64,000 nt of DNA from Crambe crambe (lineage: Eukaryota > Porifera > Demospongiae > Poecilosclerida > Crambeidae): the NCBI GenBank assembly GCA_963924555.1, contig OZ004588.1, positions 7,227,205 to 7,291,204 on the forward strand, given 5' to 3'. Both the position numbers and the translations under genes were made by a program. The notes under the pieces were generated by a model, which saw nothing but the letters and a program-made list of their open reading frames with translations, searched no databases and had not been told where the DNA came from. Below, piece by piece: positions 1 to 64,000 of this stretch (position 1 is the stretch's first letter; the number at the start of each line of letters is the position of its first letter).

Positions 1-255
1 AATGATCCATTCATATAATAGGAAAAAAAAAAAGAAGCTATTTCACTAGCAAGAATATTGTGGTATGGTGCTTAACAGAGTGAGTACTAATATGGAACCC
101 ATAACTGTCAATAACTTAATAAAATGGCTTTTGATTAATCCATAGAAATCTCAGGGTCCTTACAGACTGTGGCCATTCATCAAATAGGAAGTATTGTTAT
201 GTTTAATGAGTTAACTGCTAGTGGTAGCATTGTATACAAAAATTGTTTACTTCTT

Positions 256-281
256 GACCCTTGACCCTTGACCCTTGACCT
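256..281. repeat. Short tandem repeat (CTTGACC-type heptamer)
   Basis: Three to four copies of a 7-bp unit. The same short repeat with fewer copies occurs at about 26095, 44023 and 57052, always at the same place in the repeated ROCO units, so it is an old part of the unit. Confidence 0.7.
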
Positions 282-417
282 AGCTCTTGCAGCTTGATAA
301 TTATATGAATGTTGAGTCAGCCATGTTGGATAAACTACATGCTTCATGACAACTGAGTGGTATCAGATCTTAAGAAATAAAAATATTGTCTCTGTTAGCT
401 TTGTTGCTATGCTACAG

Positions 418-511
418 GTTACTGCCATAAAAGGTGCAGATATCCAGAATGGCACTGGAGTGACACCAGGATCAGTAACCCAGGCCAATTATGACATTGT
501 GATACCAGATG
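418..511 (+). pseudogene. Possible plus-strand exon relic inside the ROCO first coding intron
   Basis: A 94-nt stretch bounded by ...CTACAG and GGTAAGT is open and would encode a peptide containing GADIQNGTGVTPGS. It lies on the strand opposite the ROCO gene. The same block recurs at 57209-57302, with an indel at about 44181-44260, and as a short remnant near 26213. I do not recognise the protein. It could be a leftover exon of an unrelated gene carried along by the tandem duplications, or chance. Confidence 0.3.
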
Positions 512-1081
512 GTAAGTGGATATTTTCCTAGAACCCAATGAATAGACCATGACATTTAGTGCATTAGTCCCGGCCTCTTGATATATAGGTTGCACAGGCC
601 CTAGCCCTAGCCCTATAACCTGAAACTTGACTAGTTAGTCCTCCCTGGCTGTCTACAATCACTGGACTGAACCTGTGGACTGAAAATGCATTGTACCCCC
701 TCAAAAGACTACCCCCCTTCAACTCTCCAATGGCTGCTTTATTGCAGCATGCTAAGCTTAGCCATGGTTTGGCAAAAAAATAATAATAATAATAATTGTG
801 GAATGTAGGAAACAGAAGTGCAATAGGCAAATCTTCCAAGTTCAAGAGAGACTGGGCCACTCTATTATTGTAAAACTGCTGAACCTGCTTATTTTTGACT
901 GATGCTTGCATGGTCTTAAACTCTTGAACATCGCAAGCTTTCTCACATGCGAAATAGTTGCAATATTGAGCTCTAATCCTATTTATTAGGTCAGTCCAGT
1001 CCACCAGTCCAGTCCAGTGAATGTAGACAGCCGTCCTCCCTTGTAAATAGTGCAATTGGAAATATTTAATTAATAGCTCAC

Positions 1082-1149
1082 CGGTCTCTCCTCTTGTCTT
1101 CTTTCAGCCATGGTAGCAACTAGCTTGTACACCTCAACAACTTGTCCCA
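1082..1149 (-). CDS. First coding exon of an additional ROCO-Death gene (copy F, body left of window)
   Basis: Identical in organisation to exon 1 of gene E (57871-57938). A pyrimidine-rich acceptor ending CTTTCTAG is followed by a short leader, then ATG at 1111 and ten codons MAERRQEERP, then a GTGAGC donor at 1081. It ends in phase 0. The rest of the gene would lie at coordinates below 1. Whether copy F is complete cannot be seen. Confidence 0.7.
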
Positions 1150-1307
1150 CTAGAAAGAATAAGAGTTGCAAGTTAAGCAAAGTCACTCTGAAAGCAAGGA
1201 ATCTATGGTATTCAGAACCCATTATCAACCTGTAATGTCATTAAGATCAGTTACCCTTTGACTATGAAGTATTTTCAGAGATGCATGTCCTTAATCACAT
1301 AGACACA

Positions 1308-1872
1308 TAGTCTGGCATAGCTGACCCTTTACCTTCCTTTTCTTGGGGGCGGGGGAAGGAGAAAGGGTCTGATGACTCTAGCATCAACGACTTGTGTCGT
1401 GCATGAAAAACGACGCGCCAATCAGTCGCTTGGATCCATCATGTGATATAGCCATTAACCTGCGTTTCTAAAATAATCTGCTTTTTGGAGCGCCTTCTAT
1501 GGGATTGATTGTGGCTGTAGCTGTTTTGAGCGAGATTAGAGAAGTTATCAGCAGGCGAATCAATCAACTTATACGGCACTACGAGGCTAGGGCTTCTGCA
1601 AGGGAGCGAGTGCAGCGAGCGTTAGGTGTATGGGACGTACTATTCACGCACTGTTAGGCTGTTGTCACATGATCCCCACTTCTTACACTCTCCAAGAATT
1701 CTCCTTTCTCTAACTATTGTTGTTCGTGTAGATTACTTGCGCACGGTTTATGATTGCCATGATGTAATGTTCAAAAATGATGTAATGACACACATGCTAG
1801 AGTCACCAGACCCTTTCTCCTTCCCCCGCCCCCAAGAAAAGGAAGGTAAAGGGTCGGCTACGCCAGACTAAT
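1308..1872. mobile_element. Non-autonomous DNA transposon/MITE with ~70-bp terminal inverted repeats
   Basis: The first ~70 bases (from AGTCTGGCATAGCTGACCC, including a G-rich tract) are the reverse complement of the last ~70 (ending ...GGCTACGCCAGACT). The interior of about 420 bp has no coding sequence I recognise. Similar short flanking sequence (TAGACACAT) occurs on both sides and may be a target duplication. A second copy lies at about 58096-58664 in the duplicated block. Confidence 0.8.
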
Positions 1873-1967
1873 AGACACATAAGAGCATGTACTCTGTTTG
1901 AAAAAATGAAACTCCTCAGTAACAACTGGAAGGAGTTTCACACCTCTCTTGCTTGCTACATACATAC

Positions 1968-2055
1968 CTGTATGGATGTTAAGGTGAAGTTAGTTTGATG
2001 TGTGGAGAAGCTTAAATTCCCTCCTGTTTGACCCCTCCCCCTCCCCAAGTAGAAC
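1968..2055 (-). other. Candidate 5' UTR exon of ROCO copy F
   Basis: On the minus strand a pyrimidine-rich acceptor (...TCTCTACAG) is followed by ~90 conserved bases starting GTTCTACTTGGGGAGG and ending ATACAG before a GTATGT donor. The block is conserved upstream of exon 1 in every ROCO unit (1968, 19058, 28087, 36790, 46063, 58765). In the frames leading into exon 1 of copy A there is no usable upstream start, so it looks untranslated. Confidence 0.5.
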
Positions 2056-2303
2056 CTGTAGAGATATTATTACTGTGATTACAGAAGTAGCACAGGTAGT
2101 CAACTAGCTATGTGGATGTTGATGGACAATTTCCTCTGCTTAGCTAATCTTAATTTAAAAGTTTTAAATCGATCTTACCTCAAAAAGATGTAACTATAGA
2201 GTCACTTCTCAGCAACTGACTGCAAGAGGAAAACACTTGTATCATGTACATGTATATGTACATGTATGTGTATGTAGCTAGCAGTGCACGTGATATTTAT
2301 CGT

Positions 2304-2354
2304 AGGCGTTGCAGACCCTTTACCTTTGATGTAAAGGTAAAGGGTCGACAACGC
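2304..2354. mobile_element. Short palindromic MITE
   Basis: A near-perfect ~50-bp palindrome (GGCGTTGCAGACCCTTTACC... with its reverse complement) sharing the ACCCTTTACC motif with the 1308-1872 element, so probably a minimal derivative of that family. Duplicated at about 59094-59147. Confidence 0.65.
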
Positions 2355-2716
2355 CAATTACGTATCTTCTACATATGATATAATCATACAGCTAGCTCAT
2401 AAGTCTCTAACTGCTAGCACTGTTTAATGGAATCAGACTATCTAGACAGTACAAAAAGCAACTGAGCATGCTCAATGATACACAATGATGATGTCATACA
2501 AAATATACACCACATACAGTTAATTAGCTATGACGTGTAAGCACAAGACTATGCAGTAGTGGCAGGGGGAAGTTCAGTTATCTGGTAGAGTTTTCTCAAG
2601 CGTTCTTCATTGTCAAGTGTCTCTAGTCCCAGTTCCTTTCTCTTCTCTTCCAGGAAATCCTCGTACCCCAAAACAGCCTTCCTCATTGTCTCCAGGAACT
2701 GAGGCACTCCAGTCTG

Positions 2717-2757
2717 TGGAAATAAATAAACAAACAAACAAACAAACAAACAAACAA
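2717..2757. repeat. (CAAA)n microsatellite
   Basis: Tetranucleotide run just beyond the PCTP last-exon acceptor. Equivalent runs follow the PCTP exon remnants in the other units (about 19718, 28751, 46723, 59517). Confidence 0.85.
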
Positions 2758-3065
2758 AATTAATGATGACAATAATTTAATTAATGTGCAGCTAGCAAAT
2801 GTGAATAATATGTCTTATGTCAGAATGTACTAGTGATAAAAACTTCAACCAAGGGGTCTCGAAATACGTTTCGATGATTTTACAAATAGAACCATCGCTA
2901 TTAATTTTTCACTCTCTAGATACTCACCTTTGCAGCCCAGTTTATGAGCCATGTAGGGATCATTCCCCTTGGGTTGTCATAGTAATGCATATATGCTGCA
3001 GGCAATGAAAATCATCACACAGTGAGTAATTTATACACTAACATCCAGTACTTCACATCTCATGG

Positions 3066-3527
3066 TAGCCTCGCGCCAGGCTCTCAGGAAGGGGGAGGGG
3101 GAAGGAAAAGAGAGCCTGGTTGCCACTGTCTGCGCATGCGCTGATTTTTCCGCGTTTTTGCGGAAGCCGCGAATCACCACGCGCGTGCTATGTTAGTCAT
3201 AAAACGTCATTTAAACATGGTTTCGACCACGAGGGTTTGTCTTTTATAGTGAACAGCAATAGAAGTGTCCTCATCTTGGGTAACACTACTGCAATGAAGA
3301 AGCAGTGGGTGACAATCCTTGTTTCAAGGGCGAAAAGGACAACTGAGCAGAATACTAGTAGTAGTAGACAATATACTTTGACCTATGACCTTTAGTGTTG
3401 CGGACATATACAGGCAAGTATCCGGATTCCGCAAAATCGCGGAAAAATCAGCGCATGCGCAGACAGTGGCAACCAGGCTCTCTTTTCCTTCCCCCTCCCC
3501 CTTCCTGAGAGCCTGGCGCGAGGCTAA
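3066..3527. mobile_element. TIR element (~460 bp) with ~95-bp inverted repeats
   Basis: The left arm begins TAGCCTCGCGCCAGGCTCTC and runs through a G-rich tract and GCGCATGCGC-like sequence. The right arm is its reverse complement, ending GCGCGAGGCTA. The ~280-bp interior is non-coding to my eye. It sits in PCTP intron 4 and is duplicated at about 59839-60289. Small ORFs inside it are by-products. Confidence 0.8.
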
Positions 3528-3946
3528 TCTCATGGCTACTATTTGTAGTAATTCTTAGTAATCATAGGCAGTATACTTTCAGTAATCTAAACAATACCAG
3601 TATACTTTTCAGTATATCACAGGCAGTATACTTTCACTAATAATTATTGTTTTAATCTAAGTAATCACAGGTGGTATATCACAGACCTTTTGAACCCACT
3701 TTTCCATCACTCTGCATGATGCATGCCTGTTGGAACTCTTCGACCCTGATTGTCCCGTCCTCCTTCTCAGGCTTGGAAGCAAAGGGCCGACTCTTGGCCA
3801 ACACCACCCACGTCTTCTCACCCTGCACCTCCATAATCCTCATATCTCGGATGAAAGTGTACTGATAGTGGGATTAAGGTAAAAGATCAAGTGGTGTGCA
3901 TTCAGTTTTCTATGACACAGAACAATAACAGTACATGGAACAAAAT

Positions 3947-3972
3947 GGGGGGGGGGGGGGGGGGGGGGGGGG
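3947..3972. repeat. Poly-G tract
   Basis: A run of about 25 G in PCTP intron 3; the equivalent run in the intact copy is at about 60686-60707 and is a few bases shorter. Length is likely unreliable in the assembly. Confidence 0.85.
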
Positions 3973-4514
3973 CTTAGAATACCTCTCTATATTGTGTATT
4001 TCCATAGATCTATATGTGACACAGACATCTACCAGCCCCTAGCCAAAGGACACTCTACCTTGACAGTCAGAAACTCATTTCTCAGAGTCATGCACTGTCA
4101 GTAGTTGCCTTGGATAACAAGGATACATCTCTGTTGGACATTGGCCATGGGTAATTCACACACCAATACAGTCCTTGTGTTCCATTCTGGTCTTTTATCA
4201 GATCCAGTTCTGTTAGGGGGGGAGAGACAATTAACTTGACACACTGACACTGTACATAGCCAAACGGGTTGATAGCTAATAAGACATACCCAACACAAAA
4301 TTGTCCCATTTCCTTCTGTACTCAAAATCAATATACACTTGAGCACTTATTTCTGGATCCAAATCTGCCACCACCCCATAAATTTTGTACTCGTACAAAC
4401 CTGATCCCTGGAATGGAATGAAATTTGAACAAACGTGAATGAAGAGTGGACTCGCTATGAGGCAAGATATCAGCTATTCCTGTATATAATGGCGATATAT
4501 TTTGGTGCCATGTG

Positions 4515-5911
4515 TTTTAAAGCCAGCACGTCTGCCATCTACTCGTGAGTTGTTTTTTAAAAATTTGATTGAGAAAGTAATATTCATTTCATAGCATTAT
4601 TTCTTAAGGGGTGCAGTCATTCGGAGGAGGTTGAAGAAAGTCAAACCAATGCCGTTTGCCCGCAAAGCACAGGAGTGAATATGGCTCTGCAAACGTGAGT
4701 ATGAAATATAAAGAACACATCTAGATAAAGCATCTTAGCATATTGTTGTGCACTAAACCTCTAGTCTGAATTCTACACTTGATCAATTGTTCAACTTTCT
4801 CAATGCTTGACTAAATTCACTATTTGTAACACCAGCTGATCAATCACCCTGAAATTAATTGAATAGTTGATCAAGTCAACACAAATAGACGTCAATTGAT
4901 TCCTTCAGGAATGAAAAGATGAAACTAACCACCGAAAATGCATATGAAGTAGTAAGTTATGCCATAATAATACATGTGTGACTTTCTGAATGTAATTATT
5001 GTGTGAAGGATGAGTTTATGAATAAACAGTTTACATGGAAGTTTGTAGAAGAACTGGAAAGACCAAGAGTGATACGTGCTTACATTGCGCCTTTCAACAC
5101 CAGAGATAACTTGTTCACTCAACTTGTTGTCAATCAGAAAGTCAGTATGCAATACTTCGTTTGTTTTATTCTCTCTCTCTCTTCCCCCCACAGCTGCTTG
5201 CAGTGTACAGTCCGACAGGAAAGGTGATAAAAGGTGACCCTGAGAATCCAAGAGAGGTGATAGATTACGTCGTGTTTGAGAGGCACTTGGTGGAACCAGA
5301 GAAATAATAGACAACGAGACCAAGGGATCTACGGTCTATTTAGAAACCTGAGAGCCCTGGGCTGTAGCGTCCCGAGCGTAGCGAGGGCGCTACTAAGGGC
5401 CCGAAGGTTCTAAACAGACCGTAGATCCCGTTGGTCGAGGTGTCTAACTTATTTAGACTGTAGCCAATCACTGGAGTTGTTTAACTTACCTCAACACGCA
5501 CTTGGAAACAATAACCATGGTTTTTAAATGCAACAAACATGAATCAGAGCGCACCTAGAAACAATAACCATGGCCACCGCAATGCGTTGCTAGAATTGGA
5601 CCAATTGGATCGACCATCTTTACCGGGTGTACCTAGGGCAAGTGAATTCTAAGTGCTGTAAGGCGTGATTCTAAGTGCCATAAGGCGTGATTCTAAGTGA
5701 ATAGAATTCACCAAATGGACCAATGAGATTCCTTGATTGTGACTAGCTATAGTCTAAGACTTCTCGGAGAATAGCCTCCAAACTCCCACCCCAAAGGCCA
5801 TGGAGAGAGACACTTGAGGAAAATGCAAAGAAGAAAGCAGAAAATGACAGCAAAACAAGTGAGCGACGGTCAAAAGCCACTGACAGCATCTTAAAAAAGG
5901 CAATTTTATAA
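4515..5911 (+). pseudogene. MRPL45: MRPL45-like (mitochondrial large ribosomal subunit protein) 3' fragment
   Basis: The spliced pieces 4515-4544, 4609-4694, 4909-4951, 5009-5140 and 5194-5307 resemble the C-terminal half of MRPL45: the run FTWKFVEELERPRV, then LLAVYSPTGKVIKGDPENP and VIDYVVFERHLVEPEK match the order of the Tim44-like domain. The 5' half is absent because the sequence abuts truncated PCTP at 4512. In the second exon the frame that resembles the family (VIRRRLKKVKPMPFARKAQE) runs into TGA and needs a frameshift to continue as MALQT. A palindromic MITE starts right after the last aligned codon. A possible original last exon (ASKLPPQRPWRETLEEN..., stop at 5909-5911) lies beyond it. 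Identification is by recall of the family and quite secure; the loss of function is inferred. Confidence 0.7.
5308..5447. mobile_element. Palindromic MITE inserted at the MRPL45-like 3' end
   Basis: Arms of ~50 bp (TAGACAACGAGACCAAGGGA... and its complement ...GTTGGTCGAGGTGTCTA) flank a short centre rich in GCGTAGCGAGGGCGCTA. No coding capacity. It probably separated the last MRPL45 exon from the rest. Confidence 0.75.
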
Positions 5912-6029
5912 CCAGTCGTTCCATTTCATGTTTAACTTGTCAACCTGCCTGCTACTTTAAATCTGGCAATATAATTTTCTTTTATAGATTTATTAAAAAG
6001 GTTATAAAACTATATGTTGCTAGTTGGTG
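5448..6029. other. Intergenic stretch
   Basis: Apart from the possible MRPL45 last exon ending at 5911 I see only a short imperfect tandem repeat at about 5640-5702 (GTGATTCTAAGTGC-like units). No RNA gene or other exon is evident. Confidence 0.5.
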
Positions 6030-6790
6030 TCAAACCTGGGTGAGCATTTGGTACATGTCCGAGTTACTGTCCTTCTGGAGCAGTGGAGACCGGTGAGTGA
6101 GAGTTCCTTTGCAATAATGATTGGATGTGATTTTCGTGGACTTTCCCCTCCTTTGCCCCAGGCTACGTATCTGTGTCAGATATATGTAACGATTCAATGA
6201 ATCATATAATCACTATCATACCTTCTGAAGCAATGGAGTCTTCTTTTTCTTTTCACCTATAATGCATAATGAGTCCACATACATTAATTAACATCACTAC
6301 CTCATCCCATACTCCACTCTTACGATGTTCCATCAGGTCCATGATAGCACTGATCATCTCCTGCTCTTTAGTTCTCCGAATCTTCCCTCTCTGCCCATAA
6401 AACACCTCACTGGCCACACCCAATTCTCTGACGACTTTAGTTGGACCAGGACCAACAGGAACCACGAACTCTTTTTATGGAGGAAGGCCGGAAGCAATGA
6501 TAAAGGGATTAAACGTCCAGTATTATCTTATACTGACAGATAACGCTTACTTTATCGTCACTCTTCTCTTTGTGACTCTGATATTTCCACAGACTCCTTG
6601 CTTCACTCTACTTCTTCTGAGCACAAGGCGAGTTATTCTCTTCCTGGTTGTACTTGTATTCAAACTCCCAGCAGTCCTTGGGGTCTGAGGTCTTGCTGTT
6701 CTGCTCCTCAGGACATAGATATGCCTTGGGGCTGGTGCCTTCGCTTCTATTGGCTTATCTCTAGCTGAGTTTTCTTTGTATTGCATATTG
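6030..6790 (-). CDS. Unrecognised minus-strand gene, fragmentary
   Basis: Three or four exon-like pieces can be read on the minus strand. The piece at 6546-6765 includes YLCPEEQNSKTSDPKDCWEF and ends in a GTAAGC donor, but has an in-frame TAG part way. The best piece, about 6310-6461, reads FVVPVGPGPTKVVRELGVAS followed by VFYGQRGKIRRTKEQEMI and ends WDE at a GTAGTG donor. Small pieces at 6230-6258 (GEKKKKTPLLQK) and 6030-6093 (SPLLQKDSNSDMYQMLTQV, stop) follow. I do not recognise the family. The in-frame stop and a poor acceptor before the last piece mean it may be another decayed gene. It is divergent from PSMD3, with a MITE between. Confidence 0.35.
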
Positions 6791-6805
6791 GCAGGAGCAG
6801 CTAGT

Positions 6806-6883
6806 CTCGCGGGCCCGACCCTTTACCAACCGCGAGGGAAGGAAAGGGTCGGGGTTGGTAAAGGGTCTGGCCCGCGAGACTGT
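6806..6883. mobile_element. Palindromic MITE
   Basis: Inverted repeat beginning AGTCTCGCGGGCC and ending GGCCCGCGAGACT, with ACCCTTTACC/GGTAAAGGGT motifs inside, the same core motif as the elements at 1308 and 2304. It lies between the unrecognised gene and PSMD3. Confidence 0.75.
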
Positions 6884-8640
6884 ACTAAGGAGCAGCCATG
6901 ATGGAAGTTTCCTTTCTAGGGGGTGTATACAATTTGAATTTCGCGGTTGAATTAATGGCTGACGTCAGCAAGGAAGAAGTTGATCTAAGATTGGGATCTC
7001 ATTTAGCCTAGCCGGCCGGCGGGAAGAGGTTGAAGATGGCTACGAACACGAAGGACGTTGAGATGAAAGATGTAGAGGATAAAAAAACCCACAGAAGAGG
7101 AGACTGATCCCAAACAAGGCCAAAAAGATAAAGATTTGCTGTCTATTCGAAGGTAACTTGGACTAGTTAATTATAGACTGTGGTTATTGTATTTGAGCTA
7201 GCTATCCAGATATATAGCTGTTAATTCATCGCCATGTACACATAGACGACAGTGGATTAGAACTTTGACTCCCTTTCTTCCCTTACCTAAATGGTGTGCT
7301 ATAATTAGAACCCTACACTTTCTTGCAGACATACGTGAACAGATGAAGCTAATAGAGAAAGGAGTGAACCAGAAAGAGCCTCGATTCATCCATAGAGCAG
7401 TACGATGCCTGCAGCCCCTTCGTAAGAAAACCAATGACAATGTCCTTCGCAAACTAGTCATTGTCTACTTCCCACCAAGTAAAAAGGTTATTCCAACCAA
7501 TTACCTTTATCTTTAGCATCTTTAATCAGGTTCCCCCAGTAGAGAACCACTTTTGAAGTACTTAGAGGAGGTTGGTATGTACAATAATAAATGAATTAGA
7601 ATTTTATTACCTTTAGCCGATGGAAACAGAGGAAACCGTCCATTCTTATCGACCACGGAGTTCCAAATTAGTGGGTGGTGCTATCCTACCAGAGTTGGAC
7701 GTCTTTGTTCATTTGTTGATACTGCTACGGTTAATCGACACCAACAATTTGAATAAGGTGAGAGAAATACATCAATCAGTTACCAACCCCTTTATATAAC
7801 ACTAATAGACTCTCTATGCCACCCTATTACTTTGACCTCTTAAGATATTTTCTTTTTTCCAGGCCAAGGATTGTAGTGATAGTCTAATGAATGAGTTCAT
7901 TCCTTTCAACCGGAGAACTCTGGACTTCCTCAGTGCCAAGGCTTTCTTCTACCACTCTAGAGTTTACGAGTTGATGGACAAGTTAGCTGATATTAGGAGG
8001 TGAGACACTATGCAGGGCATGCAAGAACACCCCATCATTGTCCAGACATGATTATCTAATGCAGTTTCAAATGCATCAAACAAAAGCAGAAAGAAACCAT
8101 CGGTCAGATAAAGGCAGAAAGTGGCTGTTTTTGGTCATTCAAAGGCAGAAAGTGGCAAGACAAGTTTGCCTGAAAATATCCTATGACAGGCTGTTATTAC
8201 AAGCCCCGCACTAGCAATTGCTCCAAATTGCAATGATTAAGAAAGGGAGAGTGTGAGATTATGCTTTCGATCAGGCTTCAAGGCTTCATTGGACTTTTAC
8301 TTACTGTTTTCCAGTTTTTTTTCATGCCCGTCTTCGCACAGCTACGTTGCGACATAACGAGGAGGGGCAAGCCTGTTTGATCAATATCTTGCTGAGGAAT
8401 TACTTGCACTACAATCTATATGATCAGGTAAAGGATCACCACATTTAAAAAGAAATGCACAAACTTGAATTGAATATACTGATTGTAGGCAGATAAACTC
8501 GTATCAAAGAGCGAGTTTCCTCACAGTGCAAACAACAATCAAATGGCAAGACATCTTCATTATTTAGGTAAGTGGACGCGAGTAGAATAAGTCACAATCA
8601 CTGATTCAGTATGCCACATATAATCGTGGTATAAGATCAT

Positions 8641-8765
8641 AGCAGTACTGCTAGTATACTGGACCCCAGACAATTACTGATTCAGTACTGCTAGTATACT
8701 GGACCCCAGACAGTTACTGATTCAGTACTGCTAGTATACTTCTAGTATACTGGACCCCAGACAAT
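8641..8765. repeat. Small tandem repeat in a PSMD3 intron
   Basis: About three copies of a ~42-bp unit containing GTACTGCTAGTATACTGGAC followed by CCCAGACAATTACTGATTCA. It lies between the exons ending 8567 and starting 8830. Confidence 0.75.
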
Positions 8766-9116
8766 TATTACTGATTCAGTAAATGCTGTTGTACTATTTT
8801 GGTAACACTTTATCGTGTATGTTGTGCAGGTCGAATCAAAGCCATTCAGTTGGACTACTCTGATGCCCACAAGAATCTGTTGCAGGTGAATTAAACCCTA
8901 TTTCTATGGAAACATTGATGTGAAGTTTCATCCCCTCAGGCTATCTGCAAGGCACCACAGAACTCAGCCATTGGCTTTAAGCAGACAGCCCATAAGTTTG
9001 CCATAGTGGTGCAGCTGCTACTAGGGGAAATCCCTGACCGGGCCACGTTCTGAGAACCCATTCTGAAGAAGCCCCTGATTCCATATCTTCAACTCACTCA
9101 AGGTAGGTGCTGCCCC

Positions 9117-9300
9117 CACTTCAGGACACCTCTTTAATCAGGACACCTAATCAGGACACTTCTTTAATAAGGACACTTCACACCTCTCTAATCAGGACAC
9201 TTCTTTGATTAGGAATCAAGACACCTCTAATCAGGACACTTTGTTCCTAGAATGGTATAGAGTCCATTTGCTGGCTCTTAGAAGTGTCCATATTAAGAGG
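9117..9300. repeat. Degenerate AATCAGGACAC repeat
   Basis: Several short imperfect copies of TAATCAGGACACTTCTTT-like units within a PSMD3 intron, with no wider structure. Confidence 0.6.
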
Positions 9301-10338
9301 TTCCAATTAACTAATACAGATTCCAATACTGCCTGTAGCGGTACGGAATGGAGACCTGGACCAGTTCAACGATGTCTTGAAGCGGTATGGAACACAGTTC
9401 CAGTCGGAAAAGACTTACACTCTCATCATTCGTTTGAGACAGAATGTGATCAAAACTGGCATCAGAATGATCAGTCTCTCCTACTCCAGGTCAGAGGGGA
9501 GGGAGATAGGGTGTGGTTAGTGGGTGTGTACACATGGTGTTTTATCTTTTAGGATATCTTTGACTGACATTGCTCATAAGTTGTTGTTGGACAGTGGAGA
9601 AGATGCAGAATACAGTTGCCAAAGTACAGCAAAGTAGATCCCACATCACCAGATACTGCACAACTCTCAGTATTGTAGTCCCCAACCCCCCACTACCACC
9701 ACCACCATCAGATTTTAAGGGCTATGGCAGGTGATATTAGTAAACTTCTCTTTGGTGTATCTTTTTTGATTTTCAGGACAGAGTAATAGAAGCAAGCATA
9801 GACCATGAACAAGGTTTCATGAGGTCAAAGGTGAACATCATCAGTGCTTCATTCTACTCTTTGAATGACCAACTTCTATAGGAGAATATTGATATCTATG
9901 CAACTAAAGAGCCCCAGGAAGCCTTCCATCAGAGGATTTTCTTCTGTCTGGACCTCTACAACCAGTCTGTCAAGGTCAGTCACATGATTGTCATGTGATG
10001 CAGGCAATAGTTAAGCTTCTGTGACATTACAGGCTATGAGATATCCTCCTAAGGCATACAAAAAGGACTTTGAATCAGTGGATCTCTCTCTCTCTCTCAT
10101 CTTTTGTTGCCTTTCCTCACAGGATCGTCGAGAGCGTGAGCAGCAGGACTTGGAGTTGGCCGAGGATGATGAAGACGAGGACTTCCCTTAATCAAAACAA
10201 GTAGTGATTAAAATCATTTTAAGAAAGCACTACCAAGAATATGACATTATGAAAGTTATAAACAGCTATAATAATATAACTCAAGGTTTACTATGATTGT
10301 GAAGTTTGGTGCTGCACCATTTAATTCCACAAGTACTT

Positions 10339-13300
10339 TTAGTCATGTGCAATGTGCCCTGTAGGTTGAAAGCATAAATTCTAGCCACCATACCACTATA
10401 CTCTCACCTTCCCTGATCCTCGTGGCAACCCCTCTGTGACCAACATCCTCTAGAGCTTTAGCTAAACTGGCCCAAGTGGGAGGTTGACTGATGTTATCAT
10501 CCTCCCTCAACCATGAAGCAACCATGTCTGCTGGAAGGTCCTTCATCCTTTTTAGGTGTGGATGGTTCAGTCCTAGTGCCCCACCCACTCTCCTCAGATC
10601 TTCATCATTCAAGTCTTTCAATTCTTGAGTGACTGCATGGTGGTCATCCATTGTTAAAACCTGTGAAGAATCTATCAAGACACAGACATAAACTAAAGAG
10701 GCAGTTTACAATCGTACGTATGTACGTATCTTACCACTTTGTTGATGTTGTTTGGGTCTCTGTAAAAAACAAATAAACAACTTTAACAACAGCAATAATA
10801 ACAACAACAACAAATATAAAAAATTCAAAGATTCAAACTTACTGAACTGCTGGCATGTGATGGTGATTCACCTTTCTCTGCCAATTCCAAATGCTCAGTC
10901 CTAAGAGGAATGATATAACATGGGAAGTAGCTAGCTGTGGCTATAGTCTTTACTTCTCTGCTGTTTTATGCATGTCAATGCACTGCTTGGGTCTCTGCAA
11001 GAACAAACAAAACAAAAAAATGGTACCTAGCTAGCTAATAATGCTTTACAGGCCACTCTGGTTGGTCTGGTTTTCACCAGACCACTTTTATTATCCCACC
11101 TACAAAACACCTTAGCTAAGTAGCTACTTTATTTTCATCGTAAATTGGACATGGAAGTTATAACTAATGAGTTCATTGATGCCAAAGAATCGGGATCATC
11201 CAAAAAGTGCATGGCCACCCAAAAATTTCCATGCACAAGCACACCAGACCACTACACCCCTGCTTTAAACTTACTGAACTGCTGGTGTGTGATGGTGATT
11301 CACCTTTCTCTGCAAATTCCATATGCTCGGTCCTATAAGAGGAAAGATTATAACATGAGCAAGTAGTTAGCTGTAGCTAGAGTCTTTACTTCTCTGCCAT
11401 TTTATGCTGCTTGGGTCTCTGCAAGAATGAACAAAACAAACAAAAAATGGTACATAGCTAGTTAATAATGCTTTAAACTTACTGAACTGCTGTTGTGTGA
11501 TGGTGATTCACCTTTCTCTGCAGATTCCGAATACTTAATCCTAAAAAGGAATGATGTCCAGCTTGAGACATGAACAAGTAGCTAGCTGTGGCTATGGTCC
11601 TTACTTTTCTGCCAATTCATACATGTCAATGCACTCAAGGTGGTGGATGAGGTAAGGACGAGGAGGGACTCCAATCTGATCCATTTCTTTGATCCAGCGT
11701 TCAATCAGTACCTCTGGATCTTTAACTCGATGTGTTGTCATCTCCAAGGCAATTTTTAATTTAGCCAATTTCTGAGATTTCTTCTTTAACTTCTTGGCAA
11801 CACCTTTAATCTCAGAATCTGATATTGGATAAGTGGAACCATGGGGCTACAGGGAATCATAATGTGCATGTAAATATGTAGTTATATGAAATACGAACCT
11901 TGGCTATTTTTAGCCAGTTTTTCTGATCTTTGTTTTGTTTGTATATCTTGTCCTCCTGACAACGTAAACAGGACTTGGTGGTATATTCAAACTCCAGGAG
12001 AACTAAATGCTTGGGAATGCGGGGATTACGGGTTTTGCAGTGGTCACAGAGAAAAGCAAAGGCCATTTCGATGCCTGGGAACCATTGGCTGACTTGATCA
12101 GTGAAGCACTTTTGGATAGTGACAATTACTTCCTGACAAAGATCTGGGAATATTGGGTTGCCACTTTCTCGTGGTTTTTCACGCACTAAATCGATCTGAA
12201 TAGAGTGCTTGCATTCAGAAATAATCAGTGTGTCTAACTTCGAACCAGATTGACCCAGTGTGAAAGACACTCTATTTCTGTAGATGCCATGACCAAAGGC
12301 TATGTCATAATCATGTTCCTGAGAGAGAGTGGTGGCCAGTCGGGTGAAGAACCCTGGGGGAAGATATTTGATATCTGGGAATACCAAATGCAATGGAGCA
12401 GCTCTCCTTTCACAAGATGGGATAGATGCACCTTTTTTCGTAGCTGGAAGAGGAGGGAGTACAGAAGGAACAAAGTACTCTTTGCCCTTGAGATCATGCA
12501 CTTTGCCACGAGTGTTGACTGGTGCCACTATAAGGAAATGCTTTAAGAGGTCAACTATGGACTGAGGTGGCAAGGGATTAAGCTCATCTGCTGTAGAGGC
12601 TTTCCATATTTCTGCATAGAGTGCTTCAACAAGAATGCCACGATTTCTGAGAATGTTCCACAATCTTGGTGCTCCCTCTTTTTCAAAGCCTTCAAGAGCC
12701 AGAAGCTTGGCTATCTGTTTTATGAGCCACTGAGGGTCAGCTACGACTATAGAGCTTAAGCTGGGGATCTTGTCATAGTGAAGGAACACAGCGAGGTCGT
12801 GATAAAACTTCAAGACACTGGGAACTGAATCTTCGGGGATGGTGCAGGCTTCAGCAACTGCTACCACTTCTTCCAACATGATATAGGGCTTGTTTTTAGC
12901 CATTCTACGCAACACCTTCCTGAAGAGAACCCATGTAAGAGGTGTATCGACCTTCACTTCATTGCTGCAAGCAAAATCATTGACAATTTGGAGAACTCTT
13001 CTGTACCCAGGATCTGCATTCTCTTGCCCAGCTGTTGTGTTGTCGATGATCACTCCTTTATCACGGACCAGGTGGGCATACTCTTTATCCTTGTACTCGG
13101 TGTACAGCTGCTCAAGAATCCTCTCTTTGTTAGCTTGTACAGTAGGATCATCACCATGGGTACCAACAGGCAAGATACGAGGATATTCAGGCATTTTAGT
13201 GGTGCTTTCATTGGCACTTTTGTCAGTGAGAGTGGCATCAATGCAAGACATCCATTGCAGAAGGAGCTCTATCGTACTTTGCTCCAGAACTTGCTCTGTG

Positions 13301-16300
13301 GCACGACCTTGATGGTGAGAAAGGGATAAGCATGGCTTGTGTAGATCCTTTGAAGCATCGAACATGAGGAAGAACATGGATTTTGGTGTTAGAAAGGCTG
13401 GTAGGATGCAGAGAAAGACTTGCTGGCCAGCACAATCCCACACATACAGGAACACTTCAGATTCTGGTGCTTGGATTTCAGGATGTTGTTTGGCTGATTC
13501 AATAATTTCTTCTATAACCTTCTGAGCTTCGGATTTGGGACTATTTGTTCGAAAAAGACCCATGAAATTGGTTCCTAGTATGTCAATCAATTTTCGAATT
13601 CGTGCATAGCTCGATTCAGGTTCTCTTCTATTGTATACCAGACACATTAGTCCAACTAGTTCATTAGTTTCATCATCTTCAGTGACCGGAATCCAATACC
13701 CTCCACTAGCGTTTACTGTGTGCATGCTGACGTCCCCATGTTGGAAAGTGCTGAGGTCAGCCATTTGAGTGCTGTTAACATTAGCTTCATCTGGAAGTGG
13801 TTTGTTCATCATTCCACGCTGGAAACTGCTCTTGCCTACTCCTCCAGCACCAAGGTGCACGATGCGTGCATAAGCCACACTGACTACACCACTCTTCAAT
13901 GCTTCCCTGTAGTTGGCTACACAAATACACACACACACACCATCTATAGAGCCCCTGGGCTATAGCTAACAGAGTAAAAGTCATGCATGTCATAGTAATT
14001 TTACATAGCTAGTTGTTGGGAATCATACATACCTGAAGTTTCTGCTTCAGTGGGTGGGAGCTACATGTGCAAAATATATAATAATAAGTTGTATACAGTG
14101 GCAGGGGGGCTGTAGGCTGTAGCCCCCCCCCCCCTCCCCCCCTTTTGTTTTGGGTGTTTCTGCCCCTGGTATGGTAGCTATATACTATTTGCACACTGAT
14201 CTGAGAGCTGTAGGCCAAGGCTGTGTAAACATCGAGACTATAACTGACTTGTACTATGGCAGGGCTGGGTCATGCAAACCAAGTCTTTTCCCAGACCTAC
14301 AATAAAATAAGTCTTGGAACAAGACTACTGCAAGCCAGCTCAAAAGTTTGTGCTATAGTTCTGTGAGCTATACACTACATACATTGGGGTTTGAGTTGTG
14401 GAAAGCAATTGTACCATGGTTAAATCACTCATCAACCTCCTGAAGAGGTTGGTAATGGTAGACCAGTAGGATTAGATTTAGTAGGGAGGAAAGGGACAAG
14501 ATTCATTCACAAGTTAAACTTTAAATTTGAGTGGATTTTTTTGCTAGATATGACACAATAATGGCATGGGAAGTGTATGACCATAATTAAGATACTATTT
14601 AGAATTAACTTACTTTCCGCCAGATTCAGATTATAAAACAATTATGTTAGCTAGTTTAAAAAATAACTTACCTGATGAATCTATGGGATTAGATGAATAA
14701 CAGGTTCAAATGTCATCCATTCAAGACAATGCATGGTGATATCAAGGGCACATAGGAAATTCAACACATGTAACAATGCTGAGATAAGACTGTTCAGAAT
14801 GACTTACAGCCTGAAGGAATCAGATTCAGCATCCATTTAGGATGATGGAGATATTGAAGGTATATATAGGAAACAATCAGTATGTAACAATGCTGAGATG
14901 AGAGGGTTCAGAATGACTTACAGCCTGAAGGAACCAGATTCAGCATCCAGGGAGATATTGAAAAACAATCAGTGCATGTGTAACAATACAATGAGATGGC
15001 TCAGAATAACTTACACCCTGAAGGAGTCAGATTCAGCATCCATTTAGGATGATGGTGATATTGAAGATATATATAGGAAAACAATCAGTGTGTAACAATG
15101 ACTGTTCAGAATGACTTACAGCCTGAAGGAACCAGATTCAGCATCCATTTAGGATGATGGAGATATTGAAGGTACATATAGGAAACAATCAGTGCATGTG
15201 TAACAATGCTGAGATGGGACAGTTCAGAATGACTTACAGCCTGAGGGAACCAGATTCAGCATCCATTTAGGATGATGGAGATATTGAAGGTATATATAGG
15301 AAATAATTAGTGTGTAACAATACTGAGATGAGACAGTTCAGAATGACTTACAGCCTAGATTCAGCATCCATTTAGAATGATGGAGATATTGAAGGTATAT
15401 ATAGGAAAACAATCAATACTGAGATGAGACAGTTCAGAATGACTTACAGCCTGAGGGAACCAGATTCAGCATCCATTTAGGATGATGGAGATATTAAAGG
15501 TATATATAGGAAAACAATTAGTGTGTAACAATACTCAGTTCAGAATGACTTACAGCCTAGATTCAGCATCCATTTAGAATGATGAAGATATTGAAGGTAT
15601 ATATAGGAAAACAATTAGTGTGTAACAATGCTGAGATGAGACAGTTCAGAATGACTTACAGCCTGAAGGAACGAGATTCAGCATCCATTTAGGATGATGG
15701 AGATATTGAAGGTATATATAGGAAACAATCAGTATGTAACAATGCTGAGATGAGACGGTTCAGAATGACTTACAGCCTGAAGGAACCAGATTCAGCATCC
15801 AGGGAGATATTGAAAAACAATCAGTGCATGTGTAACAATACAATGAGATGGCTCAGAATAACTTACACCCTGAAGGAGTCAGATTCAGCATCCATTTAGG
15901 ATGATGGAGATATAGGAAAACAGTGAATAAAGATTAATGCTTAGATGAAAATAACTTACAGCCTAAAGGAGCCAGAATCCATTAAGAAGGACAGAGATAG
16001 CAAAGATATATAGTGTTAACAATGCTGAGATAATATAGTTCAGAACTTACAACCTAAAGGAGCCAGATTCAGCATCCATTCAGAGACATTAAAGGTACAG
16101 GAAAACAAATATTATAAGATAGTTAATATAACTTACTAGCTGAGGAGGGTATGGAGTAACGTAATGATTAGATGTGAAGGTTCAACATTCATTTGGGATA
16201 AAAGTATAGGAAAAATAATCATGCAGATTTTAATAATGATAGTTCAGAATGACTTACAACCTGAAGGAACCAACCATTAAGGATAATGGAGATAGCAAAG

Positions 16301-17378
16301 ATAAAAAAACAATCAATGGCAATGAGACAATTCGGATAAGAATAACTTACAGTCTGAAGGGTCAGTATCCATGTTATAATGCATGTTGGTATATAACAGA
16401 GTGAACGATCCATTCGGAATAATCCATTCAGATGAAGAGTATAATGAAAACATCATGAATAATATATAGCTATTATTGGCCCACATAAAAAGAGATTTCA
16501 GCTAATAATATCGCCATACTGACTCACTGGCTAAAGTTTTCACACTGTTAAAGTAGGCATTTTTTGACAGAAATTCAAAAAGTTGTGGTATGATCGTTTT
16601 GGTAGGTATAGGCATAGATATAATTGTCATAAAGGGTGGTCAATTAATTGCCTGCAAAAGTGTGGTACTGCATCCAGGGTCCTGCTTTTTTGCAGCGCAA
16701 AAAAAGTGGGCCTGGGTAGGCTGTCTATATACTGTCCGAACTGGTGGACTGCTTAAAAGCATTTGCATTTATACTGGTGATATTCCAATCCCCCCACAAA
16801 AGACTCATCCCTAGCTTTAACTCTCCAATGGCTGTTTTACTGTGGCATGCTAAGCTTAGCCATAGTTTGACCAAAAAAAAAATGCATGAAACATAATAGC
16901 CTCGTCCCTAGGCCTCTATTGAAAATAGAGCCTGGTATGAAAATTTACTGAGTGAGATTCCTTTTTTTTTCTTCATTGTTTTGCATATTATTTGCTACTG
17001 CAATACTTATGCTCAACAAGACTGTTTTAGGCTGGTTTAATTATTCGGTGCTCAGATTATTTTTTCAATGAATAAACATGATCCATTACAGAGAGTGTAC
17101 GAGGAATATATGGAAGACTCAGAATTACACGAACAACTGATACTAGACTCTCTTTTAGACAGGTTGCAAAAGAGTGCATGGGGCTGACACTAGAAACATG
17201 AGTGCAATAAGCAAATCAGTCTAAGAGAGAGGGCCACTCTGCCAAACTGGCTTTCTCACATGCAAAATAGTTGCTCCTCCCTTTGAATAGTGCAATAGGA
17301 AATAGCTGATTAATAGCTCACCGCTATTTTTTCAGCCATGGTAGCAACTAGCTTGTACACTTCAACAACTTGTTCCAC
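10339..17378 (-). CDS. ROCO-Death gene A (Roc GTPase, COR and Death domains)
   Basis: Coding exons, 5' to 3': 17322-17339 (MAEKIA), microexon array A, 14033-14060, 11899-13916, 11605-11846, linker exons 11483-11540, 11390-11418, 11275-11332, 10954-10994, 10843-10900, then 10735-10759, 10408-10671 and 10339-10358. The long exon has a P-loop GAGGVGKSS, a WDCAGQQVF switch and GTHGDD in the G4 position (Roc), then a COR region (FYHDLAVFLHYDKIPSL, ADPQWLIKQIAKLL). The 10408-10671 exon is a Death domain (LGLNHPHLKR... PTWASLAKALEDVG). Expected role: a cytosolic GTP-dependent signalling switch with a Death-fold adaptor, as in DAPK1-like ROCO proteins. It lacks the N-terminal LRRs of LRRK types; the array-encoded peptide occupies that place. 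All exon phases agree. Uniquely, the linker exons are tandemly duplicated. The Roc-COR exon is open throughout. The end 17378 includes the leader from the TTCCACTAG-type acceptor. Confidence 0.82.
10843..11540 (-). repeat. Tandemly duplicated linker-exon module in gene A
   Basis: Three copies of a 58-nt exon (11483-11540, 11275-11332, 10843-10900; peptides such as TEHLELAEKGESPSHASSS) alternate with two short exons beginning AGACCCAAGCAG (11390-11418, RPKQHKMAEK; 10954-10994, RPKQCIDMHKTAEK). The 58-nt exon enters in phase 2 and leaves in phase 0; the short exon enters in phase 0 and leaves in phase 2. The module can therefore repeat without breaking the frame. Genes B-E have a single copy. 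The protein segment is a charged, Ser-rich spacer before the Death domain. Confidence 0.8.
14033..14060 (-). CDS. Gene A exon downstream of the microexon array
   Basis: A 28-nt exon reading LPPTEAETS plus one base, phase 0 in and phase 1 out. It joins the Roc-COR exon as ...-A-NYREALK. It corresponds to the PPHEPTEEE exons of the other copies. Confidence 0.72.
14739..16395 (-). repeat. Microexon array A: 16 degenerate units, mostly GCT
   Basis: Diverged ~105-118-bp repeats in the first coding intron of gene A. Coding-strand trinucleotides between acceptor AG and donor GTAAGT: GCT (Ala) in 10 units, GGT 2, GTT 2, CTA 1, ACT 1. Many units carry internal deletions, yet AG-NNN-GTAAGT is kept: at about 15345 and 15549 a deletion replaces CTTCAG by a CTAG acceptor. 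The near-uniform Ala codon contrasts sharply with arrays B-E. This copy is either homogenised or no longer diversifying. Confidence 0.8.
16396..16900. other. Remainder of gene A first coding intron
   Basis: Low-complexity AT-rich sequence continuous with the array, plus a block near 16800-16880 that matches about 720-790, 44690-44760 and 57510-57585, i.e. the common intron sequence of the repeated unit. No exon seen. Confidence 0.5.
16900..17188. mobile_element. Inverted-repeat element, relative of 32905-33200
   Basis: Begins TAGCCTCGTCCCTAGGCTC-like sequence with an internal palindrome (CTCTATTGAAAATAGAG) and ends near ACTCTCTTTTAGACAGG...GGGGC. A related element in the opposite orientation lies at 32905-33200. 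Non-autonomous; no transposase. Confidence 0.6.
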
Positions 17379-17559
17379 TAGAAAGAATAAGAGTAGCAAA
17401 GTCACTCTGAAAGCAAGGAATCTATGGTATTCAGAACCCAATATCAGCCTGTGAGGGACCTCCCTGGTGGTCTTCAAATTAGTTACCCTTTGAGCTGTAG
17501 TTTTCAGATGCATGTCCTTATTAGCTAATGGGAGTGTTACACTCTATTAGAAAACTCAG

Positions 17560-18940
17560 GGGCCTCACTATTCTATGGAATGAACGGAATGGAACGGTTC
17601 CAGGACCCTATTTCACTGCGCATGCACAGGAGCATCCCTGATTAGTAGCGCCTGCGTGTGCACATAGGTGTACTGCATATACTGGAGAATCCAGGAATAA
17701 TGCTGAAGATTCTAAGCATACAAGGAGGTAATATTGAGTGACAACTTTACTACATTTTGCATGCATTGTGGGGGGATGAGCTGGAGGGTTTAAGCTCCGT
17801 CAGTTGCCGCCACGTAAGAGGGTTGCTGCCACCAGGATTCTGTCTATGGCCCCAGCTAGTTTTACCCAGCGCAGGATCAGGAATAGATAAGTATTAAATT
17901 ATTATTCACTTGAGTAAGACAAAAATCAACTGACAGAAATGAGGTGGATACTTTTATACCCTTCACCTCGTCAAACTAAACATAGTAACACACACACTAT
18001 AAATAGAACTGCTGTGGAAGGTTCTGGAACCTGAGTTCGTCAACACATACAACATATTCACACACACATAAGACATTGATGAGAGGTGACACAATAATGA
18101 TTAGAACATGCAGGAACAAGGATTAACACATACACAAGATGATACAGAATTACACGAACATAAAGGGCATGTGGTGATTACAGAATTACATACATACATA
18201 GATACATACATTCATTACACATGGTGATACAAAATTATATACATACACATGTACATTCCCCTACATCGTACCGCCATGGGTCACCTCACGTGGAGGCTGT
18301 CCCTCCACATGCATGACACATCAACTTGATGATCTAATGGCTGCAAAGCAGCACTGCTCATCTAACCTTCCTCAGAAAGAGCATTTTCTCTGTTAGCTAA
18401 CTCTTTACTATAAACACCAGGAAACAAGTAATAGTAATTGTAGGCGCTTGGCTTTCTAAGTGCTTGTGGTAAGCATTATACAGCCTCCTATGTATGCAGC
18501 TGCAATATCTTAGTAAGTCAAAGTACAAATGACTTTCACCAACTGCTTCACTCGCCGATTGAATATGTTACACGAACATACCCTAGTCTAGTTTAAATAG
18601 ATTTAGAGTGTTGTATACTCCTATCATGTGCACAAACTAGTTTACAGCCAAGTATATGAACCAAGTATACAAGAGTATACCAAGTATATGAACCAAGTAT
18701 ACAAGAGTTAACCACATGTACATTCAGGTTTACACCAAAGTATACAGTACATAGCAGAGAATGTTCGAATACCACTTATCTCAGAGAGCACATAAAGTTC
18801 TCAATGACAAGACAGTGCATTACCATCCTAGGTGTTAAACTCATATTGTGCATGCGCATACGCTTGTGCAGTGAAAATTCCGTTTGTGAAATAGGATCCT
18901 GGAACTGTTCCGTTCTGTTCCGTTCCATAGAATGAGGCCC
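17560..18940. mobile_element. hAT-like non-autonomous DNA transposon in the 5' UTR intron of gene A
   Basis: Terminal inverted repeats of ~55 bp begin GGGCCTCACTATTCTATGGA and end in the complement, rich in GGAACGGAAC-type runs. An exact 8-bp target duplication AAACTCAG flanks it (17552-17559 and 18941-18948), the length typical of hAT elements. The ~1.3-kb interior has no transposase. Related insertions at 26680-27964 and 45206-45932 occupy the same site in genes B and D, so the insertion predates those duplications. Confidence 0.82.
18640..18722. repeat. Tandem repeat TATATGAACCAAGTATACAA
   Basis: Two to three copies of a ~29-bp unit inside the hAT-like element. The copy at 27590-27685 has one more unit, and the one at about 45678 has a single unit. 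Confidence 0.75.
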
Positions 18941-18994
18941 AAACTCAGCAAGTATATGGAAGGGAGGAGTTTTACACCCCTCTAGTTTGCTTGC

Positions 18995-19057
18995 TACATA
19001 CATACATACATACATACATACATACATACATACATACATACATACATACATACATAC
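18995..19057. repeat. (TACA)n microsatellite at the 5' UTR exon donor of gene A
   Basis: Pure tetranucleotide run. On the coding strand it reads GTATGTATG... starting exactly at the donor of the candidate 5' UTR exon, so the splice site is the first repeat unit. Confidence 0.85.
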
Positions 19058-19132
19058 CTGTATAGATGTGACCTTATCAAGGTGATTGTGGAGAAGCTTC
19101 CTGTTTGACCCCTCCCCCTCCCCAAGTAGAAC
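19058..19132 (-). other. Candidate 5' UTR exon of gene A
   Basis: Same conserved block as at 1968-2055: acceptor TTTCTCTACAG, body from GTTCTACTTGGGGAGG to ATACAG, donor GTATGT. Joined to exon 1 it gives TGATAA upstream in the start frame and no earlier ATG, supporting the MAE start. Confidence 0.5.
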
Positions 19133-19561
19133 CTGTAGAGAAAGAAATTTATTTTAGTGGTTTGTGTCCCTACAGCCACATGTAGTCAACTAGCTATGTG
19201 GATGCTGATGGGCAATTTCCTCTGTTTAAACTTTAAATTGATCTTACCTCAAAAAGATGTACAAGTAGCAATAGAGTCACTTCTCCACACCTCACAGCAA
19301 CCGACTGCAAAAAGAACACTTACCAGATTCAAATAGGTGTTTTCTGTAACTTGAGTTGAAATACAAAAAAGGGGTGGATCAAATAATGAATATCATTAAA
19401 AAGTCACATGTGCCTAATCTCATGACTTATGATTATGATAAGGGTCAGGACTACTAGAGTAATATGAATATGCAATATTGAGTACAGAGTATTAAGTTTG
19501 AAATTCATTATTAGTGCTACAGCTCCAGTTGCTAGTAACTACCAACAACACTAGCTATAGA

Positions 19562-19717
19562 CTATGCAGTAGTAAGTGGCAGGGGAAAGTTCAGTTATCT
19601 GAAAAAGGTTTTCTCAAGCATTCTTCATTGTTGTCCCAGTTCCTTTCTCTTCTCCTCCAGGAAATCCTCGTACCTAAGAACAGCCTTCATCGTCTCCAGG
19701 AACTGAGGCACTCCAGT
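19562..19717 (-). pseudogene. PCTP: PCTP last-exon remnant (unit A/B boundary)
   Basis: Matches PCTP exon 6 (59339-59503) but lacks about 12 bases in the middle, is frameshifted, and has lost the splice acceptor (CAG replaced by a CAAA run). It marks the right edge of duplication unit A. Confidence 0.8.
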
Positions 19718-19930
19718 CAAACAAACAAACGAACAAACAAACAAACAAACAAACAAGCAAATGAATGAGCATACAAACTATAACATTTGACTTGACTACA
19801 AGCAAATCTTCATGAAGTCAGACATGAGCATCATTAATGCTTCATTATGTTCTTTGGATGACACAACAAATAGATGAGGAGTTGTATTGTTCTCTCTCTG
19901 TATTATTTTGTGTTGTCCCTCCCCCCACAG

Positions 19931-20004
19931 GTTTGTTAAGAGTGCAAGCAGCAGGACTTGGAGTGGAGAGGACAGAAGATGATGAAGGGGAGGACTTCCC
20001 TTAA
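19931..20004 (+). pseudogene. PSMD3: PSMD3 last-exon remnant
   Basis: After CCCCCCACAG comes a degraded copy of the final PSMD3 exon (compare 10123-10191), with the acidic end finishing ...GAGGACTTCCCTTAA. It marks the left edge of unit B. Confidence 0.8.
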
Positions 20005-21779
20005 TCAGAAGAAGTAGCTAGTGATTTTAGAAAATAGCATTTAATTAATAAAAAATTCTTTAACAAACTGTATAAAGTGTGCATGTGGCATGTTGTAATG
20101 TGATAATATAAAGTAATAATGTTATAAGATTATAACCAACTAGTCACTTGTAATAACTCAAGGTTTACGACTATAGTTATGTCAAGTCAGTGCTCCACCA
20201 ATTCAATTCCATTAGGCTGTGTCTTTCTTATCTGCAAGGTACTCTGTAGGTTGAAAGCATAAATTCTGTCACCATGATAACCTTATGTAATCACAGTACT
20301 ACATTATATATCACTATGGCTACAAGTATGATTCACACTTATAGCATAACTTACTTTTTCTGATCCTGGAGGCAACCCCTGTGCGATCAACAGCTTCTAG
20401 AACTGTGGCTAGACTGGCCCAGGTGGGAGGTCCAGAGGCTTTAGTGACACTATCATCTTCTCTCAACCATGCAGCCACTATCTCATCTGACAGGTCTTCT
20501 CCTCCTATCTTTCGAAGGCGTGGATAGTATAATCCCAGTGCAGTACCCAGTCCAATCAGGTCTGCCTTAGTCAGGTTTTTCAACTGTCTAGTGACTGCAT
20601 GGTGGTCATCCATTGTTAAAACCTGTGAAGAATCTATCAAGACACAGACATAAACTAAAGAGGCAGTTTACAATCGTACGTATGTACGTATCCTACCACT
20701 TTGTTGATGTTGTTTGGGTCTCTGTAAAAAACAAATAAACAAACAACTTATAAATAACAACAGCAATAATAACAAAAACATCTGATAAAAAATTAATAAA
20801 GATTCAAACTTACTGAACTGCTGGCATGTGATGTCGGTGATTCACCTTTCTCTGCCAATTCCAAATACTCAATCCTAAAAAGGAATGATGTCCAGCTTGA
20901 GACATGAGCAAGCAGCTAGCTGTGGCTATAGTCCTTACTTTTCTGCCACTTCATACATGTCAATGCACTCAAGATGGTGGATGAGGTAAGGACGAGGAGG
21001 GACTCCAATCTGCTCCATTCCTTTGATCCAGCGTTCAATCAGTATCACTGGATCTTGAACTCGATGTGTTGTCATCTCAAAGGCATCTTTGAAATCAGCC
21101 AATTTCTGAGGATTTAACTGAAACTCCTTGGCAACACCATTAATTTCAGGAACTGATATTGGACCAGTGGAACCATGAGACTATAGAGAACCATATACAT
21201 GTGTGCATGTAAAAATGTAGCAATCAACATGTAAATACTTATCTATGAAATACACCAACCTTGGCTATTTTTAGCCAGTTTTTCTGATCTTTGTTTTGTT
21301 CGTATATCTTATTCTCTTGGCAACGTAAACAAGACTTGGTGGTGTATTCTGAATCCAAGAGAATGAAATGCTTGGGAGTGTGGGGATTACGGGTTTTGCA
21401 GTGGTCACAGGAAAAAGCAAAGGCCATTTTGATTCCTGGGAACCATTGGCTGATTTGATCAGAGAAGCACCTTCGGACAGTGCCCATTACTTCCTGACAA
21501 AGATCTGGGAATATTGGATTGCCACATTCTCGTGGTTTTTCACGCACTAAATTGATCTGAATAGAATGCTTGCATTCAGAAATAGTAAGTGTGTCTATGT
21601 TTGAACCAGATTGGCCCAGTGTGAAGGACACTTTATTTCTGTAGATGCCATGACCAAAGGCTATGTCGTAACCCTTCTCTGTAGAAAGAGCTGTGGCCAG
21701 TCGAGTGAAGAACCCTGGGGGCAGATATTTAATATCTGGGAATACCAAATACAATGGAGCAGCTCTCCTGTCATAGGAT

Positions 21780-22040
21780 GGGGGGTCAGAAAGTCCTTTG
21801 TGCGAAGGAGGATTTGAGAGTCCATCATTTTGTGTGGAGGGATTCCTTAAATGCGATGGGGAATCAGGAGGTGTGTAATATGGTGTGGAGGGCCTCCTTT
21901 CATGTGATGGGGGATTAGAAGGTGTGTTATTTGGTGTGGAGGGCCTACTTTCATGTGATGGGGGATCAAAAGGTGCATTATTTCGTGTGGAGCTGGAGAG
22001 ACCCCTTTCCTGTTGTGGAGCTTGTGGTGTGGTTGGAAGA
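21780..22040 (-). repeat. Pro/Ser-rich protein repeat in gene B
   Basis: About five degenerate ~17-residue units of the type PPSHERRPSTPNNTP within the long exon between the COR region and the conserved C-terminal segment. Also present in gene D (39700-39950) but absent from A, C and E, which have a short linker there. Likely a flexible spacer. Confidence 0.8.
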
Positions 22041-23986
22041 GGAGGGAGTACAGAAGGAACAAAGTACTCTTTGCCCTTGAGATTATGCACTTTGCCACGA
22101 GTGTTGACTGGTGCCACTATAAGGAAATGCTTTAAGAGGTCAACTATGGACTGAGGTGGCAAGGGATTAAGCTCATCTGCTGTAGAGGCTTTCCATATTT
22201 CTGCATAGAGTGCTTCAACAAGAATGCCACGATTTCTGAGAATGTCCCACAATCTTGGTGCTCCCTCTTTTTCAAAGCCTTCAAGAGCTAAAAGCTTGGC
22301 TATCTGCTTTATGAGCCACTGAGGGTCAGATATGACTATAGAGCTTAAGCTGGGGATCTTGTCATAGTGAAGAAACACAGCAAGGTCGTGGTAAAACTTC
22401 AAGACACTGGGAACTGAATCTTTTGGGATGGTGCAGGCTTCTGCAACTGCTACCACTTCTTTCAACGTGAAATAAGGCTTGTTTTTAGCCATTCTACGCA
22501 ACACCTTCCTGAAGAGAACCCATGTAAGAGGTGTATTGACCTTCACTTCATTGCTGCAAGCAAAATCATTGACAATTTGGAGAACTCTTCTGTACCCAGG
22601 ATCTGCATTCTCTCCTTGCCCAGCTGTTGTGTTGTCGATGATCACTCCTTTATCACGGACCAGGTAAGCATAATCTTTATCCTTGTACTCGGTGTACAGC
22701 TGCTCGAGAATGCTCTCTTTGTTAGCTCGTACAGTAGGATCATCACCATGGGTACCAACTGGCAAGATACGAGGATATTCAGGCATTTTAGTGATGCTTT
22801 CATTGGCACTTTTGTCAGTGAGAGTGGCATCAATGCAAGACATCCATTGCAGAAGGAGCTCTATCGTACTTTGCTCCAGAACTGCTCTGTGGCATGACCT
22901 TGATGATGAGATAAGGATAAGCATTGCTGGTGTAGATCTTTTGAAGCATTGAACATGAGGAAGAACATGGACTTTGATGTTAGAAAGGCTGGCAAGATGC
23001 AGAGAAAGACTTGCTGGCCACCACAGTCCCACACATACAGGAACACTTCAGATTCAGGTGCTTGGACTTCAGGATGCTGCTTGGCTAATTCGATGATTTC
23101 TTCTATAATCTTTTGAGCTTCATATATTTCAAGGCTACTTCTTGTACGAGAGAGATGTGATGCAGCCAAAGCAATTCCTCCTTTGATCCATTTTATAAAA
23201 CGTGATGATTCAGTTTCTCCATATTTTACATCGTATACCAGACGCACTAGCCCAACCAGTTCATTAGTTTCATCATCTTCAGTGACCGGCACCCAATACC
23301 CTCCACTAACACTTCCACCTTTTGCTGTGTGCGTGCTGACGTCCCTTGAGGCCCCACTTTGTCCAGGTTGGAAAGTGCTGAGGTCAGCCATTTGAGTGCT
23401 GTTAACATTAGCTTCATCTGGAAGTGGTTTGTTCATCATTCCACGCTGGAAACTGCTCTTGCCTACTCCTCCAGCACCAAGGTGCACGATGCGTGCATAA
23501 GCCACACTGACTACACCTCTCTTCAATGCTTCCCTGTAGTTGGCTACATAACATAGTACATGTCATCCATAACTATGGTGGTGTGTGGTATATAAGCCTA
23601 CATGATGGAACAGACATGTAATGGCTTTGGAAATTGAGGTATAATTTACAAACATACTACTGCATGATTAGGCAGTTACATACAGACAGTGAGTCAACAT
23701 TAAACAGATCAGAGTGGCTTGATGGGAACCTCGTTTATCCAGACACCTTAGGCCAAACTTTATCCGGATAAGTGAATATCCAGGCTGCTGCATGAGCAAA
23801 GCACTCTCTAACCTCATAGCTACTTAGGCCTACTTTTTTCAAATGATTTTCATGAATTCATTGCAAGTGCACATGTTTCTAAAATCAGATAAATGAAGTT
23901 CTGTCTAAACAAGATGAGGAAACCCGAGGTTCCACTGTACAAAGTTCCTCTGAATAGCTGATTACCAGGTATCATGCATTATGTAC

Positions 23987-24023
23987 CTTCCTTAATTTCT
24001 TCTTCAGTTGGTTCATGTGGAGG
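23987..24023 (-). CDS. Gene B exon downstream of the microexon array
   Basis: A 37-nt exon reading PPHEPTEEEIKE plus one base: acceptor ATGCAG, donor GTACAT. Phase 0 at its start means that 3-nt exons upstream contribute exactly one codon each. Joined to 21260-23543 it gives ...KEANYREALKRG. Confidence 0.78.
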
Positions 24024-24063
24024 CTGCATGAAGACAGGATAAGAATAACACAATGAAAGGTAA

Positions 24064-25925
24064 CAGTATAGGAAAACAATTGAGATTCAGAATAACTTAC
24101 ATACTGAAGGAACCAAATTCAGCATCCATTCAGGATAATGGAGATATTGAAGGCATAGGAAAACAATCAGTGTGTAACAATGCTGAGATGAGACAGTTCA
24201 GAATAACTTACAAACTGAAGGAATAAAATTCAGCATCCATTCGAGATAATGGAGATATTGAAGGCATAGGAAAACAATCAGTGTGTAACAATGCTGAGAT
24301 GAGACAGTTCAGAATAACTTACAAACTGAAGGTACCAAATTCAGCATCCATTCAGGATAATGAAGGCATAGGAAAACAATCAGTGTGTAACAATGCTGAG
24401 ATGAGAGTTCAGAATAACTTACAAACTGAAGGTACCAAATTCAGCATCCATTCAGGATAATGGAGATATTGAAGGCATAGGAAAACAATCAGTGTGTAAC
24501 AATGCTGAGATGAGACAGTTCAGAATAACTTACAGCCTGAAGGAACCAAATTCAGCATCCATTCAGGATAATGGAGATATTGAAGGTATAGGAAAACAAT
24601 CAGTGTGTAACAATGCTGAGATGAGACAGTTCAGAATAACTTACACGCTGAAGGAACCAATTTCAGCATCCGTTCAGGATAATGGAGATATTGAAGGTAT
24701 AGGACAACAATCAATGTGTAACAATGCTGAAATGAGACAGTTCAGAATAACTTACAATCTGAAGGAACCAAATTCAGCATCCGTTCAGGATAATGAAGAT
24801 ATCGAAGGTATAGGAAAACAATCAGTGTTTAACAATTCTGAGATGAGACAGTTCAGAATAACTTACACGCTGAAGGAACCAAATTCAGCATCCGTTCAGG
24901 ATAATAGAGATATTGAAGGTATAAGAAAACAATCAGTGTGTAACAATGCTGAGATGAGACAATTTAGAATAACTTACTTCCTGAAGGAGCTCCGTTCAGG
25001 ATAATGGAGATATTGAAGGTATAGGAAAACAATCAGTGTGTAACAATGCTGAGATGAGACAGTTCAGAATAACTTACAAACTGAAGGAACAAAATTCAAC
25101 ATCCGTTCAGGATAATGGAGATATTGAAGGTGTAGGAAATAATCAGTGTGTAACAATGCTGAGATGTGACAGTTCAGAATAACTTACAGGCTGAAGGAAC
25201 CAAATTCAGCATCCGTTCAGGATAATGGAGATATTGAAGGTGTAGGAAATAATCAGTGTGTAACAATGCTGAGATGAGACAGTTCAGAATAACTTACATC
25301 CTGAAGGAACCAAATTCAGCATCCATTCAGGATAATGGAGATATTGAAGGTGTAGGAAAAGAATCAGTGTGTAACAATGCTGAGATGAGACAGTTCAGAA
25401 TAACTTACAATCTGAAGGAACCAAATTCAGCATCCGTTCAGGATAATGGAGATATTGAAGGTATAGGAAAACAATCAGTGTGTAACAATGTTGAGATGAG
25501 ACAATTTAGAATAACTTACAAACTGAAGGAGCATCCGTTCAGGATAACGGAGATATTGAAGGTATAGGAAAATAATCAGTGTGTAACAATGCTGAGATGA
25601 GACAATTTAGAATAACTTACTTCCTGAAGGAACCAAATTCAGCATCCGTTCAGGATAATGGAGATATTGAAGGTATAGGAAAACAATCAGTGTATAACAA
25701 TGCTGAGATGAGACAGTTCAGAATAACTTACATACTGAAGGAACCAAATTCAGCATCCATTCAGGATAATAGAGATATTGAAGGTATAGGAAAACAATTA
25801 GTGTGTAACAATGCTGAGATGAGACAGTTCAGAATAACTTACATACTGAAGGAACCAAATTCAGCATCCATTCAGGATAATGGAGATATTGAAGGTATGG
25901 GAAAACAATCAGTGTATAATGATAG
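24064..25925 (-). repeat. Microexon array B: 17 units of ~111 bp
   Basis: Highly similar repeats between exon 1 and the PPHEP exon. On the coding strand each has a pyrimidine-rich acceptor (TTCCTTCAG), three bases, then GTAAGTTATT. Trinucleotide tally: TTT (Phe) 5, TAT (Tyr) 3, ATT (Ile) 2, CGT (Arg) 2, GAA (Glu) 2, and GCT, CCT and GAT once each. Everything else in the unit varies at most between two states. Spacer lengths vary by one or several bases (110-bp units where GGAAAACAAT is GGAAATAAT; larger deletions at about 24360 and 24980), but the core stays exactly three bases. Confidence 0.92.
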
Positions 25926-26447
25926 CTATTGAGTTCAGAATCAATAACTTAGGGATGGTAAACGTAAAATCTCAGGATCCTTACAGACTATGGCCATTCA
26001 TCAAGACATTCATCTCAAAATGAAATAGGAAGTATTGTTATGTTTAATGAGTTAACTGCTAGTGGTAGCATTGTATACAAAAATTGTTTACTTCTTGACC
26101 CTTGACCCTTGACCTAGCTCTTGCAGCTTTATAATTATACAAATGTTGAGTCAGCCATGTTGGATAACTCTAACTACATGCTTTGTGAGAACTGATTGTA
26201 AGACTCTGTTAGGTTACTGCCATAAAAGGTGCAGATATCCACAAAACTACTGAACCAGACTGTTAATGCTCACAAGCTTTCTCACATGCAAATAGTTGCA
26301 AGACAGTGACTCTAATTCCTATTTTAGGTCAATCCAGTCAACCAGTCCAGTGATTGTAGACAGCTGTCCTCCCTTTGAATAGTGCATGCAACTAGAAATA
26401 GCTAATTAATAGCTCACCGGCTTCTTCTCTCGTCTTCTTTCAGCCAT

Positions 26448-26679
26448 GGTAGCAACTAGCTTGTACACCTCAATACTATAAAGAATAAGAGTAGCAAGTT
26501 AAGCAAAGTCACTTTGAAAGCAAGGAATCTAGCTATGGTATTCAGAACCCAATATCAGCCTGTAAGGGACCTCCCTGGTGGTCTTCAAATTAGTTACCCT
26601 TTGAGCTATAGTTTTCAGATGCATGTCCTTATTAGCTAATGGGAGTGTTATTTTGCATACACTCTATTAGAAAACTCAG
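26448..26679. other. Gene B upstream intron start
   Basis: Exon 1 has a shortened leader here (CACCTCAATACTATAAAG rather than CAACTTGTCCCACTAG), so the acceptor is less clear than in A, D and E. Nothing else recognisable before the hAT-like element. Confidence 0.5.
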
Positions 26680-27964
26680 GGGCCTCACTATTCTATGGAA
26701 TGAACGGAATGGAAAGGTTCCAGGACCCTATTTTCACAGAATGGAATTTCACTGCGCTGCACAGGAGCGTCTCTGATTAGTAGCACCTGCGCGTGCACAT
26801 AGGTGTACTGCATATACTGGAGAATCCAGGAATACGTTTCAAACCCAACAAGCTTTTCAGAGAGTATAGTAGCCAGCATAAAAGGCAGAACTTCAACAGC
26901 TTCTTCAAGCTGTCTTACAGCATTCAGCATAGCCTGGGGTAGCCTCGTACCCAGAGGCTAAGCCTGGGGATGCAAAAAATTAGTGCACTCCTACAAAATT
27001 AGTGCACTCCTACAGGATTAGTGCACACTTGCTGATTGAATGCACATAGCAACCACATAGCAACGGGATCTAATATATTCCTAGATTATCATGCTAGGTA
27101 CCTAGCTATTACTTGTTTCCTGGTGTTTATAGTAAAGAGTTAGCTAACAGAAGAAATGCTGAGCAGTGCTGTTCTGCAACCACTAGATCATCAAGTTGAT
27201 GTGTCATGCAATATAACTTGCTTACTACGGTACGGATAGCAGAGATATTGGCCTATATTGAGAACAATCACTATGAGTCTTTGATTTCGGGACTGGATTA
27301 GCTACGCGCATGCGCAATGGGATCTAAAATAGATAAAGCATGCGCACTCGGTTTCTGGTTGATTTAGTGCACCATCCCTCGGGCCTGCGGCCCTCGGGCT
27401 ACGGTGCACTACGGCCCGAGGGATGGTGCACTAAATCAACCAGAAACCTCGCGCACATGCTTTATCTATTACATAATGCTAGCTATACAAAATTAACTAG
27501 CATTAATTTTAATAAAAACTGCAGGGCCAGAAAGCTTATTCTACAATAGATTTTGAGTGTTGTATACTCCTGTGCACAAACTAGTTTACAGCTATGTATA
27601 TGAACCAAGTATACAAGAGTATACCAAGTATATGAACCAAGTATACAAGAGTATACCAAGTATATGAACCAAGTATACAAGAGTTAACCACATGTGCACT
27701 CAAAGTTTACACCAAAGTATAGAATTTAACAAGCATACAGCAGAAAATGTTACTTCTTTATCTCAGAGAGAAACTTAGAGCACGTAAAGTTCTCAATGAC
27801 AAGAAGATCAGCTATGACACACTTTCACCATGATATTATAGGGACCCCAAACTGTTAAACTCATATTGTGCATGTGCATACACGTGTGCAGTGAAAATTC
27901 CGTTCCGTGAAATAGGGTCCTGGAACCGTTCCGTTCTGTTCCATTCTGTAGAATAGTGAGGCCC
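26680..27964. mobile_element. hAT-like element copy in gene B 5' UTR intron
   Basis: Same termini as 17560-18940. Target duplication AAACTCAG on the left and AAACACAG on the right (one mismatch). Interior differs: it carries an inserted palindromic MITE (27331-27468). Confidence 0.8.
27331..27468. mobile_element. Palindromic MITE nested in the hAT-like element
   Basis: Arms begin ATAGATAAAGCATGCGCA and contain GGTTTCTGGTTGATTTAGTG; the right arm is the reverse complement. The centre is CGGGCCTGCGGCCCTCGG. Absent from the other two hAT-like copies, so it inserted after the unit duplicated. Confidence 0.85.
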
Positions 27965-28017
27965 AAACACAGCAACAACTATATGAAAGGGGGAGGAGTT
28001 TTACACCCCTCTAGCTT

Positions 28018-28086
28018 GCTACATACATACATACATACATACATACATACATACATACATACATACATACATACATACATACATAC
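28018..28086. repeat. (TACA)n microsatellite at the gene B 5' UTR exon donor
   Basis: Same position as 18995-19057, slightly longer. Confidence 0.85.
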
Positions 28087-28160
28087 CTGTATAGATGTGA
28101 CCTTATTAAGGTGATTGTGGAAAAGCTTCCTGTTTGACCCTCCCCCTCCCCAAGTAGAAC
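28087..28160 (-). other. Candidate 5' UTR exon of gene B
   Basis: Conserved block with TCTCTACAG acceptor and GTATGT donor, as in the other units. Confidence 0.5.
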
Positions 28161-28591
28161 CTGTAGAGAAAGAAGTTTATTTTAGTGGTTTGTGTCCCTA
28201 CAGCCACATGTAGTCAACTAGCTATGTGGATGCTGATGGGCAATTTCCTCTGTTTAAACTTTAAATTGATCTTACCTCAAAAAGATGTACAAGTAGCAAT
28301 AGAGTCACTTCTCCACACCACACAGCAACTGACTGCAAAAAGAACACTTACCTGATTCAAATAGGTATTTTCTGTAACTTGAGTTTGAAATATAAAAAAA
28401 GGAGTGGATCAAATAATGAATGTCATTAAAAAGTCACATGTGCCTAATCACATGACTTATGATTATGATAAGGGTCAGGACTACTAGAGTAATATGAATA
28501 TGCAATATTGAGTACAGAGTATTAAGTTTGACATTCATTATTAGTGCTACAGCTCCAGTTGCTAGTAACTACCAACAACACTAGCTATAGA

Positions 28592-28750
28592 CTATGCAGT
28601 AGTAAGTGGCAGGGGAAAGTTCAGTTATCTGAAAAAGGTTTTCTCAAGCATTCTTCATTGTCGTCCCAGTTCCTTTCTCTTCTCCTCCAGGAAATCCTTG
28701 TACCCAAAAACAGCCTTCCTCATTGTCTCCAGGAACTGAGGCACTCCAGT
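28592..28750 (-). pseudogene. PCTP: PCTP last-exon remnant (unit B/C boundary)
   Basis: Degraded copy of PCTP exon 6 without its acceptor and with the same ~12-base deletion as 19562-19717, so this deletion predates the duplication of these units. Confidence 0.8.
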
Positions 28751-28969
28751 CAAACAAACAAACAAACAAACAAACAAACAAACAAACAAATGAATGAGTA
28801 TACAAACTATAACAACATTTGACTTGACTGCAAGCAAATCTTCATGAAGTCAGACATGAACATCATTAATGCTTCATTCTGTTCTTTGAATGACACAACA
28901 AATAGATGAGGAGTTATATCCTTCAGAGTCCTCTCTCTGTATTATTTTGTGTTGTCCCTCCCCCCACAG

Positions 28970-29043
28970 GTTTGTTAAGAGTGCAAGCAGCAGGACTTGG
29001 AGTGGAGAGGACAGAAGATGATGAAGGGGAGGACTTCCCTTAG
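28970..29043 (+). pseudogene. PSMD3: PSMD3 last-exon remnant
   Basis: As at 19931-20004. Frameshifted; ends at TTCCCTTAG. Confidence 0.8.
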
Positions 29044-29251
29044 TCAGAACAAGTAGCTAGTGATTTTAGAAAATAGCATTTAATTAATAAAAAAATTCTT
29101 TAACAAACTGTATAAAGTGTGCATGTGGCATGTTGTAATGTGATAATATAAAGTAATAATGTTATAAGATTATAACCAACTAGTCACTTGTAATAACTCA
29201 AGGTTTACAACTATAGTTATGTCAAGTCAGTGCTCCACCAATTCAATTCCA

Positions 29252-32200
29252 TTAGGCTGTGTCTTTCTTGTCTGCAAGGTACTCTGTAGGTTGAAAGCAT
29301 AAATTCTGTCACCATGATAACCATATGTAATCACAGTACTACATTATATATCACTATGGCTACAAGTATGATTCACACTTATAGCATAACTTACTTTTTC
29401 TGATCCTGGAGGCAACCCCTGTGCGATCAACAGCTTCTAGAGCTGTGGCTAGACTGGCCCAGGTGGGAGGTCCAGAGGCTTTAGTGACGCTATCATCTTC
29501 TCTCAACCACGCAGCCACTATCTCATCTGACAGGTCTTCTCCTCCTATCTTTCGGAGGTGTGGATAGTACAATCCCAGTGCAGTACCCAGTCCAATTAGG
29601 TCTGTCTTAGTCAGGTTTTTCAACTGTCTAGTGACTACATGGTGATCATCCATTGTTAAAACCTGTGAAGAATCTATCGAAACACAGACATGAACTAAAG
29701 ATGATACAGTTGTTCAAAAAATTATTTTACCACTTTGTTGATGTTGTTTGGGTCTCTGCAGAAACAAATAAATGAAAAAATGGTAGCTAATTTAAAAGAT
29801 TCAAACTTACTGAACTGCTGGTGTGTGATGATTCACCTTTCTCTTTAAATTCCAAATACTCAATCCTAAGGAGAATGACATATCACATGGCTGGCTTTAT
29901 ATAATAATATAGTCTTTACTTTTCTGCCACTTCATGCATATCAATGCACTCAAGGTGGTGGATGAGGTAAGGACGAGGAGGGACTCCAATCTGCTCCATT
30001 TCTTTGATCCAGCGTTTAATCAGTATCACAGGACTTTGAACTCGATGTGTTGTTATCTCCAAGGCAATTTTAAAATCAGTGAATTTCTGATGATTTTCCT
30101 CAAGTTTTTTAGCAACACCATTAATCTCGGAAATTGATATTGGACCAGTGGAACCATGGGACTAGAGAATCATATACACACGTGCATGTTATCAGTATGT
30201 AAGGCACCTATATATGATTATACGAACCTTGGGAATGGCTATTTTTAGCCAGTTTTTCTGATCTTTGTTTAGTTCACATATCTTGTCCTCCTGGCAGCGT
30301 AAACATGACTTGGTGGTGTATTCTGACTCCAGGAGAACTAAATGCTCGGGAGTGTGGGGATTACTGGTTCTGCAGTGATCACAGGAAAAAGCAAAGGCCA
30401 TTTTGATGCCTGGGAACCATTGGCTGACTTGATCAGTGAAGCACCTTTGGATAGTGACAATTACTTTCTGACAAAGATCAATGAATATTGGGTTGCCACT
30501 TTCTCGTGGTTTTTCACGTACTAAATCAACCTGCACAGAATGCTTGCATTCAGAAATAGTCAGTGTGTCTATCTTTGCACCAGATTGACCTAGTGTGAAA
30601 GACACTCTATTTCTGTAGATGCCATGACCAAAGGCTATGTCATAATCATGTTCCTGAGAGAGAGTGGTGGCTAGTCGGGTGAAGAACCCTGGGGGCAGAT
30701 ATTTGATATCTGGGAATACCAAATGCAATGGAGCAGCTCTCCTTTCAAGAGATGGAATATCAGTAGATGCACCATTTTGTGTAACTGGAAGAGGAGGGAG
30801 TACAGAAGGAACAAAGTACTCTTTACCCTTAAGATTATGCACTTTGCCATGGATATTAACTGGTGCCACTATAAGGAAATGCTTTAAGAGGTCGACTATG
30901 GACTGAGGTGGCAAGCACGGATTAAGCTCGTCTGCTGTAGAGGCTTTCCAAATTTCAGCATAGAGTGCTTCAACAAGAATACCACGATTTCTGAGAATGT
31001 CCCACAATCTTGGTGCTCCCTCTTTTTCAAAGCCTTCAAGAGCTAGAAGCTTGGCTATCTGCTTTATGAGCCACTGAGGGTCAGCTATGACTATAGAGCT
31101 TAAGCTGGGGATCTTGTCATAGTGAAGAAACACAGCAAGGTCGTGGTAAAACTTCAAGACACTGGGAACTGAATCTTTTGGGATGGTGCAGGCTTCTGCA
31201 ACTGCTACCACTTCTTTCAACGTGAAATAAGGCTTGTTTTTAGCCATTCTACGCAACACCTTCCTGAAGAGAACCCATGTAAGAGGTGTATTGACCTTCA
31301 TTTCATTGCTGCAAGCAAAATCATTGACAATTTGGAAAACTCTTCTGTACCCAGGATCAGCATTCTCTCCCTGCCCAGCTGTTGTGTTGTCGATGATCAC
31401 TCCTTTCTCACAGACCAGGTGAGCATACTCTTTATCCTTGTACTCGGTGTACAGCTGCTCAAGAATGCTCTCTTTGTTAGCTTGCACAGAAGGATCATCA
31501 CCATGGGTACCAACAGGCAAGATACGAGGATATTCAGGCATTTTAGTGATGCTTTCATTGGCACTTTTGTCGGTGAGAGTGGCATCAATGCAAGACATCC
31601 ATTGCAGAAGGAGCTCTATCGTACTTTGCTCCAGAACTTGCTGTGTGGCATGACCTTGATGATGAGAAAGGGATAAGCATCGCTCGTGTAGATCCTTTCG
31701 AGCATCAAACATGAGGAAGAACATGGACTTTGATGTTAGAAAGGCTGGCAGGATGCAGAGAAAGACTTGCTGGCCACCACAATCCCACACATACAGGAAC
31801 ACTTCAGATTCAGGTGCTTGGATTTCAGGATGTTGCTTGGCTAATTCGATGATTTCTTCTATGATCTTTTGAGCTTCAGATATTTCGGGGCTACTTCCTG
31901 TATGAGAGAGATGTGATGCAGCCAAAGCAATTCCTCCTTGGATCCATTTTACAAAACGTGATGATTCAGTTTCTCCATGTCTTACATCGTATACCAGACG
32001 CACTAGTCCAACCAGTTCATTAGTTTCATCATTTTCAGTGACCGGCACCCAATACCCTCCACTAACACTTCCATCCTTTGCTGTATGCATGCTGACGTCC
32101 CTTGTGGCCCCACCTTGTCCGGGTTGGAAAGTGCTGAGGTCAGCCATTTGAGTGCTGTTAACATTAGCTTCATCTGGAAGTGGTTTGTTCATCATTCCAC

Positions 32201-33442
32201 GCTGGAAACTGCTCTTGCCTACTCCTCCAGCACCAAGGTGCACGATGCGTGCATAAGCCACACTGACTACACCACTCTTCAATGCTTCCCTGTAGTCAGC
32301 TATATAACATACATGTCTGATAGTCATCCATTTAACTACTACAAGGGAAATGCAAAGCATTGTGGCAAGTGAAGCTTCAGTCAATGACTTCACCTTATTG
32401 CATAAGACAATCCAAACTGGAAGAACGTATATCTATATAAGACTTATAACAGCTGATGAGTGTAATAAGTGATTTATTCTTACAGTGCATAGCAACTAAC
32501 AAGTCTAATGAGTGCACATGTAAAGCGGGCGATTCCGAAAGGCACGCAGGGCAATTCCAAACGGTTCAATATTTCTGAAACCACTGAGACTTTTTAGCTC
32601 AAATTTGGAGGAGAGAATCAGTTTGGAATTGCCCCACTTTACCTTATGTCTGTAGGAACCTGTAATACTTCTACCACGAGCACTTAGATAAGCCTAGCAG
32701 GCTACCAGACCTACAAATAACTAATGAACTTTAACAAACCACTCGATAATTAAGCTTTGCCTATCATGGCTAGTCTGCACATGCGCAGTAGAGCACGAGA
32801 AACATTTTCGCACATGCTCAATACTTGCGTTAAGCAAAATGGAATCTGCTTGTCCTTCAGTCCCAAGATTAGGAGTTACTGTAGTGGAATGTATACGGCT
32901 CGTCTATAGTCTTGGCCCCCAGGCACTCTTTTGTGACCTGTCTAAAAGAGAGCCTGGTATCAGTTATTTGCGTGTTAGCCTCGGAATTCCGAGGCTTCCT
33001 TCATACACTCTCCGTAAATGGATGTTTATTCTGAGCTAAATGATATAATAAGCCTAAAGACAGTCTTGTTCACTGCAGTAGCGAATGGTATGGAAAACTG
33101 GACTAAAATAATTTCACTTGTACATGTATACTACACCCATGCGCAAACAATTGATACCAGGCTCTATTAAATTTTCAATAGAGCCTGGGGACGAGGCTGG
33201 CAAGGCTCATCTATGGGATAAATATATTAGTGGGCATGGCCTGTAAGAATAATATACTCGATCCTCTAGTGGCTCACTTCGCTCACAATAATGGTGTGTG
33301 GTGGCTATATAGGCCTAATTACCATTTCCTAGACTATCACACACAGTAAGTTAACAATAACCATGGTAACTAATTAATTAGTTACTGGCAGCATGTTTTG
33401 TGTACCTTCCGATATTTCTTCTTTAGTGGGCACAGGTGGAGA
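29252..33442 (-). CDS. ROCO-Death gene C (main body; exon 1 degraded)
   Basis: Exons after the array, 5' to 3': 33406-33442 (SPPVPTKEEISE), 30228-32299, 29920-30161, 29811-29865, 29731-29755, 29395-29673, 29252-29283. The long exon is fully open: Roc P-loop GAGGVGKSS, WDCGGQQVF, GTHGDD, COR, and a C-terminal segment with the Cys pairs of CDHCRT and CLRCQED, possibly metal-binding. The Death exon (LGTALGLYYPHLRKIGGEDL... PTWASLATALEAV) is close to B and E. C and E share the longer exon end KIAIPK and the YLEFKEKGESSHTSSS linker, so they are sister copies. The usual exon 1 position (35971-35992) has lost its ATG, so expression would need another start, or the gene is decaying. Confidence 0.72.
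32523..32642. mobile_element. Small inverted-repeat element
   Basis: AAAGCGGGCGATTCCGAAA at one end pairs imperfectly with TTTGGAATTGCCCCACTTT at the other, about 120 bp apart. It sits in the intron between the array-proximal exon and the Roc-COR exon of gene C and is missing from the other copies. Confidence 0.5.
32905..33200. mobile_element. Inverted-repeat element related to 16900-17188
   Basis: One end has CTGTCTAAAAGAGAGCCTGG; the other has the palindromic CTCTATTAAATTTTCAATAG followed by AGCCTGGGGACGAGGCT. Same family as 16900-17188 in reverse orientation; no ORF. Present only in gene C among the copies at this site. Confidence 0.6.
33406..33442 (-). CDS. Gene C exon downstream of the microexon array
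   Basis: A 37-nt exon SPPVPTKEEISE plus one base, phase 0 to phase 1, acceptor ATGCAG, donor GTACAC. Same size and phase as in B and D. Confidence 0.74.
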
Positions 33443-33520
33443 CTGCATGATCTAGAAATAATTATATCATTCATCATGTCCATGAAAACAAATAATGCAG
33501 AGAAGAGATATATACAAAAT

Positions 33521-35400
33521 AACTTACAGGCTGAAGTAATTCATTTCAGCATCCATTCAAGATATCAAAGGTATAGGCAAAACAATCAGTGTGTAACAAT
33601 AGCTACTGAGATGAGAGTTCAGAATAACTTACATGCTGAAGGAAACAAATTCAACATTCATTCCGGATAATGAAAACAATAAGTGTGTAACAATGCTGAG
33701 ATGAGACAGTTCAGAATAACTTACAATCTGAAGGAATCAAATTCAGCATCCGTTCAGGATAATGGAGATATTGAAGGTATAGGAAAACAATCAGTGTGTA
33801 ACAATGCTGAGATGATAACTTACATGCTGAAGGAACCGGTTTCAGCATCCATTCATAATAATTAAAATATTGATGAGATGAGATAATTCAGGATAACTTA
33901 CAAGCTGAAGGAACCCATTTCAGCATCCATTCAAGAGATATTGAAAGTGTAGGAAAATCAGTGTGTAACAATGCTGAGATGAGACAGTTCAAAATAACTT
34001 ACATGCTGAAGGAAACAAATTCAACATCCATTGAGATATTGAAGGTGTAAAAAAATAAATGGTGAGATGAGAAAGTCCTGAATAACTTACAGACTGAAAG
34101 AACCAAATTCAGCATCCATTCAGGATGATATATATAAATATAGAAAACAATCAGTGTGTAGAGATAAGGCAGTTCAGAATAACTTACACGCTGAAGGAAC
34201 CCAATATTCAGAATCCATTCAGGATGATTGAGGTATACAAAAACAATCAGTGTGTAACAATACTGTGATGAGACGGTTCATAATAACTTACATCCTGAAA
34301 CAACCAAATTCAGCCGATAATGGATAGGGAAACAATCAATGTGTAACAACACTGAGATGAGATAGTTCAGAATAACTTACTTCCTGAAGAAGCCAAATTC
34401 AGCATCCAATCAGGATAATGAAGGTAGAGGAAAACAATCAGTGTGTAACAATGCTGAGATATGTCAGTTCAGAATAACTTACACGCTGAAGGAAACAAAT
34501 TTAACATCCATTAAGATATTGAAGGTGTAAAAAAACAATCAGTATGGAATAATGGTGAGATGAGAAAGTCCTGAATAACTTACAGACTGAAGGAACTAAA
34601 TTCAGCATCCATTCAGGATGATATATATAAATATAGAAAACAATCAGTGTGTAGAGATAAGGCAGTTCAGAATAACTTACACGCTGAAGGAACCCAATAT
34701 TCAGAATCCATTCAGGATGATTGAGGTATACGAAAACAATCAGTGTGTAACAATACTGTGATGAGACGGTTCATAATAACTTACATCCTGAAACAACCAA
34801 ATTCAGCCGATAATGGATAAGGAAACAATCAATGTGTAACAACACTGAGATGAGATAGTTCAGAATAACTTACTTCCTGAAGAAGCCAAATTCAGCATCC
34901 AATCAGGATAATGAAGGTAGAGGAAAACAATCAGTGTGTAATAATGCTGAGACAAGACAGTTCAGAATAACTTACATCCTGAAGGAACCAAATTCAAAAT
35001 CCATTCAGAATAATGGAGATATTGAAGGTATAGGAAAACAATCAGTGGTATATGACACTGAGATGAGACAATTCAGAATAACTTACCCACTGAAGGAAGG
35101 ATATGATGGAGATATAGAAGGTATATGTGAAAATAATCAGTGTGTAACAATGCTGAGATGAGACAGTTCAGAATAACTTACATCCTGAAGGAACTATATT
35201 CAGCATCCATTCAGGATAATGAAGATTTTTAAGGTATAGGAAAAAATTATCAGTGTGTAACGAGACAGTTCAGAATAACTTACATCCTGAATTAATCGAA
35301 TTCAGTCAGGATGGAGGTATAGGAAAATAATCAGTGTGTAAGAATGCTGAGATGTGACAGTTCAGAATAACTTACACTCTGATTCAGTAGCCATTAGAAA
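33521..35400 (-). repeat. Microexon array C: about 20 diverged units
   Basis: Units are more diverged and more variable in length than in B, D and E, yet each keeps AG-NNN-GTAAGT. Coding-strand tally: GAT (Asp) 5, CAT (His) 3, CGT (Arg) 3, TCT (Ser) 2, GAA (Glu) 2, and CCT, ATT, CTT, TGG and AGT once each. A block of several units is itself duplicated: about 34120-34440 matches about 34610-34930. The combination of sequence decay with retained splice-site pairs suggests constraint, at least in the past. Confidence 0.85.
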
Positions 35401-35970
35401 TTAATAATGCAAGAGTGAATGATCCATTCAGATGAAGATAGAAACAAAAATTAATAAATAATGATACTCTCATGCACTGTTAGAATATGTAATTTCAATA
35501 GGTGTGATCTACCCTCCTCGTCATGATAACATTTGATAATCCGTACGGGTTCAAGGGTGAAGAAGTCGACCATTTCTCTAATGCCACCTGTGGTAGCAAT
35601 TGCCTTGAAGTGCCTAAGGCTTGGCTTATTTTTTTAAATGCTGGAAGGAACCAGATGAATGGCCGCAACCTCTTAGCCTTGATCCATGGAGGCTCTTCCA
35701 TTGAAGAGCCTGATCCACGAGGCTAACCATTCACTTGAGTACTAAGACAGAAGCCATTAGATCTGTTGCTACAGCTGGCCAGTGCAGATTTATAGAAACT
35801 ACTTCAAGATGGTGCTGGAGTGAAGTCATACCCACACCCAATGGGTCTATAATTCAGGCCAATAGTGGTAGCTATGGTGACCACCAAAGGGAACCTGATA
35901 AATAGTGGCCATGACATTTAGTCCTGGCCACAGGTTGAGAGGTTAGCTATATTTAGTCATAACAGCTCAC

Positions 35971-35992
35971 CATCTTTCTTTCTCTGAGCCGT
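35971..35992 (-). pseudogene. Degraded exon 1 of gene C
   Basis: The region aligns to exon 1 of the other copies (GCTCAC donor complement, AGAAAGAAAGA body) but the ATG has become ACG and the coding length is 22 nt from that point, not a multiple of three. It cannot serve as the standard start exon. Confidence 0.65.
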
Positions 35993-37317
35993 GGCGTAGT
36001 TTATTCACCTCAACACTTCCTTCCACTAAAAAGTATAAAGTAGAAGTTATCAGATTGTAAGGGCCTAGCTGGTGATCTTCAGATCATTGGAGCAGGACAG
36101 AAAAAAAAATAAAATACTGACCAATTAATGAAGTTGTGGCCTTAGCTAAACCACGAGTGTTATTTAGTAGCTACTCAAAATGAACTCAGATCTTAGCAAC
36201 AACTAGTAGTGTGGGGGTTACTTAGTCTGGCGTAGCCACACCCCTGAGCACGAAGCACGAGGTGATCTATAAACATTCAATAGACCGAGTTGTCAGAAGT
36301 AGCAGACAAGCATGAATATCATTACCTAACCACAGTGTGAACCACAGACGTGCAATAGCTTAGTCTGTTTTCTCCTTAAAAGAGCAATATACCATTCATA
36401 TGCAGAGAAGCACCTCTACACATAAACCCTTCAGGGACCACACTCTAATCCAAATCACAGACTAAAGATTTCAACAGTGGGAGCATGCTTGGATTTTGAA
36501 GCATCAAGGAGCGAGCCTTCTGATAGTCCTGTCATACTTCTTTTCCACAAGTACCACAACCATAGCAGATATACATTTTAATCGTTGATTATTAATACTA
36601 CACTGCAGCATTATAACTACGTACTGTTTTATTACTTGCTGTCATGACCAATAATGGAAATTTCAATGTTACCAAACTCTCCCTTTGCGCTTGGCTACGC
36701 AAGACTAGGGGTCACTCGGGCTTGCCTCAATGTTATCAAGCTAGTGGGAGAAGTTTCACACCCCTCTTGCTTGCTACATACATACATACCTGTATGGATG
36801 TGACCTTATTAAGGTGAAGTTAGTTTGATGTGTGGAGAAGCTTAAATTCCTTCCTGTCTGACCCCTCCCCCTCCCCAAGTAGAACCTGTAGAGAAAGAAA
36901 TTTATTTTTGTAGTTACATACATGTCCAGAAACCACATGTAGTCAACTAGCTATGTGGATGCTGATGGGCAATTTCCTCTGCTTAATCTTAAACTTTTAA
37001 ATTGATCTTACCTCAAAAAGATGTGATATAGAATCACTTCTCCACGCCTCAGCAACTGACTGCAAAAAGAACACTTACATGATTCAAAATAATAGGTAAT
37101 TCCTGTAGCTTGAGTTAAACTGAAATACAGAAAAAAGGGGTGGATCACAATAATGAATATCATAGAAAGTTCACATGTGCCTAATCACATGAATCATGAT
37201 TATGAATATTCTCAAAGGGTCAGGACTAGTGTAAATATCCATATCCAATACTCAGAGTCAAGTGTTTCTTATTTTTCATTTGTTTGTTTGTTGTTTGTTG
37301 TTTGTTTGTTTCCACAG
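35993..37317. other. Region upstream of gene C, no hAT-like insertion
   Basis: Contains the usual conserved upstream block but lacks the hAT-like element found in genes A, B and D. About 36200-36740 is unique sequence with no exon or repeat I can identify. Confidence 0.5.
36790..36885 (-). other. Candidate 5' UTR exon of gene C
   Basis: Conserved block bounded by an acceptor ending CTACAG and a GTATGT donor. It is the longer version (with GAATTTAAGCTTCTCC), as in copies E and F. Confidence 0.45.
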
Positions 37318-37472
37318 ACTGGAGTGCTTCAATTCCTGGAGACGATGAGGAAGGCTGATTTGGGGTACATGGAGAAGAAGAGGAAGGAGTTGGGACTAAA
37401 GACACTTGACAATGAAGAACGTTTAAGAAAACTCTATCAGATAACTGAACTTTCACCTGCCACTACTGCTAG
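37318..37472 (+). pseudogene. PCTP: Inverted PCTP last-exon remnant
   Basis: Copy of PCTP exon 6 on the plus strand, opposite to all the others. It retains the acceptor (TTTCCACAG), TGVLQFLETMRKADLGYMEK and the tail LDNEERLRKLYQITEL. It keeps the ~12 bases lost in the 19562 and 28592 remnants, so it is closer to the intact gene. A local inversion at the unit C/D boundary is the simplest explanation. Confidence 0.8.
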
Positions 37473-37599
37473 CCCTTCACATGTCATAGCTAGACTAACA
37501 TCTGGAGTACTAACAATTCATTCTTCTCATACTCTGAGTAAGGTGGGGAACATCACTAATGCTTCATTCTGTCCTTTGAATGACCTAACTCTTCTCCAG

Positions 37600-37854
37600 G
37601 AGAATATTGTATGCCCCAGGAAACCTTCCATCAGAGGATTCTCTTCTGTCTGGACCTCTACTACCAGTCTGTCAAGGTCAGTCACATGATTATCATATGA
37701 TTCAGGTATTGTCCTGAATCCTGTTGTCCTGTGATTCAGGCGTTATGATTCAGGTGTTGTCCCTCCCCCACAGGTTCATCAACAGTGTGAGCAGCAGGAC
37801 TTGGAGTTGGCCAAGGAGATGACAGAGGATGATCAAGAAGCGGACTTCCCTTAA
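37600..37854 (+). pseudogene. PSMD3: PSMD3 3' exon remnants (two exons)
   Basis: 37600-37676 matches the PSMD3 exon at 9882-9974 but lacks ~15 bases; 37774-37854 matches the last exon and reads HQQCEQQDLELAKEMTEDDQ up to DFP and a stop. This last exon is less degraded than the one in the long pseudogene and closer to the usual PSMD3 C-terminus (QQDLE-AKEM-EDD). Confidence 0.8.
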
Positions 37855-38038
37855 TCAGAACAAGTAGTGATTGAAATCATTGTAAGAAAACACTACCAAA
37901 AATTAATAAAAAATATGTACAAACTGTATAAAGTGTGTGTGTGCATGTTGTAATGTGATGATAATATAAAGTTATAAACAGCTAGTTAGTTATAACTCAA
38001 AAAGTTTGGTGCTGCACCATTTAATTCCATAAGTACTT

Positions 38039-41000
38039 TTAGTCATGTGCAATGTGCCCTGTAGGTTGAAAGCATAAATTCTAGCCACCACACCACAATA
38101 CTCTCACCTTCCCTGATCCTCGTGGCAACCCCTGTGTGACCGACATCCTCTAGAGCTTTAGCTAAACTGGCCCAAGTGGGAGATCCAGAGACTTCCAAGA
38201 TGTTATCATCCTCCCTCAACCATGAAGCAACTATGTCTGCTGGAAGGTCCTTCATCCTTTTTAGGTGTGGATGGTTCAGTCCTAGTGCCCCACCCACTCT
38301 CCTCAGACCTTCATCACTCAAGTATTTCAATTCTTGAGTGACTACATAGTGGTCATCCATTGTTAGATGCTCTACAGAATATTAAAAACAACCTTGCATA
38401 TCAGCTATATAAGAGAAAGTACTTAGAGGAATACGTATCTGCTGCTATGGAAACGACCTTTACTGGTGAATACTGTACAAAACTATTAGTATAACCCTCT
38501 TGTAGCTTCTTTGACTACTGTTGGGGTGACTCAATGAGAGAGATGAAATTACAAGAAGTTATGGTCCTAAAGTATTGATCCACAATCGTACGTATGTACG
38601 TATCCTACCACTTTGTTGATGTTGTTTGGGTCTCTGTAAAAAACAAATAAACAAACAACTTATAAATAACAACAACAATAATAACAAAAGCATGGTATTT
38701 GATAAAAAATTAATAAAGATTCAAACTTACTGAACTGCTGGCATGTGACGCCGGTGATTCACCTTTCTCTGCCAATTCCAAATACTCAATCCTAAAAAGG
38801 AATGATGTCCAGCTTGAGACATGAGCAAGCAGCTAGCTGTGGCTATAGTCCTTACTTTTCTGCCACTTCTTGCATGTCAATGCATTCAAGGTGGTGGATG
38901 AGGTAAGGACGAGGAGGGACTCCAATCTGCTCCATTTCTTTGATCCAGCGTTCTATCAGTATCACTGGATCTTCAGTTTCATGTGTTGTCATTTCCAAGG
39001 CATCTTTGAAATCAGCCAATTTCTGAGGATTTTCCTGAAACTCCTTGGCAACACCATTAATCTCAGGAACTGATATTGGACCAGTGGAAGCATGAGACTA
39101 AAGGATCATATAAATATGCACATGTAGCTAAATACGTAGCAATTGATATGTAAATAAACACCGCTAATTATGAAATACAAACCTTGGCTATTTTTAGCCA
39201 TTTTTTCTGGTCTTTCTTTTGTTCGTATATCTTGTCCTCCTGGCAAAGTAAACACGACTTGGTGGTGTATTCTGACTCCAGGAGAACAAAATGCTCGGGA
39301 GTATGGGGATTATTGGTTTTGCAGTGGTCACAGGAAAAAGCAAAGGCCATTTTGATGCCTGGAAACCATTGGCTGATTTGATCGGTGAGGCCCTTTTGGA
39401 TAGTGACAATTACTTCCTGACAAATATCTGGGAATATTGGGTTGCCACTTTCTCGTGGTTTTTCACGTACTAAATCGATCTGAATAGAATGCTTGCATTC
39501 AGATATAGTAAGTGTGTCTATCTTTGAACCAGATTGACCCAGTGTGAAAGACACTCTATTTCTGTAGATGCCATGACCAAAGGCTATGTCGTAGGCCTTC
39601 TTCTTAGGAAGAGCTGTGGCCAGTCGGGTGAAGAACCCTGGGGGCAGATATTTGATATCTGGGAATACCAAATGCAATGGAGCAGCTCTCCTGTCATAGG
39701 ATGGGGGGTCAGAAAGTCCTTTGTGCAAAGGAGGATTTGAGGGTCCATCATTTTGTGTGGAGGGGTTCCTTACATGCGATGGGGAATCAGGAGGTTTATA
39801 ATATGGCGTGGAGGGCCTCCTTTCGTGTGATGGGGGTGTGTCATTTGGAGTGGAGGGCCTCCTTTCATGTGATGGGGGATCAGAAGGTGCATTATTTCGT
39901 GTGGAGCTGGAGAGACTCTTTTCCTGTTGTGGAGCTTGTGGTGTGGTCGGAAGAGGAGGGAGTACAGAAGGAACAAAGTACTCTTTGCCCTTAAGATTAT
40001 GCACTTTGCCACGAGTGTTGACTGGTGCCACTAAAAGGAAATGCTCAAGGAGGTCGACTATGGACTGAGGTGGCAAGCATGGATTAAGCTCGTCTTCTGT
40101 AGAAGTTTTCCAAATTTCAGCATAGAGTGCTTCAACAAGAATACCGTGATTTCGAAGAATGTCCCACAATCTTGGTGCTCTCACTTTTTCAAAGCCTTCA
40201 AGAGCCAGAAGCTTGGCTATCTGCTTTATGAGCCACTGAGGGTCAGCTATGACTATAGAGCTTAAGCTGGGGATCTTGTCATAGTGAAGGAACACAGCAA
40301 GGTCATGATAAAACTTCAAGACACTGGGAACTGAATCTCTGGGGATGGTGCAGGCTTCTGCAACAGCTACCACTTCTTTCAACGTGAAATAAGGCTTGTT
40401 TTTAGCCATTCTACGCAACACCTTCCTGAAGAGAACCCATGTAAGAGGTGTATCGACCTTCATTTCACTGCTGCAAGCAAAATCATTGACAATTTGGAGA
40501 ACTCTTCTGTACCCAGGATCTGCATTCTCTTGCCCAGCTGTTGTGTTGTCGATGATCACTCCTTTATCACAGACCAGGTGAGCATACTCTTTATCCTTGT
40601 ACTCGGTGTACAGCTGCTCAAGAATCCTCTCTTTGTTAGCTTGTACAGTAGGATCATCACCATGGGTACCAACTGGCAAGATACGAGGATATTCAGGCAT
40701 TTTAGTGATGCTTTCATAGGCACTTTTGTCAGTGAGAGTGGCATCAATGCAAGACATCCATTGCAGAAGGAGCTCTATCGTACTTTGCTCCAGAACTTGC
40801 TCTGTGGCATGACCTTGATGGTGAGAAAGGGATAAGCATGGCTTGTGTAGATCCTTTGAAGCATCGAACATGAGGAAGAACATGGACTTTGATGTTAGAA
40901 AGACTGGCAAGATGCAGAGAAAGACTTGCTGGCCACCACAATCCCACACATACAGGAACACTTCAGATTCAGGTGCTTGGATTTCAGGATGCTGCTTAGC

Positions 41001-44000
41001 TATTTCGATAATTTCTTCTATGATCTTCTGAGCTTCAGATATTTCGGGGCTACTTCTCGTACGAGAGAGACGTGATGCTGCCAAAGTAATTCCTACTTGG
41101 ATCAATTTTACCACTCGTAATGACTCAGTTTCTCCACTACTTACATCGTATACCAGACGCACTAGCCCAACCAGTTCATTAGTTTCATCATCTTCAGTGA
41201 CCGGCACCCAATACCCTCCACTAACACTTCCACCCTTTGCTGTATGCGTGCTGACGTCCCTTGAGGCCCCACTTTGTCCAGGTTGGAAAGTGCTGAGGTC
41301 AGCCATTTGAGTGCTGTTAACATTAGCTTCATCTGGAAGTGGTTTGTTCATCATTCCACGCTGGAAACTGCTCTTGCCTACTCCTCCAGCACCAAGGTGC
41401 ACGATGCGTGCATAAGCCACACTGACTACACCACTCTTCAATGCTTCCCTGTAGTTGGCTACACAACATACATGTCATCCATAACTATTATGGTGTGTGG
41501 TATATAAGCCTACATGATGAGCATCATGGAACAGACATGTAATGGCTTTGGAAATTGAGGTATAGTTCATAAACATACTACTACTGATTAGACAGTCACA
41601 TACAGACAGTGAGACAGATCAGAGTGGCTTGATGGGAACCTTGGTTATCCAGACACCTTAGGCCAAAACTTTATCAGGATAAGTGAATAGTACAGTTTAA
41701 TTATAGCTAGCACTATCCACCTAGAACAGTGCACGTGCTACTAATGTGTTACTTATCATGTGCATGAGCAAAGCACTCTCTAACCTGGCCTGCTTTTTTC
41801 AAAAAATTTCATAAATTCATTGCCATTGAGGTTTTGTATAAACAAGGTGAGGAAACCCGAGGTTCAACTATACTAAGTTCCTATGAATAGCTAATTAACA
41901 GGTATCATGCATTGTGTACCTTCCAAAATTTCTTCTTCAGTGGGTTCATGTAGAGGCTGCATGAAGACAGGATAAAAATATTTTGGGGCAATGAAGGGTA
42001 GGAAAACAATTAGTATTTGATAATGCTGAGATGAGACAGTTCAGAATAACTTACACCCTGAAGGAATAAAATTCAGCATCCATTCAAGATAATGGAGATA
42101 TTGAAGGTATCAGTGTGTAATAATGTTGAGATGAGACAGTTTAGGATAACTTACACGCTGAAGGAACCAAATTCAGCATCCATTCAGGATAATGGAGATG
42201 TTGAAGGTATAGGAAAACAATCAGTGTGTAACAATGCTGAGATAAGACAGTTCAGAATAACTTACTTTCTGAAGGAACCAAATTCAGCATCCGTTCAGGA
42301 TAATGGAGATATTATTGAAGGTATAGGAAAACAATCAGTGTGTAACAATGCTGAGATGAGACAGTTCAGAATAACTTACTTCCTGAAAGAACCAAATTCA
42401 GCATCCGTTCAGGATAATGGAGATATTGAAGGTATAGGAAAACAATCAGTGTGTATAACAATGCTGAAATGAGACAGTTCAGAATAACTTACTATCTGCA
42501 TCCATTCAGGATAATGGAGATATTGAAGGTATAGGAAAACAATCAATGCTGAGATGAGACAGTTCAGAATAACTTACCCACTGAAGGAACCAAATTCAGC
42601 ATCCATTCAGGATAATGGAGATATTGACGGTATAGGAAAACAATCAGTGTGTAACAATGCTGAGATGAGACAGTTCAGAATAACTTACACCCTGAAGGAA
42701 CCAAATTCAGCATCCGTTCAGGATAATGGAGATATTGAAGGTATAGGAAAATAATCAGTGTGTAACAATGCTGAGATGAGACAGTTAGAATAACTTACAA
42801 TCTGAAGGAACCAAATTCAGCATCCGTTCAGGATAATGGAGATATTGAAGGTATAGGAAAACAATCAGTGTGTAACAATGCTGAGATGAGACAGTTCAGA
42901 ATAACTTACACCCTGAAGGAACCAAATTCAGCATCCGTTCAGGATAATGGAGATATTGAAGGTATAGGAAAACAATCAGTGTGTATAACAATGCTGAAAT
43001 GAGACAGTTCAGAATAACTTACAATCTGCATCCATTCAGGATAATGGAGATATTGAAGGTATAGGAAAACAATCAGTGTGTAACAATGCTGAGATGAGAC
43101 AGTTCAGAATAACTTACACGCTGAAGGAACCAAATTCAGCATCCGTTCAGGATAATGGAGATATTGAAGGTATAGGAAAACAATCAGTGTGTAACAATGC
43201 TGAGATGAGACAGTTCAGAATAACTTACATCCTGAAGGAACCAAATTCAGCATCCGTTCAGGATAATGGAGATATTGAAGGTATAGGAAAATAATCAGTG
43301 TGTAACAATGCTGAGATGAGACAGTTTAGAATAACTTACAATCTGAAGGAACCAAATTCAGCATCCGTTCAGGATAATGGAGATATTGAGGGTATAGGAA
43401 AACAATCAGTGTGTAACAATGCTGAGATGAGACAGTTCAGAATAACTTACTTCCTGAAGGAACCAAATTCAGCATCCGTTCAGGATAATGGAGATATTGA
43501 AGGTATAGGAAAACAATCAGTGTGTAACAATGCTGAGATGAGACAGTTCAGAATAACTTACTTCCTGAAGGAACCAAATTCAGCATCCGTTCAGGATAAT
43601 GAAGGTATAGGAAAACAATCAGTGTGTAACAATGCTGAAATGAGACAGTTCAGAATAACTTACCCACTGAAGGAACCAAATTCAGCATCCATTCAGGATA
43701 ATGGAGATATTGACGGTATAGGAAAACAATAGGTATTTAACAATAGCTACTTAGTTCAGAATAACTGAAAGAACCAGAAATAATGATTGTAGCTATAGGG
43801 TGAATGGTGTTTTTATTGGTATGGTGCTGAACAGAGTGAATATGGAACCAATCTTTTTCAGAACTATCAATAACTTAGGGATGGTAAACAAATGGCTTTT
43901 CAGGGTCCTTACATACAGACTGTGGCCATTCATCAAGACATTCATCAAATAGGAAGTATTGTTATGTTTAATGAGTTAACTGCTAGTGGTAGCATTGTAT

Positions 44001-44500
44001 ACAAAAACTGTTTACTTCTTAACCCTTGACCCTTGACCTAGCTCTTGCAGCTTGATAATTATAAGAATGCTGAGTCAGCCATATTTGATAAACTCTTAAC
44101 TACATGCTTCATGAGAACTGAGTGGTATCAGATCGTAAGAAATAAAAATATGGTCTCTGTTAGCTTTGTTGCAATGCTACAGGTTACTGCCATAAAAGGT
44201 GCAGATAGTCCAGAATGGCATTGGAGTGACACCAGGATCAGTAACCCAGGCTAATTATGACACTGTGGTTGTTTTCCTGGAACCCAATGACAGCATTGGT
44301 CCCGGCCTCTTGATGCACAATTGAGAAGAATGGGAGAAATTTGGATGTTTCTAGATTTAGTTTTCACAATGGATTGTTTACTTGTCAAAGGAATGGTGAT
44401 ATTTCAACAGCAGTTCCTGTGGGATTTTATGCTAGAGGTGAGATGGGCATATAGGCACTCACTGTGATGAGCTGCTTGTTCAATTTGCATCAGCAAAACA

Positions 44501-44577
<77 letters not shown>

Positions 44578-45022
44578 CGACAACTTGACACTTGACTAGT
44601 CAGCCCTCCCTGGCTGTCTACAATCACTGGACTGGACTGGTGGACTGCTTAAAAGCATGAAAACACATTTATAGTGATGATGTGCATTATAGCTGCAACT
44701 CTCCAATGGCTGTTTTACTGCAGCATGCTAAGCTTAGCCATAGTTTGGCAAAAAAAATTGTGGAATGTAGGAAACAGAAGTGCAATAGGCAAGAGAGAGG
44801 GTCACTCTATTATTACAAAACTGCTTATTCTTCATCACAAGCTTTCTCACATGCGAAATAGTTGTATGTTTTAGATCAGTCTAGTCCACCAGTCCAGTCC
44901 AGTGATTGTAGACAGCCATCCTCCCTTGTAAATAGTACAATTAGTAATTAATAGCTCACCAGCTTCTCTTGTCTTTCAGCCATGGTAGCAACTAGCTTGT
45001 ACGCCTCAACAACTTGTTCCAC
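38039..45022 (-). CDS. ROCO-Death gene D
   Basis: Exons, 5' to 3': 44960-44983 (MAERQEKL), microexon array D, 41920-41956 (PLHEPTEEEILE), 39183-41458, 38856-39097, 38731-38791, 38609-38633, 38108-38371, 38039-38058 (ends GHIAHD). The long exon is open throughout: Roc with GAGGVGKSS, WDCGGQQVF and GTHGDD; COR with FYHDLAVFLHYDKIPSL and DPQWLIKQIAKLLALE; Pro/Ser-rich repeats; a C-terminal segment with CDHCKT and CLLCQED. The Death exon resembles gene A (LGLNHPHLKRMKDLPADIV) and enters with EHLTMDDHY from its own acceptor. All phases agree, so the gene looks intact. Likely role: GTPase-controlled Death-domain signalling. The upper limit includes the leader. Confidence 0.85.
39700..39950 (-). repeat. 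Pro/Ser-rich protein repeat in gene D
   Basis: About four to five ~17-residue units (PPSHERRPSTPNDTP type), homologous to those in gene B but with one unit fewer. Confidence 0.8.
41920..41956 (-). CDS. Gene D exon downstream of the microexon array
   Basis: 37 nt, PLHEPTEEEILE plus one base, phase 0 to 1, acceptor ATGCAG, donor GTACAC. Joins as ...LEANYREALKSG. Confidence 0.78.
41999..43733 (-). repeat. Microexon array D: 16 units
   Basis: Coding-strand tally: GGT (Gly) 3, GAA (Glu) 3, ATT (Ile) 3, CGT (Arg) 2, TGG (Trp) 2, and AAA (Lys), ATA (Ile) and GAT (Asp) once each. Two units (trinucleotides near 42493 and 43025) share the same internal deletion and surrounding sequence; their visible differences are the trinucleotide itself (ATA against ATT) and a short downstream gap. 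In both, the deletion has created a new CAG acceptor directly before the trinucleotide. Confidence 0.92.
43734..44959. other. Gene D first coding intron beyond the array
   Basis: Contains the common intron sequence of the unit, the (CA)n run and plus-strand exon-like relics: about 44181-44260, and 44319-44439, the latter open with NGLFTCQRNGDIS, an Ig-like strand-F flavour (Gly-x-x-x-Cys). On the strand opposite ROCO; I cannot assign it. Confidence 0.4.
44502..44574. repeat. (CA)n microsatellite
   Basis: About 36 dinucleotide repeats in the first coding intron of gene D. Confidence 0.9.
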
Positions 45023-45205
45023 TAGAAGAATAAGAGTTGCAAGCTAAGCAAAGTCACTCTGAAAGCAAGAAATCTCAGAACCCATTATCAACCTGTAAGA
45101 GACCTCCCTGGTGATCTTCAAATTAGTTATCCTTTGAGCTGTAGTTTTCAGATGCATGTCCTTATTAGCTAATGTGGGAGTGTTATTTTACATACACTCT
45201 GTCAG

Positions 45206-45932
45206 GGGCCTCACTATTCTACGGAACAAATGAAACAGAACGGTTCCGAGACCCTATTTCATATGGAATTTCACTGCGCATGTACAGGAGCATCCCTGAT
45301 TAGTAGCACCTGTGTGTGCATATTGGTGAATCCAGGAATAATGCTGAAGATTTAGGATTCTAAGCATACAAGGTCTTAGGAGGTAATATTGAGCGACAAC
45401 TTTACTACATTTTGCATGCATGACACATCAACTTGATGATCTAATGGCTGCAGAGCAGCTAACCTTCTTTAGAAAGAGCATTTTCTCTGTTAGCTAACTC
45501 TTTACTATAAACACCAGGAAACAAGTAATAGGTACCTAACATGATGCTATACAAAATTTACTAGCATTATAATTTTAATAACTTCAAAAAAAAATCTGCA
45601 CAGGGCCAGAAAGCTATTTTAAATAGATTTCGAGTGTTGTATACTCCTATCATGTGCACAAACTAGTTTACAGCTTTGTATATGAACCAAGTATACAAGA
45701 GTTAACCACATGTACACCAAAGTATACAGTACATAGCAGAGAATGTTCGAATACCACTTATCTCAGAGAGCACGTAAAGTTCTCAATGACAAGACAGTGC
45801 ATTACACACTTTTACCATCCTAGGTGTTAAACTCATATTGTGCATGCGCATACGCTTGTGCAGTGAAAATTCCGTTTGTGAAATAGGATCCTGGAACCGT
45901 TCCGTTCTGTTCCGTTCCATAGAATGAGGCCC
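45206..45932. mobile_element. hAT-like element copy in gene D 5' UTR intron, internally deleted
   Basis: Same termini and same right flank (AAACTCAG at 45933-45940) as the A and B copies. Only ~730 bp, having lost much of the interior. The left flank is altered (CTCTGTCAG). Confidence 0.78.
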
Positions 45933-45987
45933 AAACTCAGCAAGTATATGGAAGGGGAGGAGTTTTACACCCCTCTAGTTTGCTTGC

Positions 45988-46062
45988 TACATACATACAT
46001 ACATACATACATACATACATACATACATACATACATACATACATACATACATACATACATAC
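45988..46062. repeat. (TACA)n microsatellite at the gene D 5' UTR exon donor
   Basis: The longest of these runs in the window, again abutting the GTATGT donor. Confidence 0.85.
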
Positions 46063-46137
46063 CTGTATAGATGTGACCTTATTAAGGTGATTGTGGAGAA
46101 GCTTCCTGTTTGACCCCTCCCCCTCCCCAAGTAGAAC
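46063..46137 (-). other. Candidate 5' UTR exon of gene D
   Basis: Conserved block with acceptor and donor as in gene A; the short form. Confidence 0.5.
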
Positions 46138-46566
46138 CTGTAGAGAAAGAAATTTATTTTAGTGGTTTGTGTCCCTATAGCAACATGTAGTCAACTAGCT
46201 ATGTGGATGCTGATGGGCAATTTCCTCTGTTTAAACTTTAAATTGATCTTACCTCAAAAAGATGTACAAGTAGCAATAGAGTCACTTCTCCACACCTCAC
46301 AGCAACTGACTGCAAAAAGAACACTTACCTGATTCAAATAGGTATTTTCTGTAACTTGAGTTGAAATACAAAAAAAGGGGTGGATCAAATAATGAATATC
46401 ATTAAAAAGTCACATGTGCCTAATCACATGACTTATGATTATGATAAGGGTCAGGACTACTAGAGTAATATGAATATGCAATATTGAGTAAGAGTATTAA
46501 GTTTGAAATTCATTATTAGTGCTACAGCTCCAGTTGCTAGTAACTACCAACAACACTAGCTATAGA

Positions 46567-46722
46567 CTATGCAGTAGTAAGTGGCAGGGGAAAGTTCAGT
46601 TATCTGAAAAAGGTTTTTTCAAGCATTCTTCATTGTCGTCCCAGTTCCTTTCTCTTCTCCAGGAAATCCTTGTACCCCAAAACAGCCTTCCTCATCGTCT
46701 CCAGGAACTGAGGCACTCCAGT
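46567..46722 (-). pseudogene. PCTP: PCTP last-exon remnant (unit D/E boundary)
   Basis: Degraded exon-6 copy with the deletion and lost acceptor shared with 19562 and 28592. Confidence 0.8.
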
Positions 46723-46938
46723 CAAACAAACAAACAAACAAATAAACAAACAAACAAACAAATAAACAAATGAATGAGCATACAAACTATAACATTTGAC
46801 TTGACTGCAAGCAAATCTTCATGAAGTTGGACGTGAACATGCTTCATTCTGTTCTTTGAATGACACAACAAATAGAAGAGTTGTATCCTTCAGAGTGTTC
46901 TCTCTCTGTATTATTTTGTGTTGTCCCTCCCCCCACAG

Positions 46939-47008
46939 GTTTGTTAAGAGTGTGAGCAGCAGGACTTGGAGTGAGAGGACAGAAGATAAAGGGGAGGACT
47001 TCCCTTAA
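46939..47008 (+). pseudogene. PSMD3: PSMD3 last-exon remnant
   Basis: As at 19931 and 28970, ending GACTTCCCTTAA; left edge of unit E. Confidence 0.8.
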
Positions 47009-47204
47009 TCAGAACAAGTAGCTAGTGATTTTAGAAAATAGCATTTAATTAATAAACAAACTGTATAAAGTGTGCATGTGGCATGTTGTAATGTGATAAT
47101 ATAAAGTAATAATGTTATAAGATTATAACCAACTAGTCACTTGTAATAACTCAAGGTTTACAACTATAGTTATGTCAAGTCAGTGCTCCACCAATTCAAT
47201 TCCA

Positions 47205-50200
47205 TTAGGCTGTGTCTTTCTTATCTGCAAGGTACTCTGTAGATTGAAAGCATATATTTTGTAACCATAACAACTACAGTACTAGTAGTTACCTTTCCTG
47301 ATCCTGGAGGCAACCCCTGTGTGACCAACGGCCTCTAGAGCTACAGCTAGACTGGCCCAGGTGGGAGGTCCAGAGGCTTTAGTGACGTTATCATCTCCTC
47401 TCAACCACGCAGCCACTATCTCATCTGACAGGTCTTCTCCTCCTATCTTTCGAAGGTGTGGATAGTACAATCCCAGTGCAGTACCCAGTCCAATTAGGTC
47501 TGTCTTAGTCAGGTTTTTCAACTGTCTAGTGACTGCATGGTGATCATCCATTGTTAAAACCTGTGAAGAATCTATCGAAACACAGACATGAACTAAAGAT
47601 GATACAGTTGTTCAAAAAATTATTTTACCACTTTGTTGATGTCGCTTGGGTCTCTGCGAAAACGAACAAATGAAAAATGGTAGCTAGCTATGTATATATA
47701 GATTCAAACGTACTGAACTGCTGGTGTGTGATGATTCACCTTTCTCTTTAAATTCCAAATACTCAATCCTAAGGAGAATGACATGTCACATAGCTAGCTT
47801 TATATAATAATATAGTCTTTACTTTTCTGCCACTTCATGCATATCAATGCACTCAAGGTGGTGGATGAGGTAAGGACGAGGAGGGACTCCAATCTGCTCC
47901 ATTTTTTTGATCCAGCGTTTAATCAGTATCACAGGACTTTGAACTCGATGTGTTGTCATCTCCAAGGCAATTTTAAAATCAGTGAATTTCTGATGATTTT
48001 CCTCAAGTTTTTTAGCAACACCATTAATCTCGGAAATTGATATTGGACCAGTGGAACCATGGGACTAGAGAATCATATACACACGTGCATGTTATCAGTA
48101 TGTAAGGCACCTATATATGATTATACGAACCTTGGGAATGGCTATTTTTAGCCAGTTTTTCTGATCTTTGTTTAGTTCGTATATCTTGTCCTCCTGGCAG
48201 CGTAAACATGACTTGGTGGTGTATTCTGACTCCAGGAGAACTAAATGCTCGGGAGTGTGGGGATTACAGGTTCTGCAGTGATCACAGGAAAAAGCAAAGA
48301 CCATTTTGATACCAGGGAACCATTGGCTGACTTGATCAGTGAAGCACCTTTGGATAGTGACAATTACTTTCTGACAAAGATCAATGAATATTGGGTTGCC
48401 ACTTTCTCGTGGTTTTTCACGTACTAAATCGATCTGCACAGAATGCTTGCATTCAGAAATAGTCAGTGTGTCTATCTTTGCACCAGATTGACCTAGTGTG
48501 AAAGACACTCTATTTCTGTAGATGCCATGACCAAAGGCTATGTCATGATCATGTTCCTGAGAGAGAGTGGTGGCCAGTCGAGTGAAGAACCCTGGGGGCA
48601 GATATTTGATATCTGGGAATACCAAATGCAATGGAGCAGCTCTCCTTTCAAGAGATGGAATATCAGTAGATGCACCATTTTGTGTAACTGGAAGAGGAGG
48701 GAGTACAGAAGGAACAAAGTACTCTTCGCCCTTGAGATTATGCACTTTGCCACAAGTCTTGACTGGTGCCACTATAAGGAAATGCTTTAAGAGGTCAACT
48801 ATGGACTGAGGTGGCAAGGGATTAAGCTCATCTGCTGTAGAGGCTTTCCAAATTTCTGCATAGAGTGCTTCAACAAGAATGCCACGATTTCTGAGAATGT
48901 CCCACAATCTTGGTGCTCCTTCTTTTTCAAAGCCTTCAAGAGCTAGAAGCTTGGCTATCTGCTTTATGAGCCACTGAGGGTCAGCTATGACTATAGAGCT
49001 TAAGCTGGGGATCTTGTCATAGTGAAGAAACACAGCAAGGTCGTGATAAAATTTCAAGACACTGGGAACTGAATCTTTGGGGATGGTGCAGGCTTCTGCA
49101 ACTGCTACCACTTCTTTCAACGTGACATAGGGCTTGTTTTTAGCCATTCTACGCAACACCTTCCTGAAGAGAACCCATGTAAGAGGTGTATCGACCTTCA
49201 CTTCATTGCTGCAAGCAAAATCATTGACAATTTGGAGAACTCTTCTGTACCCAGGATCAGCATTCTCTCCTTGCCCAGCTGTTGTGTTGTCAATGATCAC
49301 TCCTTTATCACGGACCAGGTAAGCATAATCTTTATCCTTGTACTCGGTGTACAGCAGCTCGAGAATGCTCTCTTTGTTAACTTGTACAGTAGAATCATCA
49401 CCATGGGTACCAATAGGCAAGATACGAGGATATTCAGGCATTTTAGTGATGCTTTCATTGGCATTTTTGTCAGTGAGAGTGGCATCGATGCAAGACATCC
49501 ATTGCTGAAGGAGCTCTATCGTACTTTGCTCCAAAACTTGCTGTGTGGCATGACCTTGATGATGAGATAGGGATAAGCATCGCTCGTGTAGATCTTTTCG
49601 AGCATCGAACATGAGGAAGAACATGGACTTCGATGTTAGAAAGGCTGGCAAGATGCAGAGAAAGACTTGCTGACCACCACAATCCCACACATACAGGAAC
49701 ACTTCAGATTCAGGTGCTTGGATTTCAGGATGCTGCTTGGCTAATTCTATGATTTCTTCTATAATCCTTTGAGCTTCAGATATTTCAGGGCTACTTCTCG
49801 TATGAAAGAAATGTGATATTGCAAAAGCTTGGATCCATTTTACAAAACGTGATGATTCAGTTTCTCCATGTCTTACATCGTATACCAGACGCACTAGCCC
49901 AACCAGTTCATTAGTTTCATCATCTTCAGTGACCGGCACCCAATACCCTCCACTAACACTTCCACCCTTTGCTGTATGCGTGCTGACGTCCCTTGAGGCC
50001 CCACCTTGTCCAGGTTGGAAAGTTCTGAGGTCAGCCATTTGAGTGCTGTTAACATTAGCTTCATCTGGAAGTGGTTTGTTCATCATTCCACGCTGGAAAC
50101 TGCTCTTGCCTACTCCTCCAGCACCAAGGTGCACGATGCGTGCATAAGCCACACTGACTACACCTCTCTTCAATGCTTCCCTGTAGTTGGCTACACAACA

Positions 50201-53200
50201 TACATGTCATCCATAACTATGGTGGTGTGTGGTATATAAGCCTACATGATGAGCATCATGGAACAGATATGTAATGGCTTTGGAAATTGAGGTATAGTTT
50301 ACTAACATACTACTACTGATTAGACAGTCACATACAGACAGTGAGTCAACATAATTAAACAGATCAGAGTGGCTTGATGGGAACCTCAGTTATCCAGACA
50401 CCTTAGGCCAAAATTTTATCCGGATAAGTGAATAGTACAGTTTAATTATAGCTAGTACTATCCACCTAGAACAGTGCGCGTGCTACTAATGATCATGTGC
50501 ATGAGCAAAAAATTCATTGCCAGTGCACGTATTTCTAAAACCAGATACATTAGGTTTCTGTCTAAACAAGGTGAGGAAACCCGAGGTTCCACTGTACGAA
50601 GTTCCTCTGAATAGCTGATTAACAGGTATAATGCATTATGTACCTTCCAATATTTCTTCAGTTGGTGGAGGCTACATGAAGACAGGATAACCATTTTGGG
50701 TTATGAAAAGTGAGAGTATAGGAAAACAATTAGTATTTGATAATGTTGAGATGAGACAGTTCAGAATAACTTACAGACTGAAGGAACCAAATTCAGCATC
50801 CGTTCAGGATAATGGAGATATTGAAGGTATAGAAAAACAATCAGTGTGTAACAATGCTGAGATGAGACAGTTCAGAATAACTTACAGGCTGAAGGAACCA
50901 AATTCAGCATCCATTCAGGATAATGGAGATATTGAAGGTATAGGAAAACAATCAGTGTGTAATAATGCTGAAATGAAACAGTTCAGAATAACTTACAATC
51001 TGCAGGATAATGGAGATATTGAAGGTATAGGAAAACAATCAGTGTGTAACTATGCTGAGATGAGACAGTTCAGAATAACTTACAATCTGAAGGAACCAAA
51101 TTCAGCATCCGTTCAGGATAATGGAGATATTGAAGGTATAGGAAAACAATCAGTGTGTAACAATGCTGAGATGAGACAGTTCAGAATAACTTACAGACTG
51201 AAGGAACCATCCATTCAGGATAATGGAGATATTGAAGGTATAGGAAAACAATCAGTGTGTAACAATGTTGAGATGAGACAGTTCAGAATAACTTACATAC
51301 TGAAGGAACCAAATTCAGCATCCGTTCAGAATAATGGAGATATTGAAGGTATAGGAAAACAATCAGTGTGTAACAATGCTGAGATGAGACAGTTCAGAAT
51401 AACTTACAGACTGAAGGAACCATCCATTCAGGATAATGGAGATATTGAAGGTATAGGAAAACAATCAGTGTGTAACAATGCTGAGATGAGACAGTTCAGA
51501 ATAACTTACACGCTGAAGGAATCAAATTCAGCATCCGTTCAGGATGATGGAGATATTGAAGGTATAGGAAAACAATCAGTGTGTAACAATGCTGAGATGA
51601 GACAGTTCAGAATAACTTACAGCCTGAAGGAACCAAATTCTACATCCGTTCAGGATAATGGAGATATTGAAGGTGTAGGAAATAATCAGTGTGTAACAAT
51701 GCTGAGATGAGACAGTTCAGAATAACTTACAGGCTGAAGGAACAAATTCAGCATCCGTTCAGGATAATGGAGATATTGAAGGTGTAGGAAATAATCAGTG
51801 TGTAACAATGCTGAGATGAGACAGTTCAGAATAACTTACAGCCTGAAGGAACCAAATTCAGCATCCATTCAGGATAATGGAGATATTGAAGGTATAGGAA
51901 AACAATCAGTGTGTAACAATGCTGAGATGAGACAGTTCAGAATAACTTACAGACTGAAGGAACCAAATTCAGCATCCGTTCAGGATAATGGAGATATTGA
52001 AGGTGTAGGAAATAATCAGCATGTAACAATGCTGAGATGAGACAGTTCAGAATAACTTACAAACTGAAGGAACCAAATTCAGCATCCATTCAGGATAATG
52101 GAGATATTGAAGGTATAGGAAAACAATCAGTGTGTAACAATGCTGAGATGAGACAGTTCAGAATAACTTACATGCTGAAGGAACCAAATTCAGCATCCGT
52201 TCAGGATAATGGAGGTATAGGAAAACAATTAGTGTGTATAACAATGCTGAGATGAGACAGTTCAGAATAACTTACACCCTGAAGGAACCAAATTCAGCAT
52301 CCGTTCAGGATAATGGAGATATTGAAGGTATAGGAAAACAATCAGTGTGTAACAATGCTGAGATGAGACAGTTCAGAATAACTTACACGCTGAAGGAACC
52401 AAATTCAGCATCCGTTCAGGATGATGGAGATATTGAAGGAATAGAAAAATAATAATAATGCTGAAATGAGACAGTTCAGAATAACTTACAATCTGCGTCA
52501 ATTCAGGATAATGGAGATATTGAAGGTATAGGAAAACAATCAGTGTGTAACAATGCTGAGATGAGACAGTTCAAAATAACTTACAGGCTGAAGGAACGAA
52601 ATTCAGCATCCGTTCAGAATAATGGAGATATTGAAGGTATAGGAAAACAATCAGTGTGTAACAATGCTGAGATGAGACAGTTCAGAATAACTTACAGACT
52701 GAAGGAACCAAATTCAGCATCCGTTCAGAATAATGGAGATATTGAAGGTATAGGAAAACAATCAGTGTGTAACAATGCTGAGATGAGACAGTTCAGAATA
52801 ACTTACATGCTGAAGGAACCAAATTCAGCATCCATTCAGGATAATGGAGGTATAGGAAAACAATTAGTGTGTAACAATGCTGAGATGAGACAGTTCAGAA
52901 TAACTTACACCCTGAAGGAACCAAATTCAGGATAATGGAGATATTGAAGGTATAGGAAAACAATCAGTGTGTAACAATGCTGAGATGAGACAGTTCAGAA
53001 TAACTTACAGGCTGAAGGAACCAAATTCAGCATCCGTTCAGGATGATGGAGATATTGAAGGAATAGAAAAATAATAATAATGCTGAAATGAGACAGTTCA
53101 GAATAACTTACAATCTGCGTCAATTCAGGATAATGGAGATATTGAAGGTATAGGAAAACAATCAGTGTGTAACAGTGCTGAGATGAGACAGTTCAAAATA

Positions 53201-56200
53201 ACTTACAGGCTGAAGGAACGAATTTCAGCATCCGTTCAGAATAATGGAGATATTGAAGGTATAGGAAAACAATCAGTGTGTAACAATGCTGAGATGAGAC
53301 AGTTCAGAATAACTTACAGACTGAAGGAACCAAATTCAGCATCCGTTCAGAATAATGGAGATATTGAAGGTGTAGGAAATAATCAGTGTGTAACAATGCT
53401 GAGATGAGACAGTTCAGAATAACTTACAGGCTGAAGGAACCAAATTCAGCATCCGTTCAGGATAATAGAGATATTGAAGGTGTAGGAAATAATCAGTGTG
53501 TAACAATGCTGAGATGAGACAGTTCAGAATAACTTACTTCCTGAAGGAACTAAATTCAGCATCCGTTCAGGATAATGGAGATATTGAAGGTATAGGAAAA
53601 CAATCAGTGTGTAACAATGCTGAGATGAGACAGTTCAGAATAACTTACAGACTGAAGGAACCAAATTCAGCATCCGTTAAGGATAATGGAGATATTGAAG
53701 GTATAGGAAAACAATCAGTGTGTAACAATGCTGAGATGAGACAGTTCAGAATAACTTACAGACTGAAGGAACCAAATTCAGCATCCATTCAGGATAATTG
53801 AGATATTGAAGGTATAGGAAAACAATCAGTGTGTAACAATGCTGAGATGAGACAGTTCAGAATAACTTACATACTGAAGGAACCAAATTCAGCATCCATT
53901 CAGGATAATGGAGATATTGAAGGTATAGGAAATAATCAGTGTGTAACAATGCTGAGATGAGACAGTTCAGAATAACTTACAGCCTGAAGGAACCAAATTC
54001 AGCATCCATTCAGGATAATGGAGATATTGAAGGTATAGGAAAACAATCAGTGTGTAACAATGCTGAGATGATACAGTTCAGAATAACTTACATACTGAAG
54101 GAACCAAATTCAGCATCCATTCAGGATAATGGAGATATTGAAGGTATAAGAAAACAATCAGTATGTAACAATGCTGAGATGAGATAGTTCAGAATAACTT
54201 ACAGGCTGAAGGAATCAAATTCAGCATCCATTCAGGATAATGGAGATATTGAAGGTATAGGAAAACAATCAGTGTGTAACAATGCTGAGATGAGACAGTT
54301 CAGAATAACTTACATGCTGAAGGAACCAAATTCAGCATCCGTTCAGGATAATGGAGATATTGAAGGTGTAGGAAAACAATCAGTGTGTAACAATGCTGAG
54401 ATGAGACAGTTCAGAATAACTTACAGCCTGAAGGAACCAAATTCAGCATCCGTTCAGGATAATGGAGATATTGAAGGTGTAGGAAATAATCAGTGTGTAA
54501 CAATGCTGAGATGAGACAGTTCAGAATAACTTACAGGCTGAAGGAACCAAATTCAGCATCCGTTAAGGATAATGGAGATATTGAAGGTATAGGAAAACAA
54601 TCTATGTGTAACAGTGTTGAGATGAGACAGTTCAGAATAACTTACATGCTGAAGGAACTAAATTCAGCATCCGTTCAGGATAATGGAGATATTGAAGGTA
54701 TAGGAAAACAATCAGTGTGTAACAATGTTGAGATGAGACAGTTCAGAATAACTTACATACTGAAGGAACCAAATTCAGCATCCGTTCAGGATAATGGAGA
54801 TATTGAAGGTGTAGGAAATAATCAGTGTGTAACAATGCTGAGATGAGACAGTTCAGAATAACTTACATACTGAAGGAACCAAATTCAGCATCCGTTCAGG
54901 ATAATGGAGATATTGAAGGTGTAGGAAATAATCAGTGTGTAACAATGCTGAGATGAGACAGTTCAGAATAACTTACAGGCTGAAGGAATCAAATTCAGCA
55001 TCCGTTCAGGATAATGGAGATATTGAAGGTATAGGAAATAATCAGTGTGTAACAATGCTGAGATGAGACAGTTCAGAATAACTTACTTCCTGAAGGAACT
55101 AAATTCAGCATCCGTTCAGGATAATGGAGATATTGAAGGTATAGGAAAACAATCAGTGTGTAACAATGCTGAGATGAGACAGTTCAGAATAACTTACATA
55201 CTGAAGGAACCAAATTCAGCATCCGTTCAGGATAATGGAGATATTGAAGGTATAGGAAAACAATCAGTGCGTAACAATGCTGAGATGAGACAGTTCAGAA
55301 TAACTTACAGACTGAAGGAACCAAATTCAGCATCCGTTCAGGATAATGGAGATATTGAAGGTATAGGAAAACAATCAGTGTGTAACAATGCTGAGATGAG
55401 ACAGTTCAGAATAACTTACTTCCTGAAGGAACCAAATTCAGCATCCGTTCAGGATAATGGAGATATTGAAGGTGTAGGAAATAATCAGTGTGTAACAATG
55501 CTGAGATGAGACAGTTCAGAATAACTTACAGGCTGAAGGAACCAAATTCAGCATCCGTTAAGGATAATGGAGATATTGAAGGTATAGGAAAACAATCAGT
55601 GTGTAACAGTGTTGAGATGAGACAGTTCAGAATAACTTACATGCTGAAGGAACAAAATTCAGCATCCGTTCAGGATAATGGAGATATTGAAGGTGTAGAA
55701 AAACAATCAGTGTGTAACGATGCTGAGATGAGACAGTTCAGAATAACTTACAGCCTGAAGGAACCAAATTCAGCATCCGTTCAGGATAATGGAGATATTG
55801 AAGGTGTAGGAAATAATCAGTGTGTAACAATGCTGAGATGAGACAGTTCAGAATAACTTACAGGCTGAAGGAACCAAATTCAGCATCCGTTCAGGATAAT
55901 GGAGATATTGAAGGTATAGGAAAACAATCAGTGTGTAACAATGCTGAGATGAGACAGTTCAGAATAACTTACATACTAAAGGAACCAAATTCAGCATCCG
56001 TTCAGAATAATGGAGATATTGAAGGTATAGGAAAACAATCAGTGCGTAACAATGTTGAGATGAGACAGTTCAGAATAACTTACATACTGAAGGAACTAAA
56101 TTCAGCATCCGTTCAGAATAATGGAGATATTGAAGGTGTAGGAAATAATCAGTGTGTAACAATGCTGAGATGAGACAGTTCAGAATAACTTACAATCTGA

Positions 56201-57938
56201 AGGAACCAAATTCAGCATCCGTTCAGGATAGTGGAGATATTGAAGGTATAGGAAAATAATCAGTGTGTAACAATGCTGAGATGAGACAGTTCAGAATAAC
56301 TTACTTCCTGAAGGAACCAAATTCAGCATCCGTTCAGGATAATGGAGATATTGAAGGTGTAGGAAATAATCAGTGTGTAACAATGCTGAGATGAGACAGT
56401 TCAGAATAACTTACAGGCTGAAGGAACCAAATTCAGCATCCGTTCAGGATAATGGAGATATTGAAGGTATAGGAAAATAATTAGTGTGTAACAATGCTGA
56501 GATGAGACAGTTCAGAATAACTTACATACTGAAGGAACCAAATTCAGCATCCGTTCAGAATAATGGAGATATTGAAGGTATAGGAAAACAATCAGTGTGT
56601 AATAATGCTGAGATGAGACAGTTCAGAATAACTTACAGACTGAAGGAACCAAATTCAGCATCCGTTCAGGATAATGGAGATATTGAAGGTATAGGAAAAC
56701 AATCAGTGTGTAACAATAGCTACTGAGTTCAGAATAACTTACTTCCTGAAGGAACCAGAAATAATGATTGTAATGTTTGCAGGGTGAATGATCCATTCAT
56801 ATAATAGGAAAAAAAAAAGAAGCTATCTCACTAGCGAGAATATTGTGGTATGGTGCTTAACAGAGTGAGTACTAATATGGAACCCATAACTGTCAATAAC
56901 TTAATAAAATAGCTTTTGATTAATCCATAGAAATCTCAGGGTCCTTACAGACTGTGGCCATTCATCAAGACATTCATCAAATAGGAAGTATTGTTATGTT
57001 TAATGAGTTAACTGCTAGTGGTAGCATTGTATACAAAAATTGTTTACTACTTGACCCTTGACCCTTGACCTAGCTCTTGCAGCTTGATAATTATATGAAT
57101 GTTGAGTCAGCCATGTTGGATAAAACTACATGCTTTGTGACAACTGAGTGGTATCAGATCTTAAGAAATAAAAATATTGTCTCGGTTAGCTTTGTTGCTA
57201 TGCTACAGGTTACTGCCATAAAAGGTGCAGATATCCAGAATGGCACTGGAGTGACACCAGGATCAGTAACCCAGGCCAATTATGACATTGTGATACCAGA
57301 TGGTAAGTGGATATTTTCCTAGAACCCAATGAATAGACCATGACATTTAGTGCATTAGTCCCGGCCTCTTGATATATAGGTTGCACAGGCCCTAGCCCTA
57401 GCCCTATAACCTGAAACTTGACTAGTTAGTCCTCCCTGGCTGTCTACAATCACTGGACTGAACCTGTGGACTGAAAATGCATTGTACCCCCTCAAAAGAC
57501 TACCCCCCTTCAACTCTCCAATGGCTGCTTTATTGCAGCATGCTAAGCTTAGCCATGGTTTGGCAAAAAAAAAAAAAAAAAAAATTGTGGAATGTAGGAA
57601 ACAGAAGTGCAATAGGCAAATCTTCCAAGTTCAAGAGAGACTGGGCCACTCTATTATTGTAAAACTGCTGAACCTGCTTATTTTTGACTGATGCTTGCAT
57701 GGTCTTAAACTCTTGAACATCGCAAGCTTTCTCACATGCGAAATAGTTGCAATATTGAGCTCTAATCCTATTTATTAGGTCAGTCCAGTCCACCAGTCCA
57801 GTCCAGTGAATGTAGACAGCCGTCCTCCCTTGTAAATAGTGCAATTGGAAATATTTAATTAATAGCTCACCGGTCTCTCCTCTTGTCTTCTTTCAGCCAT
57901 GGTAGCAACTAGCTTGTACACCTCAACAACTTGTCCCA
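47205..57938 (-). CDS. ROCO-Death gene E with the largest microexon array
   Basis: Exons, 5' to 3': 57871-57938 (leader plus MAERRQEERP, ATG at 57900), 56 candidate 3-nt exons, 50644-50671 (PPPTEEILE), 48131-50190, 47823-48064, 47714-47768, 47629-47653, 47293-47571, 47205-47236 (ends EYLADKKDTA). The long exon is open: Roc motifs GAGGVGKSS, WDCGGQQVF and GTHGDD, COR, C-terminal segment with CDHCRT and CLRCQED. The Death exon reads LGTALGLYYPHLRKIGGEDL then PTWASLAVALEAVG. Every junction phase fits, with no disabling change visible, so this is the best intact member. Without the array the N-terminus would be MAERRQEERP-PPPTEEILEANYREALK; with it, one residue is added per included 3-nt exon. 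Confidence 0.86.
50644..50671 (-). CDS. Gene E exon downstream of the microexon array
   Basis: 28 nt, PPPTEEILE plus one base, acceptor CATGTAG, donor GTACAT. Phase 0 at its start. Nine bases shorter than in B-D, an in-frame difference. Confidence 0.78.
50711..56757 (-). repeat. Microexon array E: 56 units of ~111 bp, hypervariable trinucleotide
   Basis: About 6 kb of highly similar repeats (111 bp, or 110 where GGAAAACAAT is GGAAATAAT). On the coding strand each unit reads TTCCTTCAG, NNN, GTAAGTTATT. First trinucleotide in transcription order is GAA at 56743-56745; the last is TCT at 50775-50777. Tally of 56: CCT (Pro) 12, TCT (Ser) 10, TAT (Tyr) 9, ATT (Ile) 5, GCT (Ala) 5, CAT (His) 5, GAA (Glu) 5, CGT (Arg) 2, GGT (Gly) 2, TTT (Phe) 1. 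Ten states at this site contrast with one or two states elsewhere. Three units (about 50990, 52490, 53112) have lost the CTTCAG segment but retain a CAG acceptor. Higher-order duplications exist (52450 region with 53073; 54493-54600 with 55488-55600). Intervening introns would be ~107-108 nt, within the 47-344 nt range seen in GGPS1 here. Confidence 0.95.
50775..50777 (-). CDS. Representative candidate 3-nt microexon (TCT, Ser), last unit of array E
   Basis: On the minus strand ...CCTTCAG precedes and GTAAGTTATTC follows. As the 3'-most unit it would splice directly to 50644-50671. Given as the exemplar; the other units share this layout. Splicing itself is not shown by the sequence. Confidence 0.55.
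57209..57302 (+). pseudogene. Possible plus-strand exon relic (copy of 418-511)
   Basis: Same open 94-nt block between CTACAG and GGTAAGT, inside the first coding intron of gene E on the opposite strand. Unassigned. Confidence 0.3.
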
Positions 57939-58095
57939 CTAGAAAGAATAAGAGTTGCAAGTTAAGCAAAGTCACTCTGAAAGCAAGGAATCTATGGTAT
58001 TCAGAACCCATTATCAACCTGTAATGTCATTAAGATCAGTTACCCTTTGACTATGAAGTATTTTCAGAGATGCATGTCCTTAATCACATAGACAC

Positions 58096-58664
58096 ATAGT
58101 CTGGCATAGCTGACCCTTTACCTTCCTTTTCTTGGGGGCGGGGGAAGGAGAAAGGGTCTGATGACTCTAGCATCAACGACTTGTGTCGTGCATGAAAAAC
58201 GACGCGCCAATCAGTCGCTTGGATCCATCATGTGATATAGCCATTAACCTGCGTTTCTAAAATAATCTGCTTTTTGGAGCGCCTTCTATGGGATTGATTG
58301 TGGCTGTAGCTGTTTTGAGCGAGATTAGAGAAGTTATCAGCAGGCGAATCAATCAACTTATACGGCACTACGAGGCTAGGGCTTCTGCAAGGGAGCGAGT
58401 GCAGCGAGCGTTAGGTGTATGGGACGTACTATTCACGCACTGTTAGGCTGTTGTCACATGATCCCCACTTCTTACACTCTCCAAGAATTCTCCTTTCTCT
58501 AACTATTGTTGTTCGTGTAGATTACTTGCGCACGGTTTATGATTGCCATGATGTAATGTTCAAAAATGATGTAATGACACAAGTTGTACATGCTAGAGTC
58601 ACCAGACCCTTTCTCCTTCCCCCGCCCCCAAGAAAAGGAAGGTAAAGGGTCGGCTACGCCAGAC
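58096..58664. mobile_element. TIR element, copy of 1308-1872
   Basis: Same ~70-bp terminal inverted repeats and interior, with a few extra bases near 58580. It lies in the 5' UTR intron of gene E. Confidence 0.8.
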
Positions 58665-58764
58665 TAATAGACACATAAGAGCATGTACTCCGTTTTGAAA
58701 AAATGAAACTCCTCAGTAACAACTGGAAGGAGTTTCACACCTCTCTTGCTTGCTACATACATAC

Positions 58765-58855
58765 CTGTATGGATGTTATTAAGGTGAAGTTAGTTTGATG
58801 TGTAGAGAAGCTTAAATTCCCTCCTGTCTGACCCCTCCCCCTCCCCAAGTAGAAC
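58765..58855 (-). other. Candidate 5' UTR exon of gene E
   Basis: Conserved GTTCTACTTGGGGAGG block with acceptor CTCTACAG and donor GTATGT. The tetranucleotide run at the donor is short here. A further upstream donor-like site (TTTTTGAG followed by GTAAGATC) near 58978 may belong to the first UTR exon. Confidence 0.5.
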
Positions 58856-59093
58856 CTGTAGAGATATTATTACTGTGGTTACAGAAGTAGCACAGGTAGT
58901 CAACTAGCTATGTGGATGCTGATGGACAATTTCCTCTGCTTAGCTAATCTTAATTTAAAAGTTTTAAATCGATCTTACCTCAAAAAGATGTAACTATAGA
59001 GTCACTTCTCAACAACTGGCTGCAAGAGGAAAACACTTGTATCATGTACATGTATATACGTATGTAGCTAGCAGTGCACGTGATATATATCGT

Positions 59094-59147
59094 AGGCGTT
59101 GCAGACCCTTTACCTTTGGTGTAAAGGTAAAGGGTCGACAACGCCAG
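59094..59147. mobile_element. Short palindromic MITE, copy of 2304-2354
   Basis: Palindrome with the ACCCTTTACC core, between ROCO gene E and the PCTP 3' end. Confidence 0.65.
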
Positions 59148-59338
59148 TTACGTATCTTCTACATATGATATAATCATACAGCTAGCTCATAAGTCTCTAA
59201 CTGCTAGCACTGTTTAATGGAATCAGACTATCTAGACAGTACAAAAAGCAACTGAGCATGCTCAATGATACACAATGATGATGTCATACAAAATATACAC
59301 CACATACAGTTAATTAGCTATGACATGTAAGCACAAGA

Positions 59339-61400
59339 CTATGCAGTAGTGGCAGGGGGAAGTTCAGTTATCTGGTAGAGTTTTCTCAAGCGTTCTTCAT
59401 TGTCAAGTGTCTCTAGTCCCAGTTCCTTTCTCTTCTCTTCCAGGAAATCCTCGTACCCCAAAACAGCCTTCCTCATTGTCTCCAGGAACTGAGGCACTCC
59501 AGTCTGTGGAAATAAATAAACAAACAAACAAACAAACAAAATTAATGATGACAATAACTTAATTAACGTGCAGCTAGCTGATGTGAATAATATGTCTTAT
59601 GTCAGAATGTACAAGTGATAAAAACAAGGGGTCTCGAAATACGTTGCGATGATTTTACAAATAGAACCATCGCTATTAATTTTTCACTCTCTAGATACTC
59701 ACCTTTGCAGCCCAGTTTATGAGCCATGTAGGGATCATTCCCCTTGGGTTGTCATAGTAATGCATATATGCTGCAGGCAATGAAAATCATCACACAGTGA
59801 GTAATTTATACACTAACATCCAGTACTTCACATCTCATGGTAGCCTCGCGCCAGGCTCTCAGGAAGGGGGAGGGGGAAGGAAAAGAGAGCCTGGTTGCCA
59901 CTGTCTGCGCATGCGCTGATTTTTCCGCGATTTTGCGGAAGCCACGAATCACCACGCGTGTGCTATCGTCATTTAAACATGGTTTCGACCACGAGGGTTT
60001 GTTGTTTGTAGTGAGCAGCAATAGAAGTGTCCTCATCTTGGGTAACACTACTGCAATGAAGAAGCAGTGGGTGACAATCCTTGTTTCGAGGGCGAAAAGG
60101 ACAACTGAGCAGAATACTAGTAGTAGTAGACAATATACTTTGACCTATGACGTTTAGTGTTGCGGACATATACAGGCAAGTATCCGGATTCCGCAAAATC
60201 GCGGAAAAATCAGCACATGCGCAGACAGTGGCAACCAGGCTCTCTTTTCCTTCCCCCTCCCCCTTCCTGAGAGCCTGGCGCGAGGCTAATCTCATGGCTA
60301 CTATTTGTAGTAATTCTTAGTAATCATAGGCAGTATACTTTCAGTAATCTAAACAATACCAGTATACTTTTCAGTATATCACAGGCAGTATACTTTCACT
60401 AATAATTATTGTTTTAATCTAAGTAATCACAGGTGGTATATCACAGACCTTTTGAACCCACTTTTCCATCACTCTGCATGATGCATGCCTGTTGGAACTC
60501 TTGGACCCTGATTGTCCCGTCCTCCTTCTCAGGCTTGGACGCAAAGGGCCGACTCTTGGCCAACACCACCCACGTCTTCTCACCCTGAACCTCCATAATC
60601 CTCATATCTCGGATGAAAGTGTACTAATAGTGGGCTTTAATTAAGGTAAAAGACACAGACCAATCACAGTACATGGAACGAAATGGGGGGGGGGGGGGGG
60701 GGGGGGCTTTAGAATACCTCTCTATATCATGTATTTCTATAGATCTATGTGACACAGACATCTACCAGCCCCTAGCCAAAGGACACTCTACCTTGACAGT
60801 CAGAAACTCAAACTCATTTCTCAGAGTCATGCACTGTCAGTAGTTGCCTTGGATAACAAGGATACATCTCTGTTGGACATTGGCCATGGGTAATTCACAC
60901 ACCAATACAGTCCTTGTGTTCCATTCTGGTCTTTTATCAGATCCAGTTCTGTTAGGGGGGGAGAGACAATTAACTTGACACACTGACACTGTACATAGCC
61001 AAACGGGTTGATAGCTAATAAGACATACCCAACACAAAATTGTCCCATTTCCTTCTGTACTCAAAATCAATATACACTTGAGCACTTATTTCTGGATCCA
61101 AATCTGCCATCACCCCATAAATTTTGTACTCGTACAAACCCGATCCCTGGAATGGAATGAAATTTGAACAAAAGTGAATGAAGTGGACTCACTGTGAGGC
61201 AAGATATCAGCTATTACCTGTATATAACGGCGATATATTTTGGTGCCATGGCTCTCCACAAAAAACTCATACTTGGCAATGTTAGGGTTCGCTATTTCTC
61301 TTGCTGCTCGTTCAAATTCTTCATCTGTGAACTCACCTGGACCATAACTAAGGCCCATATGACGGTCTTTGCTTGTGTTATTGTTCTTTGCCAATGCCAT
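59339..61400 (-). CDS. PCTP: PCTP / STARD2-like START-domain lipid transfer protein, complete
   Basis: Six exons, 5' to 3': 61218-61400, 61029-61146, 60866-60948, 60449-60623, 59703-59770, 59339-59503. The START domain is recognisable: TKIYRRYIQ-GSGLYEYKIYGVM, YRRKWDNFVL, YWCVNYPWPMSNRDYTFIRD, EKTWVVLAKS, DGTIRVQEFQQ, YYDNPRGMIPTWLINWAAK-TGVPQFLETMR. This order matches phosphatidylcholine transfer protein, a cytosolic carrier that moves phosphatidylcholine between membranes. The C-terminus is longer than in vertebrates (a charged tail ending ELPPATTA). The start at 61400 gives an N-terminal MALAKNNNTSKDRHMG leader. A TIR element and a poly-G run sit in its introns. Truncated exon copies of this gene mark the ends of the ROCO duplication units. 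Confidence 0.9.
59839..60289. mobile_element. TIR element in PCTP intron 4, copy of 3066-3527
   Basis: Left arm GGTAGCCTCGCGCCAGGCTC and complementary right arm. Non-coding. Confidence 0.8.
60686..60707. repeat. Poly-G tract in PCTP intron 3
   Basis: About 20 G; counterpart of 3947-3972. Confidence 0.85.
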
Positions 61401-61539
61401 AGCTTAGCTATTATTTACGATCAGAGTGGGGAGGTGATTACGCGCCCCTTTTCGCGGGAAATTTAAGTTTTGAGCATGCGTATTCAGTACAGAAGTACAG
61501 AGTGAAAAATGAATCTAAAAATATTCTTCTTCTATCAAT
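61401..61539 (-). promoter_or_regulatory. PCTP upstream region with E2F-like palindrome
   Basis: Only 139 bp separate the PCTP start from the GGPS1 stop. It contains TTTTCGCGGGAAATTT, matching the palindromic E2F/DP consensus (TTTCGCGGGAAA), and a nearby GAGCATGCG. Binding is inferred from the motif alone. Confidence 0.4.
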
Positions 61540-63430
61540 CTAATCTGAATCCTCTTGTTCTTTATAGACCAGTGAAAGTTTGTGAACTATTTCCTCCAGA
61601 TATGAGTTTCCACCAAGTCGCCTGATCTCTTCCAAAGCTCTATACAAAAAGGTCAATAGACAGTCTTACATGACACCAAAACACACCTGGACTCAATCTC
61701 CACCAGCCTCACTCGTGTGTACTCCAGTGACCCCACCTAACCAAAAATGTTATCATCACAATATTGATCATCGTTCAACTCACTTCTTTCAAGCACTGAA
61801 GGAAGTATCTCTTTATGTCAATGTCTTCTGTCCTTTGTTTCAGAATGCCTGAAATATACTGTTAAGTTCAATAAACCGGAGTGTCTGGCTTGAAATGGGA
61901 GGGAGGATAGAGAGAAAGTGGAGTTAAAAAGTGTACATGGGTGGGTGTACATTGGCAGGGTTAAGTGCACGTGGGCAGGGTTGGCAGGGATAAAGTGCAC
62001 ATGGGTGGGGTTAAGTGTACATGGGTTAAAATATAAAGTGTACCTTGGCAGGGTTAAGTGCACGTGGGTGGGGTTAAGTGCACATGGGCAGAGTTGGGGA
62101 TAAAGTGCACATGGGTGGGGTTAAAGTGTACATGGGTTAAAATATACATGGGCGGGGGTCAAAAATGCATGAAGAGTAATGGTATAGGATACTGATGAGC
62201 TTGGTGGATCCAGGGTCACTATGGATACCATGGATGATAGGGAATGAGAATTTCCCTTCTGTAAGATCCTCACAAAAACTCTTATTTTCTGTGTACTGAC
62301 AATAATTGATTCTGGGTCATACACATGGTCATAACTGGTGCATCTACCATCTACCTCTTTGGAACTCAAATTTGCATAATCATCTCTGATCTGAAAGAGT
62401 AGCCCCAGGGCATCCAGCAAGGCTGAGTAATCCCTATGGATGGATATCAGTGCACATATGCACACACAACATAAGAAAACCTCCTTACGATCTATTCTCA
62501 CTAAAGAGTTGCATCAGATCCACAGCCAAAGTAAACAGACCACCAGTCTCTGCAATAAACATGACTTCATGATCACATGACGATCACATGATCTGGAACG
62601 TACACACACAATGGCATACATACGTACTCTCTTTGACCATCTTCATGTATTCTTCCTCTGTTGGACAAATGTAGGAGTCTCTCCAATAGATGTCTTTTCC
62701 TTGACCTCTGTGTAACTCTAGCAGCTGCTCTGAACAACAAAAAGGCCACACACACAAAAAAAAAGGTGTAAAAATAATACTCTCCTGAAAGACAGAAAGG
62801 CCTTGAAAAACATTCTTGTCCTCAGGAGAGAGGTATAATGCCTTTATTTGTCTCACTCACTGGTAAAGATTTCCACTCCTCTTGGATGCCCCATGGCCAT
62901 GGTCCGCTCAAGGGCCAGGAAGTACATATAGTTGGCCGAGTTGATCGTTTGTGCCACTCCATAAATGTGGTGTGCCACCGGAATCCCTCGACGAAGCTTG
63001 GAATTGTCCTCAATGTCATCAACTCTTCAATATTTGTCACCACTTTTAGTTCTGTAGACCCTTTACCAAAATTTCCTACTCACATCAAACTGGCATTGTG
63101 GAGCATTTGAGTGATGATTTGCACTTCTTCCTTTTTGTCTTCTGGGATCTTCAGCCATGCATTGAATGCCTACAGCGGAATAAAGGCCAGTACGTGTCAC
63201 TTTTCTAGCAGTAACAAGCACCTATATTTCAGGGCTGACCTCAATGAGTTTGACTCGAATTTCTTTTCCTTTTACTTGTGCCACATATTCATAAGGCTCT
63301 CGAAGAATCTAGACAACTCAGAAAAAGAAAAATCATTATGGACATGACATGCAAGCAAATAGTGTCATGTATAATATGTACTCACTTGTTCATATGAACT
63401 GTCTGTAGGGGGTGGGGAATTGGAGGCCAT
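61540..63430 (-). CDS. GGPS1: Geranylgeranyl pyrophosphate synthase (GGPS1), complete
   Basis: Eleven exons, 5' to 3': 63386-63430, 63240-63308, 63084-63169, 62861-63024, 62628-62729, 62489-62549, 62348-62433, 62193-62288, 61784-61848, 61687-61736, 61540-61639, with every junction phase consistent. The first aspartate-rich motif lies in [16 protein letters not shown], the second in [14 protein letters not shown], followed by [20 protein letters not shown]. The enzyme condenses farnesyl diphosphate with isopentenyl diphosphate to make geranylgeranyl diphosphate for protein prenylation. Length (~300 residues) and motif spacing fit the animal family. Introns are 47-131 nt except one of 344 nt, a useful yardstick for the microexon arrays. 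The start [15 protein letters not shown] is the only ATG that opens the frame, 112 bp from the RPL23 start on the other strand. Confidence 0.95.
61915..62155. repeat. Tandem repeat in a GGPS1 intron
   Basis: Imperfect ~20-30-bp units of the type GTGCACATGGGTGGGGTTAA, roughly ten copies. It explains the one unusually long GGPS1 intron (61849-62192). Confidence 0.8.
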
Positions 63431-63542
63431 AGCGCGCGGAGTTCCTTTCAGCTAAGATTACCTACTTCCTGTTTTCTCTCTCATTTCCGGCCGGTATATT
63501 TATGGGCATGCGCACGGAGTCATCCCTTTCCAAAAATCTAAG
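63431..63542. promoter_or_regulatory. Bidirectional promoter between GGPS1 and RPL23
   Basis: The start codons are 112 bp apart, head to head. The interval contains GGGCATGCGCACG, resembling an NRF1 site, TTTCCGGCC, which has an ETS-type GGAA core on the other strand, and a pyrimidine stretch CCCTTTCC shortly before the RPL23 ATG that could be a 5' TOP start. Assignment is by motif and layout only. Confidence 0.5.
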
Positions 63543-63978
63543 ATGTCTAAGCGAGGTGAGTGAGTAGTATCCAGAGTAATCCTCCATCGTGAGCACTGTT
63601 TTAATACATAGAGGGTCATAGGCTCTTTACAAGTGTTTCATAGTAATGAGATGATCGCTATTTTCGGTCGCGTAAGGTGTCCATTGAGAGTAGACTTGGC
63701 TTACCTTCAGTATGTATATTCACGTGGCAATAATATTGTCATTCTTAATGTTTCTTCTCCATAAGGTGCCAAGGGAGCATCAGGAGCCAAGTTTCGTATT
63801 TCCCTGGCACTGCCAGTGGGTGCTGTCATGAATTGTGCAGACAACACAGGGGCCAAGAACCTGTATGTGATAGCTGTCAAGTGCATCAGAGGGCGACTCA
63901 ACAGACTGCCTGCCGCTGGGGCTGGGGATTTGGTTCTGGCCACCGTGAAGAAGGGAAAGCCTGAACTTAGAAAAAAGG
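63543..63978 (+). CDS. RPL23: Ribosomal protein L23 (uL14), first two exons, continues beyond window
   Basis: Exon 1, 63543-63555, encodes MSKR plus one base before GTGAGT. Exon 2, 63766-63978, reads [20 protein letters not shown], then [34 protein letters not shown] and [12 protein letters not shown], an almost exact match to eukaryotic RPL23 of the 60S subunit. Exon 2 ends at a GTGTGT donor, where the family continues with V-H; the remaining third lies right of the window. The split after four codons is typical of ribosomal protein genes. Confidence 0.96.
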
Positions 63979-64000
63979 GTGTGTTGAGGTCCAAGTTTCT

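Follow-up and report, generated by a model that had tools for sequence, protein, structure and literature searches.

Arrays of predicted one-codon exons in ROCO GTPase genes of the sponge Crambe crambe

Can an exon consist of a single codon, and can dozens of such exons follow each other in one gene? This question is raised by a 64-kb stretch of the Crambe crambe genome (hereafter, the window), in which 56 near-identical repeat units, each with three bases between an acceptor and a donor splice motif, are located between two predicted coding exons of a ROCO GTPase gene. We analyzed the anatomy of these units, their distribution in the genome and the behavior of the three bases, and compared several explanations for their origin and use.

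Anatomy and distribution of the unit arrays

Exon 1 of the gene (57871..57900, minus strand) encodes MAERRQEERP and ends in phase 0 at a GTGAGC donor, and the post-array exon (50644..50671, minus strand) starts in phase 0 and encodes PPPTEEILE plus one base. The 56 predicted one-codon exons between them (50775..56745, minus strand) spell, in order, ESYPEIYYPAHPESYEPYYHPAHPYAYSSEPSPIPGHSPIRGHFSAPARSYSIIPS; the first bases of their codons run from 56745 to 50777 on the minus strand with a spacing of 111 bp in 30 of the 55 intervals (range 87-111). All 56 units have a GTAAG donor, whereas the acceptor is CAG in 55 units and TAG in one. The three bases take ten states, namely CCT (12 units), TCT (10), TAT (9), GAA, ATT, GCT and CAT (5 each), GGT and CGT (2 each), and TTT (1). 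The unit count, the ten states, the CAG/three-base/GTAAG anatomy and the phase-0 flanks, all claimed in the first-pass annotation, are borne out by our analysis; the phenomenon was real but its scope was understated, as the window contains five arrays totalling 125 units, and units elsewhere in the genome had been missed. We counted 111 copies of TTCAGNNNGTAAGT in the window, exclusively on the minus strand, whereas 100 dinucleotide-shuffled versions contained 0.06 on average. A three-base gap between CAG and GTAAG is found 122 times on the minus strand and 8 times on the plus strand of the window, and each of the other gaps of 0-12 bases is found on the minus strand at most 9 times; among the cases listed, gaps of 4 bases are located outside the arrays.

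The other four arrays and their associated exons are also encoded on the minus strand. The second array of 16 predicted one-codon exons (WEEIDRIGIGWIEKRG; 42055..43666) is preceded by the second gene's exon 1 (44960..44983), which encodes MAERQEKL in phase 0, and followed by an exon encoding PLHEPTEEEILE plus one base (41920..41956). In the third gene, exon 1 ends with an ATG abutting a GTGAGC donor (35971..35973), which is presumably the start codon; 20 predicted one-codon exons follow (SDDWDEDRSREDRSHLHIHP; 33528..35378), and then a likely 37-nt exon, the place of which was counted by hand from the sequence (33406..33442). The fourth gene comprises exon 1 (MAERRREKKP; 26418..26447), 17 predicted one-codon exons (YYEFIDPFERIRAFFFY; 24101..25845) and an exon encoding PPHEPTEEEIKE plus one base (23987..24023); its ROCO frame is interrupted downstream of the stop-free array, which counts against reading the units as one-codon exons. 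The fifth array, with exon 1 encoding MAEKIA (17322..17339), contains 16 predicted one-codon exons (TVLVAGAAAAAAAGAA; 14808..16353) that are mostly Ala and looks like a recent expansion. In addition, the window includes exon 1 of a sixth gene (1082..1111, minus strand), whose 71-unit array is located just beyond the window. Among paralogous copies, all length differences in the coding part of exon 1 are multiples of 3 nt, and the recognized post-array exons are 28, 31 or 37 nt long.

Downstream of the 56 units, the main ROCO exon (48131..50190, minus strand) encodes Roc and COR-A domains; the next predicted exon (47823..48064, minus strand) is in frame with it, and an open frame with a candidate death-fold region follows (47282..47611, minus strand). 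A Pfam search of positions 48095-50206 identified Roc and then COR (PF08477, E = 3.2e-07; PF16095, E = 1.6e-16). Thus, of the ROCO-Death gene proposed earlier, the ROCO part is confirmed by Pfam matches to both domains, whereas the Death part is weakly supported: with an E cut-off of 10, none of the five paralogous frames matched Pfam Death, and the predicted model of the candidate region has a mean pLDDT of 59. In a Foldseek search with this low-confidence model, death-fold chains, PYD included, occupied ranks 1-12 (best E = 0.21), and the model leans toward a death fold.

On the contig of the window, the main cluster comprises 13 arrays that pair with 13 ROCO (COR-A) matches on the same strand; further arrays are located about 1.3 Mb from the main cluster and on contig C1. 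Array sizes range from 16 to 88 units. The unit core with up to 3 mismatches has 3,678 matches genome-wide, and the reversed control has none. An exon 1 ending in phase 0 was recognized for 9 of the 13 main-cluster arrays and for all four arrays in the cluster at 5.8 Mb, and a post-array exon starting in phase 0 was recognized for 9 of the 13 main-cluster arrays; the post-array exon candidates at 5.8 Mb give 2, 2, 0 and 2 modulo 3 and do not resemble the PPPTEE exon. Two units of the 5.8-Mb cluster, both counted in the unit set described below, are 18 bp apart and thus cannot both be used. A stray unit at C11:5867659 with a GTAGCT donor also counts against reading the units as one-codon exons. 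Two arrays also have 25-nt MAHKLGCK matches located roughly 3 kb upstream, which were not accepted as exon 1. In prokaryote and viral contigs, the core pattern gave one stretch with one match each, which we attribute to chance. A spurious antisense frame of the array, used as a query, had a single match, the 216-aa protein P0121 on a 5,690-bp NCBI contig; by eye, it resembles a related unit array read on the opposite strand, which suggests that such arrays may exist in a second assembly.

Codon-like behavior of the three bases

Using a motif that includes AG and GTA, we selected 723 units, which contain 40 codons for 19 amino acids (Cys is absent) and not a single stop codon. Shuffling the third base within each of the three clusters yields 6.7, 4.6 and 3.4 expected stops, with probabilities of observing none of 4.5e-4, 3.5e-4 and 2.0e-4, respectively. 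Genome-wide, the exact 25-base core was never found with TAA, TGA or TAG, and 400 exact matches exist for the 30-base core with a purine as third base. Each cluster has its own default third base (T, A or G), and deviations occur mainly where the encoded residue demands another base. For instance, the third base follows the default in 262 of 273, 42 of 56 and 27 of 32 fourfold codons (exceptions, 11/273, 14/56 and 5/32); for comparison, T occupies 118 of 308 fourfold sites in the main ROCO exon. In the T cluster, 49 of the 166 codons starting with GA, AA or CA end with a purine, versus 11 of 273 fourfold codons (Fisher p = 1.1e-13), and units starting with TA never end with one in any cluster (0/36, 0/7 and 0/4). 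Among 2,652 non-independent pairs of units with identical compared flanks, 83.6% differ in amino acid and 0.23% differ synonymously. By these statistics, the three-base segment has the behavior expected of a translated codon.

A codon-masked HMM, with per-column figures from 534 matches outside the 5.8-Mb cluster, revealed that AG and GTA are invariant in all 534, whereas non-consensus bases occur in 62.5% at the first, 62.2% at the second and 14.8% at the third codon position. Of the 107 other columns, 12 vary at 10% or more, and one intron column is variable in 46% of matches. Columns 83, 104 and 105 and the alignment ends, which lie away from the splice sites, are also invariant, so AG/GT are not the only constant positions; moreover, because the profile is local and its training units were picked by motif, it could trim or miss a unit whose core has decayed.

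The 522 introns of the main cluster are 54-130 bp long, with lengths of 0, 1 and 2 modulo 3 in 299, 81 and 142 cases. Unspliced read-through of the arrays is ruled out both by the 223 introns that are not multiples of 3 and by the stops in all three frames found in 479 of the 522. Intron insertion between the codons of an ordinary exon is unlikely, because the third base is itself part of the repeat, as the cluster-specific defaults indicate.

Probable ordered inclusion of codons and alternative explanations

We consider it probable that the units are one-codon exons spliced in order and that the resulting N-terminal peptide, 16-88 residues long, gains and loses whole residues in evolution. 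In this scenario, every three-base unit would be an exon carrying one codon, and the spliceosome would remove the introns of approximately 108 bases one after another by intron definition, probably stepwise, each joined codon becoming the upstream exon for the following intron; all codons would be included, in order, upstream of those for the Roc-COR GTPase. With only three bases, an exon should not have room for simultaneous binding at its two splice sites, which counts against this reading, as does the search for relatives of the N-terminus spelled by one gene (residues 1-95), in which none of 5,286 candidates reached E <= 0.001. Since the exon coincides with the codon and the intron with the repeat unit, unequal exchange would add or delete whole residues with the frame intact. 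Exchange between copies would keep the introns alike, and selection would hold or diversify the amino acids.

Comparison of paralogous arrays A and B revealed five whole codons of difference and no amino acid change in 68 aligned codons, too few to prove constraint given 49 substitutions in 6,513 intron positions (0.75%); their four large gaps correspond to whole units. A third array differs from A and B in 2 of 20 alignment codons, which adjoin its large gap. In overlapping pairs of six-unit blocks with less than 1% intron divergence (mean 0.49%), 17 of 378 codons differ in amino acid, and 4 of 195 codons differ in overlapping pairs of three-unit blocks with identical introns.

Alternatively, transcript-specific subsets of the exons may be joined to produce combinatorial N-terminal peptides. 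The splice sites are interchangeable copies, any subset of 3-nt exons would stay in frame, and brown-algal ROCO genes, in the excerpt of PMC11378527 considered here, alternatively splice tandem symmetric LRR exons. Nothing noticed incidentally in the arrays points to a choice among exons. The conserved order of the 68 aligned codons in two paralogs speaks against combinatorial use, although common descent alone predicts the same, and we regard such use as unlikely. The first-pass interpretation is strongly supported with respect to single-codon exons in a ROCO gene, given the lack of stops, the third-base pattern, the AG/GTA invariance, the phase 0 of the recognized flanks and the array-gene pairing, but not with respect to combinatorial residue subsets: ordered reading of all exons explains the data, and combinatorial splicing may occur but is not required.

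An untranslated intronic satellite, with direct splicing of exon 1 to the PPPTEE-type exon and with units that act as decoy or recursive splice sites, would agree with the phase 0 of both flanking exons where recognized, as skipping the whole array would stay in frame. However, it predicts neither the absence of stops, nor a third base that follows the code with three defaults in three clusters, nor high variety at two bases within a near-constant repeat, and we find it improbable. Targeted mutation of two hypermutable bases would place most variation at positions 1 and 2, as observed, but the amino acid-dependent third base, the lack of purine-ending TA units and the absence of Cys make this explanation very improbable. 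Decay of once-coding arrays into relics, as might be proposed from the one interrupted ROCO frame in the window, is hardly credible in view of the invariant AG/GTA and the lack of stops.

Relation to known exon arrays

We found no tandem array of one-codon exons in our searches of open-licence papers. The closest systems are compared below as described in excerpts of the cited papers. Brown-algal LRR-ROCO genes encode N-terminal tandem 72-bp phase-2 exons with one LRR each, for which exon shuffling and diversifying selection were reported and a recognition role was proposed (PMC11378527). They share with the sponge genes the ROCO GTPase and the N-terminal tandem symmetric exons, whereas the exons predicted here are 3-nt, phase-0 and separated by near-constant repeat introns rather than being 72-bp phase-2 LRR exons. 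Schistosome MEG genes, which encode secreted proteins, contain 10-20 exons of 6-81 bp according to the main text (3-81 bp according to the abstract), mostly 15 bp, separated by introns of 0.1-5 kb (PMC10526429). Many tiny, mostly symmetric exons in series are common to both systems (here, 723 predicted 3-nt exons); in contrast, the sponge arrays consist of 16-88 predicted 3-bp exons in ROCO GTPase genes with near-identical introns of 54-130 bp (main cluster) and do not share the MEG pattern of mostly 15-bp exons with introns of 0.1-5 kb. Two other genes demonstrate exons of comparable size: homothorax has an isolated 3-nt microexon, its internal exons lying between CAG and GTGAGT or GTAAGT (PMC7392893), which is one-codon as here but single rather than arrayed, and Arabidopsis APC11 has a constitutively spliced single-nucleotide exon, for which sequential removal of both introns was proposed (PMC4674806); it differs in that this exon stands alone, with no repeat.

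If the units are translated, exon and codon coincide over dozens of residues, exon definition would operate at its lower limit many times per transcript, and the arrays would offer a natural system for studying stepwise splicing of minimal exons. Tandem duplicated exons are also known from Dscam-type arrays, in which they are domain-sized and alternatively spliced. Translation would further imply a protein diversified by whole-residue insertions and deletions with no frameshift risk, and N-termini of a gene family that standard annotation, like the alignment of short reads, overlooks; given the codon statistics, cDNA could put the claim to a direct test. More tentatively, and with considerable doubt, we propose a codon-by-codon architecture for a signaling GTPase family, perhaps in immunity or self-recognition, in which the recognition peptide would be a string of single-codon exons with concertedly evolving introns, and in which evolution, and possibly somatic splicing, could edit single residues without risk to the frame. 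In the gene at C11:7183561, the start MGNLSS resembles an N-myristoylation signal, a likeness spotted after the fact.

The 56-unit array and its relatives in the genome

In the ROCO gene for which the first-pass annotation had claimed an array of 56 candidate 3-nt exons, all 56 tandem units were located on the minus strand (codons 56745 to 50777), between an exon 1 encoding MAERRQEERP (57900-57871, minus strand) and a short exon encoding PPPTEEILE plus one base (50671-50644, minus strand). Each unit comprises a pyrimidine tract, CAG (replaced by TAG in one unit), three bases and GTAAG. The motif TTCAGNNNGTAAGT is present in 111 copies in the window, on the minus strand only, versus 0.06 expected. 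A CAG-GTAAG spacing of three bases occurs 122 times on the minus strand of the window and 8 times on its plus strand; other minus-strand spacings from 0 to 12 each occur at most 9 times, and the 4-base spacings, among the cases listed, are located outside arrays. The antisense of the arrays has long open frames (for instance, 339 aa at 50691-51710, plus strand), which gene finders may call repeat proteins; the database protein P0121, from a 5,690-bp contig, looks like such a frame.

The window, positions 7227205-7291204 of its contig, contains five arrays with 56, 16, 20, 17, and 16 units (125 units). We searched the assembly (143 Mb, 119 contigs) and read 535 units in 13 arrays at 7.13-7.28 Mb of contig OZ004588.1 (C11), which covers the window and neighboring sequence, 100 units in 4 arrays at 5.83-5.89 Mb of the same contig, and 88 further units in 10 kb of contig C1 (C1:8345001-8355000), where the array may continue past this stretch. 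Genome-wide, a 30-base core with up to three mismatches gave 3,380 reverse and 298 forward matches, versus 0 for a reversed-pattern control; these are counts, most of the units not having been read individually. One unit-like match at C11:7208841 (plus strand) lies beside an array of the opposite strand. The 13 arrays of the main cluster (7.13-7.28 Mb) pair in order and on the same strand with 13 matches to COR-A, a domain of ROCO GTPases. The ROCO part of the original "ROCO-Death" assignment stands; the Death domain was not confirmed. The genome has 339 COR-A candidates (150 matches scored), many in tandem clusters, on contigs C1, C3, C5, C8, C9, C11, and others, and its ROCO family is very large.

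Codon-like behavior and splice sites of the units

Judged from their sequence, the three bases of the units behave as codons. The 723 units read from the three clusters, which include two 5.8-Mb units 18 bp apart of which at most one is an exon, contain no stop codons and spell 19 amino acids; Cys is absent from all 723, though TGT would suit the T-default cluster. Genome-wide, exact searches gave no matches for the 25-base core with TAA, TGA, or TAG, versus 400 for the 30-base core when its third base is a purine. The third base is the decisive point for codon reading. Fourfold codons end in T in 262/273 cases in the main C11 cluster, in A in 42/56 in the second cluster, and in G in 27/32 on C1 (departures of 11/273, 14/56, and 5/32, respectively); in the ROCO exon, T occupies 118/308 fourfold sites, so the fixed third base belongs to the repeat. 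The T cluster nonetheless has GAA, AAA, and TGG, and the A and G clusters have GAT, TAT, and TTT, non-default third bases appearing where amino acids require them. Purine endings are found in 49/166 GA/AA/CA codons versus 11/273 fourfold codons (Fisher p = 1.1e-13) and in none of the units starting with TA (0/36, 0/7, and 0/4); the chance of 0/36 is 3e-6 at the GA/AA/CA-codon rate but 0.23 if the rate of fourfold codons applies. When third bases were shuffled among the units of a cluster, 6.7, 4.6, and 3.4 stops were predicted, with probabilities of zero stops of 4.5e-4, 3.5e-4, and 2.0e-4 by cluster.

A local profile built from 80 training units with the codon masked gave 639 matches, including 534 in the main stretch. 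In these 534, AG and GTA are unchanged throughout, and codon positions 1, 2, and 3 are non-consensus in 62.5, 62.2, and 14.8%; 12 of the other 107 columns reach at least 10%, the highest (46%) being a two-state column. Columns 83, 104, 105, and those at the alignment ends are likewise invariant, though distant from the splice sites, and because the profile is local and its training units were chosen by motif, we take the AG/GTA invariance as support rather than proof. Five of the 639 matches do not coincide with read units: at C11:5867659 the donor is altered to GTAGCT, and the remaining four either break off at the core or come from array ends in the 5.8-Mb cluster. Of the 723 units, 709 have GTAAGT as donor, and the acceptor is CAG in 688, TAG in 26, and AAG in 9; residual wide gaps inside arrays contained units with other donors. 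Read-through of the introns was ruled out, since main-cluster lengths (n = 522) are often not divisible by three (299, 81, and 142 are 0, 1, and 2 mod 3) and 479/522 introns have stops in all three frames.

Gene models and divergence of the arrays

An exon 1 starting with MAE was recognized for 9 of the 13 main-cluster arrays (18-30 nt, always a multiple of three) and for 4/4 of those at 5.8 Mb. The exon that follows the array was recognized in 9/13 main-cluster genes; its length is 28, 31, or 37 nt, in each case 1 mod 3. In the remaining four main-cluster genes (three of SDDW type and 7183561), ATG immediately precedes GTGAGC and, if it is the start, would form a one-residue phase-0 exon 1. 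Candidate next exons of the 5.8-Mb arrays are 2, 2, 0, and 2 mod 3 and have no likeness to PPPTEE; in one of these genes, a 7-nt exon CAAGAAG ahead of GTATGT, judged by eye, is possible. For 8/13 main-cluster genes, the array codons were joined to the next exon and the ROCO exon in a model; 7/8 models are open for 764-837 residues, that of array 7253049-7251307 having a stop at 257. For the gene with the 56-unit array, a model that includes exon 1 and a further exon reads 842 residues without interruption. In the fourth gene of the window (21239-23562), the ROCO frame is divided into two overlapping open frames, which may mark a pseudogene despite an array free of stops.

Over 68 aligned codons, arrays 7202467 and 7169815 show no amino-acid changes and one synonymous change, versus 49/6,513 intron substitutions, and their four large gaps (228, 94, 119, and 87 bases) match whole units (PS, P, W, and H). 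Except for one 52-codon block, the window's 20-codon array spells their string; in the DNA alignments, 2/20 codons differ from each of the two, at the edge of this gap, and intron divergence is 4.9 and 3.3%. Of 2,652 unit pairs whose compared flanks are identical (70-84 columns), 83.6% differ in amino acid and 0.23% synonymously, whereas just 4/195 codons differ in three-unit blocks with identical introns; thus, single introns are alike across different codons, and duplicated blocks keep their codons. Homogenized introns combined with purifying selection on the codons would be enough to explain this. Six-unit blocks have 17/378 codon changes at 0.49% intron divergence, which suggests diversifying selection but does not establish it. 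The distinct intron sequence and G third-base default of the C1 array suggest that arrays were homogenized separately, cluster by cluster.

Predicted splicing, product, and comparison with known exon arrays

The candidate exons are most likely spliced in order, by intron definition: introns would be removed stepwise, joining the one-codon exons in sequence. Stepwise splicing was proposed for a 1-nt exon in Arabidopsis (PMC4674806). Inclusion of all candidate exons is favored because the units read carry no stop and keep their splice sites; inclusion of a subset per transcript is less likely. The spelled strings resemble protein segments by eye (e.g., MGNLSSLLEARRRLEEEARLEEEARRHSSH), others being rich in proline, tyrosine, or aspartate, and their composition differs from that of the ROCO exon; from the ROCO setting, the peptide could have a recognition or interaction role.

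Tandem symmetric exons are described for brown-algal ROCO genes (72 bp; PMC11378527) and schistosome MEGs (6-81 bp in the main text, 3-81 in the abstract; PMC10526429), whereas the exons predicted here are one codon long; isolated 3-nt exons are already known (PMC7392893). We found no report of a tandem array of single-codon exons in the open-licence literature, partly judged from titles and abstract openings. The arrays stand apart in that a coding string would be split at every codon inside a repeat; on a stricter reading, they could be an extreme variant of micro-exon genes.

Several paralogs have an isolated CAG/TAG-TCT-GTAAGG motif some 140-230 bases upstream of their array (window 56951; C11:7253191, 7227370, 7212616, 7155744, and 7132798); near window 43922, GTATGT comes after the TCT. 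The isolated motif may represent one more one-codon exon or an ancestral one.
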